From the IMG/VR virus record IMGVR_UViG_3300032313_000319, positions 1 through 59,564 of that record: 59,564 nt of DNA; one strand, 5' to 3'. The translations under genes and the position numbers were made by a program. Positions within the stretch are counted from its first letter, which is position 1. Every line of letters starts with the position of its first letter. The notes beneath the pieces are model-generated. The model saw only the letters and a list, made by a program, of their open reading frames with translations, was not told the DNA's origin and ran no database searches. Below are positions 1-59,564 of the stretch, one piece after another. The stretch comes from a virus.

Positions 1-3000
1 AACTGCTAGATCATATACCGTTGGATTTTGCTCATTAGCCATGCGATACTGACCAGTAAACTTGCCATCGTCTACAAGAATTTGTGCTAGTCCACCCCAC
101 AACTTAATTGGAACAGCCTTTGTCTCAGTAAGATTAGTAGACTTTCCAACCTTATAAAAAAGAATATTGTGAATGGCATCAGCGTTATCGTATGCATCAA
201 TATTATTTTCAGTTAGAGCTGCGATCTCAAAATAATATCCATTATTAGTTTCAGGATTAATAAGAACTGCAAGTCCGCCAGAAGCTCCATTAATGGTTAC
301 TGGCTGGACTGGACTATTTGGATTTCCAACATAATACTGAGATGCACCAGTTGGTGTCTGTCCGCTATTTTCATTATTCTCAATTTTGCCAATAATCCTT
401 GCCCTAGTTCCAAAATGCTTATACCTATTGTCTAATGGCTTATAGATATAAGACACAAAGTCGATTGGTGTTTGTGTGGTTGTAAAGGATGGCCCAGTAA
501 ATACAAGGGCAGATGATTGAATAGTTCCAGGAGCAATTCTATTCTGAGTCACATTTTCTGATGATGGCGAATATGTTAAGAAATTCTTGATTACCCCAAC
601 TCTGGTAGAGTTTGTAGCGACAGAATTGCTTTGTCCAGCTGCCCCAACTTGAATAGTCGTATCATCTGCAGCACCAAATAGCTGTGAAGATTTCATCGAA
701 CATCCACGAACAGATGAGTTTGATGTCCAATATGACGAAAGCCCAGACTGGTGATACACCATTGGAGTTCCAAACTGTCCACGACCGTGCTTAGCTACAG
801 GACCATCTGCCAATCTTTCTACGCCATTTATGGTTATGTAATTTGGCTCAGAATAAATTCTTACACGACCTGTAGGATACATCTTTCCATTAAAAGGAAG
901 TTTTGCAAAGTACTTCTGATAATCTCTAACACTGGTAATCCATACTCTACCAATTGCAGAACCGCTTACAGAAGATGCGGTGACTTGTCCATTATCAGTT
1001 CTTTGGAATATATTACGATCTACTCCTGGAATCTCATATTCTACTGCATCAAACTTAATAATTTCTCCATTGGCATAAAAGTATCCATTATATCTCGTAA
1101 TCCAATAAACACTTTCTCCAAAATTCATAACATTGTTTTGAACAATTCCATTTTTCACAAATGGTGCAATCGCTGGGAGGTCAGACTCTAGAGGAATGGC
1201 TCCTAAAACAAAGCTAGATTGATTACCAACAACATCATTTATAGACTTAGTGTTTTCAGTTCCAGCAACTTCCCAAAGCAGTGCTGGCTTGTATACCCAA
1301 GTCTTATCCTTATCGATCATAGAGGCTTGTCGAAGTGATCCATAGGATCTTTGAATATACCTAGTGGTATAGGAAACTTTGCCATCATTGAACACCTGGT
1401 CTTGCTGAGAGCTTACCTCAATAACGTTTGCTAACTTTGGCTTTGTGGTCTTATTATTAATCATGCCATCACGCTCAAAGTCATTAGACCCATACAAGAC
1501 AATGTCTGTTGGTCTTTCTTCAGTTTCTTGTGGAAGCATATATTCTTTACTCATTAGTACAAGATTGTTGTACTCATCAAAGAACATTGCAGTCTGGGTT
1601 GATACAGCAATATCATTAAGTATTTCTGCAATAGTTTTATCTGGAGACACAAAAAAGTATGGGATGATTGATTCTGATTCAGCTGATAGTCTCTTAAATA
1701 CATAGTTTGAAAATCCAATAGAGTCTAAGAGAAGAGACACGGCATAGCTAACTGATGCATTTTGAATTAAAATTTGTGGTGCAGACTTAGACTCAAAGTA
1801 AAAGAATAAGTCTCTAAGCGTAAGCTGTACTGATCTATCATTACTGCTCAGCTCAGGAATACCTTCGGAATACATTGTCTTAATTGGCACATAGTAGTCA
1901 TGCCCATCTACGTCTACGATAACCTCATAAAACTTAAACTGAATATTCTTAGATAAGTATTTAGAAACTATACTTGTTGAGTTTAGGGAACTAAAGGCTA
2001 GGTCATAGTCAAAAAGTGTTAGCGTTCCAACTCCAGCTAGCAACTGCCCTACTGGCATACCACTATTGCCTACGTCAGATGCTGCCTTAGTAAGGCTAAA
2101 AGATTCAGTCTTTTCAGAAAGATTAACTGCTAGCCTTGGAGATAGCTCTATTAAATCAAAAATCGAATCAACCCTGTTCATTGTGTCTACCACAATCCTT
2201 AGACCAGAAATCTCATCAAACTCTCTGTACTTGGTTATTCCAGATGATGGATCTATGTAGGTTTCTGGTGCAGTTAAATCATTAACAAAATTGGTAAGCC
2301 TATCTACAGAAGACTCCTCAAGATACCACCCATATTGTGGAACAAATGTTTCATAGCTTCCTGTAGAGCTTATCCAAATGTGGAAAGTTCCTACATCTGA
2401 TTCATTATCCCTAACAAGGTATGCATAGCCATTAATAGATTCTTCTGGAAGAAAGCTTTCAGTAAAATATTCTTCTGCTTTTATAAAAATCTCACGGTAC
2501 TTTTCTGGAACTATTAGTCCATAAGAAAGTTCAACATATCCGTCTGAGCCAACAATTGGAGACCCATCTTGTCTAGATGATCCTGAGTTAAACGAAACAG
2601 CATCAACCCAACTATTATTTTTTAGTGTTTGAACCTTCCATCTGACTGGAGTTGTTTTATTAGAGTTTCCAAAGAAAGGGTCCTGGAACGATCCAGCCGT
2701 TGTGCTAAATGGTCCAAGGTTAACCTCTCCAACATTTGTTTGCATCTTTACAACAATACGATTGGAAGGAATTATGTCTTTGTAAACTACAAAAGGAGAA
2801 GCATCATCTATAAAGTATTGTCCATTGACTAGCTTGTTTGCTATACCACGCTCAGTTGTAGTATCTGGCTTTCCGTCATTATTAGTATCGATAGGCTCAG
2901 TTCTGTATGAAGACCAATACTTAAAAGCATCATCCTTATGTGCCATATAGTAACGTGGTCTACGAATCATGTTTATGTTTGTAAAGTGACTGTATGCCCC

Positions 3001-3378
3001 AGGAAAATAGCGTAGCTTGTTTATTCCAGAGCGTGGTCTAAACTTACCAAAACAATCTTCAAGAGAGTAAAGCATCTTCTCTTTTTGTTTTTTGCTTGTG
3101 AATGCTAGTGGGGTTTCATCATCATCTTCTAGCCCACCATCAATGACTACGTCTGCATCTGTAGCATTCGTGTAAAAGTTTCCAGAATCGTTTGGATCAA
3201 ATGAGCCAATTGGCAATCCATACTTTGCTGATGGACCCTCAGTTGGCCTATATCTATAGTTTCCAATTAAAGAAATATTTTCTGCAATATTCATATTCCA
3301 CTCAGCGATTACTGCGGACTGAGTTCTAATAGTTGAAGAAGTCTCTAGGTGATTTTTTAAATCATTATCTTGAAACAT
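1..3378 (-). CDS. minor tail / baseplate protein (C-terminus cut by window edge)
   Basis: The frame is open on the minus strand from an ATG at 3378 to the window edge, 1126 codons with no stop, so the protein is longer. The start lies just before the stop of the upstream tail gene (3379). It follows the tape measure and a Dit-size protein, the usual place of a tail hub or tail-tip protein. The first half mixes hydrophilic beta-rich stretches with a segment (about residues 520-620) reminiscent of baseplate hub proteins (FFVSPDKTIAEILNDIA, then FFDEYNNLVLMSK). The rest is Asn/Ser/Thr-rich and may be lectin-like. Family assignment rests on position and composition; no catalytic motif is visible. 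Confidence 0.8.
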   Translation of the reverse strand, partial: MFQDNDLKNHLETSSTIRTQSAVIAEWNMNIAENISLIGNYRYRPTEGPSAKYGLPIGSFDPNDSGNFYTNATDADVVIDGGLEDDDETPLAFTSKKQKEKMLYSLEDCFGKFRPRSGINKLRYFPGAYSHFTNINMIRRPRYYMAHKDDAFKYWSSYRTEPIDTNNDGKPDTTTERGIANKLVNGQYFIDDASPFVVYKDIIPSNRIVVKMQTNVGEVNLGPFSTTAGSFQDPFFGNSNKTTPVRWKVQTLKNNSWVDAVSFNSGSSRQDGSPIVGSDGYVELSYGLIVPEKYREIFIKAEEYFTESFLPEESINGYAYLVRDNESDVGTFHIWISSTGSYETFVPQYGWYLEESSVDRLTNFVNDLTAPETYIDPSSGITKYREFDEISGLRIVVDTMNRVDSIFDLIELSPRLAVNLSEKTESFSLTKAASDVGNSGMPVGQLLAGVGTLTLFDYDLAFSSLNSTSIVSKYLSKNIQFKFYEVIVDVDGHDYYVPIKTMYSEGIPELSSNDRSVQLTLRDLFFYFESKSAPQILIQNASVSYAVSLLLDSIGFSNYVFKRLSAESESIIPYFFVSPDKTIAEILNDIAVSTQTAMFFDEYNNLVLMSKEYMLPQETEERPTDIVLYGSNDFERDGMINNKTTKPKLANVIEVSSQQDQVFNDGKVSYTTRYIQRSYGSLRQASMIDKDKTWVYKPALLWEVAGTENTKSINDVVGNQSSFVLGAIPLESDLPAIAPFVKNGIVQNNVMNFGESVYWITRYNGYFYANGEIIKFDAVEYEIPGVDRNIFQRTDNGQVTASSVSGSAIGRVWITSVRDYQKYFAKLPFNGKMYPTGRVRIYSEPNYITINGVERLADGPVAKHGRGQFGTPMVYHQSGLSSYWTSNSSVRGCSMKSSQLFGAADDTTIQVGAAGQSNSVATNSTRVGVIKNFLTYSPSSENVTQNRIAPGTIQSSALVFTGPSFTTTQTPIDFVSYIYKPLDNRYKHFGTRARIIGKIENNENSGQTPTGASQYYVGNPNSPVQPVTINGASGGLAVLINPETNNGYYFEIAALTENNIDAYDNADAIHNILFYKVGKSTNLTETKAVPIKLWGGLAQILVDDGKFTGQYRMANEQNPTVYDLAV

Positions 3379-4020
3379 TTACACCTCTTCCAGCGTTAAA
3401 GAGATATTCCAGAAGTCATAATTGCTTCCTCCACGCTTGACTACAGAATATGAAAAGTCAGCAATATACATCTCGATAAGCTGGTTGTATTGTCCCAATT
3501 GGCTATAGGCACTATCATTGTCACCAAATACTGAACGCTTATCATAAGCAAGGTAAACCCAGAAAGGTCCTTTGTGATTTTCGTACCAGTCTAGAACGTC
3601 AACTCCTCCAGCACCACCATCTGTGGTATATTCAAGACCTCGATTATTGTAGTATTCAGACTTTCCCGTCTCTTGATTAAAGTCTGGTCTTAGATAGTAT
3701 GATCTAGACGGAAGCATGTCCCACGATGTTGAAATGGTTAGCTTATCTGCAATGTGGTAAGAACGCATCCTACCATTTACCATACGCTTTCTATTTTCAA
3801 TTCTTGTTGGCTTAAAATCTATAGCTCCACGATTATCGTCAGAAAGAATTAGGAATTGATCAAACAGTGCCTCGTTGGTTTCAGATCCTGGGTCTGATCC
3901 AACCTCAAACCCATTCGGAACGTACAAGCCATCAACCAGGGTACCAGAATTATCTGACCACATCATTGCCTGTGGACGCTGATACTTCTTGCGACCAACC
4001 ATGTATGATTCACTAGCCAT
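3379..4020 (-). CDS. tail tip protein, distal-tail (Dit)-like candidate
   Basis: This 213-residue protein starts at the ATG that overlaps the tape measure stop (TAATG at 4018-4022), so translation is probably coupled. Its place directly after the tape measure and before a >1100-residue minor tail protein is where siphophages encode the distal tail protein. It is rich in Tyr, Trp and Asp and looks like a compact beta protein. No family motif is recognised with certainty; Dit is inferred from gene order. Confidence 0.7.
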   Translation of the reverse strand: MASESYMVGRKKYQRPQAMMWSDNSGTLVDGLYVPNGFEVGSDPGSETNEALFDQFLILSDDNRGAIDFKPTRIENRKRMVNGRMRSYHIADKLTISTSWDMLPSRSYYLRPDFNQETGKSEYYNNRGLEYTTDGGAGGVDVLDWYENHKGPFWVYLAYDKRSVFGDNDSAYSQLGQYNQLIEMYIADFSYSVVKRGGSNYDFWNISLTLEEV

Positions 4021-7000
4021 TAGAATCTATTCCCCTTGATACGCTGAGAGTCAATCTGCTTAATCTTTCCAATCACGGAAGATGCAATCTGATCTGCATT
4101 AGCATTACTCTGTACATTAATATTTACTTCATAATTATACACTGAATCGCTACTGTATGTGCCAGAATTTATTGCCTTCAGTCTGTCAACTCCAAAGTTG
4201 TTTACAGCATTCCTACGAACAACAAATTCTCCTGGGGTAAGCATTGAAGGAACTACATCAGTTCCCAAGGAGCTGAATAGCCCTCCATTAGCCATATACT
4301 TAACCATTCCACCACGTGCAAGCTTAATTCCCTTAGCCTGAAGTGTTGATGCAGCTGTATTTCTTGTGAGTGAGGCTGGAACGCTATTGTTTGGAGACCT
4401 TGTTCCCAAACCAAGAGCAGAAGCAACTGTTGGAGTTGAGATAGCCTTTTGCAACAGGTTTGCAAACTTATTAACTTCGCCTGCGGATGAAGATGTGTTA
4501 TTTGCAAGCGAACCAGCCTTAGCAAGATTATCGGACGTTACCTTAGATGCTGCCAACAGGTTGTTAAACCTATTTGCCTCTCCAGCTGAAGACGAAGTCT
4601 GAACGATTAAAGACCCTGCCTTTTCTAGAGTAGCCTTAGTCTTTAGGGTGCTATCAATAATTGCAGAGTCCTGTTTCTTAATAAATCCAGAAATGCTCAT
4701 TCCAGAAGCCTTTAGGGCAGCTGCTGACTTTTGTGCATCTGTTACAGCTTCTTCATCACCATTGCCACCAGCACCATTACCACCATTTCCACCAGATGTA
4801 GTGGAGGTTGTGGTAGTTGTAGTAGTTGTAGCAGCTCCTCCAGTACCAAGCTCCTCGTCAACAGTTCTCTTCAGGATTGTTAGAATTGCTGTTTTGTCTT
4901 CAATGTTATTCCAGTCATCAAGGAGGTCAGCAATAAGGCCTGCCTGGTATTCCATTGCTGTCATCTCTTCTGGAGTTAACCTTAGCTTTGCCTCATTTAC
5001 TTTGGCTGCAAGAACATCCCATCTCAAAATTTGAGCATTGATGGACTCTAGTCTGACTGCCTTATCGTATTCGGCCTCTCTGATTGATTCACGAGCTACT
5101 TCAAGTCTTTCTTCTTCAATTACAAAGATATCTTTCTTTAGCTTTTTAACTTCGTCTTCAATTTGCTTTCTAGATCTGCCATCTTTAGATCTCAAGTTAG
5201 CTAGCTGCTGCTCCTTTGATAGCTCAAGAAGGTCTCCCTGCTTTGCAATAGAGTCTTGTGCAGACTGAGCTCGCATATCTTGAGCTGCTTTTGCAGCTGC
5301 AGCAATGTCACCTTGAGAAAGTGCATCTGCTAGAGTTAGCTGGTTTTTCTGCTGTCTTGCAATAACATCATTAGCCTTAGCTACATCATCAAGAGCCTTC
5401 TTACGCTTGTCATACTCTTCGTTTATGACACCCTCTTGCTCTTCAATACCAGTTAGCTGTGCTTCAAGATCATCTATCTTATACTGAATTCCTGCTATTT
5501 CATTTTCTGCATCACGAATGACTGCATTTTCATCAGCTGTTTGTACCTGGAAGTCTACTTCAATAACCTGCTTCTGAGCTTCTAGATAACCTACAACCTT
5601 GTCATAACGCTTCTGGAACTCTTCAGCAGCACCCTCCTTTGTAGCAAATGCGATATCTATGTCGATTTTTGCCATTTGCTTAAGTTGAGAAAGTCTGTTC
5701 AAAACTTCCTTTGCATTGATGCTACCATCCTTTAGGTCATCAGCAAGAGTATTAGTAAACTCTTGATCGGAAAGAACTTCATCAATTTGTTCTGCTGTGT
5801 ACCCCAAAGTAGTTAATGCATTTGCTACTGTAGCTTGTGCACGTTTTTCTGCAATCTCAACCTTACCGCCACGAAGTAGGTCTTGCAGCTCCTTCTTGGA
5901 AAGAAGTCTCTGAGTTTCCTTAATTCTATTAATTAGGTCAGCCCACTGCTTTGTTCCAACCTTGGTGGTAGCCAAAGCTGCTGCTAGGATTGGATCTTCT
6001 GCAGCCTTCATGGCATCAGCAGTATCAAAACCTGCCTTACGCAATTTATTAAATGCAGCATTAGATTCTAGAATTTCTTTTCTTTGCTCTTGTAGCGACT
6101 CTATTGCTTGCTGTAGAGGACTCTTGTCTCCACCACCACCTGGACCAGTTGGGGTAGTCTTTTCTAGTTTTAGAACCTGGTCAATTAGGTTCTTCATGTT
6201 GTTCCACTCAGTAGCAGCTACTCCAGCACCAGTTGCTGCCTTGATACCTGCAGCCAATCCAGCATCTCCTGCTAGGTCAAATGCCTGTGCTGCAGTGTAT
6301 CCTTGCTGAATTAGATAGTCGTAAGCGTACTGCTGGTTCTCTAGCTGAACAACCCTATCTGCAAGAGCAACATTAGCGGAAGCGATTTGCTCATTAATTA
6401 GAGCTTCTTCTTCTATCTTCTTATTAACCTTTTCTTGAGCAATAGCTTGCTCTTCAACTTGCTTCTTAAGCTTTGTACGAGTTCTAAGGGCAAGTTGAGC
6501 AGCCTTTGCACTCTTGTCTGCATTCTTAAGTGCATTCTTATCTGTTTCTGGAATCTGTATGCCAGCAGCATCTGCTTGCAACAGTAGCAGTTGATCGCCA
6601 ACCGCAGGAATCTCCTTCATGAGATCCTCTACTCCAAGCTTTTTATACAGGTCTGGCAAAACCAAGTCTAGCTGAGTCTCGTCTAGCCCCTTTAGGGTTC
6701 CTATAACTCCTTCAAGACCAACACCAAAATCTTTTGCAGTTATTAGATTATTTGCAAGACCGTCCTTCAGTGCCTGCAATGATGATGCAGCTGTTCCAGC
6801 AAAAGTAGAAGCAGCTGCCTTAGCATCGTCAGACAAAGAGTCTACTGTTTTAACTACTGACCTTACACCCAAAACCTCTTTTTGCTCATAGCCACCCTTT
6901 TTAAATCCAGCTTCAAATGAGTCTTGGAACAACTTTGAGGAATCCTGTGCTGCCTTTACAATTTGATCCTTGCCGACCTTGGTAAAATCAATGTTTGCAA

Positions 7001-10000
7001 AGTCAAACGATAGACCTGTCTGTCCTGCTTCTTGTGCAATAGCCCTTACGTATGCATCCACCTGGTCTTGAGCTGCTCCTGCTGCAAATAGCTGGTTTGA
7101 AACGGCAGCTAGGGCTGCCTCAGCTTGACCCTTAGTAGCATTCTTAATTGCATTAATTTGATCTGCAAAACCTGTCTTAAATTCTTCGCTAGAACGAAGC
7201 TCATTAATCTTCGATGCCTCATCTGCACCACGAGCTGCAGCGGTTCCCTGCTCAATATTTTGACCAAAAGCAGTTGTCTTAGGGGTAAAGCCCAGAAGCT
7301 CTCCAGCCTTCTTCATCTTTTCTGCGGTCATGAACGCAGTATCGCCTAGACCACTAATCTTCTTCTTCTGATCTTCTTGTGCCTTTATAATAAGTCCAAC
7401 TACTCCTGCGAGTATTGTGAAGCCTGTAATAATTATTCCAATTGGACCAAGGAATCTAAGAACCATCTTACCCAGGTTAAGTAGTCCACCAGAAAACGCT
7501 GCACTGTTTACCATTGCTGCTTTGGTTTGAACATTTTGAATTGCTAGACCTGAAATCAAAGCCCTTCTCTGAATAAGCTCAAGCATCTTGGACTGAGTAA
7601 GTAGTTGTGTTATTTGCATTAAACCAAACAGCAGTCCAGAGAACTCAAATATTTTTTGAGAGATCTGACCAATAGATCCTCCAGCCATAACCCCAACACC
7701 AGCTAGAGATGTTAGTGCAAAAGTTCCCTGCATAATGGTGCTGTTTAGCTTGTCTAGCCTAGACTGCGAAGACTTTATAGAAGTAGTCTGCTCTTCAGTA
7801 GCTAGGGTAGCCTGTGCTGTAGCCTGAGCTCTTTCTCTTTCCTCTTTTCCAAAATCTGTTCCAGGAGCTGATGCTCTACGAGAACCTCGCCTGGTTTGTG
7901 TTTGCGATGCAGTGTCTGCCTGATAGGCAGCAATAGCTCCAGGGTCTGTTGTTACTCTTCTTCTTCCAACCTTGACTGCACCGCTGGCATTTCTGGTTCC
8001 TGCTGCAGTAGCTTCAGCAAGATCTTCTCCAGCTCTCATGGCATCGTCAGAGCCTTCACGAACACCAGCAGCTACACTTTGAGAAATGGCTTCGTACTCT
8101 GCAGATGGGGAGTTAATCCCCAGACCATCCGACATTCCCATAAATAATATTTGTGCTAGCTCTGTTGCAAATTGATTTGCTCGCTCGTTAGCTTTAACCA
8201 GAATTGCTGCAAAATCCTTATTTTTTCTAAGATCTCTATATGGAACACCTTCTGCACCAGTCATCATGCTGACGGATTGTGGAGTAAATGAGGTTGCCCC
8301 TGGGGCAGCACTTCCAGTAGCTTGAATTGCAAGTCCTCCAGGCAATGTTGGTCTGCGATCTTTAGCATCTGCCACTGTTCTATATTGCGACTTTGCTTTT
8401 TCAAGTGCCGTCTTCGTAGCACCCTCAAACAGTTCGCCTATTGCACCCTCTACAATCTGATATAACGCTGGGTCTCCCACAGCCTCTTCTCCAGCTTTTC
8501 TATATCCCTCAATTATTAGCTGAATAAACTTTTGAGCTTCTGGATCATTTGGATCCACTCCGTAGTTTTGACTCAGGGCAGCGAGGAACTCATCTCCTCC
8601 AGTAGACTCTAGGTAGTCTGCTGCTTCATTGCCAGTCATCTTTCCAGTATTCAGTGCTCTAGGTGCAAGAGCAACTAGCTGACTAAAGGCTTTTATTGGT
8701 CCAGTGGCCTCTTTCAACATCTTAGCAACTATACTGGTGCCAAAGCCTAGTCGGGCCATCTCTTCACCTAGGTAATGGGCCTGCTCCACTGTCAAATCTA
8801 TTGTTGGGCCTAGGTGTGTGAGGTTTACACCAGTAAGTGCGGATGCATCTCCACTTACAGAATCTGGGCCACGGAATGCAACTGTAGTTCTAGCAATTCC
8901 AACTATTCTTTCAAACTGTGGTACCATTTCAGCAAGTTGTCTTTGCAGACCAGTAGCGGTAAGCCTCTTTCCAGACTCAGCAATACTTTCCATTGCATCG
9001 GCTGCTAGCCCTAGGATTCCTGGGATTGCCTTGTCGAGCTGTACATATGGTGCCAGTGCAGCATCTCTAGACATTGGAGCCCTAGGAACGTTTGACTTTG
9101 CAAATCCAGGAATATCTCCATAAATCATTTGCTGAATTATTCCAGAATACTTTTTTGCCTTGTCTGCTGGAATCACTGCCTCTCCAGGACTTAGCATAGC
9201 TGGCATAACATCTCCAGCACCCTTTGGTCCTGGAACACTCACGACCCCCTCAGCATATCCTGGAATTGCTGCTCCAGTCTGCTTTGGCTTAGATGGCTTA
9301 ACTGCAGAGTGAACAGCATGGAACCTAGACCAGTCAACAGACAGACCTTGACGCAATCTGCCGATCATGTCTTGGTAAGCCTTGGCTTCTTGTGGATTAG
9401 ATAGCTTAAATCCTGCAACAGTTTGCTCTAGCAAAGGAAGAACTCTCTGAATTTCTCCAATCATTCTCTGGTGATACTGCTGAGGAGTTAGGTTTTGCAT
9501 TAGTGCAAGTGTAGACTCAGCAAATGCCCTCTTTGCCCCACCCTTGATACCAAGGAGGTTGATCATTGCCTGGTCTTCCATAGATGGAAGGCTTTCTGCA
9601 TAGTCTCTTAGACCAGATGCCCTAGAGAATACACCTGCAGGTCCTACGTCTGCTACGGTGTCACCAAATACATTGGAAGCTGACAAATCTTTATCAACAC
9701 GAAGTAGTGATGCAACCAGCTGCTTGAAGTACTGGTCTTCATTAAACATAGCCATTGGGTCATTATTAATAAAGCTTGCATCAAGTGCTGACTCTAGTGC
9801 TAGGAATCTACGTTGCCTTGTTGGATCTTGTGGGTCACGAATAACAACTATTCTCTGCTCTGGTGCCTTTAGACCATGAGCCTTGCGAGCAATTTCTGTT
9901 GCTCTCATTTCTGCAACAGCAGCCTTCTCATCCATTACTGGCTTTACAAAAACCTTTTGTCCATCTGGTCCCATGTAAACTCCACCAAGACCAAAGATTG

Positions 10001-12305
10001 GGAAGCTGTGACCAGAAGTTGGGGATAGCTGGTGTCCATAGTTTGTAGGTGGAACATCTCGGTAGCTGCTTTGTAAGAACATTTCGTAAATTTGTTGTGC
10101 AGCATCTCTGTTCTTTTGAGTGCTCTTTCCAGATCTAGGCATTCCAAGCATTACACCTTGGCTAAATCCAGGAAGGTTTCCAGCAATCATACCCTGAATA
10201 ATTGGAGCATACTTCTTTGCTGCATCGGCTGGGATGACAGCCTCTCCTGGAGATAGGACTGCTGGAACAATGTCGCCAGCACCCTTAGGCCCAGGAACAG
10301 AAACAATACCAGAAGCAAGCTTTAGGCCAGCTCCTTGAGCAATACGCCTTCCAGTGTCAAACCTTTGCTGCTCATTAAACGCCTGACGATATACGTCTCC
10401 TAGCCTTTGTACGGCACCTGCCTCAGTAGAGAATACTTGGATAAGGTTCTGATGCACTTGTTCTAGAGAAGCTGCTACAGCTGCTGCATTTAGCTGCTCA
10501 GTAGTCATGTAGTCTAGCTGTTCACCAAGTATTGTTGACTGTTTTCCAGTCTTCATAAATAGTTCACGAACAAAAACAAATCCCTTAATAATGTTAGCAA
10601 TACCGTTGGCTAGTAGACCAAATGTCATAATTGCAATAGGACCAATTGCACCAAACAAGACTGTCAATCCTGTTATAAATGACTTAGCACCATCGCTTAG
10701 CCCATTAAACTTTTCAATAATGCCAGTGGCAAATTCAATAATTGGGGTAAGTAGTTTTAGGAACTGCTCTCCCACTGGAGCAATAGCAAGCTGGAATTCT
10801 TCAACAGCTTTTTTAAATCTAAATGTCGTAGACTCTTCTACGCTTTTCAACTCTTTATTTGATAGCTGAGCTAGCTCTTGTGTAGTAGCATTTGTTAGTT
10901 CTAGAACTCGCTGTGCCTGAGTACCGTCCTGAATTACGTTCTGGAACAGTGTAGATAGACGAGCAAACTGGAACTTTCCAAACAACTGTTCAATTGCCTG
11001 AGCACGTTGAGAAGGATCTAGCTTGTCTAGTGCTTCTGCGAAGTCAACTACTAGTCCCTTTACGTTACCACGGTTAGCAGCATTAATCTCTTCAAGATTG
11101 ATTCCAAATACCTTAAGCATTGTGGATGCCTGAGCAGTTGGGTTAATGATGGATGCAAGACCTGACTTTAGTGCGTTAGCACCTTCAGAAGCATTAATTC
11201 CACCTTCCTTCATAGCTGTCAGGAAGAAGGCTAGGTCTTCTACGTCTCCACCAAGCTGCTGGATAACTGGACCTGCCTTTGGAACAGCAATGGTCAAGTC
11301 TTCAATAGATGTTACAGTTTGGTTTTCAACTGCGTTAAGGAAGTCAATCTTGCTTGCCAACTTTTCTGTTGCAATTCCGAAAGCATTTGTAAGAGAGATA
11401 GTAGTCTCAAGAGCCTGAGCCTGTTCTACGTTACCAAGCACGGCTAATCTATTAGCTTCTGTTACCTGGTCAAGAAGCTCAGTTCCAGTCTTACCCATAG
11501 CAGCTGCATCAGCAGCAAGGCCAAGTGTCTTTTCAACAGCAACACCATATTTGGTAAACTCTTTTCCAAGCTCCTTAAGAGTATCAAGCATTTCATTTGC
11601 TTCATCTGGTGTTGTGAATAGATCACCATAAACACGCTTAAATCTAATTGCTTGCTGCTCAAGTTCCATGAATGTCTTGGAAGCCATGTTTCCAAAGATA
11701 GACAATGGAATGGTAAAACCAACCATAAGCTGACGACCAGCCCACTGGGTATTCTTACCAAAGTTTAGAAGGTTTGTAGATCCCTGCTTAAGTAGCTGAT
11801 TAAATATCTGCTGCTTTTGTGCAGTCATTGCTGTCTGAGTGCCAAGGGCTTCCATGTCAAGACGGAGTGGTCTTACAGCAATAGACTTTAGTGCACCATT
11901 AGCATCACGGCCAAGTGAGATGTACTGTGTCTGAAGATCCTTTACTCGCTCACGAGCAACCTTCTCAATAGTGTTAAACTCAGAACGGAAAAGCCCACCG
12001 AAAGTCTTTGTTTGAGAACTAGCATATCTGAAGTACTCTCCCATGGAGAGCTTGTTCTTCTCTAGTGCTCTGGTAAAAGAATCCGATGAGCTTTGGATGG
12101 TCTTTATTGAGGCTGACCATTGGCCTGTAGCATTTAGGTCGTCTAGAAGACCCCGTCTTAGCTTTCTAGCAGATTCTGCATTGGCAGCAGAAGACGAGGA
12201 CATCTGACGTTGGAAGGCTGATATCTGAGACTGCAGCATCTTGATAGACGCTATAGCATCGGAGGTATCTACTCCAAATCTAATATTTGATTCTATATCA
12301 GCCAT
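4020..12305 (-). CDS. tail tape measure protein with embedded kinase-like domain
   Basis: At 2761 residues this is by far the largest gene. Residues about 230-420 match the TP901-type tape measure core (ALETTISLTNAFGIATEKL, KEGGINASEGANALKSG). Hydrophobic, membrane-compatible segments lie near residues 542-580 and 1612-1640; long Ala/Gln/Lys-rich coils and a Thr8/Gly-Asn linker follow. A motif of the form PAMLSPGEAVIPAD occurs near residues 688 and 1040, with a variant (SMLTPGEFVV) near 2690. Between the first two copies, about residues 725-985, is a globular insert with Gly-rich loop, VFVKP (K788), DLSASN (D873, N878) and ADVG (D886), an arrangement like atypical or HipA/PI3K-type kinases (inference). 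At about 1.5 angstrom per residue the tail would be near 400 nm. RBS GGAG precedes the ATG. Confidence 0.96.
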   Translation of the reverse strand: MADIESNIRFGVDTSDAIASIKMLQSQISAFQRQMSSSSAANAESARKLRRGLLDDLNATGQWSASIKTIQSSSDSFTRALEKNKLSMGEYFRYASSQTKTFGGLFRSEFNTIEKVARERVKDLQTQYISLGRDANGALKSIAVRPLRLDMEALGTQTAMTAQKQQIFNQLLKQGSTNLLNFGKNTQWAGRQLMVGFTIPLSIFGNMASKTFMELEQQAIRFKRVYGDLFTTPDEANEMLDTLKELGKEFTKYGVAVEKTLGLAADAAAMGKTGTELLDQVTEANRLAVLGNVEQAQALETTISLTNAFGIATEKLASKIDFLNAVENQTVTSIEDLTIAVPKAGPVIQQLGGDVEDLAFFLTAMKEGGINASEGANALKSGLASIINPTAQASTMLKVFGINLEEINAANRGNVKGLVVDFAEALDKLDPSQRAQAIEQLFGKFQFARLSTLFQNVIQDGTQAQRVLELTNATTQELAQLSNKELKSVEESTTFRFKKAVEEFQLAIAPVGEQFLKLLTPIIEFATGIIEKFNGLSDGAKSFITGLTVLFGAIGPIAIMTFGLLANGIANIIKGFVFVRELFMKTGKQSTILGEQLDYMTTEQLNAAAVAASLEQVHQNLIQVFSTEAGAVQRLGDVYRQAFNEQQRFDTGRRIAQGAGLKLASGIVSVPGPKGAGDIVPAVLSPGEAVIPADAAKKYAPIIQGMIAGNLPGFSQGVMLGMPRSGKSTQKNRDAAQQIYEMFLQSSYRDVPPTNYGHQLSPTSGHSFPIFGLGGVYMGPDGQKVFVKPVMDEKAAVAEMRATEIARKAHGLKAPEQRIVVIRDPQDPTRQRRFLALESALDASFINNDPMAMFNEDQYFKQLVASLLRVDKDLSASNVFGDTVADVGPAGVFSRASGLRDYAESLPSMEDQAMINLLGIKGGAKRAFAESTLALMQNLTPQQYHQRMIGEIQRVLPLLEQTVAGFKLSNPQEAKAYQDMIGRLRQGLSVDWSRFHAVHSAVKPSKPKQTGAAIPGYAEGVVSVPGPKGAGDVMPAMLSPGEAVIPADKAKKYSGIIQQMIYGDIPGFAKSNVPRAPMSRDAALAPYVQLDKAIPGILGLAADAMESIAESGKRLTATGLQRQLAEMVPQFERIVGIARTTVAFRGPDSVSGDASALTGVNLTHLGPTIDLTVEQAHYLGEEMARLGFGTSIVAKMLKEATGPIKAFSQLVALAPRALNTGKMTGNEAADYLESTGGDEFLAALSQNYGVDPNDPEAQKFIQLIIEGYRKAGEEAVGDPALYQIVEGAIGELFEGATKTALEKAKSQYRTVADAKDRRPTLPGGLAIQATGSAAPGATSFTPQSVSMMTGAEGVPYRDLRKNKDFAAILVKANERANQFATELAQILFMGMSDGLGINSPSAEYEAISQSVAAGVREGSDDAMRAGEDLAEATAAGTRNASGAVKVGRRRVTTDPGAIAAYQADTASQTQTRRGSRRASAPGTDFGKEERERAQATAQATLATEEQTTSIKSSQSRLDKLNSTIMQGTFALTSLAGVGVMAGGSIGQISQKIFEFSGLLFGLMQITQLLTQSKMLELIQRRALISGLAIQNVQTKAAMVNSAAFSGGLLNLGKMVLRFLGPIGIIITGFTILAGVVGLIIKAQEDQKKKISGLGDTAFMTAEKMKKAGELLGFTPKTTAFGQNIEQGTAAARGADEASKINELRSSEEFKTGFADQINAIKNATKGQAEAALAAVSNQLFAAGAAQDQVDAYVRAIAQEAGQTGLSFDFANIDFTKVGKDQIVKAAQDSSKLFQDSFEAGFKKGGYEQKEVLGVRSVVKTVDSLSDDAKAAASTFAGTAASSLQALKDGLANNLITAKDFGVGLEGVIGTLKGLDETQLDLVLPDLYKKLGVEDLMKEIPAVGDQLLLLQADAAGIQIPETDKNALKNADKSAKAAQLALRTRTKLKKQVEEQAIAQEKVNKKIEEEALINEQIASANVALADRVVQLENQQYAYDYLIQQGYTAAQAFDLAGDAGLAAGIKAATGAGVAATEWNNMKNLIDQVLKLEKTTPTGPGGGGDKSPLQQAIESLQEQRKEILESNAAFNKLRKAGFDTADAMKAAEDPILAAALATTKVGTKQWADLINRIKETQRLLSKKELQDLLRGGKVEIAEKRAQATVANALTTLGYTAEQIDEVLSDQEFTNTLADDLKDGSINAKEVLNRLSQLKQMAKIDIDIAFATKEGAAEEFQKRYDKVVGYLEAQKQVIEVDFQVQTADENAVIRDAENEIAGIQYKIDDLEAQLTGIEEQEGVINEEYDKRKKALDDVAKANDVIARQQKNQLTLADALSQGDIAAAAKAAQDMRAQSAQDSIAKQGDLLELSKEQQLANLRSKDGRSRKQIEDEVKKLKKDIFVIEEERLEVARESIREAEYDKAVRLESINAQILRWDVLAAKVNEAKLRLTPEEMTAMEYQAGLIADLLDDWNNIEDKTAILTILKRTVDEELGTGGAATTTTTTTTSTTSGGNGGNGAGGNGDEEAVTDAQKSAAALKASGMSISGFIKKQDSAIIDSTLKTKATLEKAGSLIVQTSSSAGEANRFNNLLAASKVTSDNLAKAGSLANNTSSSAGEVNKFANLLQKAISTPTVASALGLGTRSPNNSVPASLTRNTAASTLQAKGIKLARGGMVKYMANGGLFSSLGTDVVPSMLTPGEFVVRRNAVNNFGVDRLKAINSGTYSSDSVYNYEVNINVQSNANADQIASSVIGKIKQIDSQRIKGNRF

Positions 12306-12326
12306 TACCTAATTTACTCCTCTAGG

Positions 12327-12653
12327 CTAGCTGGTAGGCAAGGCTCCCATCAGTGCAGTATCTCCAAGGTTAATACCCGATGCCTCTTCTACGATCTTGT
12401 ACACTGTAGGAAGGTCCAAGCTTTCCTCTAGCTTTTCCAAATCTTCTGCAAGATCTGGCTTATACTGCTTCATTGCAATCTGGACACACTCCATGAGTAC
12501 ATCCATTGCCTTGTCATTATCATCAGCAACTGTAGCAATAACTGCAAACTTCTTCATAAAGCTACGTAATAGAGAGATCTTAAGTGGTCTTACGGTGATC
12601 TCTGTTCCGTCGATTAGCTTGATAACTTTTTCTTCATTGACTGTTACAGCCAT
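12327..12653 (-). CDS. tail assembly chaperone, short form (G-like)
   Basis: The ATG at 12653 is preceded by AGGAGG, so it is preferred over an upstream in-frame ATG at 12671. The 108-residue product aligns along its whole length with the N-terminal half of the neighbouring 231-residue protein (LIDGTEITVRPLKISLLRSF versus LIDNTELFITPLKIKHLRDF, and a shared MECVQIAMKQY / LECTRIAMRQY block). It sits directly upstream of the tape measure. It is therefore read as the short tail assembly chaperone, encoded by its own gene with its own -10 box (12686-12691). Confidence 0.8.
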   Translation of the reverse strand: MAVTVNEEKVIKLIDGTEITVRPLKISLLRSFMKKFAVIATVADDNDKAMDVLMECVQIAMKQYKPDLAEDLEKLEESLDLPTVYKIVEEASGINLGDTALMGALPTS

Positions 12654-12685
12654 GTTGTGCCTCCTGAGCATTATTTATAAGATTT

Positions 12686-12691
12686 ATTATA
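12686..12691 (-). promoter_or_regulatory. -10 box for short tail chaperone
   Basis: TGTGGTATAAT, an extended -10, lies 32 nt upstream of the ATG at 12653. The leader includes the AGGAGG ribosome site. Confidence 0.5.
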
Positions 12692-12701
12692 CCACACGGG
12701 G

Positions 12702-13397
12702 TTATGATTTTTGGGTTAAATCTTCATAGCCAAGCCCCATACCAATACCAAATCCAGCCTTCTGAGCATTGTATCCTTGCAGTGCGGTGATGTCGTTAGA
12801 ATTAGATGTTTTACCACCACTAAAAAACTTTGCCTTCATCTTTTCCCAGGCATTGCCTTCGTCTTTTCCTGTTTGCTTATCAAGATCTACTCCTTGCATT
12901 GCTGCTAAAAACTTCTTTTCTTTATAGTCAGATTCTCTCTTTGCATTTAGAGTGGTTGTTAGCTCTGGCATAGACAGAGATGTTTCTAACTCATCATAAT
13001 CTTTCCAAATACCCAGCAAAAATACTTCGGACTCTAGCGATACAAGATCCATTTCACTCCACTTAGGAGAACTTTCTTTGGCTTGGTCTGATACCTTTTC
13101 TTCAGACTCTCCATTAATCTTGATACCTGCAGCAATTTCAAGAACCTTGTACATTGTGCTTATATCTACATTGTCTTCTACGTCTTCTATTGTTTTAAGT
13201 TCTGGGTAATACTGACGCATAGCAATTCTTGTACACTCTAAAAGGATGTCTAGAGTTTCGTCTTCATTCTGCACACCCTCCATCTTTTCAAAGGTCGTCA
13301 TGAAGTCACGAAGGTGTTTTATTTTTAGAGGAGTTATGAACAACTCGGTATTGTCAATCAGTCTTACCGTTGCTGATTCATAAACTTTATTAGGCAT
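12702..13397 (-). CDS. tail assembly chaperone, long form (GT-like)
   Basis: This 231-residue protein has an N-terminal chaperone domain (about 1-105) homologous to the next gene, followed by a charged C-terminal extension with FLLGIWKDYDELETSLSMPE and a coiled, Lys-rich stretch. That is the domain order of the long frameshift product of tail chaperone genes, but here it is one continuous reading frame. The start is an ATG 6 nt after a TATACT box, which predicts a leaderless transcript. Confidence 0.8.
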   Translation of the reverse strand: MPNKVYESATVRLIDNTELFITPLKIKHLRDFMTTFEKMEGVQNEDETLDILLECTRIAMRQYYPELKTIEDVEDNVDISTMYKVLEIAAGIKINGESEEKVSDQAKESSPKWSEMDLVSLESEVFLLGIWKDYDELETSLSMPELTTTLNAKRESDYKEKKFLAAMQGVDLDKQTGKDEGNAWEKMKAKFFSGGKTSNSNDITALQGYNAQKAGFGIGMGLGYEDLTQKS

Positions 13398-13403
13398 CTA
13401 TAT

Positions 13404-13432
13404 AGTATACCAAAAGCAAACTGCCCCAGCAA
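13404..13432 (-). promoter_or_regulatory. leaderless promoter for long tail chaperone
   Basis: TATACT (13404-13409) lies 6 nt before the ATG, with TTGCTG 17 nt upstream. The -35 overlaps the hairpin that ends the major tail gene. Confidence 0.6.
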
Positions 13433-13450
13433 GTTAATGCCAGGGCAGTT
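13419..13450 (-). terminator. hairpin terminator after major tail protein
   Basis: Arms AACTGCCC..GC and GC..GGGCAGTT enclose an 8-nt loop just downstream of the major tail stop on the minus strand. A T-rich stretch (TGCTTTTGG) follows. Confidence 0.65.
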
Positions 13451-13472
13451 CTATTAAGTTATATTTAAGCTA

Positions 13473-14096
13473 TTAGCTTGCTGGGATCGTACGGTCTACA
13501 ATCTTACCGTAGGATGCACTGTCGTTTGGAAGCAAACGGAACGATACCTCGAACATTGTTGCCTCATCACGCTTTGCACCTACTGTTACGCTCTCGATAG
13601 AGAGAGCACGGTAAGCTACGTAAACACGCTCGATCTGGTCCGAAGCTGCACAGTCACCTGTACCAGGACCAACTGCAACTAGACCACGCTCTACTGGGCA
13701 CTCACCGATGTCACCTGCGGACAGGTTTAGGGTTGGGTTACCAGCAACAGTGGATAGGTCGCCATCATTTGCAGCTAGTGCAAATAGAAGGTTTTCTAGG
13801 GTAGCTTCAGCAAAGGTAGTGTTTAGGTTTACCTGCATGCCCTGCTTGTACAACTTTGCAACGTCTAGAACCTGGTCAACCTGAACCTCACCGAAGTCAG
13901 GCTGGAACTGGATCTCTAGACCATTCATTGTGTAACCAACGTTACGGAAGTCTGCGTCGTCAGAAAGAGTATCTCTGTACGATACGTCAGCTTCGTAGGC
14001 TGGTAGGTCAGCGTCCGCTAGAACGCCATCCTCGTGTGTAAATAGAGCAGCTGCACCAACAATAATTTGTGAGCTATTACCACGTGTATATGCCAT
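13473..14096 (-). CDS. major tail (tube) protein
   Basis: This 207-residue protein lies between the head-tail connectors and the tail chaperones, the canonical place of the tail tube gene. It is acidic, beta-rich and without long coils. Its separate promoter (TATAAT at 14152-14157), GAGGTG ribosome site and downstream terminator fit a gene needing high, independent expression. Product assigned by gene order and size. Confidence 0.85.
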   Translation of the reverse strand: MAYTRGNSSQIIVGAAALFTHEDGVLADADLPAYEADVSYRDTLSDDADFRNVGYTMNGLEIQFQPDFGEVQVDQVLDVAKLYKQGMQVNLNTTFAEATLENLLFALAANDGDLSTVAGNPTLNLSAGDIGECPVERGLVAVGPGTGDCAASDQIERVYVAYRALSIESVTVGAKRDEATMFEVSFRLLPNDSASYGKIVDRTIPAS

Positions 14097-14151
14097 AATT
14101 TTTCACCTCTTTTTTCTATATGGAATAAGTGGGCGATGTTTCCTCACGCTA

Positions 14152-14157
14152 ATTATA
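14152..14157 (-). promoter_or_regulatory. -10 box for major tail protein
   Basis: CGTGGTATAAT, an extended -10, gives a leader of about 48 nt before the ATG at 14096. Confidence 0.55.
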
Positions 14158-14172
14158 CCACGGATTTATAAA

Positions 14173-14718
14173 CTATGACTTGTGCCAGTCGTAATCAATA
14201 ATAATTTTATTACCAGCGTATGTTCTAGCTGTTCCAAAATCAACAATGTCCCTGGTCTCTTCTAGCTGATAAACCTTTATTCTGTGAAAGAACACCCTAG
14301 GCATAGGGTTTCCTAGATCGTCTCTAATTGGATTGTTAGACTCCTGCTTTGCACGTATCCAAGCATTGAGGTCTTGTGCAGATTCGTCTTCGAAGTCTAG
14401 TAAATCCTGAACCTTCTGTGTTAACAAAAGTAACCCAACTGGGCTGCTTGAAATTTTATAAAAATAATATAACAGCTGTTCAGATTTAATATGTGGGAAT
14501 GGCTTACGACGCATTTTGAACATTCTATCATAAACTGCAAACATTCCATTGCTTTGTGGGAAACTGGATATTACTGCCTCTAGCTCGGTTGGAGAGGTTG
14601 GAAAAAATGGAACTACCAAGTCTCCCTCAAGACCGTCAAATGGATTATCTCTAAAATACTCTGAAACCTTTTCTTTAAGGTATTCATTAATAAAAACTGG
14701 CGGATAGTGAACGCTCAT
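14173..14718 (-). CDS. tail terminator / tail completion-like protein
   Basis: The 181-residue product is the last connector-region gene before the major tail protein, where siphophages encode the tail terminator. It starts at an ATG overlapping the upstream stop (TAATG at 14718). The sequence has alternating hydrophobic strands and a helix around FPHIKSEQLLYYFYKI. Function is inferred from gene order. Confidence 0.6.
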   Translation of the reverse strand: MSVHYPPVFINEYLKEKVSEYFRDNPFDGLEGDLVVPFFPTSPTELEAVISSFPQSNGMFAVYDRMFKMRRKPFPHIKSEQLLYYFYKISSSPVGLLLLTQKVQDLLDFEDESAQDLNAWIRAKQESNNPIRDDLGNPMPRVFFHRIKVYQLEETRDIVDFGTARTYAGNKIIIDYDWHKS

Positions 14719-15380
14719 TATAGATCTCCTGCCTTTGTAATCCAGTTTCTTCCAACTGCTGTACCTTTAGACCTACCGCCTCTGGTAGACATATTGGTGT
14801 AGAAGTCTGTTGGTGATCCTAGATATGCTAGTATACCAGCTGACTGAATGTATGACTGAGTAAAGTAGTTAGTAAAGAATGACTTGAATACTTTTTCATA
14901 TTCTCCAGCTACATCTCCACCTGGGTTAGAAACTGTAACTGGGTTAGAGGTAAAAACTGTTTCTCCACCGTCTTCAAAAACAAGTACACGACTACGTGGA
15001 ACAATAGTTACTGGAATTCCGTATTCCATGATTCTAGCCTTATCATAAAATGGAACCCTAGAACCATTCTTGATAGAGGATGACTGCCTAAAGGTTGATC
15101 CAAAAGATACAGTGTTTCCTGCTGCCATAACTTCAATGTCAAACAGTCTTGCATTTGGAGAACCAGTCTCATTCCACTCATACATGTGATGCAATAATGA
15201 TGGATTAATTCTTGCGTTAGCATCAATGTACTGCTTCAAATCTTCAACAACAGACATTCCAAGTCCTCTTAGGAATGCTGGTGTGCCCTGCTTTACACCC
15301 TCAAAGAAACCTAAGCTATACTGAATAACATTGTGCATATCTTTGTCAAACTTTTTAGTATCAATTGTTAGGCTCAGCAT
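14718..15380 (-). CDS. HK97 gp10-like neck/tail component
   Basis: This 220-residue protein starts at TAATG with the upstream gene and ends at TAATG with the next. Size, an N-terminal helical segment (LRGLGMSVVEDLKQYID) and basic Arg/Lys patches resemble the gp10-type tail-completion proteins of HK97-like phages. Assigned by order between stopper and tail terminator. Confidence 0.6.
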   Translation of the reverse strand: MLSLTIDTKKFDKDMHNVIQYSLGFFEGVKQGTPAFLRGLGMSVVEDLKQYIDANARINPSLLHHMYEWNETGSPNARLFDIEVMAAGNTVSFGSTFRQSSSIKNGSRVPFYDKARIMEYGIPVTIVPRSRVLVFEDGGETVFTSNPVTVSNPGGDVAGEYEKVFKSFFTNYFTQSYIQSAGILAYLGSPTDFYTNMSTRGGRSKGTAVGRNWITKAGDL

Positions 15381-15829
15381 TAGACATCTACCGCCTGGTT
15401 TTCAGATCTACGCAACACAATTCTGTAATACTCTACATTTCCGAATGGGCCAGTAAATGGATCCTGTGCAGCAATCTCAAAGATTGTAGACTTTCCAACT
15501 CTTGGACCAGATGTTTCAACATAAATAGGATTGCAGTTTTTGTCTTTGATGTTTGTGATAATAACATTTGTAACTGCGTTATTTGATTCACGTGAGGAGA
15601 TTCTAACGTCACCTCTTGTTCTACCAATAAGCAGGTTTTCTTTTGTAATATTTACGTTAGGAACTACTTCTTCTTTAAATGCACTACCAGCTGGGGTAAA
15701 GCTTACAGCTACAGACTTATCCAAAATCCAAGTCTTTTTGACATTTCCTAGCGATCCCTGCTCAACAATTGGATAGTAGATATCCGCTTGCATAGGAAAC
15801 ATAAAGTCTGTGAGATCGCCACATGCCAT
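15380..15829 (-). CDS. head-tail stopper-like protein
   Basis: The start at 15829 is chosen because GGAG stands 9 nt upstream; an in-frame ATG at 15844 lies inside the preceding gene. The product (149 residues, starting MACGDLTDFMFPMQADIYYP) is small and beta-rich, in the position of the head-tail stopper. No catalytic motifs. Confidence 0.6.
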   Translation of the reverse strand: MACGDLTDFMFPMQADIYYPIVEQGSLGNVKKTWILDKSVAVSFTPAGSAFKEEVVPNVNITKENLLIGRTRGDVRISSRESNNAVTNVIITNIKDKNCNPIYVETSGPRVGKSTIFEIAAQDPFTGPFGNVEYYRIVLRRSENQAVDV

Positions 15830-15830
15830 T

Positions 15831-16703
15831 TTACAATACTCCAAGTGCTATAATTGGCTTAAGATACTTAGATAGAATCTTGTCAACCAAAATGTTTCCT
15901 GTTCCTTCAAATACCCCAGAGTCAAACTTAATCTTAAACTGATCTGTGTTATAGTCAGAAATGTAACGCTTGTAGTAGTCTAACTTACCGCAAGCAATAT
16001 CTTCAATTAGCAATTCTGTTGCTCTTACAATTTCTGACGGAATCTTCTTGTATCCAAACAGGCCAACGATAGAGTAGTCAAATCCCTTAGGAAATCCACG
16101 ATACACAAAATTTAAATCTAGCATGTCTGATCCACCTGCTGGTAGCATATTTGGTGCAGACTCGCTACGGTTGATAACACCAGTATATTTTTGCTGGATG
16201 CCAAGCTTATTCATCTCATATTGTACAGAATAGTCTTCTGCATTTGCTGCATCAAATACTAGTGCATTGTTTTCATAAATGGCTATGATCTGTCTTAGAT
16301 CTGGCCAGATTGGAAGAATGTCAGCACCTAGACCAGTGGTCTCGTGAACACCCTTCTTGTAATAAAATCCATCAGCCACAACTGAGTCTATGATTGCTCT
16401 TGCAAGTTCTTCATGCTTCTTGTAGTCTGCTACCTCACTAGCGGTTGTTCCCTTTGTGTTTGCATCAACATAAGGTCTAACAACGGTAACCAGGTGCTCT
16501 TCTCCATCTATAGAGATAGAGTATTCGTTATCATAATCAGATGGTAAATTGATCACAACGATAGATTGATTTGAGGATATGACACTTCCTGTAACTACCG
16601 AGAGATCCGCCATATCTGTAACAGTATATGCATATGTGCCTGCTGGGGCACCAACTTCTAATACCGCCTGAACTGGATATGGCGGAACCCTCAATATTTC
16701 CAT
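15831..16703 (-). CDS. head-tail adaptor-like protein
   Basis: The start is taken at the ATG at 16703, one base after the upstream stop and behind AGGGAG, rather than an earlier in-frame start at 16727. The 290-residue protein has an N-terminal beta domain (about 1-85) and then helices (VADYKKHEELARAIIDSVV), which resembles adaptor (gp6-type) proteins with an added domain. It stands right after the capsid-side genes. Confidence 0.6.
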   Translation of the reverse strand: MEILRVPPYPVQAVLEVGAPAGTYAYTVTDMADLSVVTGSVISSNQSIVVINLPSDYDNEYSISIDGEEHLVTVVRPYVDANTKGTTASEVADYKKHEELARAIIDSVVADGFYYKKGVHETTGLGADILPIWPDLRQIIAIYENNALVFDAANAEDYSVQYEMNKLGIQQKYTGVINRSESAPNMLPAGGSDMLDLNFVYRGFPKGFDYSIVGLFGYKKIPSEIVRATELLIEDIACGKLDYYKRYISDYNTDQFKIKFDSGVFEGTGNILVDKILSKYLKPIIALGVL

Positions 16704-16704
16704 G

Positions 16705-17220
16705 TTACTTGCCAAACTCCCTTGCAACCTCTTCTGGTGTTGCTAGTCTAGCGTGGTCACGAGTAATCCACATATCAGCAGCCTGCTTAGTAACAATGTT
16801 GTAGCCACGGTAAACCTTACCGACACCACTCCAGGTTACATTCTTGGTAGAGTATACAGCAAACTTTTCTTCCTTGACAGTCTCTTTAACATCAGTAGCT
16901 TTTGGCTTTCTTACTACCTTGCCAGTACCGATAACACCATTCTCTACAGAGGTGATGCCTGCCACTTCTTCAACTCGCTTACCAGGATTCTGGCTACCAG
17001 AAGAAATAACATTCTTAGGCTCTTCAGCTTCTACTGGCTTTACATCTTCAATCACTGGCTCTTCTTGGGCCTCTTCAGAATTCTTTGCAACGATCTCTTC
17101 GATAATTGCCTTAAACTCTTCTGCCTTTTCGGCTGAAATGATTGGCTCACCTTTTTGAAGCATTGCAGGAACAACTGGAGTCTTTTCGACAGTGTCTTCA
17201 TTTTTGATTTCTTCAGACAT
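16705..17220 (-). CDS. small head/neck protein sharing a motif with the tape measure
   Basis: The start at 17220 (MSEEIKNEDT) has AAAGGAG 7 nt upstream and is preferred over the in-frame ATG at 17238. The N-terminal half is Glu/Lys/Val-rich and probably disordered; the C-terminal half is a compact domain (VYRGYNIVTKQAADMWITRD). Residues 18-47 (PAMLQKGEPIISAEKAEEF..) match the PAMLSPGEAVIPADKAKKY segment of the tape measure. Function unknown; possibly a head-tail joining or capsid-associated protein. Confidence 0.6.
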   Translation of the reverse strand: MSEEIKNEDTVEKTPVVPAMLQKGEPIISAEKAEEFKAIIEEIVAKNSEEAQEEPVIEDVKPVEAEEPKNVISSGSQNPGKRVEEVAGITSVENGVIGTGKVVRKPKATDVKETVKEEKFAVYSTKNVTWSGVGKVYRGYNIVTKQAADMWITRDHARLATPEEVAREFGK

Positions 17221-17243
17221 AATATTCTCCTTTGTCATTCATA

Positions 17244-17249
17244 ATTATA
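17244..17249 (-). promoter_or_regulatory. -10 box for connector operon
   Basis: TATAAT preceded by TG lies 23 nt upstream of the ATG at 17220, directly after the capsid terminator. It could restart transcription of the connector genes. Confidence 0.5.
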
Positions 17250-17265
17250 ACAGATTAATGAAAAA

Positions 17266-17296
17266 GAGGGCAGAGGCTAGATGCCCCTGCCCCCTC
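17266..17296 (-). terminator. terminator after major capsid gene
   Basis: A GC-rich hairpin (GAGGGGGCAGGGGC on the minus strand pairing with GCCTCTGCCCTC, loop ATCTA) is followed by TTTTT. This is a classic intrinsic terminator. Confidence 0.85.
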
Positions 17297-17312
17297 AATT
17301 TTTGCTTACAGT

Positions 17313-18443
17313 TTAGCTGTCAGCAGCAGCGTCAGCGAACGCAATAGCGTCCTCTTCCTCCCACTGTACACCAAAGCGGACGAATACTGTGTATTCAATG
17401 GTGTCCTTCTTTGGCTGGTACTGACGGTTTACTGTGATGTCACGCTGGAATCCCCATACACGGTTCTGTGGGAATGTCAAGTCGACATAGCCATCAGGGT
17501 AGTAAGGGACTTCCTGAACGTCAACACCAAGGACACGGGTAGTGCGAGCACCACCGAATGTCTGACCCTGGCCGTCTAGGTAAGCCTGTGTGTTAGCATA
17601 GGTGTTACCATTCTTTCCTAGTGCCTCAGCAATAGCGTCAGATAGGGTACCGTTGTTCTTAACAATGCCCTGGAAAGCGTCTGTACCTGCGTAGAACTTT
17701 AGGTTAGACTTGATTGCACGGTACTTACGTGGCATTGCAAGAATAATCTGCTGCATAACCTCTGGGGTCCATGCATTGTCAGCTACTGTTACAACAGCCT
17801 CGTGTGCGTCTCCGTTGGTCTTAACACGGTTTACAAAACCTTCCATAATGTTTAGGAATGCGTTGCTTCCTGTGCCAGTACCGTTGATTGCTAGGTCTTC
17901 GATGTCATTCGCAAATGCGTTTGTCATCAAACGTACTAGGTGGTCCTCAAGGGCTGCACCCTCAATACCATCTTCGAGAGCCTCAGCTGAGACCTCCCAG
18001 TCGAGACGTAGCTTCTTGGTTGATAGCTCAACCTTCGAGAACTGAGCACCAGTGTTGTCGTATGTACCAACAGCCTGAGCAGCTGCACGGATTACACGCT
18101 CTCCAACATTGACCTTCTCGAGTTCCATGGTGTTCGCTCGCATAGTTACACGACGACCGTCCTTGGCGAGTACAGTTGCATCCCATACGTAGTCAATAAA
18201 ACGACGTGCCTGTTCAGGGCGTAGAATACCACTACCTGCATCACCCGAAGGATTTACAGCGTTTGGTCCAGTTGTTAGACCATATTCAGCGGTTGGAATG
18301 TTTCCAAGTGTGTTAGCACCTGGATCTGTTACACCACCAATGCCACCAGATGCGAATGCACCCTGACCTTGGTAAAGACCAGGAGCTGTGCCACCTAGTT
18401 CGCCAGATTCTCCTGGCTGGTTTTTGATAATCTCTTCCGACAT
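17313..18443 (-). CDS. major capsid protein (HK97-fold)
   Basis: The 376-residue protein follows the maturation protease. It has a Gly/Pro/Ala-rich N-terminal arm (1-70) that may be cleaved, then a typical HK97-type body: a long helical segment (LEDHLVRLMTNAFANDIEDL) followed by AINGTGTG and a C-terminal beta region with TVFVRFGVQW. AGGAGG precedes the ATG and a strong terminator follows the stop, as expected for the most abundant virion protein. Confidence 0.93.
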   Translation of the reverse strand: MSEEIIKNQPGESGELGGTAPGLYQGQGAFASGGIGGVTDPGANTLGNIPTAEYGLTTGPNAVNPSGDAGSGILRPEQARRFIDYVWDATVLAKDGRRVTMRANTMELEKVNVGERVIRAAAQAVGTYDNTGAQFSKVELSTKKLRLDWEVSAEALEDGIEGAALEDHLVRLMTNAFANDIEDLAINGTGTGSNAFLNIMEGFVNRVKTNGDAHEAVVTVADNAWTPEVMQQIILAMPRKYRAIKSNLKFYAGTDAFQGIVKNNGTLSDAIAEALGKNGNTYANTQAYLDGQGQTFGGARTTRVLGVDVQEVPYYPDGYVDLTFPQNRVWGFQRDITVNRQYQPKKDTIEYTVFVRFGVQWEEEDAIAFADAAADS

Positions 18444-18470
18444 ATTGTCACCTCCTAAGTGATTTGTGTC

Positions 18471-19820
18471 TTAATTAAATAAGTCGGCAGTTTTGAGGAA
18501 ACGTCCGCCCCATAGGGATTTTTCAACCTGCTTCGCAGGCTGTTCCTGTACGATCTCGCCTAGATCGCCAGACTTACGGAAAGCTGTATCTGCCTCTACG
18601 GCATCAATACGCTTTCCAATATTGTTGAAGTCACTCTCAGCATCGTTTAGCTTGGCGTTAACCAGACCGAGAGACTTCTTTAGATCAGCAATCTCGTCAT
18701 TTAGTGACTTTACTACTGATGTTAGATCGCTAAAGGCTGTTGCGATACCATCACGAATTTCAGCTACTGCTGATGCAACGATATCCTCTGACTTAGATAC
18801 TTCTTCCTTTACAGCCTCTTCTTCCTTCATGTCGTCAGCCTTCAGAGTTTCCTCTTCGTCCTCATCCATGTCGTCAGACTTCTTCTCTTCCTCGTCCATA
18901 GCGTGTCCAGACTTCTCAGTCTTAGACTCCTCTTCCATGGTCTTGTCTTCAGAATAAGACTTTTCTACTGTATCTTCGGTTGCAGTATCTGCCTCTGGAG
19001 CGACCTTTGCTTCTTCAACTACATCGTCGTTCTTTACGACATCTTCAGTTGTTTCGTTCATAGGATCTTCCTCCTTCGTCATCTTAGAAAGATTAATGCC
19101 TTTAGCACTATCAACTAAGAACTTTATCATTTCTGTTTTTTCGTTATCGTTTTTCTCAACGAAACCTATATTCTTCATCGGAGTGCCGTCAATAGGGCTT
19201 ACCTCTACGTCTGAATCAGATACCTTTACGATACCGTTTAAATTATCCCAGAACACATTCTCAAACTCAGTGTCCAGGTTATCTCCCTTAATCACATCTA
19301 CACCATCAACTTTCTGTACTGAAAGAATATTTGCAAACTGGTTTGCTGGGTTATCTACAAGAGATAGCTCAATAAGATCATATTCTTTAATAATACGGAT
19401 AGTCTTATCCATCTTCTCATCATAAGCATCTTCGTACTTATTCATACGGCCACCGATAGAAAAGCCAGAAAGGGTGCCATCTAGGACCTTTTCCCAAGTG
19501 TCCTGAGCACCCTTTGAAACATAAGCAGAAACATAAACACCTGTATAGAACTTCTTAGTTTCTGAATCAAAGTACTTGTCTTCCTTAAAAGAAACCATCT
19601 TTCCAACAGAGAGTGGCTGATGCATTTCACGAATGTTACCACGAAATTTAGCGAATGCCTTTAGGGATGCATCGGTAGTAACAATGTCAGACTGCTTATC
19701 AACATTATCAAGTGTGGCAAATCCAGAAACGATGCGTCGTTCCTGATCAACCTTGCTGAATGGCATAGAGAGACGAACATTGTCGCCTTCTGTATCCCAA
19801 TGTGCCTTTGATATAGTCAT
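18471..19820 (-). CDS. capsid maturation protease fused to scaffold-like domain
   Basis: Residues 1-160 carry the prohead protease (S78-like) signature: the His of REMHQP, the Ser of LSGFSIGG and the conserved LSLVDNPANQ. From about residue 230 the chain becomes a highly acidic Glu/Asp/Lys segment, then a coiled coil (about 330-410), as in protease-scaffold fusions. At 449 residues it is long for the protease alone. It would cleave the scaffold and capsid arm during maturation. Confidence 0.92.
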   Translation of the reverse strand: MTISKAHWDTEGDNVRLSMPFSKVDQERRIVSGFATLDNVDKQSDIVTTDASLKAFAKFRGNIREMHQPLSVGKMVSFKEDKYFDSETKKFYTGVYVSAYVSKGAQDTWEKVLDGTLSGFSIGGRMNKYEDAYDEKMDKTIRIIKEYDLIELSLVDNPANQFANILSVQKVDGVDVIKGDNLDTEFENVFWDNLNGIVKVSDSDVEVSPIDGTPMKNIGFVEKNDNEKTEMIKFLVDSAKGINLSKMTKEEDPMNETTEDVVKNDDVVEEAKVAPEADTATEDTVEKSYSEDKTMEEESKTEKSGHAMDEEEKKSDDMDEDEEETLKADDMKEEEAVKEEVSKSEDIVASAVAEIRDGIATAFSDLTSVVKSLNDEIADLKKSLGLVNAKLNDAESDFNNIGKRIDAVEADTAFRKSGDLGEIVQEQPAKQVEKSLWGGRFLKTADLFN

Positions 19821-19829
19821 GGTACCTTA

Positions 19830-19835
19830 ATTATA
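19830..19835 (-). promoter_or_regulatory. -10 box for maturation protease
   Basis: TATAAT lies 9 nt before the ATG at 19820, so the transcript would have almost no leader. Confidence 0.5.
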
Positions 19836-19887
19836 ATGTATGTTTTTATTAAATTGTTATATTCTTGTAACTATTTATTATAGCAGA

Positions 19888-21516
19888 TTATTCTGAAGAA
19901 TTTCCTTCACCTTGAGGATTTCTTCCAGAAGTTGTTGCTGGACCATCTGATTGATTGTTTGTACGCTCTGCATCTCTTTCACGGTTGCCTGCCAGGTTAG
20001 ATCTAGCGTCTGTAGCCTGACGTGAAGACATCTCAAATGGATCATCTCCATCTGGACGCTGTGGCAAGCCAAGAACTTCACGTGCTTCATTAGGAACCAT
20101 GATCTGTGTCTTGACGTATCTCTCAAGAATCTGTGACTGAGTAACTTCATCTGTAAGAGTTAGCTCGTTGAACTTTAGCTCAAGAATGTCTGTCTTTTCC
20201 CTAATGATTCTGCCGATAAGCTTTTCAATGTTTCTTTGCATTGGTCTAGCTACCTGCTCCTTAAAAGTACGGTCTTGGGCAAGTGCAGCTGCAATATTAG
20301 AAGCGTCAGATCCACCAATCTTTGACAGTGGAACCTGGTGTGCAACTAGAATGTCGTCACGGTTGCGAAGTCTATACTCATTAAACGATGCCTCCTGGAC
20401 ACCATTCTCAATAGGCTTCATTTCAAACTCTACCTTATTTTGGTCAGTATCTCCAGGGAGGGGAATGTATAGGGTTCTATGTGACTGCCCCTTCAAGTTT
20501 GTCTGAAGGAATCTAAATAGCTTGTCTTCAGCTTCAGAGGATAGCTTTGCACCCTTAAGAGTTACAACATAACGTGGCACAGCCTTGTTGCTAAAGTAGT
20601 CAATGTTGTACTGTGACGCTAGCTGGTCTCCGTGTAGTGACGATACAGCAGACATGATGTCTGGAATACCATAGTAAGTGTTTAGTGGAGAGTACTGCTT
20701 GAAGTGAATAATCTCATTTGGACGTGGGTCACCAGTAATTGGGTTTACATTCTTTGCCCCGAAGTTTCTGAAGTAAACAACCTTGTGACCAATAATCTGA
20801 ACGTAGCCATCCTTTAGTCTGCGAACACGCATAGTCGTAGATGGAATATGTCCAACATATCCAATCTGACCCAGAGTGGTTCTACCAATTTCTAGATACC
20901 CGTTTCCAGTTGCCTCGTAATCAGTTAGAACCTTCATCATTACGTTTGTAAAAGACTCTTCGTCATTAAGGTTTTCAATCCAATCACGAAGCTCAATCTT
21001 CATACGCTCAATACGGCGACGGGCTTTGTCACGTGCTGAGTCATTATCATTAGCCTCAATAGCCATCATTGTTCGATCAGAAACGTGGAAGTCATAGCCA
21101 AGACCAACAATATTTTCTACCTTGGCATCAATTGCTGCGTGATTAGCAAACGATGTGTCGTAGAAGTTAGCCAACTCGTATAGGTTCCATGGTGGAGTAA
21201 TAACGTCAAACATACCATAACCATTACGATATACAGTTCCTGGATTAATCTCCTTGGACCTAGCACCATCAATACCACGGCTAACTGAATATGCACTGTC
21301 AAGATATAATGGGCTATTTACATCTAGATCTTTTGGGATCTGAGTTTCATAAGCCTTTGCCATTCTCTCAGAACGACGCTTAAAGTTTTTCTCTAGCCCA
21401 GCCAGGTTCTTTAGCTGATCCCACTCTTTATTAAATGGGTCTTGTGCCTTAAAGACATCCTCTTGGTTTCCAAAATCTGGCAAACCAATATCTCTAATGT
21501 AAAGTTCTTCTGACAT
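19888..21516 (-). CDS. portal protein
   Basis: This 542-residue protein is of PBSX/HK97 portal type. It has the wing/stem segments (TPPWNLYELANFYDTSFANH, HFKQYSPLNTYYGIPDIMSA, DILVAHQVPLSKIGG) and the late helix NIAAALAQDRTFKEQVARPM typical of these portals. It starts at a TAATG overlap with the upstream gene and precedes protease and capsid genes. A Gln/Asn/Ser-rich tail follows residue 500. Confidence 0.93.
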   Translation of the reverse strand: MSEELYIRDIGLPDFGNQEDVFKAQDPFNKEWDQLKNLAGLEKNFKRRSERMAKAYETQIPKDLDVNSPLYLDSAYSVSRGIDGARSKEINPGTVYRNGYGMFDVITPPWNLYELANFYDTSFANHAAIDAKVENIVGLGYDFHVSDRTMMAIEANDNDSARDKARRRIERMKIELRDWIENLNDEESFTNVMMKVLTDYEATGNGYLEIGRTTLGQIGYVGHIPSTTMRVRRLKDGYVQIIGHKVVYFRNFGAKNVNPITGDPRPNEIIHFKQYSPLNTYYGIPDIMSAVSSLHGDQLASQYNIDYFSNKAVPRYVVTLKGAKLSSEAEDKLFRFLQTNLKGQSHRTLYIPLPGDTDQNKVEFEMKPIENGVQEASFNEYRLRNRDDILVAHQVPLSKIGGSDASNIAAALAQDRTFKEQVARPMQRNIEKLIGRIIREKTDILELKFNELTLTDEVTQSQILERYVKTQIMVPNEAREVLGLPQRPDGDDPFEMSSRQATDARSNLAGNRERDAERTNNQSDGPATTSGRNPQGEGNSSE

Positions 21517-21884
21517 TAGCCTTCATCTCCATATAGCTTTAGCGTATCCTGTGCTGCCTTAACTGCACCAAGGTCATTGAGATTTGGAATTAGACCCTGC
21601 TTCATTCTGTCTACTTGCTCTGAATATTCTTCATCTGTTACTCTTCCCATTCCTGGAAAGAAGATCGGCTTGCCATTTGGCTCACCGTGATATGCTGCAG
21701 CTTGGCGAAGCTTGTGCAGCTGTATTTCGTCACCCCTATGGGACGGAATGTTTAGGATGTTTCCCTGACCATCCGTAAACCATTTACCGTTTTCTCTCTG
21801 CCAAACATAGATACCCCAATCATAGTTTTTATCTAAGACTGTTACCTTTGAATTACCAATTTGATTGAGATTTTCCTTATTCAT
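21516..21884 (-). CDS. hypothetical protein upstream of portal
   Basis: The 122-residue product starts at an ATG 7 nt after a TATACT box; a TTG start 6 nt earlier is possible. It contains Trp/Tyr-rich N-terminal strands (YDWGIYVWQRENGKWF) and a helical C-terminus. It occupies the usual place of a terminase gene but is far too small to be one and has no ATPase motif. Function unknown; coupled to the portal. Confidence 0.65.
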   Translation of the reverse strand: MNKENLNQIGNSKVTVLDKNYDWGIYVWQRENGKWFTDGQGNILNIPSHRGDEIQLHKLRQAAAYHGEPNGKPIFFPGMGRVTDEEYSEQVDRMKQGLIPNLNDLGAVKAAQDTLKLYGDEG

Positions 21885-21891
21885 AACCAAT

Positions 21892-21897
21892 AGTATA
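21892..21897 (-). promoter_or_regulatory. leaderless promoter for head gene operon
   Basis: TATACT lies 7 nt before the ATG at 21884. It is the likely start of the portal transcript. Confidence 0.55.
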
Positions 21898-21902
21898 CCA
21901 TA

Positions 21903-24900
21903 CTATACGGCTTGATAAGTATTAGTCTTCCATGTAACGTTGTTGTAGAACTTGTAAGCATAATCTCCAAACTTTGTTTCAACAGAATCATCTACAATTA
22001 TCTTATTAGTTCCTGTATATACCTTGTAGATGTCAGATGGATCTACGCCATAATAGCTAGTATTCGATATAACTAAAACCTCTTGCCAAAGGTATGGAAT
22101 TGCATTCCAATAGTTCCAGTCTAATGTTAGAGAGCCAGCCTTTTCTACCTTAAACCAAGGTCTTTCTACAACAGTCTGAACCTCTTGTAGGTTTGTTGAC
22201 TTATAGTGAGAAATGTTATTAAACGTCATTGGCCCGTTTAGTCTTAGGGCACCCTCGTAAGAATTAAAGTCTTGGGTGTTGGCAAATCTAATTCCAAGCA
22301 TTGCCCATTCTTGAACAGTTATAGTTGGATCTTTAACAAGCTTTCCATTAAGATAGAAAGACAAACCATTCTCCAATTGTCCTCTAGAATTGATTGCATA
22401 AATTTTTGCACGTTTACCCTGTGGATGAGTTGCTACCATAAAGAATTTTATATATGAGTTTTTGCTTTGAATTTCAAATATTTGTGTTGGAGCATATGGG
22501 AAAAAGTCTTGATCAAACTTAAGTGACATTTGCATAGCAATAACCTTGTAGCTATCTGCCCTAGACTGATTGATTGGAATAGATATTCCCCGATTTACCA
22601 TTGGGTCATACTGCCCCTTAATTGAGATACCACTATCTTTAGTTAGATATAGGTATGGTGTGCTACCCTTATAAATCGTAAATGGATTTTTTTGCTTATA
22701 CGTAAAATAAAATCCGTCTTTTCGATATGGGAAAATGTCATTTCCAAACCTAGTACCAATTGGGGTAGGTGCTGTTTCAGAAAGAGCTAGTGAAGCGTAC
22801 TCCATAGATCTAATTAAAATTGGAGAGTCTTCAATATTTACAGTTTGAGCATGGATGTGTGCCACTATAGCAATATCCTCAAATGATACTGAGGCTGGTG
22901 GATAAATAATCATATTATCTACCACCTCATACTTAGTATTTAGCCACCCATCTCCTGGGATCAGAATTCCATCTTTTGGAGCAAGTTCAGTGTTTAAAAA
23001 ATACTCAGACGGCTTATTTGCTCCTTCGGCCAATAGCTGAAAGCTTACATAAGTTCTAACAACAGATCCAGAGGTATCGTATCTATATGTATTTTGAGAT
23101 CTATTTTTAAGATCTAAATAATTGTCAAAGCCCGTAAATAAGTGATTGTCTAAAGACTCATATGACCTTTGCAGCGGATTTGAGTATTCTGATTGAAGCT
23201 CACCATAAGTCCAAGACCCAGATGTTTCTTCCTGAATAAATCTTGATGGGGCTGGATAGTCAATGTTAAATTGAACAAAGTCTAGATCTAGCCTATCATC
23301 ACCCCTGGCATCTCTTACCTGCTTAGATAAAGCAGATAGTGGAACATAGTCTTGCCAATATGAATCTGCACCAATCCTAATTCCAAATCCAGACATAGAG
23401 TCTACCAGAGAAAGATGATATGTAGCGATATGTCCGCTTACAGCAAGCTGTGCATATTGACCAAGAGTTCCTCCATCATATAAGAACTGATAGATTTGAG
23501 TATTATATAACTCAGCATCAGCTATATCTGGACCAATATTTCCATCAACAAACTCATCAGAGAAGCCAACGCCGTCCTGACCAAAAATTGATTCTATCTT
23601 TGCTATGTTCTTTGAAGAACACACCCCAATACTATAAATCTTTCCAGTAAATGTTTGTGAAAAATCTTTTCTTCCGCCAACGTATAACGACATTGTGGAG
23701 AGGTTGCCAAAAAATTGTGCCACCTTACCACCATAATAATTTGAGAACTTTTGTAGGTCAATTCCAACAATAAACTGTTCTCCAAGGAAATATCGTTCTT
23801 TTGAAGCAACAACAGTTTGAACATTTCCATCAAAAACAATATAGTCAATTCTGTCACTACGAAGAACTACCTCAAAGTATCCACCAGATACTTTATTTTC
23901 TACTAAAAAGATTGTTTGTGGACTATCCGCAACATCTACTTCTTGGCACGATATATATATTGCTTTAGCTGTCTCTGATGCTATAGATAGATTTTCAACA
24001 TAAATATATCCATCAGTTTCAGACCACTGTGTTCCTGGCTTTAAAGATATTGCCATATCACTTGCTGAATAGGTTTTTAGATCAGCAATCCATTGATCGT
24101 ATGTCTTATCACTAAATAAGACCGTAGGTTGATTATACTGTGGAAATGAAAGAGCATTTCCATTTATCCTTACATTATCATAGGCACCCTGTGACCACTT
24201 TGCAATATTAGGATAATTATAGTTTTTAGAGTATTTAGAAAATGGATAGTCAATAAAGACTGAGCTTCCGCTATAAGCATTATTTATATTTTCTGGAAAT
24301 TCAACACCCTGACCATATACAAATCTACGCTTTGCAACTTGATTTGGAACCTTATATCCATAAGTTGCTACAGCATCTATTTCAAGAGGAAATACATCTT
24401 CGTATGCCCAAAAACCAAGCCAGTCATTATCTAAAACCAATTGACCATTTTGTTGAGTTATAGGTGGAAGGTTAACATCAGCTGCAATGATAATTTTTTC
24501 TCCAACTTGCTCCCCATTAATTAGCAATGATATGGATGAGCTAGAATATCTAATATGAACAAGCATTGGCCTAGACCATTGTCCTACATAATGTTTGATA
24601 ACGTGGTCACCAATTTTTAATGATATAAATGGTCCATTAACATATATGCCATCTGTACCACGAACATTTCCAAATATTCTTTTTTCTTCAGAAGAATTAC
24701 AGTTAGCCCTTAACCAAAACTCAAAAGTATAATCCTTATATTTTCCAGACTCGTTTAAGAAGCCTAAGCCAGGCAACAGGATAGCTGGGGCATTTCCGAT
24801 CTGCTGTAGAGTAGTTGTGTTATTTGCACCATAAACCATTGGTACACCATAGTTTTTTGCAGATAGGGCATTTCTTCTAACTAAGTAGTATCCATTTAAA

Positions 24901-25586
24901 TCTTGCAAACCATATGCAGAAGCTTCAATTGCAGTAATTCCAGAAATTGCAAGAATGTTTGATGGCACAGACACTGGCGTTGACCCAAGAGATGTCGAAT
25001 TAAACTCTTCTGACCACTGACCAAGAGAAACGCCATTAGCTAGAAATGAATAGTTTTCCAGATCATCTCCCTCAAAGAATCTAGCCTTAATTACAACTCT
25101 AAAAGTAGAGTTTTGTCTTGGTGGGGCAAATGTTTCTGAAACAAATATCCAATTATTATAAATTTCTGTAGAAAAAAACTTTAAGTCTTGTATTGTTGAT
25201 CCGCTAACATCATCGTAATATTCATATCCAATATCGAATCCAGAGATATACGCAGTATTGGAATATAGGAAAGCTCCAATACTAATTGTTGCTAAGGATT
25301 CATTCAGACTTTGTAGCGAAACAATGTCTGGACTTACACAAGAAACGGAAAACTCTCTTGTATCTGCAGATGAAGCTAGAACTTTTGAAACAAAGCTATT
25401 TGGGAATGGCTCATCTAATATAGATGGAATGTCTTCAGCAGATCCATTATCTATTTCCCACAAAGTAAAATCTCTATTTTGCTCAGATATCAGAGATACG
25501 TAGTCAGCAACATCATCCAGTGGCCACAGGGCAATAGGATGCTCAGAAAATACCTTTTCTGCATAAAGATTAGATGGATTAGACAT
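21903..25586 (-). CDS. large LamG/concanavalin-like virion surface protein
   Basis: The 1227-residue protein opens with a motif typical of phage lectin-like tail proteins (FSEHPIALWPLDDVADYVSL). It has at least two LamG-like units, about 275-420 (YTFEFWLRANCNSSEEKR, MLVHIRYSSSSISLLING) and 560-680 (GYFEVVLRSDRIDYIVFDG, LSTMSLYVGGR). LamG domains bind carbohydrate or protein ligands, so a role in host recognition is likely. GGTGGTG precedes the ATG. Its position between the oxygenase cassette and the portal, away from the other tail genes, is unusual. Confidence 0.8.
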   Translation of the reverse strand: MSNPSNLYAEKVFSEHPIALWPLDDVADYVSLISEQNRDFTLWEIDNGSAEDIPSILDEPFPNSFVSKVLASSADTREFSVSCVSPDIVSLQSLNESLATISIGAFLYSNTAYISGFDIGYEYYDDVSGSTIQDLKFFSTEIYNNWIFVSETFAPPRQNSTFRVVIKARFFEGDDLENYSFLANGVSLGQWSEEFNSTSLGSTPVSVPSNILAISGITAIEASAYGLQDLNGYYLVRRNALSAKNYGVPMVYGANNTTTLQQIGNAPAILLPGLGFLNESGKYKDYTFEFWLRANCNSSEEKRIFGNVRGTDGIYVNGPFISLKIGDHVIKHYVGQWSRPMLVHIRYSSSSISLLINGEQVGEKIIIAADVNLPPITQQNGQLVLDNDWLGFWAYEDVFPLEIDAVATYGYKVPNQVAKRRFVYGQGVEFPENINNAYSGSSVFIDYPFSKYSKNYNYPNIAKWSQGAYDNVRINGNALSFPQYNQPTVLFSDKTYDQWIADLKTYSASDMAISLKPGTQWSETDGYIYVENLSIASETAKAIYISCQEVDVADSPQTIFLVENKVSGGYFEVVLRSDRIDYIVFDGNVQTVVASKERYFLGEQFIVGIDLQKFSNYYGGKVAQFFGNLSTMSLYVGGRKDFSQTFTGKIYSIGVCSSKNIAKIESIFGQDGVGFSDEFVDGNIGPDIADAELYNTQIYQFLYDGGTLGQYAQLAVSGHIATYHLSLVDSMSGFGIRIGADSYWQDYVPLSALSKQVRDARGDDRLDLDFVQFNIDYPAPSRFIQEETSGSWTYGELQSEYSNPLQRSYESLDNHLFTGFDNYLDLKNRSQNTYRYDTSGSVVRTYVSFQLLAEGANKPSEYFLNTELAPKDGILIPGDGWLNTKYEVVDNMIIYPPASVSFEDIAIVAHIHAQTVNIEDSPILIRSMEYASLALSETAPTPIGTRFGNDIFPYRKDGFYFTYKQKNPFTIYKGSTPYLYLTKDSGISIKGQYDPMVNRGISIPINQSRADSYKVIAMQMSLKFDQDFFPYAPTQIFEIQSKNSYIKFFMVATHPQGKRAKIYAINSRGQLENGLSFYLNGKLVKDPTITVQEWAMLGIRFANTQDFNSYEGALRLNGPMTFNNISHYKSTNLQEVQTVVERPWFKVEKAGSLTLDWNYWNAIPYLWQEVLVISNTSYYGVDPSDIYKVYTGTNKIIVDDSVETKFGDYAYKFYNNVTWKTNTYQAV

Positions 25587-25600
25587 TGTTCACCACCTAT

Positions 25601-25606
25601 AGTTTA
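25601..25606 (-). promoter_or_regulatory. -10-like box for LamG protein
   Basis: GTGGTAAACT, a variant of the GTGGTATAAT box seen elsewhere, lies 14 nt before the ATG at 25586. Confidence 0.35.
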
Positions 25607-25613
25607 CCACAGA

Positions 25614-26204
25614 CTAATCCAATAAATGCCAAAAGGCTGGTGACATGTACTTTGTTCCACCTGTAATTTCTCTGGACTCATGAAAAAATGGTGGAGTTGA
25701 TGGAAATATAACTAAGCTGCCAGCAGTTGGCTTAATAACTATTCCCTGGTCTGGGAAAGCTATTTCACCACCAAGATAGTCATCGTTTAGATATAAGACA
25801 GCAGAGATATTTTCTGTAGTTGGGTTTGGGGAAGAGTCTGTATGTCTTCCCATAGAGGCTCCAGTAAAATACTTGCTAATACTAATAGCTTTCTTTTCTC
25901 CAAGATTTAACTGTAGCTGATTTGCATAATCTTTTCCATATACAGACAGTAGGTTATCTAGTAGAAGATATAAATCTTTAACCTCGTCAGTTGCATCTAA
26001 AAAACTTTCAGCATTAGTAGACTTCCTTTGTCCAAAAACATAAGATCCGTCAGACGATGACCATGTGTGCCAATTAGTAATAAGTGAACTATTAGAAAGC
26101 TCTGCATCAGAGGATTCGATATCGTTGATTACCTGATATGGGTCATCCAGAATAGACTCATAATAAAAAATTTTTTCTGCAAAGATAGTAGGCTTAGACA
26201 ACAT
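25614..26204 (-). CDS. 2OG-Fe(II) oxygenase, prolyl 4-hydroxylase-like (1)
   Basis: The 196-residue protein carries the double-stranded beta-helix metal triad H121-x-D123...H175 and a 2-oxoglutarate-binding Lys185 ten residues after the distal His. The family-typical VLYLNDDYLGGEIAFP and IKPTAGSLVIFPS strands lie between. It would hydroxylate a protein or small molecule using Fe(II), O2 and 2-oxoglutarate. It is the last gene of an oxygenase run, starting directly after the upstream stop. Confidence 0.9.
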   Translation of the reverse strand: MLSKPTIFAEKIFYYESILDDPYQVINDIESSDAELSNSSLITNWHTWSSSDGSYVFGQRKSTNAESFLDATDEVKDLYLLLDNLLSVYGKDYANQLQLNLGEKKAISISKYFTGASMGRHTDSSPNPTTENISAVLYLNDDYLGGEIAFPDQGIVIKPTAGSLVIFPSTPPFFHESREITGGTKYMSPAFWHLLD

Positions 26205-26861
26205 CTAGCTATTCCATTCTTTCTTCTGATCATCCTGCTTTGGCTGCTCTGCAATTTTAAGCCTTGCTAACTCTTCCAAGAATCCTTCTGGATACTCTAT
26301 GTCAGCATAGTCCCAAGAAAGAAGCATCGTATAACGCTCCCCAGATGTTACTTCGGTTACTGCATGAACATTGTTAATACCAACATCAAACACAATAGCT
26401 GTTCCTGCTTTTGGTGCTATAGAGATATTGTGGTCTCTAAAGGTAAGGTTTCCACCCTCATAGTTGTCATTCAAATATAGTATGGTCACAAGTTTGTTAT
26501 CTTGCCATGCATTTGGAGTGCCATCTAGCTCCGCATTATCTGCGTGATCGGCAGCAAATGCTCCTGGAAGCCATTTATGGGCACTTAGAGTTAGGTTTCT
26601 TACTGGTCTACCAGTTACCTCTTCTGCAAGCTGTCCCAAAGAGTTTCTTAGGTTGTTAAAAAAATCTGGATTGAATAGCTCAACCCCAAGATGATTCTTA
26701 GGACCATATGGATCCATAACACGAGCATTAAAAAAGCAGGTTTGTTGCCAAAGTGAGTCTCCAGAATCATAGTACTGAATTACTTTCTGACAATCTTCTT
26801 CTGAAAGATACCCCGAAAACTCTACGATATCATGCTTATGAATAATTTTTTCCATAATCAT
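26205..26861 (-). CDS. 2OG-Fe(II) oxygenase, prolyl 4-hydroxylase-like (2)
   Basis: This 218-residue paralog has H106-x-D108...H166 and Arg176 as the co-substrate residue, with YLNDNYEGGNLTFRDH between. The start overlaps the upstream stop (TAATG). Its C-terminus ends in a Lys/Gln-rich tail (EQPKQDDQKKEWNS), also seen in paralog 3. Substrate unknown; see the proline-rich virion proteins nearby. Confidence 0.9.
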   Translation of the reverse strand: MIMEKIIHKHDIVEFSGYLSEEDCQKVIQYYDSGDSLWQQTCFFNARVMDPYGPKNHLGVELFNPDFFNNLRNSLGQLAEEVTGRPVRNLTLSAHKWLPGAFAADHADNAELDGTPNAWQDNKLVTILYLNDNYEGGNLTFRDHNISIAPKAGTAIVFDVGINNVHAVTEVTSGERYTMLLSWDYADIEYPEGFLEELARLKIAEQPKQDDQKKEWNS

Positions 26862-27586
26862 TAGGCAAGCTTATTGCCCTTAGCCCACTCCTCTTTTTGC
26901 TTAGCCTGCTGCTCTCTAACCTTCTTTGTTTCTTCTTCCCACCAAGCTTCTTTTTCTTCAGAGTATTCTGCATCAGCAAAATCCCAAAAGGAGACCATTG
27001 TATATCTAGTTCCAGCTGTGATTTCCTTAACGCCGTGAATATTCTCTACTCCACCAGGGAACGTAATCAATGCATATGGTGTTGGCTTAAATGAGATATC
27101 GTGATCTGGGAAGTATAGCTCTCCACCCTCATAGTCGCCGTTTAGGTATAGAATTGCAACGTACTTGTTAATTTCAAATGCGTTAGGCTCTCCATGATTA
27201 TCGGAGTTGTCGGAGTGTGGATTAGCAAAACCTCCAACATCCCACTTTTGTGCATGAGACGTGTTAGCCCTAACCTCTCTACCAAACACTGCCTCTACGT
27301 GAGCCTTAAACTGTTCACGAAGATTATCAAAAAAGTCACCAGAAAGGTTATAGTCTGCAAGCATTGGATCGTTTGCCATTAGCCCCATTCCAGATGATCC
27401 ATAAAAAGCGATGTCCCCCCACATCTCAGCCTTAGCCTCAAAGTAGTTAGTCATATTTTTAGCATCCTCTGGATCTACAAAGTTTGGAATCTCTACAATG
27501 CGGTTATCCTTAATTCCCAGAATACTGTTTTCAATTGGTTCGTCCTTGTAATAAATAAAACTTTCTTTGTTAATGATATTAGTCAT
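26861..27586 (-). CDS. 2OG-Fe(II) oxygenase, prolyl 4-hydroxylase-like (3)
   Basis: The 241-residue protein keeps H124-x-D126, H184 and Arg194, and the strand AILYLNGDYEGGELYFPDH. It overlaps the upstream gene by 8 nt and is coupled to the downstream one. Closest in layout to paralog 2, with the same kind of charged C-terminal tail. Confidence 0.9.
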   Translation of the reverse strand: MTNIINKESFIYYKDEPIENSILGIKDNRIVEIPNFVDPEDAKNMTNYFEAKAEMWGDIAFYGSSGMGLMANDPMLADYNLSGDFFDNLREQFKAHVEAVFGREVRANTSHAQKWDVGGFANPHSDNSDNHGEPNAFEINKYVAILYLNGDYEGGELYFPDHDISFKPTPYALITFPGGVENIHGVKEITAGTRYTMVSFWDFADAEYSEEKEAWWEEETKKVREQQAKQKEEWAKGNKLA

Positions 27587-28262
27587 TAGTTTCCTCCAAA
27601 TTTTTGTGAGAAAGAATGGTCCAAAAAAACGGACAGGTATATCTAATTCCAGACTCTATTGTGGTTATTCCGTGAATATAATTCATGTCTCCAGGGAAGA
27701 AGTAAGCAGCTCCACGCTTTGGCTTAAACTGGATTCCCTGATTTGGAAAATACAGTTCTCCACCTTCATAATCATCATTTAGATAGATAATTGTAGCAAT
27801 GTCATACCAAGGAAAGTCATTAGGCTTACCTGCGTTATCTCCTTCATGCAACTCTTTGTCTGCGTGAGGCATTTGCAAATTACCTGGAAGCCATCTAACA
27901 AGAGCAGGGGATGTTGGTTTTGCATCAACACCAAAGAAGCTATCAATCTGAACCTTTAATCTTTTTACAATAGACCTAATAGTATCTACAGTTTCTGGAC
28001 TAGTGCTATTAATTGTTGGATAGGTTGCTACACGACCATCCCAGTAGCCAGAATCATATATGACTACGCCATCTTCATTGTAGTGAGTTTGGGTAATATC
28101 CCAGGTCTCATTATTCCTAATAAAATTATTAAGAAGGTCTAGCTCTTCCTCTGTAAGGAAATTTTCAAGAGATCCAATCATCTCAGGGCCGTTTCCAAAG
28201 AACCCAGATGGGGTAATTGAAACGGGATTTTCAAAGTGACTATTAGAGTATTGTTTATCCAT
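27579..28262 (-). CDS. 2OG-Fe(II) oxygenase, prolyl 4-hydroxylase-like (4)
   Basis: This 227-residue protein has H133-x-D135, H197 and Arg207, with IIYLNDDYEGGELYFPNQG. The start is an ATG 6 nt after TATAAT, so it heads a leaderless transcript covering paralogs 4 to 1. A 60-residue N-terminal region precedes the catalytic core. Confidence 0.9.
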   Translation of the reverse strand: MDKQYSNSHFENPVSITPSGFFGNGPEMIGSLENFLTEEELDLLNNFIRNNETWDITQTHYNEDGVVIYDSGYWDGRVATYPTINSTSPETVDTIRSIVKRLKVQIDSFFGVDAKPTSPALVRWLPGNLQMPHADKELHEGDNAGKPNDFPWYDIATIIYLNDDYEGGELYFPNQGIQFKPKRGAAYFFPGDMNYIHGITTIESGIRYTCPFFWTILSHKNLEETND

Positions 28263-28268
28263 GGCTAT

Positions 28269-28274
28269 ATTATA
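28269..28274 (-). promoter_or_regulatory. leaderless promoter for oxygenases 4-1
   Basis: GTGGTATAAT lies 6 nt before the ATG at 28262. No clear -35 is visible. Confidence 0.6.
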
Positions 28275-28279
28275 CCACG

Positions 28280-29008
28280 TTAGTCATACTTGCGTCTTTC
28301 CCAGACATCTTTCTGATAGACTCCACCGCTTGGTTTACGATACTTAAAACTATTTGCCATATTTTTAGTATATATCTCAGAAGGATTTTCTATGATGGTT
28401 TCTGACTTCCAGTCTTCACGTTTAAATGGGATAATCTGAGCATATGGAGTTCCAGCAGGAATAACTCCCTCAAATCCCTTTGCAACAAAGAATGGCATAG
28501 TTCCTGGAAGGCTTACCTTGTCATTGTCTATAATTCCACTTGTAGTTAGGAATGGTAAATCAAATCTATTGAAGGGTTGTGAGTATATCGCACTATATCC
28601 GACTGGTAGCTCTACTGCCCAGTCAGACCACCAAGCAAAGTGGTTGTCATGATATCCCCAGGGTGTCTCAAACTGTGGCATTGGAGATCTGTCGTGCAAG
28701 AAGTCTTTATACTGGCTATCTAGGACTTTGCCCACCACGGTTCCAGATTCACTAATAGAAAATTCAATGTCGCACGGTGTTCTGTATACGTATCCAGTAG
28801 TCATAATATCGTAAAGTGCTGGACATGCTTTCCAGGTAACTACCCTGCCACCATCTGGACCAATAAAAGGCTCTCCATCAGAATTCATTGCATACCTGTC
28901 GGCATCTTTATACCAAACTGGAATTGCTTTGCTGGTTGGGGTTGGCTTAGACATGCTAGACTCCGTTAGCCAAGACCTATTAGATACAAACTTAATCTTT
29001 TTGTTCAT
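28280..29008 (-). CDS. DUF6065-like protein (A)
   Basis: The 242-residue protein has a pattern I associate with DUF6065-type phage proteins: an aromatic-rich beta core (SAIYSQPFNRFDLPFLTTSG) and the turn GVIPAGTPYAQIIPFKRE. A cupin-like beta barrel is possible. It overlaps the upstream paralog B by 17 nt and is embedded among the oxygenases, so a linked role is likely. Enzymatic function unknown. Confidence 0.7.
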   Translation of the reverse strand: MNKKIKFVSNRSWLTESSMSKPTPTSKAIPVWYKDADRYAMNSDGEPFIGPDGGRVVTWKACPALYDIMTTGYVYRTPCDIEFSISESGTVVGKVLDSQYKDFLHDRSPMPQFETPWGYHDNHFAWWSDWAVELPVGYSAIYSQPFNRFDLPFLTTSGIIDNDKVSLPGTMPFFVAKGFEGVIPAGTPYAQIIPFKREDWKSETIIENPSEIYTKNMANSFKYRKPSGGVYQKDVWERRKYD

Positions 29009-29708
29009 TTATAACTTTCATGACTAGCTTCTTAGCCTCATGCTCTCCGACTGGGGCACCTGTGTGATCAACTGCATCTCTATAGAAATGTGTCCAATCA
29101 CCCACTGAATTGCGAGCCTGTGATGCTTCTGATCTTGCTGACATCCTGTCTCCCCACTCTCTAGTACTCCATTCACGTGGTGTGTGGTTCTTAACTGTAA
29201 CCTCATAAGACTGAAGATCATTTAAAGAAATTGGTAGAACTGTTGCGATTGGAGTTCCAGCTGGAATTGTAATCTCTACGTTTGGTTGCAATACCATCCA
29301 TGCAATAGGAAGTTCTGACTCAAGAACTGATGTGCTAATCACGGTTGTAATGCACTGAGCACCTTCAATAAATTGATTTGGCACTGGCATAGTCAACAAA
29401 GAGATGTTCTTTTTTGCAGAAAAATAAATACCAGTATTAAAGCTTATTGTTCTATTTCCACGATTAACGTGAACATATTTTTCTCCAGATATAACCTTAA
29501 CGTGATCTGGAGTAGAGTCATTTATACCGTCCCAAATAAAGGTAATGTCTTCTGGAAACGATATTCCCCAGCCAAGTCTATTCGCAATAGACATTGGAAA
29601 ACAGTGATAGGCATGCCTTTCATATGTGCTGTCCATCCAGTCACGCTTCATTGGAATTTGATCTATATTGCCAGAGCGATCATGGACTCTATATGCCACA
29701 ACCTCCAT
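28992..29708 (-). CDS. DUF6065-like protein (B)
   Basis: This 238-residue protein has the same general plan as protein A: CFPMSIANRLGWGISFPED near the N-terminus and a late ITIPAGTPIATVLPISL turn matching A's VIPAGTPYAQIIPF. The C-terminal 60 residues are Arg/Glu-rich. No metal triad of the oxygenase type is seen. The pair looks like an ancient duplication. Confidence 0.65.
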   Translation of the reverse strand: MEVVAYRVHDRSGNIDQIPMKRDWMDSTYERHAYHCFPMSIANRLGWGISFPEDITFIWDGINDSTPDHVKVISGEKYVHVNRGNRTISFNTGIYFSAKKNISLLTMPVPNQFIEGAQCITTVISTSVLESELPIAWMVLQPNVEITIPAGTPIATVLPISLNDLQSYEVTVKNHTPREWSTREWGDRMSARSEASQARNSVGDWTHFYRDAVDHTGAPVGEHEAKKLVMKVINEQKD

Positions 29709-29710
29709 AA

Positions 29711-30451
29711 TTAGTTGCCAGTTTCCTCATAGAATTCTGGTTTGTGGTACTTTTCGGAATAGTCAAGCATAGTAACGATTGAATACTTTACCCCAGAGTG
29801 TACTGGCATAGCACGGTGTGGATACATAAAGTTAGATGGGAATAGGTATAAATCTCCAGCCTTAGGCTTAACACTTAGATTCTGAAGTCTAAAGAATAGC
29901 TCCCCACCTTCATAATCATCATTTGGATAAGATACAGCTGACAGAACACAGTTATAAGAGTACCCATTGTCGTGGTGCTCCTGGAAGTGCTGTCCTTCAC
30001 CATACCTAACAAAATTCATAGCTTCCCAATATCTTAGCTCTCCGATATTGTGCATCTTGCAATAGTGCTTTACTGCTTGTAGTTGTCTAAAATAAACATC
30101 ATCCCACAGCTGACGTAGCTTCTCTGCAGCATCTCCAGTGTGCTCAGCGATATCTGACTTCTTATACTTAAAATCCTTGCAATCACGATACTCTGGAATC
30201 TTCATTCCATATCCCACCATAGCGTCAGCATATTCATAGGCATTGTCTGGATCTTCTAGAACATCTTCAAGTCTTTGAATAATATTCATACTAGTTGGAA
30301 GGACATCACGATAAACCAAGATACCGTGCCCAAAGTCCTCAATAGATGACCAAGTAATTTCATCAATTCTGTAAAAGTCCTGAATTCTTTTTTGCAAATC
30401 TTCTTGCTTTTGGTTATTTTCTTGCTCGTTAAATTCTTGCTGGTTTGACAA
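29711..30451 (-). CDS. 2OG-Fe(II) oxygenase, prolyl 4-hydroxylase-like (5)
   Basis: The 246-residue protein has H159-x-D161, H212 and Lys222, with SYPNDDYEGGELFFRLQ. The start is a TTG with AAGGAG 5 nt upstream. A Gln/Glu-rich N-terminal leader of about 25 residues precedes the fold. More similar to paralogs 6 and 8 (FPSNFMYPHRA versus FPSTYIYEHAS) than to 1-4. Confidence 0.9.
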   Translation of the reverse strand: MSNQQEFNEQENNQKQEDLQKRIQDFYRIDEITWSSIEDFGHGILVYRDVLPTSMNIIQRLEDVLEDPDNAYEYADAMVGYGMKIPEYRDCKDFKYKKSDIAEHTGDAAEKLRQLWDDVYFRQLQAVKHYCKMHNIGELRYWEAMNFVRYGEGQHFQEHHDNGYSYNCVLSAVSYPNDDYEGGELFFRLQNLSVKPKAGDLYLFPSNFMYPHRAMPVHSGVKYSIVTMLDYSEKYHKPEFYEETGN

Positions 30452-30460
30452 CGTTTCTCC

Positions 30461-31195
30461 TTAGTATGTAATCTTACTCATGTCTTCTTGACGATAGTTA
30501 AAGTTTCTTAGACCACCACGGTCGTTATAGTCTGTCATAATCACAACAGAATACTTAGTTCCAGAGATCATGTCGTTTGACGCATGCTCATAAATATAAG
30601 TTGATGGGAATACCATGACATCGCCCTTCTTAGGCTTAAGTGTTAGATTAAACCTTGGGAAATATAGCTCTCCACCTTCATAGTCATCATTAATGTATGC
30701 AACTACTGAAACGGTAGTAACGTAGGCTGGGCCATGGTCTGCATGAATCTTAAAGTGTGTTCCTGCACCATCATACTTTACAAAGTTAAATGCCTCAAAG
30801 AAGTTTACACCAACTCCCCAGTAACGACCATAGTCATCAACATTTGGTTTAATTGATCTAAATGCTAGCTCATGCATTTCGTACAAAGCTGCATTCTGAT
30901 CATCTCTAGGCCCAAGGTTTGTAGTACTTACCTTAAAGTCAAGACACTTTCGTGCCTCTTCCATAACATCGTCACCTTCTGTTACCTTTGCACCTTGCCA
31001 AGAATACTTAGTCTGACCGTTTAGATTGTTTTCTAGAGTGCTTATCATGTAGTCACATAAACTACTGCTAATTGCATTATTGTATACATTAATTCCAAGT
31101 GCTGGATTTGACACAACTATACCGCCATGAGTTACTCTAGATGGCATTCTGTTTGAGTCTGTTTCGGATCTATCTTTTGTTAGCCAATCATTCAT
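30461..31195 (-). CDS. 2OG-Fe(II) oxygenase, prolyl 4-hydroxylase-like (6)
   Basis: This 244-residue protein has H151-x-D153, H204 and Lys214, with AYINDDYEGGELYFPRFNL. The ATG lies 6 nt after TATAAT; it is the first gene of the main oxygenase transcript. It shares FPSTYIYEHA and the RFNLTLKPKKGD block with paralog 8 (40322-40918), 9 kb away, so one arose from the other or from a common donor. Confidence 0.9.
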   Translation of the reverse strand: MNDWLTKDRSETDSNRMPSRVTHGGIVVSNPALGINVYNNAISSSLCDYMISTLENNLNGQTKYSWQGAKVTEGDDVMEEARKCLDFKVSTTNLGPRDDQNAALYEMHELAFRSIKPNVDDYGRYWGVGVNFFEAFNFVKYDGAGTHFKIHADHGPAYVTTVSVVAYINDDYEGGELYFPRFNLTLKPKKGDVMVFPSTYIYEHASNDMISGTKYSVVIMTDYNDRGGLRNFNYRQEDMSKITY

Positions 31196-31201
31196 ATGCT
31201 A

Positions 31202-31207
31202 ATTATA
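31202..31207 (-). promoter_or_regulatory. leaderless promoter for oxygenase 6 operon
   Basis: TGTGCTATAAT lies 6 nt before the ATG at 31195, directly behind a strong hairpin. Confidence 0.6.
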
Positions 31208-31212
31208 GCACA

Positions 31213-31239
31213 AGACCCAGGATTGTTAGTCCTGGGTCT
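31213..31239 (-). terminator. perfect 10-bp hairpin between Fn3 gene and oxygenases
   Basis: AGACCCAGGA and TCCTGGGTCT pair perfectly around a 7-nt loop. It follows the stop at 31255 on the minus strand. The U-tract is poor, as is common in actinobacterial terminators. Confidence 0.7.
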
Positions 31240-31254
31240 ATGCACTCTCATTCT

Positions 31255-32046
31255 TTAGAACATCAGCACTCCGCTGAAGCCTGGGAAGAACGGTGGAAAG
31301 AATGGGAAGAATGGTGGGAAGTAAGGGAAGCTTGGCCCAAACCCTGGGAAGAACGGGAAGAACGGGAAGAACGGTGGGAAGTAAGGGAAGCTTGGTGGGA
31401 AGAATGGTGGGAAGAATGGTGGGAAAAATGGAGACAGTGTAGTCACGCTATTAGAGTTAGCAGAGTATACACCAACACCATTTGCGTTTTCAGCTCGGAT
31501 TTGGTATGTCTGAGCAGTTCCACCCTCTTGGGTAATGTTAGTAGTGCTTGCTGGAGCGTTTACAGTATTAGTCTTGTTATCAGAGGATGTCCAGCGATAT
31601 AGTGTAATTGACTTACCACCAGTTGCTGGAGCAGTCCAATCAAGCTTGTCCTGATTAGTCTGAGCAGTAGCTGTAGGTGCTGACATAGTTGCAGGAACTG
31701 TTGTAGCAGTTACGGTTACGCTAGCAGCAGTCCCTTGTGAGGTTCCAGCTGCATTTGTAGCAGTTACGCTAATTGTGTAAGTAACATTAGAAGCAAGGCC
31801 CTCTACAACAACAGGAGACGATGATCCTGTTGCGGTCCTAGTTGTCTGACCAACAGCAGTTGCAGTCACTGTATATGACGTAGCAGCAGGAGAAAGGGCT
31901 GGTAGCTCGAAAGCTACACTAGCTGCTCCGTTATTGAATGCTCTGTTGGTGCCTACGTCTGTAGCGACTACATTGATAGGTGCTAGTGGCTCTAGAAAGT
32001 CGTTTGATGCTTGAGACTTTCTACCTGATCTTTTTCCTGCTGCCAT
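31255..32046 (-). CDS. Fn3-domain virion protein with Phe/Pro-repeat tail
   Basis: The 263-residue protein has two fibronectin-III-like domains (about 23-115, with SYTVTATAVG and YTISVTATNAAGTSQG; and 118-205, with YQIRAENANGVGVYS). They are followed by about 55 residues composed almost only of Phe, Pro, Ser, Tyr and Gly (units such as FFPPFFPPSFPYFPPFFPFF). The DNA of the tail is a near 60-bp tandem repeat, purine-only on the plus strand. Fn3 domains are common on phage surfaces. The tail's role is unknown; its prolines are candidate substrates for the adjacent oxygenases. Confidence 0.8.
   Translation of the reverse strand: MAAGKRSGRKSQASNDFLEPLAPINVVATDVGTNRAFNNGAASVAFELPALSPAATSYTVTATAVGQTTRTATGSSSPVVVEGLASNVTYTISVTATNAAGTSQGTAASVTVTATTVPATMSAPTATAQTNQDKLDWTAPATGGKSITLYRWTSSDNKTNTVNAPASTTNITQEGGTAQTYQIRAENANGVGVYSANSNSVTTLSPFFPPFFPPFFPPSFPYFPPFFPFFPFFPGFGPSFPYFPPFFPFFPPFFPGFSGVLMF
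31262..31440. repeat. purine-rich tandem repeat coding the Phe/Pro tail
   Basis: GGGAAGAACGG/TGGGAAGAATGG-type units repeat through the region, and GGTGGGAAGTAAGGGAAGC occurs twice 60 nt apart (about 31314 and 31374). The low-complexity DNA could expand or contract by slippage. Confidence 0.8.
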
Positions 32047-32065
32047 GCTATGTGCCTTCCTTTAA

Positions 32066-33934
32066 TTATGCTGTTAGGTCGCCGTAGACCAACCAAGTGT
32101 TTTCTGCTCGCTTTAGAAGTGTTGCAGAAGACCACTGGGTCCTTAACTTAAGTCCTGGAGTTGCATTTACGGTAACTCCACCTGCACCTGCGATTGTTAC
32201 CTGACCAGTTCCAGTCTGAATAATATCAATAGTTGTTCCTACTGGGTAGGCTACTGAAGAATTTGTTGGAATAGTCAAGGTGGTTGCAGAAGACTTGCTA
32301 ATCTCAACAATTGTGTCACGTTCGTTTAGGTTAGATAGGGTATAAGAATCTGTTTTTGCAGAGATAGTGGTGATAGAGGGAACGCCCTGCTTTGTCTGAG
32401 TGCCGTCAGTAAATACCACACCAGCCACCTCAATATTGTTAACAGCTAGGTCGTCTAGCGAACCCTGAGCAAAATTTATCACCGTTGTTGGCTCGTCAGT
32501 TACACCCTTGAATATCTTCCACTTTCCAGCAGATGAGTCACGAGCAATACCAGAGTGCTGATATGTTCCATCGTCAAAGGATGCGACTATACCAAGGTCT
32601 ACCAAATTAGTCTCATTTCCCTCACCAATATAGATTAGTGGATCAGAGACAATTAGATCTTGTGCTGAAACTGTCGTTGTGGTTCCAGAAACTGTTAGGT
32701 TGCCAGTCACCTCAAGGTCTCCGTCAACACTCGCACCGCCTTCAAAAATTGGATATGAAAGATTTGCCTTAAGGTTTAGTTCTTGGTACGTCGCATTTGA
32801 AACTGGCTTATCTGCATCTGAAGTATTGTCTACGTTACCAAGTCCTACGTGAGTCTTTGTGACACCAGAAACAGTTCCAGTAAATGTTGGATCTGCTGTA
32901 GGTGCCTTAGCATCTAGCTGTGTCTGAATGGCAGATGTAACACCATTTACATATCCAAGCTCGGTAGAGGAGACATCTCCTACAGAGGTAGTACTTGGAA
33001 GAACTACGGTACCTGTAAAGGTTGGTCCACTTAGTGGTGCATATGTAGATGATGCAGTAGCAGATGCAAGCTTGGCATCTAGCTGAGTCTGAATAGCAGA
33101 AGTTACTCCGTTTACGTATCCAATTTCTGTAGAAGAAACATCACCAATAGATGTCGTTGTTGGCAATACTACTGTTCCAGTAAAGGTTGGGTTGGCTGTG
33201 TTTGCTTTTGCATCAAGTTCACCCTCGATGTTTACATCAGCTTGCTCAAGAGCGTCTATCTGTCCCTGAATTGAACCTGTAACTCCATCAAGGTAAGAGA
33301 TCTCTGTTCCAGTTACCGAACCAACTGATGTTGTTGAAGGAAGTACAATATCTCCAGTAAATGTTGTATCTGCTAGAATTCCATTAACTGCTGTGGTTAC
33401 TGATGTAGATATTGCTGAGTTAACCTGAGCATTGTTCATAACATATTCTAGACCAGCAAAGTTGTTAACACCATTACCGACCTTAAACCCTAGCAGTGTT
33501 GTGTTGTAGGCAACAGTTCCTAGAGGAATAATGGAGCTGTCTGCTTCCCAGCCAGCTGCGTTCTTCTTGATAATTGGAACAACCTTTGACACGAAGTCTG
33601 GGTCGTCTCCAAGTGCTGCAGCTAGCTCGTCGAGAGTATTTAGAAGATCTGGGGCACCAGCGATTAGGTTTCCTAGCTGGCTAACTGGAATCTTTCCAGT
33701 GCTATCAAGGGTAGCAACACCATTATTAGCTGCTTTTTGGCTTAGTAGAATGTAGGTTCCAGATAGGTCTGTGGTGTCTTGGAAGTATGTTAGGTCATCC
33801 CAGTGATTGATTCCATCACCAATCTTAAATTTATTGGTGTCGGTTTCAAAACCAATTTCACCAGCTGCTAGAATAGGGTTAGCTGTGCCCCACTGAGACT
33901 CTGTTCCTCTACGTTGCTGCATTCTTGTTGCCAT
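32066..33934 (-). CDS. tail fibre protein with Mtd-like N-terminus and internal repeats
   Basis: The 622-residue protein begins with a domain common on phage fibres (QRRGTESQW, then NPILAAGEIGFETDTNKFKI and GDGINHWDDL). The middle holds several copies of a unit of about 45 residues (TFTGTVVLPTTTSIGDVSS, then TEIGYVNGVTSAIQTQLDAK). The C-terminal 120 residues form a tip-like domain ending in WLVYGDLTA, shared with the protein at 42164-42799. A structural fibre is likely. Confidence 0.85.
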   Translation of the reverse strand: MATRMQQRRGTESQWGTANPILAAGEIGFETDTNKFKIGDGINHWDDLTYFQDTTDLSGTYILLSQKAANNGVATLDSTGKIPVSQLGNLIAGAPDLLNTLDELAAALGDDPDFVSKVVPIIKKNAAGWEADSSIIPLGTVAYNTTLLGFKVGNGVNNFAGLEYVMNNAQVNSAISTSVTTAVNGILADTTFTGDIVLPSTTSVGSVTGTEISYLDGVTGSIQGQIDALEQADVNIEGELDAKANTANPTFTGTVVLPTTTSIGDVSSTEIGYVNGVTSAIQTQLDAKLASATASSTYAPLSGPTFTGTVVLPSTTSVGDVSSTELGYVNGVTSAIQTQLDAKAPTADPTFTGTVSGVTKTHVGLGNVDNTSDADKPVSNATYQELNLKANLSYPIFEGGASVDGDLEVTGNLTVSGTTTTVSAQDLIVSDPLIYIGEGNETNLVDLGIVASFDDGTYQHSGIARDSSAGKWKIFKGVTDEPTTVINFAQGSLDDLAVNNIEVAGVVFTDGTQTKQGVPSITTISAKTDSYTLSNLNERDTIVEISKSSATTLTIPTNSSVAYPVGTTIDIIQTGTGQVTIAGAGGVTVNATPGLKLRTQWSSATLLKRAENTWLVYGDLTA

Positions 33935-33984
33935 AGTATTTTATCTCCTAATATTAGGCTTTTAGCCCTCAACACTCATTTATA

Positions 33985-33990
33985 ATTATA
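33985..33990 (-). promoter_or_regulatory. -10 box for fibre gene
   Basis: TATAAT about 50 nt before the ATG at 33934; AGGAGA precedes the start. Confidence 0.4.
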
Positions 33991-34009
33991 ACATTCGTTT
34001 TACGAATGC

Positions 34010-34459
34010 TTAATTAAAGTTATCTATTGCTATTCCGCCATTCCAGGTCATTGCCCATTCATTTAGGTTATAATAGCCTGCATCTGTAACAGATACAAAA
34101 TCTCCATCGTAGAATCCACCATCTTGGTAAATACTAACAATAAGTCCATCTCCACCGATTGAAGTATCGTGAATGTGCTGAGGTAGATTGATAACATCGT
34201 TGTATGTTGCCAATACAATCCACGCATCATTAAAATAAATATTCATTCTAGAGTTGGTTGTGTTAAACCATTGCATTCCAACAGTTGGATCATCTGGTTC
34301 TGTATCTTGAATTACTACCAGTCTAGAGTCTACATAGGACTTAGTTACTGCATGTGTTGATTCTGTTGGCTCAGCAACAACGACAGTGCCTCCGAACCGA
34401 CCGCCATCTGTAACGATTAGCCCATTCTTGACCTTGAAGTCTCTTTCTGTCACAGCCAT
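34010..34459 (-). CDS. short tail fibre-associated protein
   Basis: This 149-residue protein shares its N-terminus (ERDFKVKNGLIVTDG) with the next fibre (KDFKIKSGLIVEG) and continues with AVTKSYVDSR, then a Trp-containing domain (MQWFNTTNSRMNIYF) common in fibre shafts. Probably an attachment or chaperone-like subunit of the fibre. TTAGGAG precedes the ATG. Confidence 0.7.
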   Translation of the reverse strand: MAVTERDFKVKNGLIVTDGGRFGGTVVVAEPTESTHAVTKSYVDSRLVVIQDTEPDDPTVGMQWFNTTNSRMNIYFNDAWIVLATYNDVINLPQHIHDTSIGGDGLIVSIYQDGGFYDGDFVSVTDAGYYNLNEWAMTWNGGIAIDNFN

Positions 34460-34486
34460 TCAATTCTCCTAATTAAAACTTGTGGG

Positions 34487-34513
34487 TGGTGGGGTTTTTG
34501 AGGAACCCCACCA
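34487..34513 (-). terminator. 10-bp hairpin after long fibre gene
   Basis: TGGTGGGGTT and AACCCCACCA pair perfectly with a 7-nt loop, between the fibre stop (34529) and the next gene on the minus strand. Weak U-tract. Confidence 0.65.
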
Positions 34514-34528
34514 GAAACCTTTGTTTAA

Positions 34529-36889
34529 TTACGCTAGCAGTGTACCAACTACAGTAACTGTAGAGGTGTTGTTAGCAGTTGTTACTAGTAGCTGTACATC
34601 TGTACCACTGATTCCTGCAGAAACAGTAGATGCTGAACCGTTAGTTCCAACGATACCATACTCTGTAATTGCAATGTTGTCAGAAGTGTCTAGAGTCAAA
34701 AGAACCTTAGAGATTTCTGTGTGTGTTGAGTAAGCAACCTTTACAAGGAATTCTGCTGAACGGTAGTCTGCCTTAGCCCAGGCATAAGCTGTCTGTACAC
34801 CAGCAGTTGGTGCTGATAGAGTAGCTGCAACCTGTAGAGCAACATCATCAATACTTACTGTGTTGAACATTGAGTCAGTACCCTGGAGTGCATCTACTGC
34901 TCGCTCATCTGTGAAGTAAAGGTTGGTACCCTCATCTAGATCGGTTGTGGTAGAGTCTGCAACACCGTTTTCTGCGGTAATTGTAAGACCAGAACCATTA
35001 CCTGTGATGGTGATGTTAGTCTTGCTTGCACCAGTCAACAATTCAGCAGCAGCAGTCTTAGCACGAGCATCTGTGAAGTAAAGGCTTGTACCCTCTTCAA
35101 TGGCTGTGGTAGTCAGTGCGTCAATTGCAGTTGTAATGTCTGAAGGTGTAGCCTTAGCATTCAGCTGTGTCTGGATTGAAGAGGTTACGCCATCTACATA
35201 GTTAAGCTCAACTGTAGAAGCAGTAATACCATCAAGTACGTTTAGCTCAGCTGCTGATGCAGTCAAGTCAGAAACATCTGCAACCACAACCGTAATGTCG
35301 TTGCTTGCAGTGTTAATTGTCTTGTTGGTTAGTGTCTGAGAGTCAGTGGTACCGACAATTGCACCTGTAACACCGTGTGTTGAGGTGTCATTTTCGTGGT
35401 TGTCTAGGTTAGTCTGAACAGTAGCTGCTGCACCTGCTTCATCGTAGTTTCCAGCAAGACCATCTGCATAGTCTTCTGCTGCTGACTGTGCTGATGCTGC
35501 TTCTGAAGAAGCAAATGTTCTAGTAGCTGTAATGGTTTCGTCAATCTCAAAGGTGTTACCGTTTAGCTCTAGACCATTACCTGCAAGGAATGTTCCAGCA
35601 CCAGAGAACTGGGTGAAGCTAATTGGGTCTGTACCGATGGTAGCTGGTCTAAGAGTCTGTACCCAACCAGTGTTAGCATAGGTTCCAGAGGTTACGAAAA
35701 TGAAGTCTCCGCTGTCTACTTCTGTTGCAGTATCAAAGTCTGTTGCACGTAGTGCCTGACCAGAAGCCTGAACTACATAGATACCGTTTTCTGAAGCAGT
35801 GTTCTGGTTCTTTACAAGAACACGGTCACCAGTTGCAAGAGTTACTCCGCTAAGGGTGTCTCCATTCTCAAGACCATTTGCGATTGAAACGTTTGCACTT
35901 GTGGCAGCTCTAGCTGCTTCGTGAATGTGAAGTCCTTCAGATACAGCATCAACATATGACTTGGTTGCAGCGTGATCTGCCTGTGTTGGAGTTCCAAGAC
36001 CAGAAATCTGGTTTCCGTCCATAAGCAAGTCATCGCCAAATGTCTTATTGGTTAGAGTCTGAGCCTCTGATGCACCAACAATTTCGGTAACGCCGTGAGT
36101 TGAAGTATCTGCTGCGTGATCTGCAAGGGCAGTGGATGTCTCAAGAGCAGTGATGTCGTCAGTAATAGCGTTTAGCTGTCCCTGAATACCAGAGGTTACA
36201 CCATCAACGTAGTTCAACTCTGTAGTGGTTAGGGTTGCACCATCAAGAATGTTTAGCTCTGAGGCAGTAACTGTTGCACCGTCTAGAATGTTTAGCTCAC
36301 TTGTAGATAGAGTTGCACCGTCTAGGATGTTTAGTTCTGCTGCGGTTGCTGTTACACCAGTTAGGTCAGTTGGAGCAATCGAAACGTTCTGGGTTCCATC
36401 AAATGTCTGCCCTGCGATTGTACGTGCTGTCTGTAGTGCTGTTGCAGTTCCTGCATTGCCAGATACGGTTCCAGTTACGTTACCAGTTAGGTTACCTGTT
36501 ACGTTACCTGTTACGTTTCCTGTAACATCACCTGTAAGGTCACCAGTTACGTCACCTGTAACATTTCCAGTTACGTTACCTGTTACATCACCAGTTAGGT
36601 CACCAGTTACATCACCTGTAAGGTTACCTGTTACGTTACCTGTTACGTTTCCTGTTACGTTTCCTGTTAGAGCTGCTGTAATTGTGCCTGCAGCAAAGTT
36701 ACCAGAGCCATCACGCTTTACAACTGCATTTGCAGTGTTTGCTGAGGTAGCTGTACCACCAATAAGACCAACAATGTAATCCTGGTCTGCCTGCTTCTTG
36801 GTTAGAATGTCAAAGTTGTTTACCTTTGCGGTTGTTCCTTCGACAATCAGACCACTTTTAATCTTAAAGTCTTTTACGACTGTAGCCAT
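34529..36889 (-). CDS. long tail fibre with TGNVTGN tetrapeptide repeats
   Basis: The 786-residue protein has an attachment segment (1-70) and then about 20 tetrapeptides of the form TGNV/TGDL (about 72-155), a beta-solenoid-type stalk. ATAAELNILDGA-type repeats, DHAADTSTHGV/DNHENDTSTHGV units and a C-terminal domain (about 700-786) follow; the last resembles the C-terminus of the 36907-37353 protein. Such mosaics are typical of aquatic phage fibres. The repeat DNA (36465-36665) has a 12-bp period. Confidence 0.9.
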   Translation of the reverse strand: MATVVKDFKIKSGLIVEGTTAKVNNFDILTKKQADQDYIVGLIGGTATSANTANAVVKRDGSGNFAAGTITAALTGNVTGNVTGNVTGNLTGDVTGDLTGDVTGNVTGNVTGDVTGDLTGDVTGNVTGNVTGNLTGNVTGTVSGNAGTATALQTARTIAGQTFDGTQNVSIAPTDLTGVTATAAELNILDGATLSTSELNILDGATVTASELNILDGATLTTTELNYVDGVTSGIQGQLNAITDDITALETSTALADHAADTSTHGVTEIVGASEAQTLTNKTFGDDLLMDGNQISGLGTPTQADHAATKSYVDAVSEGLHIHEAARAATSANVSIANGLENGDTLSGVTLATGDRVLVKNQNTASENGIYVVQASGQALRATDFDTATEVDSGDFIFVTSGTYANTGWVQTLRPATIGTDPISFTQFSGAGTFLAGNGLELNGNTFEIDETITATRTFASSEAASAQSAAEDYADGLAGNYDEAGAAATVQTNLDNHENDTSTHGVTGAIVGTTDSQTLTNKTINTASNDITVVVADVSDLTASAAELNVLDGITASTVELNYVDGVTSSIQTQLNAKATPSDITTAIDALTTTAIEEGTSLYFTDARAKTAAAELLTGASKTNITITGNGSGLTITAENGVADSTTTDLDEGTNLYFTDERAVDALQGTDSMFNTVSIDDVALQVAATLSAPTAGVQTAYAWAKADYRSAEFLVKVAYSTHTEISKVLLTLDTSDNIAITEYGIVGTNGSASTVSAGISGTDVQLLVTTANNTSTVTVVGTLLA
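36465..36665. repeat. 12-bp-period repeat encoding TGNV stalk
   Basis: Units such as GTTACCTGTTAC and GTCACCAGTTAC repeat without spacers. They code for the T-G-(N/D)-(V/L) ladder of the fibre. Confidence 0.85.
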
Positions 36890-36906
36890 TTTTTATCTCC
36901 TTTTAG

Positions 36907-37353
36907 TTATGCCTTAAGTCCAATACGTGCATAACGTAGTGTGACTGGCTTAATGACTGAATCTGGGGTAACAGTTAGTGCAACTGTATCTCCAGTCCTA
37001 GAGACGCTAATGGTGCCCATATTCCCATCGTTGTCTATTGTTCCATACTCAGAAACGGAAACGTCTTCTCCGTCCACCAAGATGGTTAACTCTGTGGCAT
37101 AAAAGTAATTATCTCCCTGAGTTGTCTTTGAAAGGGAAATAATATACTTTACCATTCTCCATGCTGTAGCACTAAAGCTATCAAATACGGTTGGGTTTTG
37201 AATATCGCTTATTGTGCTTTCATTATTACCTGTTGTTCCAAGGTCAGTAGCCTGACCAGAGGCGGTATCAATAAGATCCGCATAGTCTTCCTGAGATGGA
37301 CGATCTCCAGTCTCAAAGCGTGTTTTTACATAGGATATCGAGGTTCTTGCCAT
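36907..37353 (-). CDS. fibre tip-like structural protein
   Basis: This 148-residue protein has an N-terminal helix (TRFETGDRPSQEDYADLIDT) typical of small fibre-associated proteins. Its C-terminal domain (AWRMVKYIISLSKTTQGDNY, then SEYGTIDNDGNMGTISVSRT) matches the end of the long fibre. It starts 6 nt after TATAAT. Confidence 0.7.
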   Translation of the reverse strand: MARTSISYVKTRFETGDRPSQEDYADLIDTASGQATDLGTTGNNESTISDIQNPTVFDSFSATAWRMVKYIISLSKTTQGDNYFYATELTILVDGEDVSVSEYGTIDNDGNMGTISVSRTGDTVALTVTPDSVIKPVTLRYARIGLKA

Positions 37354-37359
37354 GGTTCA

Positions 37360-37365
37360 ATTATA
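37360..37365 (-). promoter_or_regulatory. leaderless promoter for fibre operon
   Basis: TATAAT preceded by TG lies 6 nt before the ATG at 37353. Confidence 0.6.
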
Positions 37366-37373
37366 CAGGTGTT

Positions 37374-37598
37374 TTATAGGATGTAGTTGCTGTAGCCAAT
37401 GACCTGGATGCCAATACCTGGCACATTATTGGGACCGTATCCCTCAATGCCAATGTTTGTAAACTTAACTCTAAATGGGATGGTTTGGTTTATTAATACC
37501 GTTCTTTTTGGACGAACAATATTAAATATTGGAAAAGTTTTTGCAGACAGCTTTCTGGTTCTAACCTTCTGCTCGTCTACAATGACTGCTTTAGCCAT
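37374..37598 (-). CDS. small adhesin-module protein
   Basis: A 74-residue, basic, beta-rich protein that starts at a TAATG overlap with the upstream BppU-like gene. The same arrangement (BppU-like gene, TAATG, tiny protein) recurs at 45693-45230, suggesting a duplicated module. Function unknown. Confidence 0.6.
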   Translation of the reverse strand: MAKAVIVDEQKVRTRKLSAKTFPIFNIVRPKRTVLINQTIPFRVKFTNIGIEGYGPNNVPGIGIQVIGYSNYIL

Positions 37599-38008
37599 TA
37601 GTCAGTTACATCCTCAAGAATGATCATACTACCCTGAGCTACAGTCCAAACAATTAGGTTGTTATCTGTTGATAGCTGAATATCAAAGATGTCTCCAGTT
37701 CTCAGGTTATAGGATTCTGATGCTGTTAATGATACTGTAAACTCTCCTGGAGCATCATCTAGGTCAGCCTCAGGGGTAAGTATCATAACCAAAGTTGCAG
37801 CATCTGTGATTACTCCAAGATTTGCAGAAGAATTAGGTCTTTTAATCTTCATAGAAATATCCCAGTCTGGGATGTTCAATGGTTGCTTTGCATCATCAGT
37901 TACATATACCCTGAATGAAGCGGTATCACCACGAACGACTGTCCAGTTAACAATCGGTGGTTTATTTCCAACGTCATAAGACGAAGCAGATCCTCTAGTA
38001 GTAGCCAT
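37598..38008 (-). CDS. BppU-like N-terminal domain protein (copy 1)
   Basis: The 136-residue protein contains WTVVRGDTASFRVYVTDD and IPDWDISMKIK, the pattern of baseplate/fibre-anchoring domains of BppU type. A paralog lies at 45316-45693 (WQVVRGDTSSLRIEF, ISDWEFASTTY). The start is set at the ATG at 38008, 6 nt after TATAAT. An upstream in-frame GTG would read through the -10 box itself and is rejected. Confidence 0.7.
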   Translation of the reverse strand: MATTRGSASSYDVGNKPPIVNWTVVRGDTASFRVYVTDDAKQPLNIPDWDISMKIKRPNSSANLGVITDAATLVMILTPEADLDDAPGEFTVSLTASESYNLRTGDIFDIQLSTDNNLIVWTVAQGSMIILEDVTD

Positions 38009-38014
38009 AAGTTT

Positions 38015-38020
38015 ATTATA
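38015..38020 (-). promoter_or_regulatory. leaderless promoter for BppU-like gene
   Basis: TATAAT lies 6 nt before the ATG at 38008 and overlaps the end of the upstream gene region. Confidence 0.55.
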
Positions 38021-38022
38021 CA

Positions 38023-38526
38023 CTAAGCCAAGCCAGCTTTAAGTGCCCCCCAAGTTCCATTTCCCTTTGCCTCAACAATAATGAGTCCTAAAGATGCTGC
38101 ATGAGCAACAATACCCACTGCACCACCAGCGTCTTGCTGAGTTGTTAAGCCACCAGACGCTCCTGCATATAGGATATCTCCAGCAGTAAATCCAGAAGTA
38201 TTAACATTTTCTAGAATTCCAGAAACAACAACAATACCGTTTGCAGTATTGGCGATGTTTGTTTTTGCTAGTCCAAGAATCGGTTGTGTTGTTGAAGAGG
38301 TTGCTTTAGCAACCGTAGTTGCAGTGTTATAACCAGTTACATAGACTGGGTCTCCTGCAGATATACTTTGACCACTATTATTCAAAACTCTAATTTGTGA
38401 ATAAGATGCTAGTGGAAGAACAGCCTCTAGCTTTTCAACTAGCTGCCTGATGTCACCATGAACATTGACGGGGTCGTCAGATTCTGGGTAAGGTAGTTCG
38501 TATGTTTGAGATTCTCCAGTAGCCAT
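38023..38526 (-). CDS. virion decoration/adhesin-like protein
   Basis: The 167-residue protein has SAGDPVYVTGY, GIVVVSGILENV and TAGDILYAGASGG, a beta pattern seen in capsid-decoration (DUF2190-like) and fibre domains. It is the first gene of the leftward structural block and starts 7 nt after TATAAT. Role in the virion surface is inferred. Confidence 0.65.
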   Translation of the reverse strand: MATGESQTYELPYPESDDPVNVHGDIRQLVEKLEAVLPLASYSQIRVLNNSGQSISAGDPVYVTGYNTATTVAKATSSTTQPILGLAKTNIANTANGIVVVSGILENVNTSGFTAGDILYAGASGGLTTQQDAGGAVGIVAHAASLGLIIVEAKGNGTWGALKAGLA

Positions 38527-38533
38527 AAATTTA

Positions 38534-38539
38534 ATTATA
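38534..38539 (-). promoter_or_regulatory. leaderless promoter, leftward
   Basis: CATGCTATAAT, extended -10, 7 nt before the ATG at 38526. It diverges from the lysis promoter 25 nt away. Confidence 0.6.
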
Positions 38540-38564
38540 GCATGACAAAATGACTAAAAAGTGG

Positions 38565-38570
38565 TATAAT
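38565..38570 (+). promoter_or_regulatory. lysis cassette promoter (-10)
   Basis: GTGGTATAAT, extended -10, with the expected start near 38577, immediately before a terminator-like hairpin. Confidence 0.6.
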
Positions 38571-38578
38571 TTTAGGAC

Positions 38579-38604
38579 AAGACCCTTAAACAAGGTCTTT
38601 TTGC
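38579..38604 (+). terminator. leader attenuator hairpin of lysis cassette
   Basis: AAGACC(C)TT and AAGGTCTT form a hairpin with an AAAC loop followed by TTTTT, within the first 25 nt of the predicted lysis transcript. No other rightward transcript appears to enter here, so it would act as an attenuator rather than as the end of a gene. Confidence 0.6.
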
Positions 38605-38619
38605 TTTAGGAGGTGCAAT

Positions 38620-39237
38620 TTGAAAAAAGTTGCAATACTAGGAGCGGTAGTAGTATTACTTGGCTGTTCTGCAGCTACCGTGGCTGATGACCATAAATCA
38701 TTAAGTACAAATAAATATACAACAAAGCCAACAATTGAGACTATGTCTCTAATAATTGAAACAAGCAAGACACAAACAAGACTTGAGCAGCAAGCTGCTG
38801 AAGCTTTAAAAAATATAGCTGAACAACAAAAGGCTCAGAAGGAAAGAGTTACCAATAGGCAGGCTCTTCAAGATAGGCTTGTTCAGCTAGAGAAGTATGT
38901 TGGAAAGACCTGGTATGTATTTAGCGGATCTTCTCCTTCTGGATGGGACTGTTCTGGATTGACTAGATGGTTCTATGAGGGTCTTGGTATTACTCTTGAC
39001 CACTCTGCTAGCAAGCAGGCTAAGAATGCTGGATACTATGTAGATACCCCCCAAATTGGAGACATAGTTGGATTTAAGCATCTTAACTCTAAGAAGTATT
39101 TTCACGTAGGCATTTATGCTGGTGATGGAGTGGTAATTCATTCTAAGAAGCCAGGAACAAGAACAGAAAAGATCAAACTAACAGACGGATGGTTTTCTCA
39201 AAGTGAGATTTCCTTTATTAGAGTTATAGAGAATTAA
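38620..39237 (+). CDS. NlpC/P60 peptidoglycan hydrolase with lipoprotein signal
   Basis: The start is a TTG 6 nt after AGGAGG. Residues 1-18 are a signal peptide with a lipobox (VVVLLGC), so the protein may be exported and lipid-anchored. A helical linker (about 40-90) precedes an NlpC/P60 domain with the catalytic Cys in GWDCSGLTRW and His in FHVGIYAGDG. This family cleaves peptide stems of peptidoglycan. It lies in a two-gene cassette with a lysozyme-like gene and acts as the likely endolysin. Confidence 0.88.
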   Translation: MKKVAILGAVVVLLGCSAATVADDHKSLSTNKYTTKPTIETMSLIIETSKTQTRLEQQAAEALKNIAEQQKAQKERVTNRQALQDRLVQLEKYVGKTWYVFSGSSPSGWDCSGLTRWFYEGLGITLDHSASKQAKNAGYYVDTPQIGDIVGFKHLNSKKYFHVGIYAGDGVVIHSKKPGTRTEKIKLTDGWFSQSEISFIRVIEN

Positions 39238-39239
39238 TT

Positions 39240-39746
39240 ATGAAAACAACTGCAATTATTGGAACTATAAGTCTTGTGGCTAGTCTAACTACCGCAAATG
39301 TATCCCAGATCGATGAGGATCATTTCTCAGCGACTCAGACCCTTCTTGTTCCAAATTATACCATTAGCTTTGAACGTGGCTCCTATGAGCTTGTGGAAGC
39401 TAATTACGACAGGAAGACCCAGCTGTCTGAGAAAGAGCTTGACTCAATCCTTAGACAAGCTGGTTTTTCTGGTAACGGACTAAAGATGGCAAAAGCCATT
39501 GCATTTCATGAATCTACTAACAGACCAATGGCACTTAATAAGTCTAGTAATTGCTATGGACTATTTCAAATTAATATGACTGGCTCTATGGGTCCTGATC
39601 GTAGAAAAAAGTATGGGCTAAAGTCTAATGAGGATTTGTACAATCCATTGATTAGTGCTCAGATTGCATACCAGATGTCTAATGGTGGTAAAGACTGGAA
39701 TGCCTGGTCTACAGAAAATGCAGCAAAAAATAAGGTATTTAATTAA
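39240..39746 (+). CDS. secreted lysozyme/transglycosylase-like protein
   Basis: The 168-residue protein has an N-terminal signal peptide (residues 1-20) and a lysozyme-superfamily core: the catalytic Glu in AIAFHESTNRPMALN, then NCYGLFQINM. It ends in NGGKDWNAWSTENA, typical of SLT/resuscitation-type domains in actinobacteria. It starts 2 nt after the NlpC gene and cuts the glycan strand, complementing it. Confidence 0.85.
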   Translation: MKTTAIIGTISLVASLTTANVSQIDEDHFSATQTLLVPNYTISFERGSYELVEANYDRKTQLSEKELDSILRQAGFSGNGLKMAKAIAFHESTNRPMALNKSSNCYGLFQINMTGSMGPDRRKKYGLKSNEDLYNPLISAQIAYQMSNGGKDWNAWSTENAAKNKVFN

Positions 39747-39761
39747 TCTGTAACTAGAATC

Positions 39762-40334
39762 CTAAATATTATTTTTCCAGTGCTCTTCTGATATTTCTTT
39801 TCTAATCACAGATAGGTATGATGGGCCCTTTGTAAAAAACCAGTGATCGGGCTCTGCAAAATGAAAAAATATCATGGCTACGTGCTGTTGACCTGGGTTT
39901 GGAAAATCTTCTCTCCAATGTTCTTGATCATTTCCATAATATGCAAGAGCTTGGTTCGGACTAAGAGTATAAGCCTTTCCATCTACATACAAGTCCCAAG
40001 GTTCTGTCTGATATAGGCACATGTCTAGAGTATATGTACAGGCATTGTCATCTTTATGTCTATAGAGGCTTGGTGCTGGATCGCTACCTTCATAATGGGA
40101 AAAAAGTGTGTATGTGGGTAATAGAGTTTCGCTCTGAAAAACCTTTCTTGCTACTGGAACTAAATATTCTGCGAAAGTACCTAGCTCTGGTATAGAGTTA
40201 TTAGCAACAACATACCTAGATAATCCTTGCTGAAACTCAAATCTTTTTGGATTTCCAAATAACCCCATAAGTTTAGAGTAGTCATCTTTGCTTAGCAGGC
40301 TATCAATAACGATAGGGTCTTTTACCTTGCCCAA
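39762..40334 (-). CDS. divergent 2OG-Fe(II) oxygenase-like protein (7)
   Basis: The 190-residue protein keeps the metal triad (H93-x-D95, H139). At +10 from the distal His, where the paralogs have Lys or Arg, it has Gln149. The core strands also differ (WDLYVDGKAYTLSPNQALAY), closer to cyanophage-type 2OG proteins. It may use a different anchoring residue or have lost activity. It overlaps the upstream paralog by 13 nt. Confidence 0.75.
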   Translation of the reverse strand: MGKVKDPIVIDSLLSKDDYSKLMGLFGNPKRFEFQQGLSRYVVANNSIPELGTFAEYLVPVARKVFQSETLLPTYTLFSHYEGSDPAPSLYRHKDDNACTYTLDMCLYQTEPWDLYVDGKAYTLSPNQALAYYGNDQEHWREDFPNPGQQHVAMIFFHFAEPDHWFFTKGPSYLSVIRKEISEEHWKNNI

Positions 40335-40918
40335 CTTACCACCGCATACCTTGTTCCATCTGTAACCTCATTTACAGAATGATTATACACATATGTAGAT
40401 GGGAAAACTATCATCTCGTTAGCTTGTGGTTTATAAGATACATTAAATCTAGGAAAGTTGATTTCCCCACCTTCGTAGTCGTCGTTCATGTAATACACAA
40501 AAGAAACCCTTCTGTGATAGTCTGGATGGTCATCAATATGGTTTGTAAACTTTTGACCCACGCCATACTTAAGGATGCCGTAGGAATCATGCCAAGTTGT
40601 AAATATTCCAAACTCATTTTTATAGTCAGATTCTACTAAAGAAAAGTTATCATAAAATAATTTTGAAAGAGATGTATTGAATGCAGCATAAACACTTGAT
40701 AAATCAATCTCTGGATTTTCCATATAAGAAACACCAATTGTCATTGTATCCCTTGTAGACTTGTTTAACTCACTTTCTCCAGTAGATTTTACATATGCAG
40801 GTGACCATGATATAGCACCTGTATTCACGGAGGCTTCGATGTCATCAATTAAGTTTTGATACCCAGAAATAACATCTGAGTATACAATAATTCCAGGTGC
40901 TAGTTCTTTTTTGCTCAT
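40322..40918 (-). CDS. 2OG-Fe(II) oxygenase, prolyl 4-hydroxylase-like (8)
   Basis: The start is the ATG at 40918 overlapping the upstream stop (TAATG). The 198-residue protein has H127-x-D129, H180 and Arg190, with YYMNDDYEGGEINFPRFNV. Closely related to paralog 6. It lies just downstream of a zinc-ribbon gene and the PT-repeat protein. Confidence 0.9.
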   Translation of the reverse strand: MSKKELAPGIIVYSDVISGYQNLIDDIEASVNTGAISWSPAYVKSTGESELNKSTRDTMTIGVSYMENPEIDLSSVYAAFNTSLSKLFYDNFSLVESDYKNEFGIFTTWHDSYGILKYGVGQKFTNHIDDHPDYHRRVSFVYYMNDDYEGGEINFPRFNVSYKPQANEMIVFPSTYVYNHSVNEVTDGTRYAVVSWAR

Positions 40919-41154
40919 TACCATTTTCCTAAAGGACAAGTTGCATTAGCTAACTTAGTTTTTGCTGCCATAAAACACCCACACTTTTTACATTGCTTTG
41001 TTAAAGATAAAAGCTCTGGGCATTTTTGACAGATAGAGTATCTTTCTTCCGATACACTGATATCAGCCCATTCTGAATTTGGATTAACAAGGTCCCACGG
41101 CCTTGTTTCGCCTAGATTTGACTTCCATTTTTGCCAAGGAGAAATTTCAGACAC
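40918..41154 (-). CDS. DUF6171-like Cys4 zinc-ribbon protein (copy 1)
   Basis: The 78-residue protein ends in ICQKCPEL, then CKKCGCFMAAKTKLA and CPLGKW. A second copy is at 47902-48099 (ICNTCEWF, CRKCGCFMKLKSTLK, CPIGKW). The Cys pattern suggests a structural zinc site. Start is a GTG. Function unknown; the family recurs in aquatic phages. Confidence 0.8.
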   Translation of the reverse strand: MSEISPWQKWKSNLGETRPWDLVNPNSEWADISVSEERYSICQKCPELLSLTKQCKKCGCFMAAKTKLANATCPLGKW

Positions 41155-41162
41155 AACTACCC

Positions 41163-41363
41163 TTAATTTGAAGAGAACTGGCCGTCAGCGTATGTCCAAC
41201 CAAACTGAACGCCAGGAGTATTTGTTGACTCAACAACTACTGGATTAGAAGATAATCCAGCCCAAAGTCTTTCATGATTTGCAGAAGTATTTGGGATGTG
41301 AATTGTTCCAACTACATCACCATCTACAATAAATGCAAATGTTTTAATTTCAATTTCGCTCAT
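41163..41363 (-). CDS. small conserved-looking hypothetical protein
   Basis: A 66-residue beta-type protein (FAFIVDGDVVGTIHIP, VVVESTNTPGVQFGWTY) with AAGGAG before its ATG. Similar small proteins are familiar from cyanophages, without known function. It lies between the PT-repeat and zinc-ribbon genes. Confidence 0.65.
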   Translation of the reverse strand: MSEIEIKTFAFIVDGDVVGTIHIPNTSANHERLWAGLSSNPVVVESTNTPGVQFGWTYADGQFSSN

Positions 41364-41401
41364 TACACTCCTTAAATAAAATCATACTATAGCTATCTAT
41401 T

Positions 41402-42154
41402 TTAGCATATCCACATACCATCTATACACTCACATTCTAAGAATGGCCTATTTCCAATACATCCAGATGGTGTAGGTGTAGGAGTTGGAGTCGGAGTTGG
41501 TGTAGGAGTTGGTGTAGGCGTAGGAGTCGGTGTTGGTGTGGGCGTTGGTGTTGGAGTAGGTGACCCAGTATATTCTCCATAATTTACAGTTATACTTCCA
41601 GTTGCATTTGAATATCCAGACTTGCTAACCGTTACTTCAATTGTTACATCTGTATTTGGGGTTCCTTCCCTATAGTACTCTGGATAAGTGCTTTCAAAGC
41701 TGGTCCATTGTGGTGAAAATGTGACTCCTCCAAGGGCATCATAGGTATTATAATTAGTCAAATATACATTAACATACCTTTTTCCTCCAGCGGCATTTCC
41801 TGTTGATTCAAGCTGGAATGTTGGCGTTGGTAGGCTAGGTGCAGGAGTAGGAGTAGGGGTTGGTGTTGGTGTAGGGGTTGGTGTAGGTGTTGGTGTAGGG
41901 GTAGGGGTAACCACATAATTATACAAACTAAAAGCAACAGTTGTTTCATAGTCAACAAGCGTATTTGCTGATGGATTCTGAGAAGCAACAAGATTATCTA
42001 AAGACTGATTTGATGTATTAACATCAGGACCTAGTGAATATTCCAATCCAGAAGATTGTAGTAAAGATATAGCAGCAGATGACGATAGCCCAGAGATATC
42101 TGGAACCAGGACCATTCCTTTTGAAGATGCATAGTAGCCAAATGCATTTACCAT
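41402..42154 (-). CDS. PASTA-domain virion protein with two Pro-Thr linkers
   Basis: Residues about 15-80 look like a PASTA domain (MVLVPDISGLSSSAAISLLQ), a fold that binds peptidoglycan stems. A (PT)n linker, an Ig-like beta domain (about 115-195, KRYVNVYLTNYNT, ITVNYGEY), a second longer (PT)n linker and a C-terminal Cys-rich tip (CIGNRPFLECECIDGMWIC) follow. The long PT rods and terminal module suggest a host-binding fibre. The prolines are possible hydroxylation targets. Confidence 0.75.
   Translation of the reverse strand: MVNAFGYYASSKGMVLVPDISGLSSSAAISLLQSSGLEYSLGPDVNTSNQSLDNLVASQNPSANTLVDYETTVAFSLYNYVVTPTPTPTPTPTPTPTPTPTPTPAPSLPTPTFQLESTGNAAGGKRYVNVYLTNYNTYDALGGVTFSPQWTSFESTYPEYYREGTPNTDVTIEVTVSKSGYSNATGSITVNYGEYTGSPTPTPTPTPTPTPTPTPTPTPTPTPTPTPTPSGCIGNRPFLECECIDGMWIC
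41470..41560. repeat. hexanucleotide repeat coding (Pro-Thr)n, linker 2
   Basis: GTAGGA/GTTGGT-type hexamers encode alternating Pro and Thr on the minus strand. Confidence 0.85.
41835..41910. repeat. hexanucleotide repeat coding (Pro-Thr)n, linker 1
   Basis: GGTGTAGGGGTTGGT-type units encode the first Pro-Thr linker of the same protein. Confidence 0.85.
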
Positions 42155-42163
42155 TGCATCACC

Positions 42164-42799
42164 CTATGCCTTCAAATCACCAATCAAATGCCACTCATCA
42201 GTGCCAATCTTTGTTAGCATTGCCCCAGAATATTGTGTAGAAATTTTTGCGTTATTGTTTTTACTTCTAATTACCACACCAGATCCAGAGACAGGAACAA
42301 TGCTTACTTCTCCAGAGCCATATCGGATTACCTCAAGTCTGGCACCCACTGGAATACTTGCTACAGAGTTAGCTGGAATAAGCAATTCTAGGTTTGAAGA
42401 GCTATTCATTCTAATCATTTTATTTACATCAGAGGCTGCGACTGTATAGGATAAAGTTTTTTCGTTGATAACAACATTGTCATAGTTTACCCAACTGCTT
42501 CCAGAATAATACTGTATTTGGTTAATGGTGTTTCCACTATTATCTTGTCTAACAAATACAACGGTTCCATTTGCAACTGGTGCAGTCATTGCTGCATCAC
42601 GAGCAGTTGGGTTTTGAAAATTATTAACCCCACCTCTTGCAACAATAGACTCTTCAAAAGATACTGTTTCAGCAAAGTTATGAATTCCAGTCCAGGAATA
42701 GTTTGCAGAAGTGCTAGCAAGACCAGCAGTTGGATACCAGGTATCCGTAGCTTCGTCATAAATGTAGGCTACTTTTGAGTTAGATGAAATAGTTGTCAT
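42164..42799 (-). CDS. tail fibre tip-like protein
   Basis: The ATG at 42799 overlaps the upstream stop (ATGA). The 211-residue protein starts with a short shaft segment (VAYIYDEATDTWYPTAGLAS) and ends in a domain (LLIPANSVASIPVGARLEVI ... WHLIGDLKA) homologous to the C-terminus of the 32066-33934 fibre. Probably a small fibre or adhesin subunit. Confidence 0.7.
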   Translation of the reverse strand: MTTISSNSKVAYIYDEATDTWYPTAGLASTSANYSWTGIHNFAETVSFEESIVARGGVNNFQNPTARDAAMTAPVANGTVVFVRQDNSGNTINQIQYYSGSSWVNYDNVVINEKTLSYTVAASDVNKMIRMNSSSNLELLIPANSVASIPVGARLEVIRYGSGEVSIVPVSGSGVVIRSKNNNAKISTQYSGAMLTKIGTDEWHLIGDLKA

Positions 42800-43521
42800 G
42801 CCTGATAGCTCCAAATCTGATAGTCTCCGCCATCAAAATTTCCTGATCCAGAAAGTGTTAGCTGGACTGAAGTAATTTCATTTGTGTTCTTATAATATCC
42901 AAAATATGGACCTTCGCTAGTATCTGCAATAGTTGATACTGGCTTTAAAAAAGCTGCTGTATTTGACAGATCCACCTCAATAGTTAAGTCTTGGGTTGCA
43001 GTATTAGCAAATGTTGGAGATGATAGTCCAGAAGCAGATATTAGACCACCAGTGTTTACGTAGTTAGGTCCTGAGTCAGAATTAAATCTAATTACTAGAC
43101 CAAGCTCGCTGCCCGTGTTCGAGTGGGTCCAGTCTTTTAAGACAACGTAGAACTTTTCTCCAGAAATTCCAGTAACTGAAAGAGAAGAGCCAGAAAGAGT
43201 TCCAGAGTCAAGAAGTTGCCAAGTAGGGTTTTCAATTATTGGTACAACGCTGTCTGCATCTACCCAAATAAAACCATTTTCTGGTGAGGTTGGCTCTGTA
43301 GCCGAATAGTCTGATCCAATACCAGTTAACTCTACAGCATCTAGTCTGGTGTCTAAAGCTTTAATATGTCCTGCAACAGAGTTTGCAATTAAGGCAGCTT
43401 CGTTTGCTGGAGGTGTTGAACTTCCATAGTGATATAGCTTCAGAGCTGCTTGTATGTCAGCAGCATCATCGTACCCTGGAATTTGTGTCGGGTATACGGA
43501 GCCAATACTTTCAGAAGCCAT
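42796..43521 (-). CDS. structural protein, fibre-associated
   Basis: The 241-residue protein has an N-terminal stalk-like segment (DDAADIQAALKLYHYGSSTP, HIKALDTRLDAVEL), common at the base of phage fibres, and a beta-sandwich C-terminus ending GGDYQIWSYQA. It has its own TATAAT box 18 nt upstream of the ATG. Confidence 0.65.
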   Translation of the reverse strand: MASESIGSVYPTQIPGYDDAADIQAALKLYHYGSSTPPANEAALIANSVAGHIKALDTRLDAVELTGIGSDYSATEPTSPENGFIWVDADSVVPIIENPTWQLLDSGTLSGSSLSVTGISGEKFYVVLKDWTHSNTGSELGLVIRFNSDSGPNYVNTGGLISASGLSSPTFANTATQDLTIEVDLSNTAAFLKPVSTIADTSEGPYFGYYKNTNEITSVQLTLSGSGNFDGGDYQIWSYQA

Positions 43522-43539
43522 TTTTTATCACCACTTCAA

Positions 43540-43545
43540 ATTATA
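43540..43545 (-). promoter_or_regulatory. -10 box for fibre-associated gene
   Basis: GTGGTATAAT lies 18 nt before the ATG at 43521; GTGGTGAT may serve as ribosome site. Confidence 0.5.
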
Positions 43546-44119
43546 CCACAGTAATAAGCAAATGAACTGTTTTTTGACCTTCTACGGATGCCCACTCTGA
43601 TTCTGAATACTCAATAGCGTTTAACGATATTGGTAAAGAAACTAGGTTATTTACAATTTCAATTTCAGAAACTGATACTGCCACGGAGACTGGTGATGTT
43701 CCAAGAATATTTACCTGAACATTAAAATTTTCAGCGGTATAGTTTCCAATAAGATCAGCTGGAACTATAGCCGTGAGTGGGATATTAATGTCTGCTTCTC
43801 CAGCAACAAACGTTCTTGTAAGATTTTCAGAGTATATGTTCGGGGTTAGCTTAAAAAGCTTAGTCCACACAGCAGTTCCATTACTTGGTCCAGCTATAAA
43901 CTGATACATAAACTGGTATTCATCATCAGAAGTTAACAAATTAATATACGAATCGTAAACCTGTGGTGTTTCTGGCAATACTACATCGTCTGGCTTGCCC
44001 AGGCCATATAGGATAAGACTTCCACGGTCACCCTGAGGACCAAAGTCAATATCTAGACTAATTGATGCTGGACCACCCAGAACAGTTAGATCATCTGAAG
44101 ACAGGATTACTTCAGCCAT
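43541..44119 (-). CDS. hypothetical virion protein
   Basis: A 192-residue beta-rich protein with a TAATG start overlap. It contains a collagen-adjacent-like LDIDFGPQGDRGSLILYGLG and a hydrophobic Ig-like C-terminus. By context it is part of the adhesin module; no recognised family. Confidence 0.6.
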   Translation of the reverse strand: MAEVILSSDDLTVLGGPASISLDIDFGPQGDRGSLILYGLGKPDDVVLPETPQVYDSYINLLTSDDEYQFMYQFIAGPSNGTAVWTKLFKLTPNIYSENLTRTFVAGEADINIPLTAIVPADLIGNYTAENFNVQVNILGTSPVSVAVSVSEIEIVNNLVSLPISLNAIEYSESEWASVEGQKTVHLLITVV

Positions 44120-44478
44120 TAGTCACCAGACATCCTAGTTACATCTGCAGTTACTGAAATCTGACCACTTAAAAGTGTATAGATTTTATCAGGACCGCCA
44201 GACACTGACTTTTTAATCTGCACATCATACTGATAGGTTGTGCCAGGCACTAGCTGTTTACCAATACCGCCAGGAATTTGACAAATAACGGAGTCATTCT
44301 CTATTCTTGCAAGACACTCATACTGGGTAGCCCCAGCTGGTCGTGTTGTTGCAATAAAAAACTTTACAGAGTATCCGCTTAAGCTAAAAGGAGCCCCAGT
44401 AGAGTCCTTTGGATAGATGTTAAACTCATACAGGTCACCCTGATAGTAGTTAATATTATAAGTTCCTGGAAATGCCAT
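44119..44478 (-). CDS. BppU-like small structural protein (copy 3)
   Basis: This 119-residue protein resembles the BppU-like pair in layout (YYQGDLYEFNIYPKDSTGAP, FSLSGYSVKFFIA; QISVTADVT at the end). It starts 7 nt after TATAAT. Likely anchors an adhesin. Confidence 0.6.
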   Translation of the reverse strand: MAFPGTYNINYYQGDLYEFNIYPKDSTGAPFSLSGYSVKFFIATTRPAGATQYECLARIENDSVICQIPGGIGKQLVPGTTYQYDVQIKKSVSGGPDKIYTLLSGQISVTADVTRMSGD

Positions 44479-44485
44479 AATTATT

Positions 44486-44491
44486 ATTATA
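44486..44491 (-). promoter_or_regulatory. leaderless promoter
   Basis: CATGCTATAAT, extended -10, 7 nt before the ATG at 44478. Confidence 0.6.
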
Positions 44492-44496
44492 GCATG

Positions 44497-45222
44497 CTAA
44501 GATACAGAAACTGACACAGATAACAACTTTGCTATTGCATCCATATCAGATCTTAGCTGTGGAACTGCTCCATTAAGTCTATATGTTTCTTTTTCAATAA
44601 ATATCTTGTGTGTTACAGATATTTCATATGAGTACTGATACTTCAAGAGACCGACCAAAGAAGTAACGCTGTCCTCTGCTCCTGGCAAATATGTCCTACA
44701 CCAGAGCTCTGTGTTGTTTGATAAAGTTTCTACTTCAAATATATATGTTATTTCTACCTGAGAGCCAACTTCTAAATTCTTGAAATTAAGCCTTTTTGTA
44801 TTTTCATTATAAAGACTAACTGAGTTTCGTGGCAAATATTTTTCTATAGAATTTACATTAATAATCGAAAGCGAAACCCACCCATCTGCTCCACGTGTGG
44901 CCCCTAGAGGAACCCCTTCTGGGTACATAGAATAGTATTTAGCCCAACCAGCATCTTGATTATAAACTGGTAAATAAGTTTTTCCATCTTGACCATTTTT
45001 GCCATTTTTTCCTGGATCTCCAGCAGGACCAGGATCTCCCTTCTCTCCACGGTCACCCTTTTCACCACGTGGACCTTGTGATCCAGGATCTCCTATTGGA
45101 CCTTGTGGACCTGGAACTGGTATGTATGAGACTGTAGGGTCTGATGTTTGAGATTGTTGTGCCACTTGAGCATATCCAGCCTTTTTGCTAGATGGAAAAT
45201 CCATGCTTTTGCTGACTGACAC
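44497..45222 (-). CDS. collagen-like tail protein
   Basis: Residues about 38-82 are an unbroken run of fifteen Gly-X-Y triplets ([31 protein letters not shown]), a collagen triple-helix motif. A C-terminal beta domain (about 85-241) may be the trimerising head. Three triplets are GDP with Pro in the Y position, the usual prolyl 4-hydroxylase site. The start is a GTG 5 nt after AGGAG; an internal ATG is less well placed. Confidence 0.85.
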
Positions 45223-45229
45223 TGTTCTC

Positions 45230-45316
45230 CTACTTAGAAGTCTTAAAAACTTTTCCCTTAATTTTTACTATTGGTGCTAAATTAGGGGTATTGTTAGAAA
45301 TTTTAATAACTGGCAT
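45230..45316 (-). CDS. 28-residue peptide coupled to BppU-like gene
   Basis: The frame starts at the TAATG overlap with the preceding gene (45316) and ends 8 nt before the collagen-like gene. The product (MPVIKISNNTPNL..., ending KVFKTSK) is basic and hydrophobic. Its coupling mirrors the 37598-37374 pair, so it is probably real though small. Confidence 0.5.
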   Translation of the reverse strand: MPVIKISNNTPNLAPIVKIKGKVFKTSK

Positions 45317-45693
45317 TAAAGACTTCCTCCAGTAACATCTCCAAGAACTGTAATTGTACCAATAACTGGTGTCCAGATTGTATCGTCAATTGTTACCTGA
45401 AGATCAAAAGCTAGCTCTGCAACTGTGGAAGAGTATCCAGTACCCCAAAAACCTGTGATTTCTGATGAAGCAGTAATATCTACATAGCCATTTCCAGCAT
45501 CAGTTTCTAGCTCGTCAAGAACATCTCCACGGAAGTCGTAGGTAGTAGAAGCAAACTCCCAATCAGAGATGTCAAAGGGAGTTACTTCGTCATTTTCAAA
45601 GAATTCAATACGCAAGGATGAGGTATCACCTCTAACAACCTGCCATTTAATGTTTGCAGGATTAGCACCAAATATTTCAGGAGAACAAGACAT
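45316..45693 (-). CDS. BppU-like N-terminal domain protein (copy 2)
   Basis: The 125-residue protein has WQVVRGDTSSLRIEFFENDE and FDISDWEFAS, paralogous to the protein at 37598-38008. The start is the ATG at 45693, 6 nt after TATAAT; an upstream in-frame TTG would include the -10 box and is rejected. Confidence 0.7.
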   Translation of the reverse strand: MSCSPEIFGANPANIKWQVVRGDTSSLRIEFFENDEVTPFDISDWEFASTTYDFRGDVLDELETDAGNGYVDITASSEITGFWGTGYSSTVAELAFDLQVTIDDTIWTPVIGTITVLGDVTGGSL

Positions 45694-45699
45694 AGATAT

Positions 45700-45705
45700 A
45701 TTATA
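45700..45705 (-). promoter_or_regulatory. leaderless promoter
   Basis: TTGTATAAT lies 6 nt before the ATG at 45693. Confidence 0.6.
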
Positions 45706-45725
45706 CAACCATAATAAATAAAAAA

Positions 45726-45772
45726 GCTAGTACCCAGGATGGTGGGTATGAGAGACTACCCTGAGCACTAGC
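45726..45772 (-). terminator. terminator after holin-like gene
   Basis: GCTAGT and ACTAGC close a long hairpin with an internal CAGG/CCTG stem; on the minus strand it is followed by a TTTTTTATTTATT tract. Confidence 0.7.
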
Positions 45773-45779
45773 ATATAAA

Positions 45780-46003
45780 ATTATATCAGAAAATAAAACT
45801 CAAGATAACAGAATTGTAACAAGTCAAGTAAATAAAGGGTTGTTATAAGTAGTATATACAATTGTTACAAAAGTGTTATCAAAATAAGACTTGACAACGG
45901 ATCAGAGTTTGGTAGTATATATATTAATTAAATAAATATATCTAGCTAGAAATGTATCTAGTTATCTAGGTATATAGGTGCTTAGATATATTATATATAT
46001 TAT
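45780..46003. promoter_or_regulatory. AT-rich gene-free region with rightward promoter
   Basis: About 220 nt with no credible gene. TTGACA (45891-45896) with TAGTAT 16 nt later points rightward, antisense to the holin-like gene. Two TTGTAACAA/TTGTTACAA palindromic sites (about 45814 and 45862) look like operators. The last 60 nt are TATATC/CTAGC-rich palindromes. Confidence 0.5.
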
Positions 46004-46276
46004 TTATTTAGAAGACAAGTGATCGATTAATGCATCAAACATCTTGTCGATTTTCTTTTCAAGCTTATTGTGCTGTACATCCATTTTCTTTTCAAGTTCT
46101 TGCTGCTTTAATTCAAGTCTTGTTACTTGATCTTTCATACTTGATCCGCTATTTGGTTTTAGCTCTGCCTTAATTTCGTCGAAATAATGTCTTGTTAGCC
46201 AACGTACTCCCAATCCTGCTGATGTGATGATAGTAGTAATTCCTACAATAATACCGATCCAGGATTCTATTGACAT
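46004..46276 (-). CDS. holin-like membrane protein with coiled coil
   Basis: The 90-residue protein has one N-terminal transmembrane segment (residues 6-27, GIIVGITTIITSAGLGV), a charged linker and a Lys/Glu coiled coil (about 50-85). One-TM holins or spanin-like proteins have this plan. It is 6 kb from the lysis genes and on the other strand, so holin is an inference. Confidence 0.6.
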   Translation of the reverse strand: MSIESWIGIIVGITTIITSAGLGVRWLTRHYFDEIKAELKPNSGSSMKDQVTRLELKQQELEKKMDVQHNKLEKKIDKMFDALIDHLSSK

Positions 46277-46285
46277 AATACTACA

Positions 46286-46291
46286 ATTATA
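46286..46291 (-). promoter_or_regulatory. -10 box for holin-like gene
   Basis: TATAAT lies 9 nt before the ATG at 46276, nearly leaderless; it overlaps the divergent promoter of the sulfotransferase. Confidence 0.45.
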
Positions 46292-46311
46292 GTTGCTTTT
46301 TTGATTTCTGA

Positions 46312-46317
46312 TACAAT
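46312..46317 (+). promoter_or_regulatory. leaderless promoter for sulfotransferase
   Basis: GATACAAT lies 7 nt before the ATG at 46325. Confidence 0.5.
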
Positions 46318-46324
46318 ATGTAGT

Positions 46325-46990
46325 ATGTCAATCTACCACCTTCATATACCCAGGACCAGCGGAGTATTTATCAGAGAGCAAATGATAAAGAAGACAGATA
46401 TGTCAATGTTTGTTGGACATAGAGAGCCAATTCCACAAAGCATGTCTGAGTATGAATATGTAAGTGGCCACTTTGCAACAAACTTTATTCAAGACTTTGA
46501 TACTAATTTTGCAATATATAGAAATCCAGTTGAACTTACATTTAGCTACATCAACTACATGAGGGACAATCTTTACAATCATCTATCTCTTGATGAGCTA
46601 ATAGAAGAATATGCGAAGACAGACAAGATCAAAAATTTTGTAAACATGAACTCTAAGTTTTTGACTGGAACAATGGATGTTTCTAAATATAACGAAATGA
46701 TAACAGACTTAAAAGAAGTTGCAGAATCTGGGTGGTATGTTGAAACAAAATGCAATACATTAGATATGTTTGTAGATATTATACAAAAAAATAATACATA
46801 TCTTGTAGATTATTCTGATAACAAAAAATATGAAAAGATATCTGAGCTTTACAAAGTTAACTACAACGATATTAAGATTAATAAGTCATCTGAAATTGAG
46901 GATGCCACAACTTCTAAATACTTCGAATTAATAACAGAATTAAACTCATTTGACTTGGAGGTGTATGAGTACCTTAAGGAACAAGCGTGA
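46325..46990 (+). CDS. sulfotransferase-like protein
   Basis: The 221-residue protein begins with YHLHIPRTSGVFIREQ, which matches the PAPS 5'-phosphosulfate loop of carbohydrate sulfotransferases (LHIPKTAG-type). It continues with FAIYRNPVELTFSYINYM, matching the 3'-phosphate-binding RDPxxRxxS region. Its role may be to sulfate host or virion glycans. The ATG at 46325 is chosen from the -10 spacing and because the loop begins six residues later. It is overlapped by the next gene. Confidence 0.78.
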   Translation: MSIYHLHIPRTSGVFIREQMIKKTDMSMFVGHREPIPQSMSEYEYVSGHFATNFIQDFDTNFAIYRNPVELTFSYINYMRDNLYNHLSLDELIEEYAKTDKIKNFVNMNSKFLTGTMDVSKYNEMITDLKEVAESGWYVETKCNTLDMFVDIIQKNNTYLVDYSDNKKYEKISELYKVNYNDIKINKSSEIEDATTSKYFELITELNSFDLEVYEYLKEQA

Positions 46991-47564
46991 GCCATGGAAC
47001 TTTGAAGATTTTGGCGAGGTAGAGGTATCAAGCATTCAAGATGAAGTCATTTCGTATTATAACGAATGGCTAGTTGATACTACTAGGCAAGACACATTCC
47101 AGACACATAAAGATACCTTCGCAATTCAGCTAACAGCCTTAGACTATGCTCATGGAATTGGCATGCCAGGAGATTGCATTACGACTAAAAAGCTTAATAA
47201 CGAATCTGCAAAGATTGAGCTTGATCAACTCATAAATAAAGTTGAGCAACTTGCTGCAGGAAAATTAATTCGTGCAGAGTTTATTAGCCTAAAGCCAAAA
47301 AGTCGAATCCGTCCACATAAGGATAGATCGGATCTGCTGTATTTGTCTAGAAGATTCCATGTTCCAATCAAGACAAATCCATATGTTACATTTTCTGCAG
47401 GAGCAGATGTTAGGCACCTATACGCTGGAAGACTGTATGAACTAAATAATATAAACTACCATGGTGTAAAGAATGATGGTAACGAAAATAGAATCCATCT
47501 GATTCTTGATGTGCTACCAGAACAATATCTCGAAGGGATAAGGTTTATCGATGAGACTGAATGA
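46965..47564 (+). CDS. aspartyl/asparaginyl hydroxylase-like 2OG oxygenase (9)
   Basis: The 199-residue protein fits the Asp/Asn beta-hydroxylase family: IRPHKDRSD (H118-x-D120), RRFHVPIKTNPYVTF, then LNNINYHGVKNDGNENRIHL (distal H166, R176 at +10). The start is the ATG at 46965 with GGAGG 3 nt upstream, inside the end of the sulfotransferase gene; starts further down are possible. It is a second hydroxylase type besides the eight prolyl-type genes. Confidence 0.8.
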   Translation: MSTLRNKREPWNFEDFGEVEVSSIQDEVISYYNEWLVDTTRQDTFQTHKDTFAIQLTALDYAHGIGMPGDCITTKKLNNESAKIELDQLINKVEQLAAGKLIRAEFISLKPKSRIRPHKDRSDLLYLSRRFHVPIKTNPYVTFSAGADVRHLYAGRLYELNNINYHGVKNDGNENRIHLILDVLPEQYLEGIRFIDETE

Positions 47565-47790
47565 TGGTAAGTACATCTGCCCATTCTGTGTAAGCAGCTG
47601 GGACTGCGATGGGCCACACATTGAAGAAAAGGATCTAAATAGCTTTTACGAGCGACTAGGCTATATTAGAGAAGATCTTACGTTACTGGCACTTGAAGAA
47701 ATAGACAAGTATGAAGCTTCGGCAAAAATAGATCTTTCGCTTTTAAAACGAGCGGTATTTGAGTCGCTCATAAAGCGTTCGCTAAATTAA
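47551..47790 (+). CDS. small zinc-finger-like protein
   Basis: A 79-residue protein with an N-terminal CPFCVSSWDCDG zinc-knuckle and helical remainder (LTLLALEEIDKYEASAKIDL). It overlaps the hydroxylase gene by 14 nt. Function unknown. Confidence 0.65.
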   Translation: MRLNDGKYICPFCVSSWDCDGPHIEEKDLNSFYERLGYIREDLTLLALEEIDKYEASAKIDLSLLKRAVFESLIKRSLN

Positions 47791-47868
47791 TTCGGCGGTA
47801 TATAGAGATACCCTGCACCCTCCCCACGTCCCGTGCCCTATGTGCAAGTATCCTAAATATGCCAGGTA

Positions 47869-47895
47869 TTGACAAACCTCACCTTATGATATAAT
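47869..47895 (+). promoter_or_regulatory. leaderless promoter for DUF6171-like gene
   Basis: TTGACA (47869) and TATAAT (47890-47895) are separated by 15 nt. The ATG follows 6 nt after the -10. Confidence 0.6.
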
Positions 47896-47901
47896 ATATC
47901 C

Positions 47902-48099
47902 ATGGGAGACGTAACATTCTTTGATCTATTTGATCCAAACCAACCTAGGTCTGATAAAGAGCTAATCGAATCCCGACTAGCCATATGCAATACATGCGAA
48001 TGGTTTGACAAACGACTTGTCAAATGTCGCAAATGTGGTTGCTTTATGAAACTAAAAAGTACGCTTAAACAAGCGGAGTGTCCGATTGGAAAATGGTAA
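47902..48099 (+). CDS. DUF6171-like Cys4 zinc-ribbon protein (copy 2)
   Basis: The 65-residue protein has ICNTCEWF, CRKCGCFMKLKSTLK and CPIGKW, paralogous to the minus-strand copy at 40918-41154. Translated from a leaderless start and coupled by TAATG to the next gene. Confidence 0.8.
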   Translation: MGDVTFFDLFDPNQPRSDKELIESRLAICNTCEWFDKRLVKCRKCGCFMKLKSTLKQAECPIGKW

Positions 48100-48293
48100 T
48101 GGATAAGTATTTGATTGTAGCTAAGATGGTAGCTATTGCAGAAAAGAATAATCAGGAAGCTATGCAGTCAGCTGGTATGGACCCTACTGCTATTATGGCT
48201 ATGGCTGATCAGGTAAGACCACAGTTGTTCAAGATTCAGGAAGAGATCCTGGATACTTTGACCAATGAGAATATTGTTAGTATTATCGATTAG
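48099..48293 (+). CDS. small helical hypothetical protein
   Basis: The start is the ATG overlapping the upstream stop (TAATG). The 64-residue product is helical and Met/Ala-rich (MVAIAEKNNQEAMQSAGMDP). No recognised family. Confidence 0.6.
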   Translation: MDKYLIVAKMVAIAEKNNQEAMQSAGMDPTAIMAMADQVRPQLFKIQEEILDTLTNENIVSIID

Positions 48294-48298
48294 TCAGG

Positions 48299-48346
48299 AT
48301 GACTTTTACGATTCAAGAAGACTTGATTCCCCCGAAAATTAGTTAG
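48299..48346 (+). CDS. possible 15-residue peptide
   Basis: A short frame (MTFTIQEDLIPPKIS) between two small genes, with AGG upstream. Too short for composition to help; may be chance. Confidence 0.2.
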   Translation: MTFTIQEDLIPPKIS

Positions 48347-48355
48347 GAGACTATT

Positions 48356-48544
48356 ATGGAATTTAAATACCAGGCTAAAGCAGACTTTGCACTAGACTTT
48401 TATAAAGAAAATGGACAGACTGTTACATTTGATACAGAGTTGTTTAATGGAACTTTGATTATTGAAGCACCAGATGAGGATACCGCCAACAAGATCAGAA
48501 TGACTATTACTGATATCCGTATGTGGGAAAAGGTTACAGACTAA
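48356..48544 (+). CDS. small hypothetical protein
   Basis: A 62-residue acidic protein with TAGGAG 7 nt before the ATG. It has alternating strands (GTLIIEAPDEDTANKIRMTI) suggestive of a ferredoxin-like mini-fold. Function unknown. Confidence 0.65.
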   Translation: MEFKYQAKADFALDFYKENGQTVTFDTELFNGTLIIEAPDEDTANKIRMTITDIRMWEKVTD

Positions 48545-48613
48545 TTACTCTGGTTGTGTCTTGCATGGACACTTGTCATTGCAGCCACATGTCATTTTGT
48601 GTATGATCTTCAT
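48545..48613 (-). CDS. 22-residue Cys-rich microprotein
   Basis: A minus-strand frame begins 6 nt after a TACAAT box and codes MKIIHK then MTCGCNDKCPCK and TQPE. Four Cys in CxC...CxC spacing suggest metal binding. The convergent plus-strand gene ends directly at its stop. Support is the promoter spacing and the Cys pattern; expression not proven. Confidence 0.5.
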   Translation of the reverse strand: MKIIHKMTCGCNDKCPCKTQPE

Positions 48614-48619
48614 GGTTTT

Positions 48620-48625
48620 ATTGTA
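48620..48625 (-). promoter_or_regulatory. leaderless -10 for Cys-rich microprotein
   Basis: TACAAT lies 6 nt before the ATG at 48613. Confidence 0.45.
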
Positions 48626-48639
48626 GCATACCCTTTTCG

Positions 48640-48826
48640 TTACCAAAACGTTATCTTATATTGACCAAATCTGAAAAAATTTTCAAATTGACAAAAATCT
48701 GAATATTTTGTAAAGATGTACGATACATCCTCACACACAGAAAATAACCAGGATTAGTCCGCACACACCCGTACGACCCTAATGTTATAAATTTGTTACC
48801 TACTATGCCGTGTCTGACTTGCATAA
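48640..48826. promoter_or_regulatory. gene-free divergence region
   Basis: About 190 nt without a credible gene. It holds two direct TTGAC-A/C-AAATCTGAA repeats (about 48659 and 48687). The second reads TTGACA with TAAAGA 17 nt on, a possible rightward promoter. It separates the leftward microprotein from the rightward small-gene arm. Confidence 0.4.
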
Positions 48827-48848
48827 TGTCTGCCAATACTGATAGAGT
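48827..48848 (+). promoter_or_regulatory. TGTC-box promoter 1 (weak)
   Basis: TGTCTG, 10 nt, TAGAGT. It lacks the ACCCC spacer but keeps the spacing and the AGAAAGAAGG ribosome site of this class. Confidence 0.45.
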
Positions 48849-48874
48849 ATGACTATACAGAAAGAAGGAAACAA

Positions 48875-49045
48875 ATGCTAGTAACAATCAGAAACAACGA
48901 CAACACTGAAACCACCTTTGGCTTCGACCCTGAGCACAAGGCAGAGGCTATTGGCTTCTACACCAAGTTGTATTGGAACAGTGCCATTCAGGGATACCGC
49001 ATTCAGTTTGCAGATGGCTCTATCTTCAACATTGGAGCCAACTAA
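48875..49045 (+). CDS. 56-residue hypothetical protein
   Basis: The ATG lies behind AGAAAGAAGG. The product (MLVTIRNNDNTETTFGFDPE..., YRIQFADGSIFNIGAN) is a small beta protein. It heads a four-gene run coupled by TAATG/TAAATG junctions. Confidence 0.6.
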   Translation: MLVTIRNNDNTETTFGFDPEHKAEAIGFYTKLYWNSAIQGYRIQFADGSIFNIGAN

Positions 49046-49116
49046 TGACTACTGAAGAACTAGAATACCTAATTGAACTAATTGACATAATGCTAATGGA
49101 TGAGGAGACTAACTAA
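49045..49116 (+). CDS. 23-residue acidic helical peptide
   Basis: It starts at a TAATG overlap (MTTEELEYLIELIDIMLMDE). A paralog is at 51301-51411 (SISELEELIYKIDLMLSED). Coupling at both ends plus the paralog supports a real gene. Confidence 0.55.
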   Translation: MTTEELEYLIELIDIMLMDEETN

Positions 49117-49184
49117 TGCTAGTAGACATTCTGCTTTGGGTAGCCGTTACCTTCATGGGTCTAGCAATGTTTAGTGCTAAGTAA
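49116..49184 (+). CDS. 22-residue membrane peptide
   Basis: It starts at a TAATG overlap; MLVDILLWVAVTFMGLAMF is one hydrophobic helix. A similar tiny membrane protein occurs in the paralogous run at 51414-51524. Confidence 0.5.
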   Translation: MLVDILLWVAVTFMGLAMFSAK

Positions 49185-49304
49185 ATGACTAGAGTAGCGA
49201 TATCAGTAACAGGTGCCCTGTTTGTTGCTTACCTGTATGTCAAGGTTCTAATGGCAGGATATACAATGACGATCCCATTCCTTGATATTGTAGTTTCTAT
49301 ATAG
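49185..49304 (+). CDS. 39-residue membrane peptide
   Basis: The ATG follows the previous stop directly. The product has a hydrophobic helix (VAISVTGALFVAYLYVKVLM). Function unknown. Confidence 0.5.
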   Translation: MTRVAISVTGALFVAYLYVKVLMAGYTMTIPFLDIVVSI

Positions 49305-49336
49305 ATACGGCGTGTCGCTTGACATCTACCCTGGAA

Positions 49337-49350
49337 GGGGCTCGGGCCCC
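49337..49350. repeat. CTCGGG/GGGCCC element 1
   Basis: GGGGCTCGGGCCCC, self-complementary; CTACGA follows 20 nt on. Confidence 0.6.
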
Positions 49351-49400
49351 AAATGTAACAGAATGATAACTATCTACGAAACACGCTAAAAAAGTCCCAT

Positions 49401-49430
49401 AAATGTCAGACCCCTATGGTTAGATAATAG
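49401..49430 (+). promoter_or_regulatory. TGTC-box promoter 2
   Basis: AAATGTCAGACCCC, then TTAGAT/TAGATA about 10 nt after TGTCAG. Confidence 0.6.
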
Positions 49431-49450
49431 TAGTTAGAAAGGATACACAA

Positions 49451-49615
49451 ATGGATACTCTCAGATACAAGCAGTTGGACTCTCTAAACCTAGTTGAGGT
49501 AAAGAGAGAGTTGGCATTCTTTTTGGAACACGCCCAGCGTGCGAATTGGGATGTGTCTGATGAAACTATCGGATACATGAACCAACTAGATAGTGTTATC
49601 AAAGCGTTATCTTAG
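49451..49615 (+). CDS. 54-residue hypothetical protein
   Basis: Start behind AGAAAGGA. MDTLRYKQLDSLNLVEVKRE resembles the start of the 50596 gene (LDILSLSEVEREVD), so the two are likely paralogs. Mostly helical. Confidence 0.6.
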   Translation: MDTLRYKQLDSLNLVEVKRELAFFLEHAQRANWDVSDETIGYMNQLDSVIKALS

Positions 49616-49634
49616 ACGGCGTGTCACAAACTAA

Positions 49635-49660
49635 AAATGTCGTACCCCCTCTGTAAATTT
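49635..49660 (+). promoter_or_regulatory. TGTC-box promoter 3
   Basis: TGTCGT, ACCCCCTCTG, TAAATT. Confidence 0.55.
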
Positions 49661-49678
49661 ATAGTAGTTGGAAAAGGA

Positions 49679-49724
49679 ATGAGCCTCAGCAAATAATCCA
49701 GAAATGGTGAGCCTGAGCAAATAA
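49679..49724 (+). promoter_or_regulatory. duplicated leader micro-ORF (MSLSK, twice)
   Basis: Two five-codon frames, ATGAGCCTCAGCAAATAA (49679-49696) and GTGAGCCTGAGCAAATAA (49707-49724), lie in the leader of the next gene. They encode the same peptide with one synonymous change, suggesting selection on the peptide or on the RNA. Confidence 0.35.
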
Positions 49725-49757
49725 GTCCCCCAGCGTTGTATTAGAAAGGATAAATAA

Positions 49758-49964
49758 ATGTTTAGAGTAACAACAAGTGGATACCTAGTAGAGTGTGACT
49801 CTTGTGGTAATGAGGAGATCGCTTCCAATCTCCGTATGGCTAAGTCAGCCTTTGACTTCCATGAGTGTTCAGACAAGCCTAACAAGGTGTCTGACTACAC
49901 TTTGGTAGAGGCTAAAGACCCTATTGAGTTGGTCAAGCCTATGTTTAGTACTAACTGGTACTAG
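49758..49964 (+). CDS. 68-residue zinc-binding-like protein
   Basis: The product has VECDSCGNEEIASN then FHECSDKP, a CxxC...HxC pattern. AGAAAGGA precedes the ATG. It resembles small actinophage zinc-ribbon proteins of unknown role. Confidence 0.65.
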   Translation: MFRVTTSGYLVECDSCGNEEIASNLRMAKSAFDFHECSDKPNKVSDYTLVEAKDPIELVKPMFSTNWY

Positions 49965-49995
49965 ATGTAGTGGGTGTACTCCTGGTCTACCCCCA

Positions 49996-50020
49996 GATCT
50001 AGGCTCGGGGGCCCCTAGAT
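49996..50020. repeat. CTCGGG/GGGCCC element 2
   Basis: CTCGGGGGCCCC inside an ATCTAGG/CCTAGAT hairpin; no TTACGA follows. Confidence 0.6.
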
Positions 50021-50117
50021 GTAGTATGCATACCCTGTTAAGACACTATATATAGATCCCCCAGAAAGTTTATAACAGATTTATAACAGATAGGGTAAAA
50101 GGGGTGTTTTGCTACCT

Positions 50118-50143
50118 AAAATGTCAGACCCTACCTGTAGATT
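50118..50143 (+). promoter_or_regulatory. TGTC-box promoter 4
   Basis: TGTCAG, ACCCTACCTG, TAGATT. Confidence 0.6.
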
Positions 50144-50172
50144 TATAGCAGTTAGAAAGAAAGGTATCCCCA

Positions 50173-50382
50173 ATGACCACAATGTTCCGCAAGACCACCT
50201 GCAACGGATGCGGTATGTCTCAGACCACCAATGTCTCTTACCGCCTAGACAAGAAGTTGTGGGAGACCACTCACACTCTTGGCGTGTGCCGTCAGCGTAA
50301 GGCACTACTTACCAGAGAACTAGACTTCTCCAAGCCTGGAGCCAGCCTAAGAAACCTAGAATTGCTAAACAGCCTAAACTAA
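50173..50382 (+). CDS. 69-residue zinc-binding-like protein
   Basis: The product has KTTCNGCGMSQTTN near the N-terminus and a later Cys (LGVCRQRKAL). AGAAAGAAAGG precedes the ATG at a short distance. Function unknown. Confidence 0.6.
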   Translation: MTTMFRKTTCNGCGMSQTTNVSYRLDKKLWETTHTLGVCRQRKALLTRELDFSKPGASLRNLELLNSLN

Positions 50383-50406
50383 AATGTCAGACCCCTATGC
50401 TAGATT
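50381..50406 (+). promoter_or_regulatory. TGTC-box promoter 5
   Basis: AAAATGTCAG, ACCCCTATGC, TAGATT, overlapping the stop of the preceding gene. Confidence 0.65.
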
Positions 50407-50431
50407 TTAGATAACTCAGAAAGAAGGAAAA

Positions 50432-50596
50432 ATGATTCAGTCAGTAATCACAGATGACACCAAGGGTATCCTAGTAGCAAAGTTGCAGGGTGTCCTAGAG
50501 CGTGACCTAACCGCTATGGAAGAGGCTATGGTTGAGTATACTCTCACCCAAGTCAGACTAGGCTTAGTTGACCTAGGCTTACAGGAGGTAAAGTAA
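50432..50596 (+). CDS. 54-residue helical protein
   Basis: AGAAAGAAGG precedes the ATG. The product is amphipathic helical (VLERDLTAMEEAMVEYTLTQ). Coupled by TAATG to the next gene. No family recognised. Confidence 0.6.
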   Translation: MIQSVITDDTKGILVAKLQGVLERDLTAMEEAMVEYTLTQVRLGLVDLGLQEVK

Positions 50597-50763
50597 TGGA
50601 GAACTTTCGCAAGTTAGACATTCTCTCACTCTCAGAGGTTGAGCGTGAGGTTGACATAATGATAGAAATTATCGGTGATAGGATTCCTAGTGATGAGGAA
50701 TACAAGCAGGTATCAGAACTAATCAAACTAGCCAACTCGCTTGGCACAAAAAGAAAATGGTGA
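50596..50763 (+). CDS. 55-residue helical protein
   Basis: It starts at a TAATG overlap. LDILSLSEVEREVDIMIEII is similar to the 49451 product. Function unknown. Confidence 0.6.
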   Translation: MENFRKLDILSLSEVEREVDIMIEIIGDRIPSDEEYKQVSELIKLANSLGTKRKW

Positions 50764-50766
50764 TGT

Positions 50767-50964
50767 ATGCACCCTAGGGAATTGCCAGGTATCAGAATCA
50801 CATACCGCCAAGCAGGCAAAAGAATAGATGACGCTTTTGTTTTTGCACCTACTCACGCTTGCACACTTTGCAAGGTAGGCGTTCAGGTCTGGAATGCAGA
50901 TAGATTCTGGGCTAGGCATAAAGACTGCATACCGCTTACCATACAAGAGTGGGTTGGGGTATAG
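50767..50964 (+). CDS. 65-residue zinc-finger-like protein
   Basis: The product carries HACTLCKVGVQVW and later RHKDC, a CxxC...HxxxC pattern. It starts 3 nt after the preceding stop. Possible small DNA- or protein-binding factor. Confidence 0.6.
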   Translation: MHPRELPGIRITYRQAGKRIDDAFVFAPTHACTLCKVGVQVWNADRFWARHKDCIPLTIQEWVGV

Positions 50965-50986
50965 TATTCCAATAATGGAATGGATC

Positions 50987-51001
50987 GGCCTCGGGGGCCC
51001 C
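50987..51001. repeat. CTCGGG/GGGCCC element 3
   Basis: GGCCTCGGGGGCCCC; no TTACGA follows. Confidence 0.6.
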
Positions 51002-51091
51002 TACATCTAGAGGCTATAATCATTTAAGACACCACATCTAGGATCCCCAGAATGTTATCATTCTGTTATAAAAATGTGGCGTGTGCTACTC

Positions 51092-51117
51092 AAAATGTCA
51101 GACCCCTATGTTAGATT
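51092..51117 (+). promoter_or_regulatory. TGTC-box promoter 6
   Basis: AAAATGTCAG, ACCCCTATGT, TAGATT. Confidence 0.65.
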
Positions 51118-51142
51118 TTAGGTAAGTAGAAAGAAGGTAAAA

Positions 51143-51301
51143 ATGTCAGAACAGATTTGCGTGTTTTGTATGAACTTGGTGAACGACTATGTTTGCCACG
51201 AATGTAACGACTACAAGGGGCTAATGCCACTTGACGAGGCTGAGAAGTATCTTGGCGAGGACTTTCCAGAGGAATACAAAGTAGCGGATTGGATTAGATA
51301 A
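51143..51301 (+). CDS. 52-residue zinc-ribbon protein
   Basis: MSEQICVFCMNLVNDYVCHE with a further CxxC (CHEC) forms a small zinc site; the remainder is acidic. AGAAAGAAGG precedes the ATG; coupled by TAATG. Confidence 0.6.
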   Translation: MSEQICVFCMNLVNDYVCHECNDYKGLMPLDEAEKYLGEDFPEEYKVADWIR

Positions 51302-51411
51302 TGAGCATCTCAGAACTAGAGGAACTAATCTACAAAATTGACCTAATGCTATCTGAGGACATAATGTCTGAGGGTATTAGTAATCTATTCTCAACCAAAG
51401 AAAGCGAGTAA
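51301..51411 (+). CDS. 36-residue acidic helical peptide
   Basis: It starts at TAATG; SISELEELIYKIDLMLSED is paralogous to the 49045 peptide. Confidence 0.55.
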   Translation: MSISELEELIYKIDLMLSEDIMSEGISNLFSTKESE

Positions 51412-51413
51412 CA

Positions 51414-51524
51414 ATGATTTTTTACAACGGCTTCAACCTACTAGTTGACATAATCCTAGTTTCAGTTGCGGTGTTTGTCACCTATCGCCTAACTAGGAGA
51501 AACAGCCACAAGGCTCCGTTCTAA
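51414..51524 (+). CDS. 36-residue membrane peptide
   Basis: One transmembrane helix (LLVDIILVSVAVFVTY) then a basic tail (RLTRRNSHKAPF), the usual inside-positive layout. It follows the acidic peptide as in the run at 49045-49184. Confidence 0.5.
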   Translation: MIFYNGFNLLVDIILVSVAVFVTYRLTRRNSHKAPF

Positions 51525-51564
51525 ACGACACGCCGAAGCCAGGACTTGACAAACCTGAGCTTTT

Positions 51565-51578
51565 GGCCTCGGGCCCCC
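51565..51578. repeat. CTCGGG/GGGCCC element 4
   Basis: GGCCTCGGGCCCCC; TTACGAAAC follows about 16 nt on. Confidence 0.6.
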
Positions 51579-51635
51579 AACCAAGATCATAAGTAGTTTA
51601 CGAAACAATTTAAGAAACTCCCAGAAATCTCCCCT

Positions 51636-51661
51636 AAAATGTCAGATAGGTCTGTTATACT
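51636..51661 (+). promoter_or_regulatory. TGTC-box promoter 7 (leaderless)
   Basis: TGTCAG, ATAGGTCTGT, TATACT, with the ATG only 6 nt later. The one member of this class that combines the TGTC box with a leaderless start. Confidence 0.6.
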
Positions 51662-51667
51662 TCAGGT

Positions 51668-51835
51668 ATGAAGAAGTTAGGTAAAGCAAATCAAGCAAGA
51701 CGCAAGGCTGAGTCACAGGCTCTATTCCTTGAGATGATGAAGAATCCTCACCTTGTAGTTACCCCCCAGAAATTCAAGGGCACACGCCAGAGCAACACTA
51801 GCAAGGCTATTAGAGAGAGTAGGGATAATGGGTAA
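51668..51835 (+). CDS. 55-residue basic protein
   Basis: A Lys/Arg-rich product (MKKLGKANQARRKAESQALF; KFKGTRQSNTSKAIRES), probably nucleic-acid binding. Leaderless ATG; overlaps the next gene by 8 nt. Confidence 0.6.
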   Translation: MKKLGKANQARRKAESQALFLEMMKNPHLVVTPQKFKGTRQSNTSKAIRESRDNG

Positions 51836-51965
51836 GTATAACTGTTCTAACTGTCAGAGGCTTCTACGCCCAGAGAAGTTTTACATTCAAGGTATCAATA
51901 ATGTCTGTACCCCCTGTTATGCTGTAATGGTTCAGCACCCCTCAGCAAGAAAGTTGGTAAAGTAA
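51828..51965 (+). CDS. 45-residue zinc-ribbon protein
   Basis: KYNCSNCQRLLRPEKFYIQG then VCTPCYAVM gives a CxxC-CxxC ribbon. Coupled by TAATG to the next gene. Confidence 0.6.
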   Translation: MGKYNCSNCQRLLRPEKFYIQGINNVCTPCYAVMVQHPSARKLVK

Positions 51966-52159
51966 TGAGTAAGTATCCTGTAACTGTTCAGCTATCAGGT
52001 AACGATGGCAATGCCTTTGCAATAATGGGAGCAGTAAAGTCTGCCCTAAAAAAGGCTGGGGCAACTAATGAAGAGGTTGACAAGTATCTGGCAGACTCAA
52101 TGTCTGGAGACTATGACAACCTGTTACGTGTAGCAATGCAATGGGTGAATGTAAGATAA
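51965..52159 (+). CDS. conserved actinophage-type small protein
   Basis: The 64-residue product opens with YPVTVQLSGNDGNAFAIMG and contains MSGDYDNLLRVAMQWV. Small proteins of this pattern occur in many actinophages and other tailed phages, function unknown. TAATG start. Confidence 0.75.
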   Translation: MSKYPVTVQLSGNDGNAFAIMGAVKSALKKAGATNEEVDKYLADSMSGDYDNLLRVAMQWVNVR

Positions 52160-52182
52160 ATGTCAGACCCCTGTGGTAATCT
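52157..52182 (+). promoter_or_regulatory. TGTC-box promoter 8
   Basis: TGTCAG, ACCCCTGTGG, TAATCT, overlapping the upstream stop. Confidence 0.6.
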
Positions 52183-52206
52183 TTAACTAACTTAGAAAGG
52201 ATACAG

Positions 52207-52380
52207 ATGAACAGCGACAAGGTATTGGAATACGCAAAAGAGCAAGTAAACGGCGGAAGCCCTTATGCTTTTGCTTTTGGTATGGCTTGGGCTTCCCTAA
52301 GCAAAACCGCCCAAAAGGAACTAACCAAATACGCAGAACAGCAACTAGCCCTAATCAAGGCAGAAAGAGGGGAGAACTAA
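52207..52380 (+). CDS. 57-residue hypothetical protein
   Basis: The product (MNSDKVLEYAKEQVNGGSPY, then AFGMAWASLSKTAQKEL) is helical with a Gly turn. AGAAAGGA precedes the ATG; coupled by TAATG. Confidence 0.6.
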   Translation: MNSDKVLEYAKEQVNGGSPYAFAFGMAWASLSKTAQKELTKYAEQQLALIKAERGEN

Positions 52381-52661
52381 TGGGTTCACTTCAGGCAAGA
52401 GAGATGGCAGAAATGCTATCTATGGAAGACGCTATCGCTTGGCACTTGCAGAGCAACCACTATCCACCTGTGCCACTATCTATGGTTGAGCCTTGTATTG
52501 AGGCTATCAAGAACGCTCTTGCTGGTGACTGGTGGAAGCCTGTTGAGTTGCCTAACCCTGTCAAGTATAAGGGAAGCACTCACGCTCCAACTTCCGCTAT
52601 CCTTGAGCAACACCACCTTGCCCCTTGGCTAGAGCTTGATGAGGAGGGGCTTGAGGACTAA
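52380..52661 (+). CDS. conserved actinophage-type hypothetical protein
   Basis: The start is the TAATG ATG at 52380; an in-frame start at 52287 lies inside the previous gene. The 93-residue protein has AIAWHLQSNHYPPVPLSMVE and CIEAIKNAL, a pattern seen in many actinophage genomes, without known role. Confidence 0.7.
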   Translation: MGSLQAREMAEMLSMEDAIAWHLQSNHYPPVPLSMVEPCIEAIKNALAGDWWKPVELPNPVKYKGSTHAPTSAILEQHHLAPWLELDEEGLED

Positions 52662-52674
52662 CCTCAGCCCTTCT

Positions 52675-52687
52675 GGGCCCCGAGCCC
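52675..52687. repeat. CTCGGG/GGGCCC element 5 (inverted)
   Basis: GGGCCCCGAGCCC, reversed relative to elements 1-4; TTACGATTA follows. Confidence 0.55.
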
Positions 52688-52723
52688 TGATCACGATCCT
52701 ATAACAGGTTACGATTACGTACT

Positions 52724-52749
52724 AAAATGTCCTACCCCTAGGCTATACT
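52724..52749 (+). promoter_or_regulatory. TGTC-box promoter 9
   Basis: TGTCCT, ACCCCTAGGC, TATACT. Confidence 0.65.
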
Positions 52750-52774
52750 TTAGTTAGTTAGAGAGGATACCCCA

Positions 52775-53491
52775 ATGCTTATTAGGTCTAAAGATAGGAA
52801 AGTAACTAATGCAGTATCTCCAAATGGTAAAACGCCGACTATTGCGAACACGTTTGGGCTACCTTCTGGTAAGGCTTATTCCTGCCCTGGAGCCACATCT
52901 GTATGCGAGAAAATCTGTTACGCTGGCAAACTCGAAAAAGTCTACAAGGGTGTAAAGGATGTTCTAGTCAACAACTGGAACCAACTAAAAGACGCTAAGT
53001 ATGAGACTATGGTTTCACTACTTGATGAAATGATTATTAGTTTCAAGTCTGACTGTGACAAGCGTAATGCAGACAAGCTATTCCGAATTCACTGGGATGG
53101 CGACTTCTTCAATGTCACTTACACTATAGCTTGGGCTACTGTAATCAAAAAGCATTCTGATGTTCAGTTCTGGGTATACACTCGCAGCGACTTTGCGGTT
53201 CCAATTCTAAAGGGTATCGCTAATCTATCGCTATACTTTTCTACTGATGATGACAACTGGCAGCTGGCAAGCAACCTAAAGACACTTCATGATGTAAAGC
53301 TTGCTTATCTTGCTAACAACTTTGCAATGGGTAAAGAGCGTATGTTGTCTATCACGCCTAAGTCTGCAATTCCATGCCCTGAGAATGCTAAGAAACTACC
53401 ACTGATTAGTGACAAGGGTTCCGCCTGTGTTACCTGTGGGCAGTGTGTGTTTGAGCGTAATGACATCCTGTTCAGTGCTAGTAAAAAGTAA
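52775..53491 (+). CDS. GP88-family protein
   Basis: The 238-residue protein resembles the actinophage gp88 family: TFGLPSGKAYSCPGATSVCE, EKICYAGKLEKVYKGV, then RIHWDGDFFNVTYTIAWATV and a C-terminal CVTCGQCVFERND. Conserved Cys residues suggest metal binding; the biochemical role is unknown. AGAGAGGA precedes the ATG. Confidence 0.8.
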   Translation: MLIRSKDRKVTNAVSPNGKTPTIANTFGLPSGKAYSCPGATSVCEKICYAGKLEKVYKGVKDVLVNNWNQLKDAKYETMVSLLDEMIISFKSDCDKRNADKLFRIHWDGDFFNVTYTIAWATVIKKHSDVQFWVYTRSDFAVPILKGIANLSLYFSTDDDNWQLASNLKTLHDVKLAYLANNFAMGKERMLSITPKSAIPCPENAKKLPLISDKGSACVTCGQCVFERNDILFSASKK

Positions 53492-53520
53492 TTGACAGCA
53501 TTCTGGATAAGGAATATAAT
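53492..53520 (+). promoter_or_regulatory. consensus promoter TTGACA-N17-TATAAT
   Basis: Perfect hexamers at 53492-53497 and 53515-53520, spaced 17 nt. It drives a GTG microORF and a structured downstream RNA. Confidence 0.75.
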
Positions 53521-53525
53521 ATATT

Positions 53526-53597
53526 GTGGATAATATAGGAATCATAATTGTGCTTCTCTTAATGGCTATAACACTAGTGTTAACCAATAAGAAATAA
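53526..53597 (+). CDS. 23-residue membrane microprotein (GTG, leaderless)
   Basis: The GTG lies 5 nt after the -10. The product (MDNIGIIIVLLLMAITLVL, then TNKK) is one membrane helix with a basic end. It may be real, or the promoter may serve only the structured RNA behind it. Confidence 0.45.
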   Translation: MDNIGIIIVLLLMAITLVLTNKK

Positions 53598-53611
53598 ACT
53601 CATAGGGGAAT

Positions 53612-53705
53612 ATGAGACGGTCCGCTCCTTTCTAACTAACTGACATGCGGACCACGTCCTGGCCATGACGTAAAACTGGCCACCTCAACGCCCGAGGGCA
53701 GATCA
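53612..53705 (+). ncRNA. structured region downstream of consensus promoter
   Basis: GGTCCGC (53619) pairs with GCGGACC (53647) and TGGCCA (53660) with TGGCCA (53677), with a GC-rich CGCCCGAGGGC element at the end. May be a small RNA, a 3' leader or a terminator cluster; no frame longer than the microORF is present. Confidence 0.4.
53690..53699. repeat. CTCGGG element 6 (inverted, short)
   Basis: CGCCCGAGGGC; TTACGATTA follows about 22 nt on. Confidence 0.5.
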
Positions 53706-53735
53706 CAATTTGATAACCAATTACGATTAAGATAT

Positions 53736-53761
53736 AAAATGTCCCACCCCCAGAGTATAAT
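53736..53761 (+). promoter_or_regulatory. TGTC-box promoter 10
   Basis: TGTCCC, ACCCCCAGAG, TATAAT. Confidence 0.65.
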
Positions 53762-53787
53762 GGTCTTATCAGTTAGAGAGGACAGTA

Positions 53788-53910
53788 ATGGACGAGCAAG
53801 CAGCAGAGATTAGAGAAAACCTAGCAGAATACTACGCTAACCCAGAAGAGTATTCTCTTGAGGACTTTGAGGACATCTTCCAAGATCGTGACCCGTTTGA
53901 GTTTCTATAA
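53788..53910 (+). CDS. 40-residue acidic protein
   Basis: MDEQAAEIRENLAEYYANPE then EEYSLEDFEDIFQDRDPFEF; strongly acidic and helical. AGAGAGGA precedes the ATG. Function unknown; could mimic nucleic acid. Confidence 0.55.
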   Translation: MDEQAAEIRENLAEYYANPEEYSLEDFEDIFQDRDPFEFL

Positions 53911-53933
53911 ATGTCATACCCCCAGTTTATAAT
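53908..53933 (+). promoter_or_regulatory. TGTC-box promoter 11
   Basis: TGTCAT, ACCCCCAGTT, TATAAT, directly after the preceding stop. Confidence 0.65.
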
Positions 53934-53956
53934 AATCTAAACAGAAAGAAGGAATA

Positions 53957-54508
53957 ATGGGAACTAGAGGACTAACTAAGGTTGTTTACAAGGGTGAGAC
54001 TATTGTTGCACAGTATGGACAATGGGACCACTACCCAGAGGGACAGGGTGTTACCTTGTTTTACGCTCTGCAAGACCCTGATGTGGTAAAGCGTTTTATT
54101 GAGAAGATTCCACAGATTTACTACCCCAGCGACTCTGATGTAGAAGCAATGTGCAAGCCATTTGAGGATGGTTCTTCGGCAGGTATGATGACCTTTGAGT
54201 CTGGTGATAAGTTTGCAAAGAAGTATCCAACTCTAACCAGAAATACTGGTGGAGAGATTTTCAGGGTAATCGCTGACTGGGATGACTCACCTATCCCTAT
54301 TGTCAGGGACTTGGACTTTGAGAATGACGAGTTGTTCTGTGAGGGTCTTTACACTATCAACTTGGACCAAGAGTTCTTTCACACCCAGTTTAGCAAGTAT
54401 AAGGGTTCTTGGGACATCTCACTCTTGGTTGGCTTTGAGTCTCTAAGGGAGATGAAGGGTCCAGATGACTACCTTGAGAGTTGCAAGGATTCTCAATTAG
54501 TTAGGTAA
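53957..54508 (+). CDS. conserved actinophage-type MGTRGL protein
   Basis: The 183-residue protein opens with MGTRGLTKVVYKGETIVAQY and GQWDHYPEGQGVTLFYALQD, a hallmark of a common actinophage family of unknown function. AGAAAGAAGG precedes the ATG. Confidence 0.75.
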   Translation: MGTRGLTKVVYKGETIVAQYGQWDHYPEGQGVTLFYALQDPDVVKRFIEKIPQIYYPSDSDVEAMCKPFEDGSSAGMMTFESGDKFAKKYPTLTRNTGGEIFRVIADWDDSPIPIVRDLDFENDELFCEGLYTINLDQEFFHTQFSKYKGSWDISLLVGFESLREMKGPDDYLESCKDSQLVR

Positions 54509-54545
54509 CACGCTACCCCCAGGACTTGACATCTTGGGGGCTAGT

Positions 54546-54558
54546 GCCTCGGGGGCCC
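54546..54558. repeat. CTCGGG/GGGCCC element 7
   Basis: GCCTCGGGGGCCC; TTACGAAAC follows about 17 nt on. Confidence 0.6.
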
Positions 54559-54631
54559 ACAGGATCTTTGTCAATTTACGAAACCTACAAAAAATCCCCC
54601 AAAACTTTGTAGAAAAACTTTGCCCAAATGC

Positions 54632-54660
54632 TTGACATTGACTTACTTTTCTGGGACAAT
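54632..54660 (+). promoter_or_regulatory. sigma70-type promoter
   Basis: TTGACA (54632), 17 nt, GACAAT (54655-54660), followed by TTGAGTATCA, a stretch also found at the 59160 promoter. The roughly 62-nt leader has a GACCT/AGGTC hairpin at 54697-54713. Confidence 0.65.
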
Positions 54661-54728
54661 TGAGTATCACCAAACGGGGATACATAAATCAAAACAGACC
54701 TTGATAAGAGGTCGGAATAGGAAGCAAA

Positions 54729-54875
54729 ATGTCAAACCTAACTGTTGGCTCACAGTTCACCACCGCTAAGTCTGGCGTGTCTGGTGTTATTCAGGAAGTA
54801 GTAGCAAACAAGAACGGCTCTTTCCGTGTCCGTCTTGATGTTGCTGGTCAGCCTCGCTGGACTACTGTAAAGTAA
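54729..54875 (+). CDS. 48-residue small beta protein
   Basis: MSNLTVGSQFTTAKSGVSGV then SFRVRLDVAGQPRWTTVK has the look of a small beta-barrel. Small proteins of this kind recur in actinophages; a nucleic-acid role is possible. Starts behind AGGAAGC. Confidence 0.6.
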   Translation: MSNLTVGSQFTTAKSGVSGVIQEVVANKNGSFRVRLDVAGQPRWTTVK

Positions 54876-54876
54876 T

Positions 54877-54928
54877 GTAAGACTTGGGGGGGTAGCGTTT
54901 CTTATCCTTTCTCTACCCTCCCACTTAC
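54877..54928 (+). terminator. long hairpin after the 48-residue gene
   Basis: GTAAG...GGGGTAG pairs with CTACCC...CTTAC around a T/C-rich loop, right after the stop and just before the next TGTC-box promoter. Confidence 0.7.
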
Positions 54929-54929
54929 T

Positions 54930-54955
54930 AAAATGTCACACCCCACCCTTACAAT
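54930..54955 (+). promoter_or_regulatory. TGTC-box promoter 12
   Basis: TGTCAC, ACCCCACCCT, TACAAT. Confidence 0.65.
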
Positions 54956-54982
54956 AGAACTACCCTGAAAGAAAGAAGACTA

Positions 54983-55204
54983 ATGTCTGGCAAGATTGTT
55001 GCTCTAAAGAAAAACCAACGCCTAACCGTTCGCACAGAGATTTGGAACACCAAGTCTGGCGAGGGTATCAAGGCTGTTGTCCGTAACCCAAACGGCACTT
55101 TTGATGGTGCTACCAACCAGACCCGTTTCTTGGCTATGCCAGAACCAAAGGTCATTGTCAGGACTATTACTGAACCTCGCAAAAAGGTATTCGGTATTTT
55201 CTAG
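54983..55204 (+). CDS. 73-residue basic beta protein
   Basis: The product (LKKNQRLTVRTEIWNTKSGE, then AVVRNPNGTFDGATN) is basic and may bind nucleic acid. It resembles the 54729 product in style. AAAGAAAGAAG precedes the ATG. Confidence 0.6.
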   Translation: MSGKIVALKKNQRLTVRTEIWNTKSGEGIKAVVRNPNGTFDGATNQTRFLAMPEPKVIVRTITEPRKKVFGIF

Positions 55205-55236
55205 GCAGATGTGCTGGGTATCACAATAAACTACCC

Positions 55237-55262
55237 AAAATGTCACACCCCTCCCCTATAAT
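55237..55262 (+). promoter_or_regulatory. TGTC-box promoter 13
   Basis: TGTCAC, ACCCCTCCCC, TATAAT. Confidence 0.65.
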
Positions 55263-55291
55263 GTAATTACCCTAAAAGAAAGCAGAAACAA

Positions 55292-55747
55292 ATGGCTAGA
55301 ACCCTTTCCGTAAAAATCCCAACCGCAACTCTAATCGCTGACATTGAGGCAACTATTGCCAAGATTGACGCTGATGTTGAGGCATACCCTGAGAAGGTAA
55401 AGCAGTATGAGGCAGACCTAGCAAACTACAAGACTAGCGTTGTCAAGTTTGCTACTGACTACATTACCGCCAACGCTGACAAGATTGGCTTTGACTATGA
55501 CAGCACCATTCGTCTAGTTCAGAACCACTACTCTCAGAACAAGTTTGAGATTGAGTTGGACATTTCGGTTATTGCTAACTTCCCTGAGAAGCCTGTAAAG
55601 CCAAGCCAGCCAAACCAGAACGAGCACTTTGGCAGGGAATACACCACTCGCAAGGCAATTCTTGAGAAGAACCTTCGTATCCTAAAGATGACCTCGCAAG
55701 AGGAAGTGAACGCAAGTTCCTACTCCTCTGTGATTGACCTAATCTAA
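55292..55747 (+). CDS. 151-residue coiled-coil protein
   Basis: Residues about 15-60 form a coiled coil (LIADIEATIAKIDADVEAYP, YEADLANYKTSVVKFATD). An acidic strand region and a Pro/Gln/Asn linker follow (KPVKPSQPNQNEHFG). No family recognised. It is followed directly by a structured RNA candidate. Confidence 0.6.
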   Translation: MARTLSVKIPTATLIADIEATIAKIDADVEAYPEKVKQYEADLANYKTSVVKFATDYITANADKIGFDYDSTIRLVQNHYSQNKFEIELDISVIANFPEKPVKPSQPNQNEHFGREYTTRKAILEKNLRILKMTSQEEVNASSYSSVIDLI

Positions 55748-55748
55748 G

Positions 55749-55959
55749 GGAGATACACCTGAGTAAGTGGGTAAACTGCTCACCAAACTTCCAACTAACC
55801 TAGGAACGGTTGGCTGTGCTGATGGCTCTAACAGTAGTCAGATGAGCAAGACCTATTAGATGAACCGCAAGGACTCTAAGGGCAAGGATACCACCCTGCT
55901 ATCGGTTGAAGCATAGGTCAGAAATGATACTACCTGATGCCCTCGCTTGGGTGGTTTTT
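55749..55959 (+). ncRNA. structured RNA candidate with terminator
   Basis: About 210 gene-free nt between a CDS and the next cassette. Pairings: GAG..AGT/ACT..CTC (55761-55781), CCAAC/GTTGG (about 55791-55813), CTGA/TCAG (about 55819-55842), and GACCTAT...AACCG closing with CGGTT...ATAGGTC (55850-55919) over an inner AGGG/CCCT stem. It ends in a terminator hairpin with TTTTT (55932-55959). No tRNA or tmRNA features. Probably co-transcribed with the upstream gene. Confidence 0.55.
55932..55959 (+). terminator. terminator of the RNA candidate
   Basis: ACC..GCCC pairs with GGGTGGT around a TCGCTT loop, then TTTTT. Confidence 0.7.
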
Positions 55960-55974
55960 CCTTATCTGGATCCT

Positions 55975-55988
55975 GGCCCTCGGGGCCC
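55975..55988. repeat. CTCGGG/GGGCCC element 8
   Basis: GGCCCTCGGGGCCC; TTACGATGT follows about 16 nt on. Confidence 0.6.
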
Positions 55989-56038
55989 GTTACAAAATTG
56001 TTATTTACGATGTCCAATTATTTTTCCCTAGATTCTTT

Positions 56039-56064
56039 ACAATGTCAGACCTTCCCTGTATACT
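56039..56064 (+). promoter_or_regulatory. TGTC-box promoter 14
   Basis: TGTCAG, ACCTTCCCTG, TATACT. Confidence 0.6.
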
Positions 56065-56100
56065 TGTCCTATCAGTAATCCCTAACAGAAAGTAGCCCCT

Positions 56101-57093
56101 ATGGCACACGAACTAGAAACCGTAAACGGACAGACCGCTTTTGCTTCTTTGCGTGAACCTGCTTGGCATGGACTTGGAACCGTCTTCACTGAGGAAGTTT
56201 CCACAGCCGAAATGCTAAAGTTGGCACACCTAGACAATTGGAATGTCCGTCTTGAAGATGTAGCAATTCCAGAAGGCTTTGCCTCTGACCGTTCATTCTC
56301 TTTTGTTACCAGAACCAACCCATTCAACTCAGAACAGAATGATGTTCTTGGTGTTGTTGGTGAGCGTTATGTTCCGCTTCAGAATGAAGACCTATTTGAC
56401 TTTGGTGACCTAATGCTAGACGGCGGTGGTCGCTGGGAAACTGCTGGCTCTATCAAGGGTGGCAGACAAGTCTTTGGTTCTCTTGCTCTTGAGCGTGAAA
56501 CCGTTCTTGACCCTAATGGCGTGTCTGACAAGGTAAACACCTATCTTCTAATCAACACCTCTCATGACGGCTCAGTTGCTATTCAGGCTTCAATCACACC
56601 TGTGCGTGTTGTTTGTGCTAACACCTTGAACCTAGCCCTAAAGGGTAAGGCTAAGCAGTCTTTCAAGATTCGCCACACCTCTACCGCTTCTGGCAAGGTT
56701 GCTCAGGCTAGAGAGGCTCTTGGCTTGGCTAACCTATATATGAATGAGTTTGACAAAATGGCTCAGGAAATGATTAGCAAGGAAATCAACAAGGCTAAGT
56801 TTGATGAGATTGTTGCTCTTGCTTACCCTGCCCCTGAGAAAGACGCTAAGGGTTCATTCAAGAAATACAACGATAAGATTGACTTGATTCAGTCTATCTA
56901 TGTAGGTGACTACAACAAGACCATTGCTGGAACTGCTTGGGGTGCTTTCAATGCTCTGACTGAGCGTTTGGATTGGTATCGCTCTGGGCGTGGTGGTGAC
57001 AACGAGAGTATTCTCGCTGCTGCTTCTGGCTTTGACCCTGTGACTACTGCTGAGAAGAACCGCTTGCTTCAGTTGGTATTGGCTAACGCCTAG
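56101..57093 (+). CDS. DUF932 / phage-plasmid-like protein
   Basis: The 330-residue protein has the pattern of the DUF932 (phage/plasmid TIGR03299-type) family: REPAWHGLGTVFTEEVS, GERYVPLQNEDLFDFGD, QVFGSLALERET, TPVRVVCANTLNLALKGK. Members occur on plasmids and phages next to replication genes; activity unknown. AGAAAGTAG precedes the ATG. Confidence 0.85.
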   Translation: MAHELETVNGQTAFASLREPAWHGLGTVFTEEVSTAEMLKLAHLDNWNVRLEDVAIPEGFASDRSFSFVTRTNPFNSEQNDVLGVVGERYVPLQNEDLFDFGDLMLDGGGRWETAGSIKGGRQVFGSLALERETVLDPNGVSDKVNTYLLINTSHDGSVAIQASITPVRVVCANTLNLALKGKAKQSFKIRHTSTASGKVAQAREALGLANLYMNEFDKMAQEMISKEINKAKFDEIVALAYPAPEKDAKGSFKKYNDKIDLIQSIYVGDYNKTIAGTAWGAFNALTERLDWYRSGRGGDNESILAAASGFDPVTTAEKNRLLQLVLANA

Positions 57094-57152
57094 TCTATTC
57101 CTTCCTGGGTATGAAGTAAAACTGCCCAACAAACATATTCCAAGATCGTTAT

Positions 57153-57164
57153 GGGCCTCGGGCC
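57153..57164. repeat. CTCGGG/GGGCCC element 9
   Basis: GGGCCTCGGGCC inside a TATGG/CCATA hairpin; TTACGAAAC follows about 24 nt on. Confidence 0.6.
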
Positions 57165-57224
57165 ATAACTACTTAGACAAATACATTTACGAAACTAATT
57201 AAGAAACCCCCAAATTGTTTCCCT

Positions 57225-57250
57225 AAAATGTCTGACCCCCACCCTATACT
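57225..57250 (+). promoter_or_regulatory. TGTC-box promoter 15
   Basis: TGTCTG, ACCCCCACCC, TATACT. Confidence 0.65.
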
Positions 57251-57277
57251 TGTAAGCAAGTAGGAAAGGAAGGCAAA

Positions 57278-57469
57278 GTGCCTAGATTTTACATTCAAAT
57301 GAAAGTTGATTTTGCTGGAGAGATTGAGGCAGACTCAAAGGAACACGCTGAGGAATTGGCTTGGACATCTTGGGGTGACACAACAGGAGACGCTATCTCT
57401 TATGACGGTGTTTACTCTATTGATGTTGAGGAACTAGATGAGGAAGATGAGGATGAAGATGACGAGTAA
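57278..57469 (+). CDS. 63-residue protein with acidic tail
   Basis: GTG start behind GGAAAGGAAGG. MPRFYIQMKVDFAGEIEADS with AWTSWGDTTG, then a run of Asp/Glu. The tail codons overlap the GAGGATGAAG-ATG junction that starts the next gene. Confidence 0.6.
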   Translation: MPRFYIQMKVDFAGEIEADSKEHAEELAWTSWGDTTGDAISYDGVYSIDVEELDEEDEDEDDE

Positions 57470-57563
57470 CACTTGGGAACCAACTCCAGGAGGAGTATGG
57501 GATTCTTTCTTTCGTGAGATAGGCTTTGATAACGGAGATAGTGAGGAAGACGAAGATGAGTGA
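57459..57563 (+). CDS. 34-residue acidic-tail peptide
   Basis: The ATG follows GAGGATGAAG directly. MTSNTWEPTPGGVWDSFFRE then an Asp/Glu tail. It overlaps both neighbours. Confidence 0.5.
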   Translation: MTSNTWEPTPGGVWDSFFREIGFDNGDSEEDEDE

Positions 57564-57684
57564 TACCTTTACCATTGAAAGACCTGAATACCTTTCGGAT
57601 TCAGCTTGGGAAGCTCTATGCGAAGCTGTTGAGCGTTATGTAGAAGAGTGGGAAGAGTGGGAGGATGAAGATGACGATGACTAA
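57556..57684 (+). CDS. 42-residue acidic protein
   Basis: MSDTFTIERPEYLSDSAWEA then EEWEEWEDEDDDD, almost entirely acidic at the C-terminus. It overlaps the previous gene by 8 nt. Confidence 0.5.
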   Translation: MSDTFTIERPEYLSDSAWEALCEAVERYVEEWEEWEDEDDDD

Positions 57685-57853
57685 GTCTTGGTATGATGAC
57701 CTACCAACTTACGGTGACGGTACTATCTATCTTATGAAGATAAAGGGTGACCCTTATGACAAGTATAGGTGTATGGGGTGTTATAAGACTTGGCTATCTA
57801 CCGCCAAGAAAATGGGACACAAGGAAGCTGCTTGTAGGAGGCAACGAGGATAA
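57671..57853 (+). CDS. 60-residue zinc-finger-like protein
   Basis: The start is the ATG directly after GAGGATGAAG, 6 nt from GGGAGG; ATGs at 57665 and 57677 are alternatives. YRCMGCYKTWLSTAKKMGHK then AACRRQRG has CxxC...H...C. Coupled by TAATG. Confidence 0.6.
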   Translation: MTMTKSWYDDLPTYGDGTIYLMKIKGDPYDKYRCMGCYKTWLSTAKKMGHKEAACRRQRG

Positions 57854-58254
57854 TGTCATACCCTAATGCTATAGTGGACACTATGAATGAGACTATTGTA
57901 TGCCCCAACCACAATGGCAGTTTTGACTGCAACCCCTTTTGCCGTATCTGTGAGGGTAATCAAGAAACTACCCTTACCAACCTAATAGAACAAGCAAGCA
58001 CTGTTGCTTATGACGGTTGCCACAAAATCTATCTCAATATGGATAGTGTCCAGACTGATAAGATGATTAGTTATGGCTATTCAAATATCGTTGGTGGAAC
58101 TGCTTGGGAAAAGGAATATGCCGTATGGAATTGGTATGAAGATTCCTGTGGGCTAAGATTCATTGACGCTGTATTCACTAATGACGATGACACTGATAAG
58201 TTTGTTATTGTTGTTCCACAATTCTTTGGAGAGGATGAAGATGTTACCGATTGA
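57853..58254 (+). CDS. 133-residue zinc-binding-like protein
   Basis: TAATG start. IVCPNHNGSFDCNPFCRICE is a Cys/His cluster near the N-terminus, then a helical/beta domain ending in an acidic tail (FFGEDEDVTD). Function unknown. Confidence 0.65.
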   Translation: MSYPNAIVDTMNETIVCPNHNGSFDCNPFCRICEGNQETTLTNLIEQASTVAYDGCHKIYLNMDSVQTDKMISYGYSNIVGGTAWEKEYAVWNWYEDSCGLRFIDAVFTNDDDTDKFVIVVPQFFGEDEDVTD

Positions 58255-58363
58255 GGACTACCGCAAACTACTAGACGCAATAATGTCAGAGGGTCTTGAT
58301 AAAATAGACTCACTATCAGATGAATCACTTAGACAACTAATGCTACTAGTAGGAGAGAAATGA
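58241..58363 (+). CDS. 40-residue helical protein
   Basis: The ATG follows GAGGATGAAG directly. MLPIEDYRKLLDAIMSEGLD then SLRQLMLLVGEK. It overlaps the previous gene by 14 nt; a longer in-frame version from 58163 would lie inside that gene. Confidence 0.55.
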   Translation: MLPIEDYRKLLDAIMSEGLDKIDSLSDESLRQLMLLVGEK

Positions 58364-58494
58364 AGCAGTATCTAGTTACTTATGTTTGTGAGTATGAGGT
58401 TGAAGCCTTGGATGAAGACGAGGCTATTGACATTGCACTAGAGTATCACGCAGAACTACCTGACGGAGTATGGGAGGCAACCCTTGTTGACTAA
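58360..58494 (+). CDS. 44-residue acidic protein
   Basis: ATGA overlap start. MKQYLVTYVCEYEVEALDED then IALEYHAELPDGVWEA resembles the first half of the 57278 product (strand, then EAxD helix). Confidence 0.55.
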   Translation: MKQYLVTYVCEYEVEALDEDEAIDIALEYHAELPDGVWEATLVD

Positions 58495-58684
58495 GACTAA
58501 TCAGGAAATCATTGACTATCTAATTGCTGACACTCACGAACTCATTGGAACCAGGGAGCACTTTGTTACTGATGACCTTGATGGTTTCTATGACTACCTC
58601 TCAGGAATCATTGAACGAAGCCAGACTATCCTAAGAATGATGGGTGTGCCAGAAGACCAGATTCCACAGAACGGAGATTGCTAA
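58484..58684 (+). CDS. 66-residue helical protein
   Basis: TTG start with GGGAGG 6 nt upstream, overlapping the previous gene. IIDYLIADTHELIGTREHFV then YLSGIIERSQTILRMMG is amphipathic helical. Unknown. Confidence 0.6.
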   Translation: MLTKTNQEIIDYLIADTHELIGTREHFVTDDLDGFYDYLSGIIERSQTILRMMGVPEDQIPQNGDC

Positions 58685-58854
58685 TGGCTATCTCAGAGAT
58701 GGAGCAGATTGGCTATGAGGCAGGTATGGAAGATGGACTTGCCTATGCCATCAAAACAATTGAAAGTGCTATGGATAATCCAGCACTAGACATCTTGACA
58801 CCAAGACAGGTTCTTGGTATCCTAGTATCAACCCTAAAAATGAAAGAGGACTAA
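58684..58854 (+). CDS. 56-residue helical protein
   Basis: TAATG start. MAISEMEQIGYEAGMEDGLA then LTPRQVLGILVSTLKMKED. Unknown; part of a coupled run of seven genes. Confidence 0.6.
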   Translation: MAISEMEQIGYEAGMEDGLAYAIKTIESAMDNPALDILTPRQVLGILVSTLKMKED

Positions 58855-59088
58855 ATGGCTTGGGTAACTAATGACGGTGAATACAACGGAACTTCTTTGG
58901 TTATTGAGTTTGACTATGATGACCTTACCCCTGACCAGTGGACTAGGTTAGAGGAGATGTCAGACTCTAACAGGTATGACTATGTGAAAGCCATTCTTGA
59001 CAAGCACAACCTCAATGTTTGTGAGATTGAGATGGAAGAGTTTGGTGTTGAGTATGGACTAGAAGACCTGGATTGGGTGGATGAGTAA
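58855..59088 (+). CDS. 77-residue acidic protein
   Basis: The ATG follows the previous stop. LVIEFDYDDLTPDQWTRLEE then VCEIEMEEFGVEYGLEDLDW; strongly acidic. Unknown. Confidence 0.6.
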   Translation: MAWVTNDGEYNGTSLVIEFDYDDLTPDQWTRLEEMSDSNRYDYVKAILDKHNLNVCEIEMEEFGVEYGLEDLDWVDE

Positions 59089-59102
59089 TCATCCCCCTTT
59101 TT

Positions 59103-59111
59103 GGGCTCGGG
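59103..59111. repeat. CTCGGG element 10 (short)
   Basis: GGGCTCGGG; TTACGAAC follows about 38 nt on. Confidence 0.45.
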
Positions 59112-59159
59112 TCTATGTTATGTAAACCTATTACTCATAAAAAAGGAATTACGAACTCC

Positions 59160-59188
59160 TTGACTTTTTCCCCAGAATCTGAGATAAT
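59160..59188 (+). promoter_or_regulatory. sigma70-type promoter
   Basis: TTGACT (59160), 17 nt, GATAAT (59183-59188), then TTGAGTATCA as at 54660. Confidence 0.65.
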
Positions 59189-59212
59189 TGAGTATCAAGA
59201 AAGTAGGAATTC

Positions 59213-59311
59213 ATGAAGTGCTATGAATGCGAAGCACCAATAGTAGACGGTAACTTTTACTATTCATTTGAAGACACCAATGAAATTTGCCCTAAGTGTT
59301 ATGGAGAATAA
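59213..59311 (+). CDS. 32-residue zinc-ribbon peptide
   Basis: KCYECEAPIVDGNFYYS then EICPKCYGE gives two CxxC knuckles. GAAAGTAGG precedes the ATG; coupled by TAATG. Confidence 0.55.
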   Translation: MKCYECEAPIVDGNFYYSFEDTNEICPKCYGE

Positions 59312-59547
59312 TGCAAGTATATGCAGATAAGAGACCATCAGTAAATTCAACCACATGGACCAGGATCTTCCACAGTGGCAATGCAGAGGTACATGAGTCA
59401 GATCTCTATTACGATTACTATAGAGTTATTATGAAGGATGGATCTGCACCCCCGAAACTTTTCTTTGGAGAGTCTGCATGGATGAATTGCCAACGATATG
59501 TAGTTGACAAGATTGGCATGCAGGGGTATAATGTATTTAGTAAGTAA
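59311..59547 (+). CDS. 78-residue hypothetical protein
   Basis: The TAATG ATG at 59311 is preferred over an in-frame start at 59296 inside the previous gene. Trp/Tyr-rich (TTWTRIFHSGNAEVHESDLY, RVIMKDGSAPPKLFFGESAW). Unknown. Confidence 0.6.
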   Translation: MQVYADKRPSVNSTTWTRIFHSGNAEVHESDLYYDYYRVIMKDGSAPPKLFFGESAWMNCQRYVVDKIGMQGYNVFSK

Positions 59548-59564
59548 CCCCTAGTAGAAAGTAA

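Follow-up and report, generated by a model that had tools for sequence, protein, structure and literature searches.

Does the tape-measure protein (TMP) encoded at this locus carry a kinase, and if so, where would that kinase act? An earlier note on the window (the whole 59,564-nucleotide stretch of viral DNA analysed here) had claimed that a kinase-like domain interrupts the tape between two copies of a motif, and had suggested that it could be delivered into the host at injection. The ORF in question matches PF10145 (PhageMin_Tail, E = 2.2e-27) in Pfam and phrog_10030 (tail length tape measure protein, E = 3.2e-97) in PHROGs, and genes for the portal, the head protease and head proteins lie upstream of it on the same strand. 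These family matches, together with its position among tail and virion genes, identify the ORF as a siphophage tape-measure protein. The features discussed below are listed in Table 1.

Table 1. Features of the tape-measure gene in window coordinates, with residue numbers (aa) of the encoded protein.
Feature	Window position	Strand	Basis or remark
Tape-measure protein (TMP) ORF	4020..12305	(-)	2761 aa, no Cys
Conserved TMP N-terminal core, aa 1-655	10341..12305	(-)	Alignment A6, scan and survey
First cassette-boundary motif, aa 668-694 (PAVLSPGEAVIPAD; VSVPGPKGAGDIVPAVLSPGEAVIPAD)	10224..10304	(-)	Related TMPs lose identity here
Atypical-kinase-like domain, aa 721-1010	9276..10145	(-)	Alignment A5 conservation, AlphaFold model, structure matches
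Glycine-rich loop TSGHSFPIFGLGGVY, aa 763-777	9975..10019	(-)	G765, S767 and G775 invariant
K788 in VFVKP, strand β3, putative ATP-anchoring Lys	9942..9944	(-)	76/76; β3 is model residues 64-70
E799 in helix αC, Lys-Glu pair	9909..9911	(-)	76/76; helix is model residues 73-88
Putative catalytic loop RVDKDLSASN, aa 869-878	9672..9701	(-)	R869, D871, D873, L874 and N878 invariant
Putative metal-binding D886-V-G888, DFG equivalent	9642..9650	(-)	D and G 76/76
Second cassette-boundary motif, aa 1022-1048 (PAMLSPGEAVIPAD; VSVPGPKGAGDVMPAMLSPGEAVIPAD)	9162..9242	(-)	Beyond it, identity to relative L002 drops from 0.92 to 0.21
Second variable segment, aa ~1060-1400	8106..9128	(-)	Replaced in closest relatives; no Pfam match
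C-terminal TMP motif GTDVVPSMLTPGEFVV, aa ~2676-2698	4212..4280	(-)	Sequence motif

Several other features of the window were recorded. Two ORFs directly upstream of the TMP gene (12327-12671 and 12702-13397, both (-)) match phrog_10504; because both match the same family, they suggest duplicated tail-assembly chaperone-like genes and not a single frameshifted pair. A 1227-aa ORF directly upstream of the portal gene (21903-25586 (-)), examined as a possible second injected enzyme, had no match in Pfam or PHROGs. A 2OG-Fe(II) oxygenase domain (PF13640, E = 7.4e-15) is encoded amid structural and tail genes at 29711-30451 (-), and a PASTA domain (PF03793) lies within a 250-aa phage protein at 41402-42154 (-). 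The 4.7 kb at 47564-52287 contains only ORFs of fewer than 100 aa and no tRNA.

The kinase-like domain is compact and lies between two copies of SVPGPKGAGDxxPAxLSPGEAVIPAD. The ORF, the residue numbers and the order of motifs were as the earlier note had claimed, and each named motif was confirmed: VFVKP (K788), EMRATEIA within AEMRATEIA (E799), DLSASN (D873 and N878) and ADVG (D886). Two details held only in part. The domain had been placed at residues ~725-985 (window 9350-10145), but its end is set near residue 1010 because conserved columns extend to W992 and H999, and the first copy of the flanking motif reads PAV, not PAM.

We aligned 76 non-redundant domain sequences with 37-94% identity to that of the window (alignment A5), in which 39 of 290 columns were invariant. 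The invariant set includes G765, S767, G775, K788, E799, S839, R869, D871, D873, L874, N878, D886, G888, G891 and H999, and E838 was kept in 75 of the 76 sequences. Thus the β3 Lys, the αC Glu, the catalytic Asp and Asn and the metal-binding Asp of atypical kinases are all present and invariant (76/76). The proposal that K788, D873, N878 and D886 would be conserved therefore held; the probability that four random positions would all be invariant is 2.8e-4 (39 invariant columns of 290), and because these residues had been named from one sequence, the agreement is not a chance match.

An AlphaFold model built from a 76-sequence input had a pLDDT of 92.7 and a pTM of 0.91. In the model, an N-lobe (β1, residues 38-42; β2, 55-58; β3; helix αC; β4; β5) ends in an LES hinge after β5 and is followed by an αE helix (136-149), the catalytic loop, a β7-β8 hairpin, the DVG motif and a helical C-lobe. 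The closest structure by VIA-align was CotH (Z = 11.9, 221 residues aligned, 4.1 Å), followed by CtkA (10.6), PI4KII-beta (9.9), Fam20C (8.9), VPS34 (8.6) and HipA (8.4). Nearly all of the 50 listed structural matches were kinases, with CotH, CtkA and PI4KII leading and HipA and VPS34 included. Unmatched models typically reach a Z of 7-8, so that the top few matches stand above the background and the lower ones are not clear of it alone. A model built from only seven sequences was poor (pLDDT 62.9), but atypical kinases still made up nearly all of its best structural matches. Foldseek alone against the PDB gave low TM-scores and no match with E below 0.001 (best E = 0.015). Because Foldseek was weak without re-alignment, the claim of a kinase fold rests on VIA-align, motif geometry and conservation. 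On this basis, the domain very likely has the two-lobe fold of the atypical-kinase superfamily (CotH/HipA/PI4K/Fam20C), as predicted by the model, and the structure-prediction check that could have returned an unrelated fold supported the original claim. Compared with the CotH/CtkA-HipA/PI4KII kinases (PDB 5jda, 3akk, 8a5x, 3tpb), the domain shares the predicted two-lobe fold and the order of catalytic Lys, Glu, Asp, Asn and Asp; however, identity is only 9-12%, there is no Pfam match, and the window domain sits inside a tape-measure protein.

Sequence searches did not place the domain in a known family. None of the Pfam, PHROGs and PDB sequence searches recognised it; the PDB search returned nothing relevant, its sole match being a lectin neck repeat. 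Membership of the HipA family was rejected by the lack of a HipA_C (PF07804) match and by an hhalign probability of 0.4% against E. coli HipA. The CotH family was likewise rejected for want of a Pfam match, even though CotH is the closest structure, as was the PI3/PI4-kinase family for want of a PI3_PI4_kinase match. No sequence profile linked the domain to any named kinase family. The designation "HipA/PI3K-type" in the earlier note therefore held for the superfamily and failed for the family; we regard the domain as a distinct phage family that shares this fold and that, by sequence, belongs to none of the HipA, CotH and PI3K families. The open-access literature searched yielded no previous description of a TMP-borne kinase.

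A search of a viral structure library gave best matches that include the HHTV-1 protein R4T6E8, a portal-annotated protein (A0A6J5S481), a PI3/4K-annotated phage protein (A0A6J5MJB0) and an ADP-ribosyltransferase-annotated mycobacteriophage protein. We take R4T6E8 to be HHTV-1 gp13 from its length of 1100 aa. In this haloarchaeal tailed virus, gp13 (L242:9436-12738) contains a kinase-like catalytic loop, GNRDIHGGN...PVDNG. By profile, gp13 aligns with the window domain over the catalytic loop (GNRDIHGGN over RxDKDLxxxN, E = 0.0028), with a probability of only 11%; this is an independent sequence hint of a kinase, and gp13 is apparently an unrecognised virion kinase. Unlike the TMP-borne window domain, gp13 is encoded in a head and packaging cluster near a MuF-like gene, and the HHTV-1 TMP is gp35.

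We considered whether the domain is a pseudokinase or a structural spacer, that is, a fold recruited for tape length or for binding a nucleotide or partner without phosphotransfer. In its favour, TMP lengths vary widely (1711-4268 aa among those surveyed) and kinase-bearing TMPs are longer (median 2956 aa, vs 2569 aa without the kinase). Against it, every position needed for phosphotransfer, beyond those for nucleotide binding, is invariant. Between the window and its two nearest full-length relatives, dN/dS (Nei-Gojobori) was 0.065-0.068 for the domain, as low as the 0.057-0.071 of the TMP core, and 0.16-0.56 in later TMP segments. Across comparisons, the domain values were 0.06-0.09, near the level of the core, but synonymous sites approach saturation in remoter pairs and we lean on the two nearest comparisons only. 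The domain is thus under strong purifying selection, and a spacer would not preserve D873, N878 and D886, which makes this alternative very unlikely. While there are no biochemical data, we infer that the domain is likely to be catalytically active in ATP-dependent phosphotransfer.

Scans of viral contigs, with single sequences and then profiles, expanded the set of relatives from 6 to 36 to 185, so that the domain occurs in at least 185 viral-contig stretches; a scan seeded from a distant branch returned 76 loci that partly overlap earlier finds. Profile examination of 160 loci placed the domain almost always inside a long tape-measure-type ORF. The TMP N-terminus was present in all but five of those long ORFs, and the exceptions mostly start at a contig end; one of them, L080, has a TMP reading frame that is interrupted upstream of the domain. 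Relatives also carry the domain at TMP residues ~980, ~1280 and ~1916. Two scans of 84,980 species genomes found no relative, and a cellular origin of the domain is therefore unsupported. Searches of isolated phages with four different family members as queries gave no credible match (best E = 0.2).

Although the domain itself is conserved, its presence in the tape is not. The N-terminal 655 residues, common to TMPs with and without the kinase, recruited 79 TMPs, of which 28 contain the kinase and 42 complete ones lack it; the sampling favours kinase-bearing relatives, and these numbers should not be read as a frequency. Across 84 TMPs, the segments that directly follow the first boundary motif form at least 16 groups without a mutual blastp link, the kinase being the largest (28 of 84), but deeper homology could merge some of these groups. 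The nearest pairs with and without the kinase share ~84-90% identity over the common N-terminus and diverge shortly past the motif. Identities of the N-terminus and of the kinase are nearly decoupled (overall rho 0.18); in the pair L159/L032, the N-termini are 93.5% identical and the kinases 40%. Identity between the window and L002 is 92-98% as far as the end of the kinase, drops to 21-24% over residues 1101-1400 and recovers later. It is very likely, then, that the kinase is an accessory, exchangeable cassette occupying a slot that the GAGDxxPAxLSPGEAVIPA motif delimits. A constant carrier with unrelated exchangeable modules, as in polymorphic-toxin-like effectors, is met here by at least 16 slot families behind one N-terminal core. 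The second variable segment of the window is unrelated (~22% identity) to its counterpart in relatives that are 92-98% identical in the N-terminus and kinase. Several slot segments contain an H[IL]G[GP] motif, which reads THLGP in the window's second variable segment.

Exchange of the cassette bears on a second alternative, in which an active kinase does its work in the cell that produces the phage, while tails are assembled or late in infection (by autophosphorylation or by modifying chaperones or tail proteins), without being delivered. ATP is available in the cytosol where the TMP is synthesised, and the closest structural match is CotH, which phosphorylates coat proteins of its own assembly. 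However, 42 complete TMPs share the N-terminal core but lack the kinase, which argues against a required assembly step, as do swaps with unrelated segments and with a HAD phosphatase. We consider this alternative unlikely.

At least 13 TMPs have a HAD acid-phosphatase-like domain after the kinase (14 locus hits, two of which are the same record). One copy spans residues 1360-1485 of the TMP at L064:1705-11403 (+) (PF03767, E = 3.5e-16); others accompany the kinase in the TMPs of L062, L059, L079, L068, L052, L066, L051, L194 and L212. The DIDDT motif is intact in the L063/L064 copy. A single TMP matches CTP_transf_like (E = 5.2e-9). A weak GNAT match was seen in a single TMP, e.g. L216 (residues 1263-1304; members of A7/A8). 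It is possible that the CTP_transf_like and GNAT matches represent further enzyme cargo.

A third alternative concerns the substrate and not delivery, and overlaps our preferred reading: the kinase may act on a lipid, nucleotide, sugar or nucleic acid end, perhaps in sequence with the HAD phosphatase. The lipid kinases PI4KII and VPS34 are among the structural matches, and the HAD domain weakly resembles HAD_PNKP. On the other hand, CotH and CtkA, which match best, phosphorylate proteins, and most kinase-bearing TMPs lack the HAD domain, and a non-protein substrate thus appears unlikely.

The reading that we favour, with moderate confidence, is that an ATP-dependent atypical kinase is an exchangeable payload of the TMP, ejected with the tape to act in the host cytosol; delivery, folding and substrate are all inferred. 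The TMP would be loaded in the tail lumen with the kinase segment extended or partly unfolded, and the segment would be expelled with the tape at DNA ejection. From the position of the domain near the TMP N-terminus, we infer that it would leave late. Once in the host cytosol, which supplies ATP, it would fold and, early in infection, phosphorylate some target of the host, most probably a protein, in the service of host takeover or of blunting defence. Tapes are known to fill the tail lumen as ~25 Å bundles and to be expelled, with refolding suggested (PMC11329794, PMC10038345), and T5 pb2 shows that they can carry enzymes (PMC10038345). Cysteine is absent from all 24,163 residues of the 85 kinase copies, as would suit a segment that has to unfold and fold again, but low cysteine content is shared by other structural proteins of the window.

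Comparison with known systems supports parts of this reading. Effectors related to TMPs are active inside target cells in injection systems (PMC11126660, PMC13277306). The Streptomyces contractile injection effectors Tme and Sle1 resemble the window TMP in having a tape-like carrier and an exchangeable functional domain, delivered through a tail-like tube (by inference in the window phage); however, they belong to bacterial injection systems and carry a C-terminal endonuclease or other domain, not a kinase between repeats. Polyvalent-protein kinases (PMC5512222) are likewise found in large multidomain phage proteins thought to be injected, but they are Ser/Thr/Tyr-type kinases that have lost the C-terminal subdomain. 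The window domain resembles atypical kinases and retains C-terminal helices (model residues 189-280), so that membership of that group was rejected. Like the window TMP, T5 pb2 has an enzyme in a tape that is expelled at infection, but that enzyme is a cell-wall hydrolase for entry. A kinase that uses ATP implies a cytosolic target, unlike the muralytic domains of TMPs. While delivery at injection remains an inference and has not been shown, on balance we lean towards the domain being a delivered cytosolic effector.

Tape enzymes are mainly known as wall hydrolases that aid entry. A conserved, ATP-using kinase in the tape that is exchanged among phages implies that long-tailed phages may deliver cytosol-acting effectors with the tape, which would be a natural equivalent, in phages, of the TMP-derived effectors recently described in contractile injection systems. 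The question of whether folded enzymes pass a siphophage tail is thereby made testable, and the combination of a boundary motif and a variable segment offers a search rule for more cargo. A bolder reading, which we hold no more firmly than its opposite, is that the tape measure in a large group of environmental phages serves as a modular carrier of effectors. Enzymes (by inference an atypical kinase, a HAD phosphatase and perhaps also a nucleotidyltransferase and an acetyltransferase) would be exchanged at repeated GAGDxVPAxLSPGEAVIPA boundaries behind a constant tail-building N-terminus and delivered with the genome. If so, the tape would itself amount to a system for injecting proteins.

Follow-up and report, generated by a model that had tools for sequence, protein, structure and literature searches.

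The window analysed here is the whole 59,564-nt stretch (positions 1-59,564) of the IMG/VR record IMGVR_UViG_3300032313_000319, a fragment of a virus genome. A preliminary description noted 15 rightward sites at 48.8-57.3 kb in which TGTCNN is followed, after 10 nucleotides, by a -10 hexamer. It was confirmed that all 15 are on the + strand, that each lies ahead of a gene or small cassette, and that ACCCC opens 11 of the 15 spacers. In 14 of the 15 sites, TANNNT begins exactly 16 nt past the T of TGTC, the exception being 49404, where the hexamer at the 16-nt distance is TTAGAT. I found two further good sites, at 51902 and 57854. Over the window, TGTCNN-TANNNT with a spacing of 10 occurs 21 times on the + strand and six times on the - strand, while other spacings give 2-12 occurrences on the + strand. 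A position weight matrix (PWM) trained on other phages alone, with close relatives excluded, gave 19 matches above the 12-bit cut-off on the + strand and none on the - strand, against 0.17 per strand in shuffled sequence. The matches at 51365 and 58284 were set aside as probably coincidental, lying inside a repeated coding peptide 'IMSEG'.

The array (all sites on the + strand, PWM scores in brackets) starts with a weak match, TGTCTG-N10-TAGAGT, at 48827..48848 (12.4 bits). It continues with TGTCAGACCCCTATGG TTAGAT at 49404..49425 (23.4), whose -10 is imperfect at the array spacing, TGTCGTACCCCCTCTG TAAATT at 49638..49659 (12.2), TGTCAGACCCTACCTG TAGATT at 50122..50143 (20.9), TGTCAGACCCCTATGC TAGATT at 50385..50406 (28.6), and TGTCAGACCCCTATGT TAGATT at 51096..51117 (26.0). 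The promoter TGTCAGATAGGTCTGT TATACT at 51640..51661 (17.3) is leaderless, with the start codon 51668 lying 6 nt past the -10. The first of the added sites, TGTCTGTACCCCCTGT TATGCT at 51902..51923 (22.2), precedes a gene from 51965 and is kept in the relative L069. Next come TGTCAGACCCCTGTGG TAATCT at 52161..52182 (27.2) and, at 52728..52749 (22.9), the promoter of a GP88-family gene (52775..53491, + strand; Pfam PF17338, 4.9e-50). After TGTCCCACCCCCAGAG TATAAT at 53740..53761 (17.5), the site at 53912..53933 (21.3) serves the gene 53957-54508. The promoter of the gene 54983-55204 is at 54934..54955 (18.9), and its box and -10 are kept in the relatives L036 and L069. The gene 55292-55747, with its promoter at 55241..55262 (23.8), belongs to a family that has such an upstream site in 32 loci. 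The site at 56043..56064 (24.3) precedes a DUF932 gene (Pfam DUF932; 56101..57093, + strand) whose family occurs in 31 loci, and here, alone among the window sites, a -35-like sequence (TTTACA) is present as well. The last sites are TGTCTGACCCCCACCC TATACT at 57229..57250 (22.8) and the second added site, TGTCATACCCTAATGC TATAGT at 57854..57875 (24.0), which is leaderless, with the in-frame ATG 57883 at 7 nt past the -10.

The window sites have no -35, the match to TTGACA at 16-19 nt being at most 3/6 for every one of them except 56043 (5/6). The classic TTGACA-N17 layout is seen in other promoters of the same phage. Within the array, TGTC and the spacing are kept throughout (apart from the imperfect -10 at 49404), while R and G at positions 4-5 are found in part of the sites and the 'tg' at positions 6-7 is mostly swapped for AC. 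The commonest window boxes are TGTCAGACCC, TGTCACACC or TGTCATACC and differ from the textbook TGTCRGTG.

The same array was found in about 65 IMG/VR stretches with about 10-30 copies per phage, these relatives having been retrieved using the motif itself so that their motif counts are conditioned on its presence. The bearers are a group of uncultured phages of actinobacteria, probably from fresh water. Most copies lie ahead of tiny genes, and most array genes have no known function. In these relatives, the box AATGTCAG[ATC]SS has a TANNNT at exactly +16 in 284 of 287 cases. The distance from TGTC to TANNNT is N12 in 671 cases against about 30-110 elsewhere, except for an overlap signal at N7 (190). 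In the refined phage PWM, each base of TGTC is present at 96-97%, A4 at 79% and G5 at 88%, followed by A/T6 and C/G7, and the TA..T of the -10 reaches 96-97%. The preliminary description had called for a check of the start sites and of motif scatter in both orientations. Start codons lie 6-7 nt past the -10 in 47 of 430 sites, with a peak at that distance, and these leaderless starts mark the transcription start computationally. No scatter was found; the window has 19 against 0, and in the lineage the refined PWM places 629 sites on the dominant strand and 27 on the opposite one.

Is an additional factor needed at these promoters? The G at position 14 (77%) makes TGn ahead of the -10 common in the lineage, as would be expected of plain extended -10 promoters of sigma-A, in which the TGTCAG box only suits polymerase contacts. 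However, the information content of the box equals that of the -10, TGn is missing from many window sites, and other promoters of this phage have the TTGACA-N17 layout, so this explanation is highly improbable. A -35-like hexamer is also present in about 17% of the relatives' sites, suggesting that an activator is not needed by all of them. The same hexamers, together with the many asymmetric TGTC sites in a single orientation, might speak for a repressor operator or stoperator set inside ordinary promoters, and the latter had been offered as an alternative in the preliminary description. The 13-bp stoperator consensus of cluster A mycobacteriophages is GGTGGNTGTCAAG and is independent of any -10. 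With two or fewer mismatches to this consensus, the window has 8 matches against 3.9 expected, at most a weak presence. Cluster A stoperators resemble the array in being many, asymmetric, TGTC-containing and of one orientation, but the phage boxes here have another consensus, are never free-standing, and are tied to the -10 at one distance, which contradicts the stoperator reading. Moreover, the window promoters, 56043 apart, have no -35 to repress. An operator is thus extremely improbable.

Candidate readers coded by the phages were searched for. A search of 29 phage records, of which 12 measure 96-116 kb, gave no WYL protein, and Sigma70_r2 was absent from 21 phage records, while the controls responded in both searches. 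For the records searched, a phage-coded WYL/PafBC protein was rejected as the reader, and a sigma70-family protein likewise. In searches run without a positive control, the MotA family PF09114 was absent from 18 records and the single-subunit phage RNA polymerase PF00940 gave no match. The motif showed no enrichment across 16 cultured actinophages, and its general use by such phages was rejected on these records. Homologous genes in Streptomyces BE phages, including DUF932, have ordinary sigma-70 promoters with a -35 and a -10 (TAGACA/TTGACA-N17/18-TAGACT), and inheritance of the array from these phages was rejected.

The phage element agrees with the actinobacterial RecA-NDp/PafBC consensus for DNA-damage promoters, tTGTCRgtg-8nt-TAnnnT (PMC5656591), in sequence, position and 16-nt step at once. 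In that system, PafB binds the -26 motif, PafC binds sigma-A domain 4, ssDNA activates, and the housekeeping RNA polymerase is used (PMC11804915). A TGTCRG-type box stands 16 nt above TAnnnT in the phage array also, and a -35 is dispensable in the window, where 56043 is the sole site at 5/6. The likely host family codes both PafB and PafC and has a like element ahead of DNA-repair genes.

The host of the window contig is probably a Planktophila-type actinobacterium. The basis is the 41% GC, the WhiB genes in relatives, the kinship to Streptomyces phages, and three freshwater-actinobacterial motif matches. The latter come from a pattern scan of genome contigs, whose matches are mostly in scattered phyla, as by chance; one of the three precedes a SAM-IV riboswitch, two precede similar-looking elements, and none is ahead of repair genes. 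The sequenced Planktophila-infecting isolates (PMC10202952) are another phage family of 39 kb. WYL genes were found in all 26 Planktophila-family genomes tested, mostly as a pair of about 315 aa side by side, like pafB-pafC. In the genome G044, one member of the pair matches PafB (7p5x_AY, 6.7e-37) and the other matches PafC (7p5x_AX, 5.7e-28). The recognition-helix arginines R44/R48, discussed in PMC6789036, are also kept, as RMFER. It was revealed that the phage PWM matches the recA upstream regions in 7 of 24 Planktophila-family genomes (p<0.01 each). The recA upstream of L175 has TGTCGGACCCCCTCTATATACT, of the ACC subtype, adjoining a LexA-box-like repeat, while most others have CGTCAGTGG-N7-TACCTT. 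In total, 88 host sites were found against 21 for a control pattern, and some of them lie ahead of a DnaE-type polymerase, DUF6504, and a DEDD-exonuclease/UvrC-like gene. Perfect sites are few in the host genomes.

The hosts mostly show TGTCAGTG, whereas the ACC subtype dominates the window. This difference would suit a phage-coded non-WYL activator, such as WhiB or an unknown small protein, that reads the TGTCAG box and, like MotA, redirects sigma-A, the likeness of the sites to PafBC promoters being convergence or mimicry. WhiB is present in 14 of 21 phage records, and most array genes being unknown leaves room for a small protein. The -35 is where WhiB proteins act, and no -26 box is known for them. 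Against such an activator, the sequence, position and spacing all match a host-type element together, the ACC subtype is found at the L175 recA promoter of the host family, and the searches gave neither Sigma70_r2 (21 records) nor, without a positive control, the MotA family (18 records). I consider it unlikely.

It is quite probable that the phage array is a regulon of PafBC-class hybrid sigma-A promoters, most likely read by the host PafBC. The likeness to host PafBC damage promoters suggests that the virus uses the host damage alarm as a gene switch. The array sites pair a -26 box (TGTCAG followed by ACC or TGG) with a -10, lack a -35, and would govern the transcription of a block of small phage genes. 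The host PafBC heterodimer may bind and activate them, with the helix-turn-helix of PafB on the -26 box and PafC holding sigma-A domain 4. During infection, ssDNA from phage replication or from breakdown of the host chromosome may bind the WYL domains and switch the complex on. Somewhat favoured is the wider proposal that a lytic lineage has ceded a large gene block to the ssDNA-sensing PafBC, with the phage's replication or its assault on the host chromosome acting as the switch; in this view, the phage sites outnumber the perfect sites of the host.

No prior report of a PafBC-type phage array was found in the open-access papers searched. If true, this would be a phage regulon on a host DNA-damage activator, working by activation, unlike the LexA-type derepression of prophage induction. 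PafBC would gain a role in phage infection, and phage reading of the host ssDNA alarm would become directly testable. The viruses concerned appear to infect some of the commonest freshwater bacteria. The array would also supply hundreds of natural -26 element variants for the study of sigma adaptation and a simple sequence mark of the lineage in metagenomes.

The array shares with PafBC/RecA-NDp promoters the TGTC box, the G at position 5, the 16-nt step to TAnnnT and a dispensable -35, and this class also stands ahead of recA in the likely host family. It differs in being a phage-borne set of many copies, mostly ahead of tiny unknown genes, with the ACC subtype commoner than TGG and an extended -10 often present. 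The preliminary description had likened the sites to T4 middle promoters, which have a MotA box near -30 and AsiA. The -35-less hybrid design, with a box near -28, a sigma-A -10 and an activator redirecting the housekeeping polymerase, stands, but MotA is the wrong precedent because the box sequence, position and 16-nt step fit the PafBC promoter. The MotA box has a different sequence and lies about 5-6 nt further upstream; it is about 12 nt above the -10, while TGTCAG(ACC/TGG) ends nearer the -10. The activator here is likely host-coded. In cyanophages, phage genes likewise stand under a host stress regulator, the PhoBR system (PMC10976474). In that case, a nutrient-response regulator controls some genes, whereas here a DNA-damage activator would serve the whole array.

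As the preliminary description had stated, all 15 sites with a TGTCNN box, a 10-nt spacer and a -10 hexamer are present in the window, and 11 of the 15 spacers carry ACCCC. For an independent scan, I used a weight matrix trained on 315 distinct sites of other viral contigs, excluding the three closest relatives. Above 12 bits it found 19 matches on the plus strand and none on the minus strand (0.17 per strand in shuffled sequences). Since two of the 19 matches, both inside a repeated coding peptide, are doubtful, the window contains about 17 sites, of which those at 51902 and 57854 are additional to the earlier list. The array sites lack a -35 element, with the exception of 56043 (TTTACA). Ordinary promoters of the TTGACA-N17-TATAAT type also exist in the window, at 47869, 53492, 54632, 59160 and 59504.

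The record (59,564 bases, 41% GC, classed as linear in IMG/VR) is probably a fragment. Its leftward structural genes, including tape measure and portal genes, are kin to those of Streptomyces BE-type phages and contain short tandem repeats with 12-60 bp periods (31280-31431, 36459-36681 and 41469-41562), and a block of small rightward genes occupies the right end. In the region that separates the structural block from the promoter array, an aspartyl/asparaginyl beta-hydroxylase-like gene adjoins a sulfotransferase-like gene (46950-47564). A palindromic CTCGGG/GGGCCC element, possibly a terminator or an insertion boundary, lies between cassettes upstream of the next promoter at 49341, 50004, 50990, 51568, 54548, 55979 and 57157, and also at 52675.

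A full-motif scan of IMG/VR found at least 120 stretches, many of them with 4-27 copies on one strand. Because many single matches are expected by chance, the analysis was restricted to loci that have four or more copies. In these loci, the spacing from TGTC to TANNNT peaks sharply at N12 (671 cases), while other spacings give about 30-110 except N7 (190), which looks like an overlap with the CCCCTA stretch within the motif. In the refined matrix, each base of TGTC is conserved at 96-97%, followed by A (79%), G (88%), A/T and C/G; the -10 element has an extended -10 G (77%) and TA..T at 96-97%. This matrix found 629 sites on the dominant strand of the related loci versus 27 on the opposite strand, and TANNNT lies at exactly +16 in 284 of 287 boxes of the form AATGTCAG[ATC]SS. 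The relatives were retrieved via the motif itself, so that their motif counts are conditioned on having it. This has less effect on the fixed spacing of the -10, on the strand bias and on the leaderless peak described below. Two linked box subtypes, TGTCAGACC (190) and TGTCAGTGG (89), were found among 474 distinct sites of the related viral loci, mixed forms being rarer (p ~1e-29); most boxes of the window belong to the ACC subtype, named after the bases following TGTCAG. About 17% of the relatives' sites also have a -35-like hexamer, and thus some sites are composite. In the long records with listed sites, most sites are confined to a single stretch of about 7-12 kb. The median length of the proteins encoded downstream is 65 aa, and the DUF932 and GP88 families recur among them.

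Where does transcription start? At 47 of 430 sites, the start codon of an open frame lies 6 or 7 nt past the -10 hexamer, as for the window genes at 51668 and 57883, while neighbouring distances have 0-2 cases; the remaining sites have leaders of mostly 22-40 nt. This peak is what leaderless mRNAs beginning at ATG would give. It puts the presumed transcription start where a sigma-A promoter would have it.

Which protein reads these sites? A search for WYL proteins came up empty in 29 phage records, of which 12 measure 96-116 kb, as did one for sigma70 region 2 in 21 phage records; controls were detected in both searches. Searches of the phage records for MotA and single-subunit RNA polymerase, run without a positive control, gave no match. 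WhiB is encoded in 14 of the 21 phage records and is therefore one candidate for a phage-coded reader; its presence also supports an actinobacterial host, which I infer for the phage of the window. The simplest account would be that the host PafBC, an actinobacterial DNA-damage activator sensing ssDNA, reads the phage sites. In 16 cultured actinophages the pattern was not in excess of its control, and homologous genes of Samisti12 and LukeCage lie behind -35/-10 promoters.

Among the matches of a scan of the genome collection was a Candidatus Planktophila genome. All 26 genomes of its GTDB family have WYL genes, in most cases two neighbouring genes for proteins of about 315 aa each; in one genome (G044), the two proteins match PafB and PafC of solved complexes and retain the RMFER arginines. 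The 26 genomes contain 88 copies of TGTCAGNSS-N7-TANNNT versus 21 of the reversed control. Some of these sites precede genes for a DnaE-type polymerase, DUF6504 and a DEDD-exonuclease/UvrC-like protein; not all lie before repair genes. The phage matrix scores the recA upstream region at p<0.01 each in 7 of 24 genomes of the family. One of them (L175) has TGTCGGACCCCCTCTATATACT, the subtype that is common in the window, next to a LexA-box-like repeat. Most of the other recA upstreams have CGTCAGTGG-N7-TACCTT with the same spacing. GGCGTGTC is found in the phage array (49309 and 49618) as well as upstream of recA in many genomes of the family (L175-L198), near the LexA-box-like repeat. A long conserved leader, CCAGAGCGGTTCC ... 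CCGTCAGTGG..TTCCGTACCTTCTGGACC, in the recA upstreams L176, L182-L186, L189 and L192-L196 may represent either a variant PafBC promoter or a structured RNA. Elsewhere, at L138:6855-6970 (minus strand) in a freshwater actinobacterial MAG titled Bifidobacterium breve, a TGTCAG-N10-TATCTT site is directly followed by a SAM-IV riboswitch (Rfam RF00634, 78 bits); this MAG is probably misnamed, as its isolate name suggests a freshwater actinobacterium. Two other freshwater actinobacterial loci (L133 and L156) have resembling elements without an Rfam call.

The promoter class itself is already known. PafBC, a WYL-domain heterodimer, regulates the RecA-independent promoter with which mycobacteria and other actinobacteria respond to DNA damage. 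This promoter is given as tTGTCRgtg-8nt-TAnnnT (PMC5656591); its box recurs at the phage sites, as does its 16-nt step to the -10 element. As far as the open-access literature searched shows, a phage array of such promoters has no description. For the principle, the nearest precedent is the control of cyanophage genes by the PhoBR system of their host (PMC10976474).
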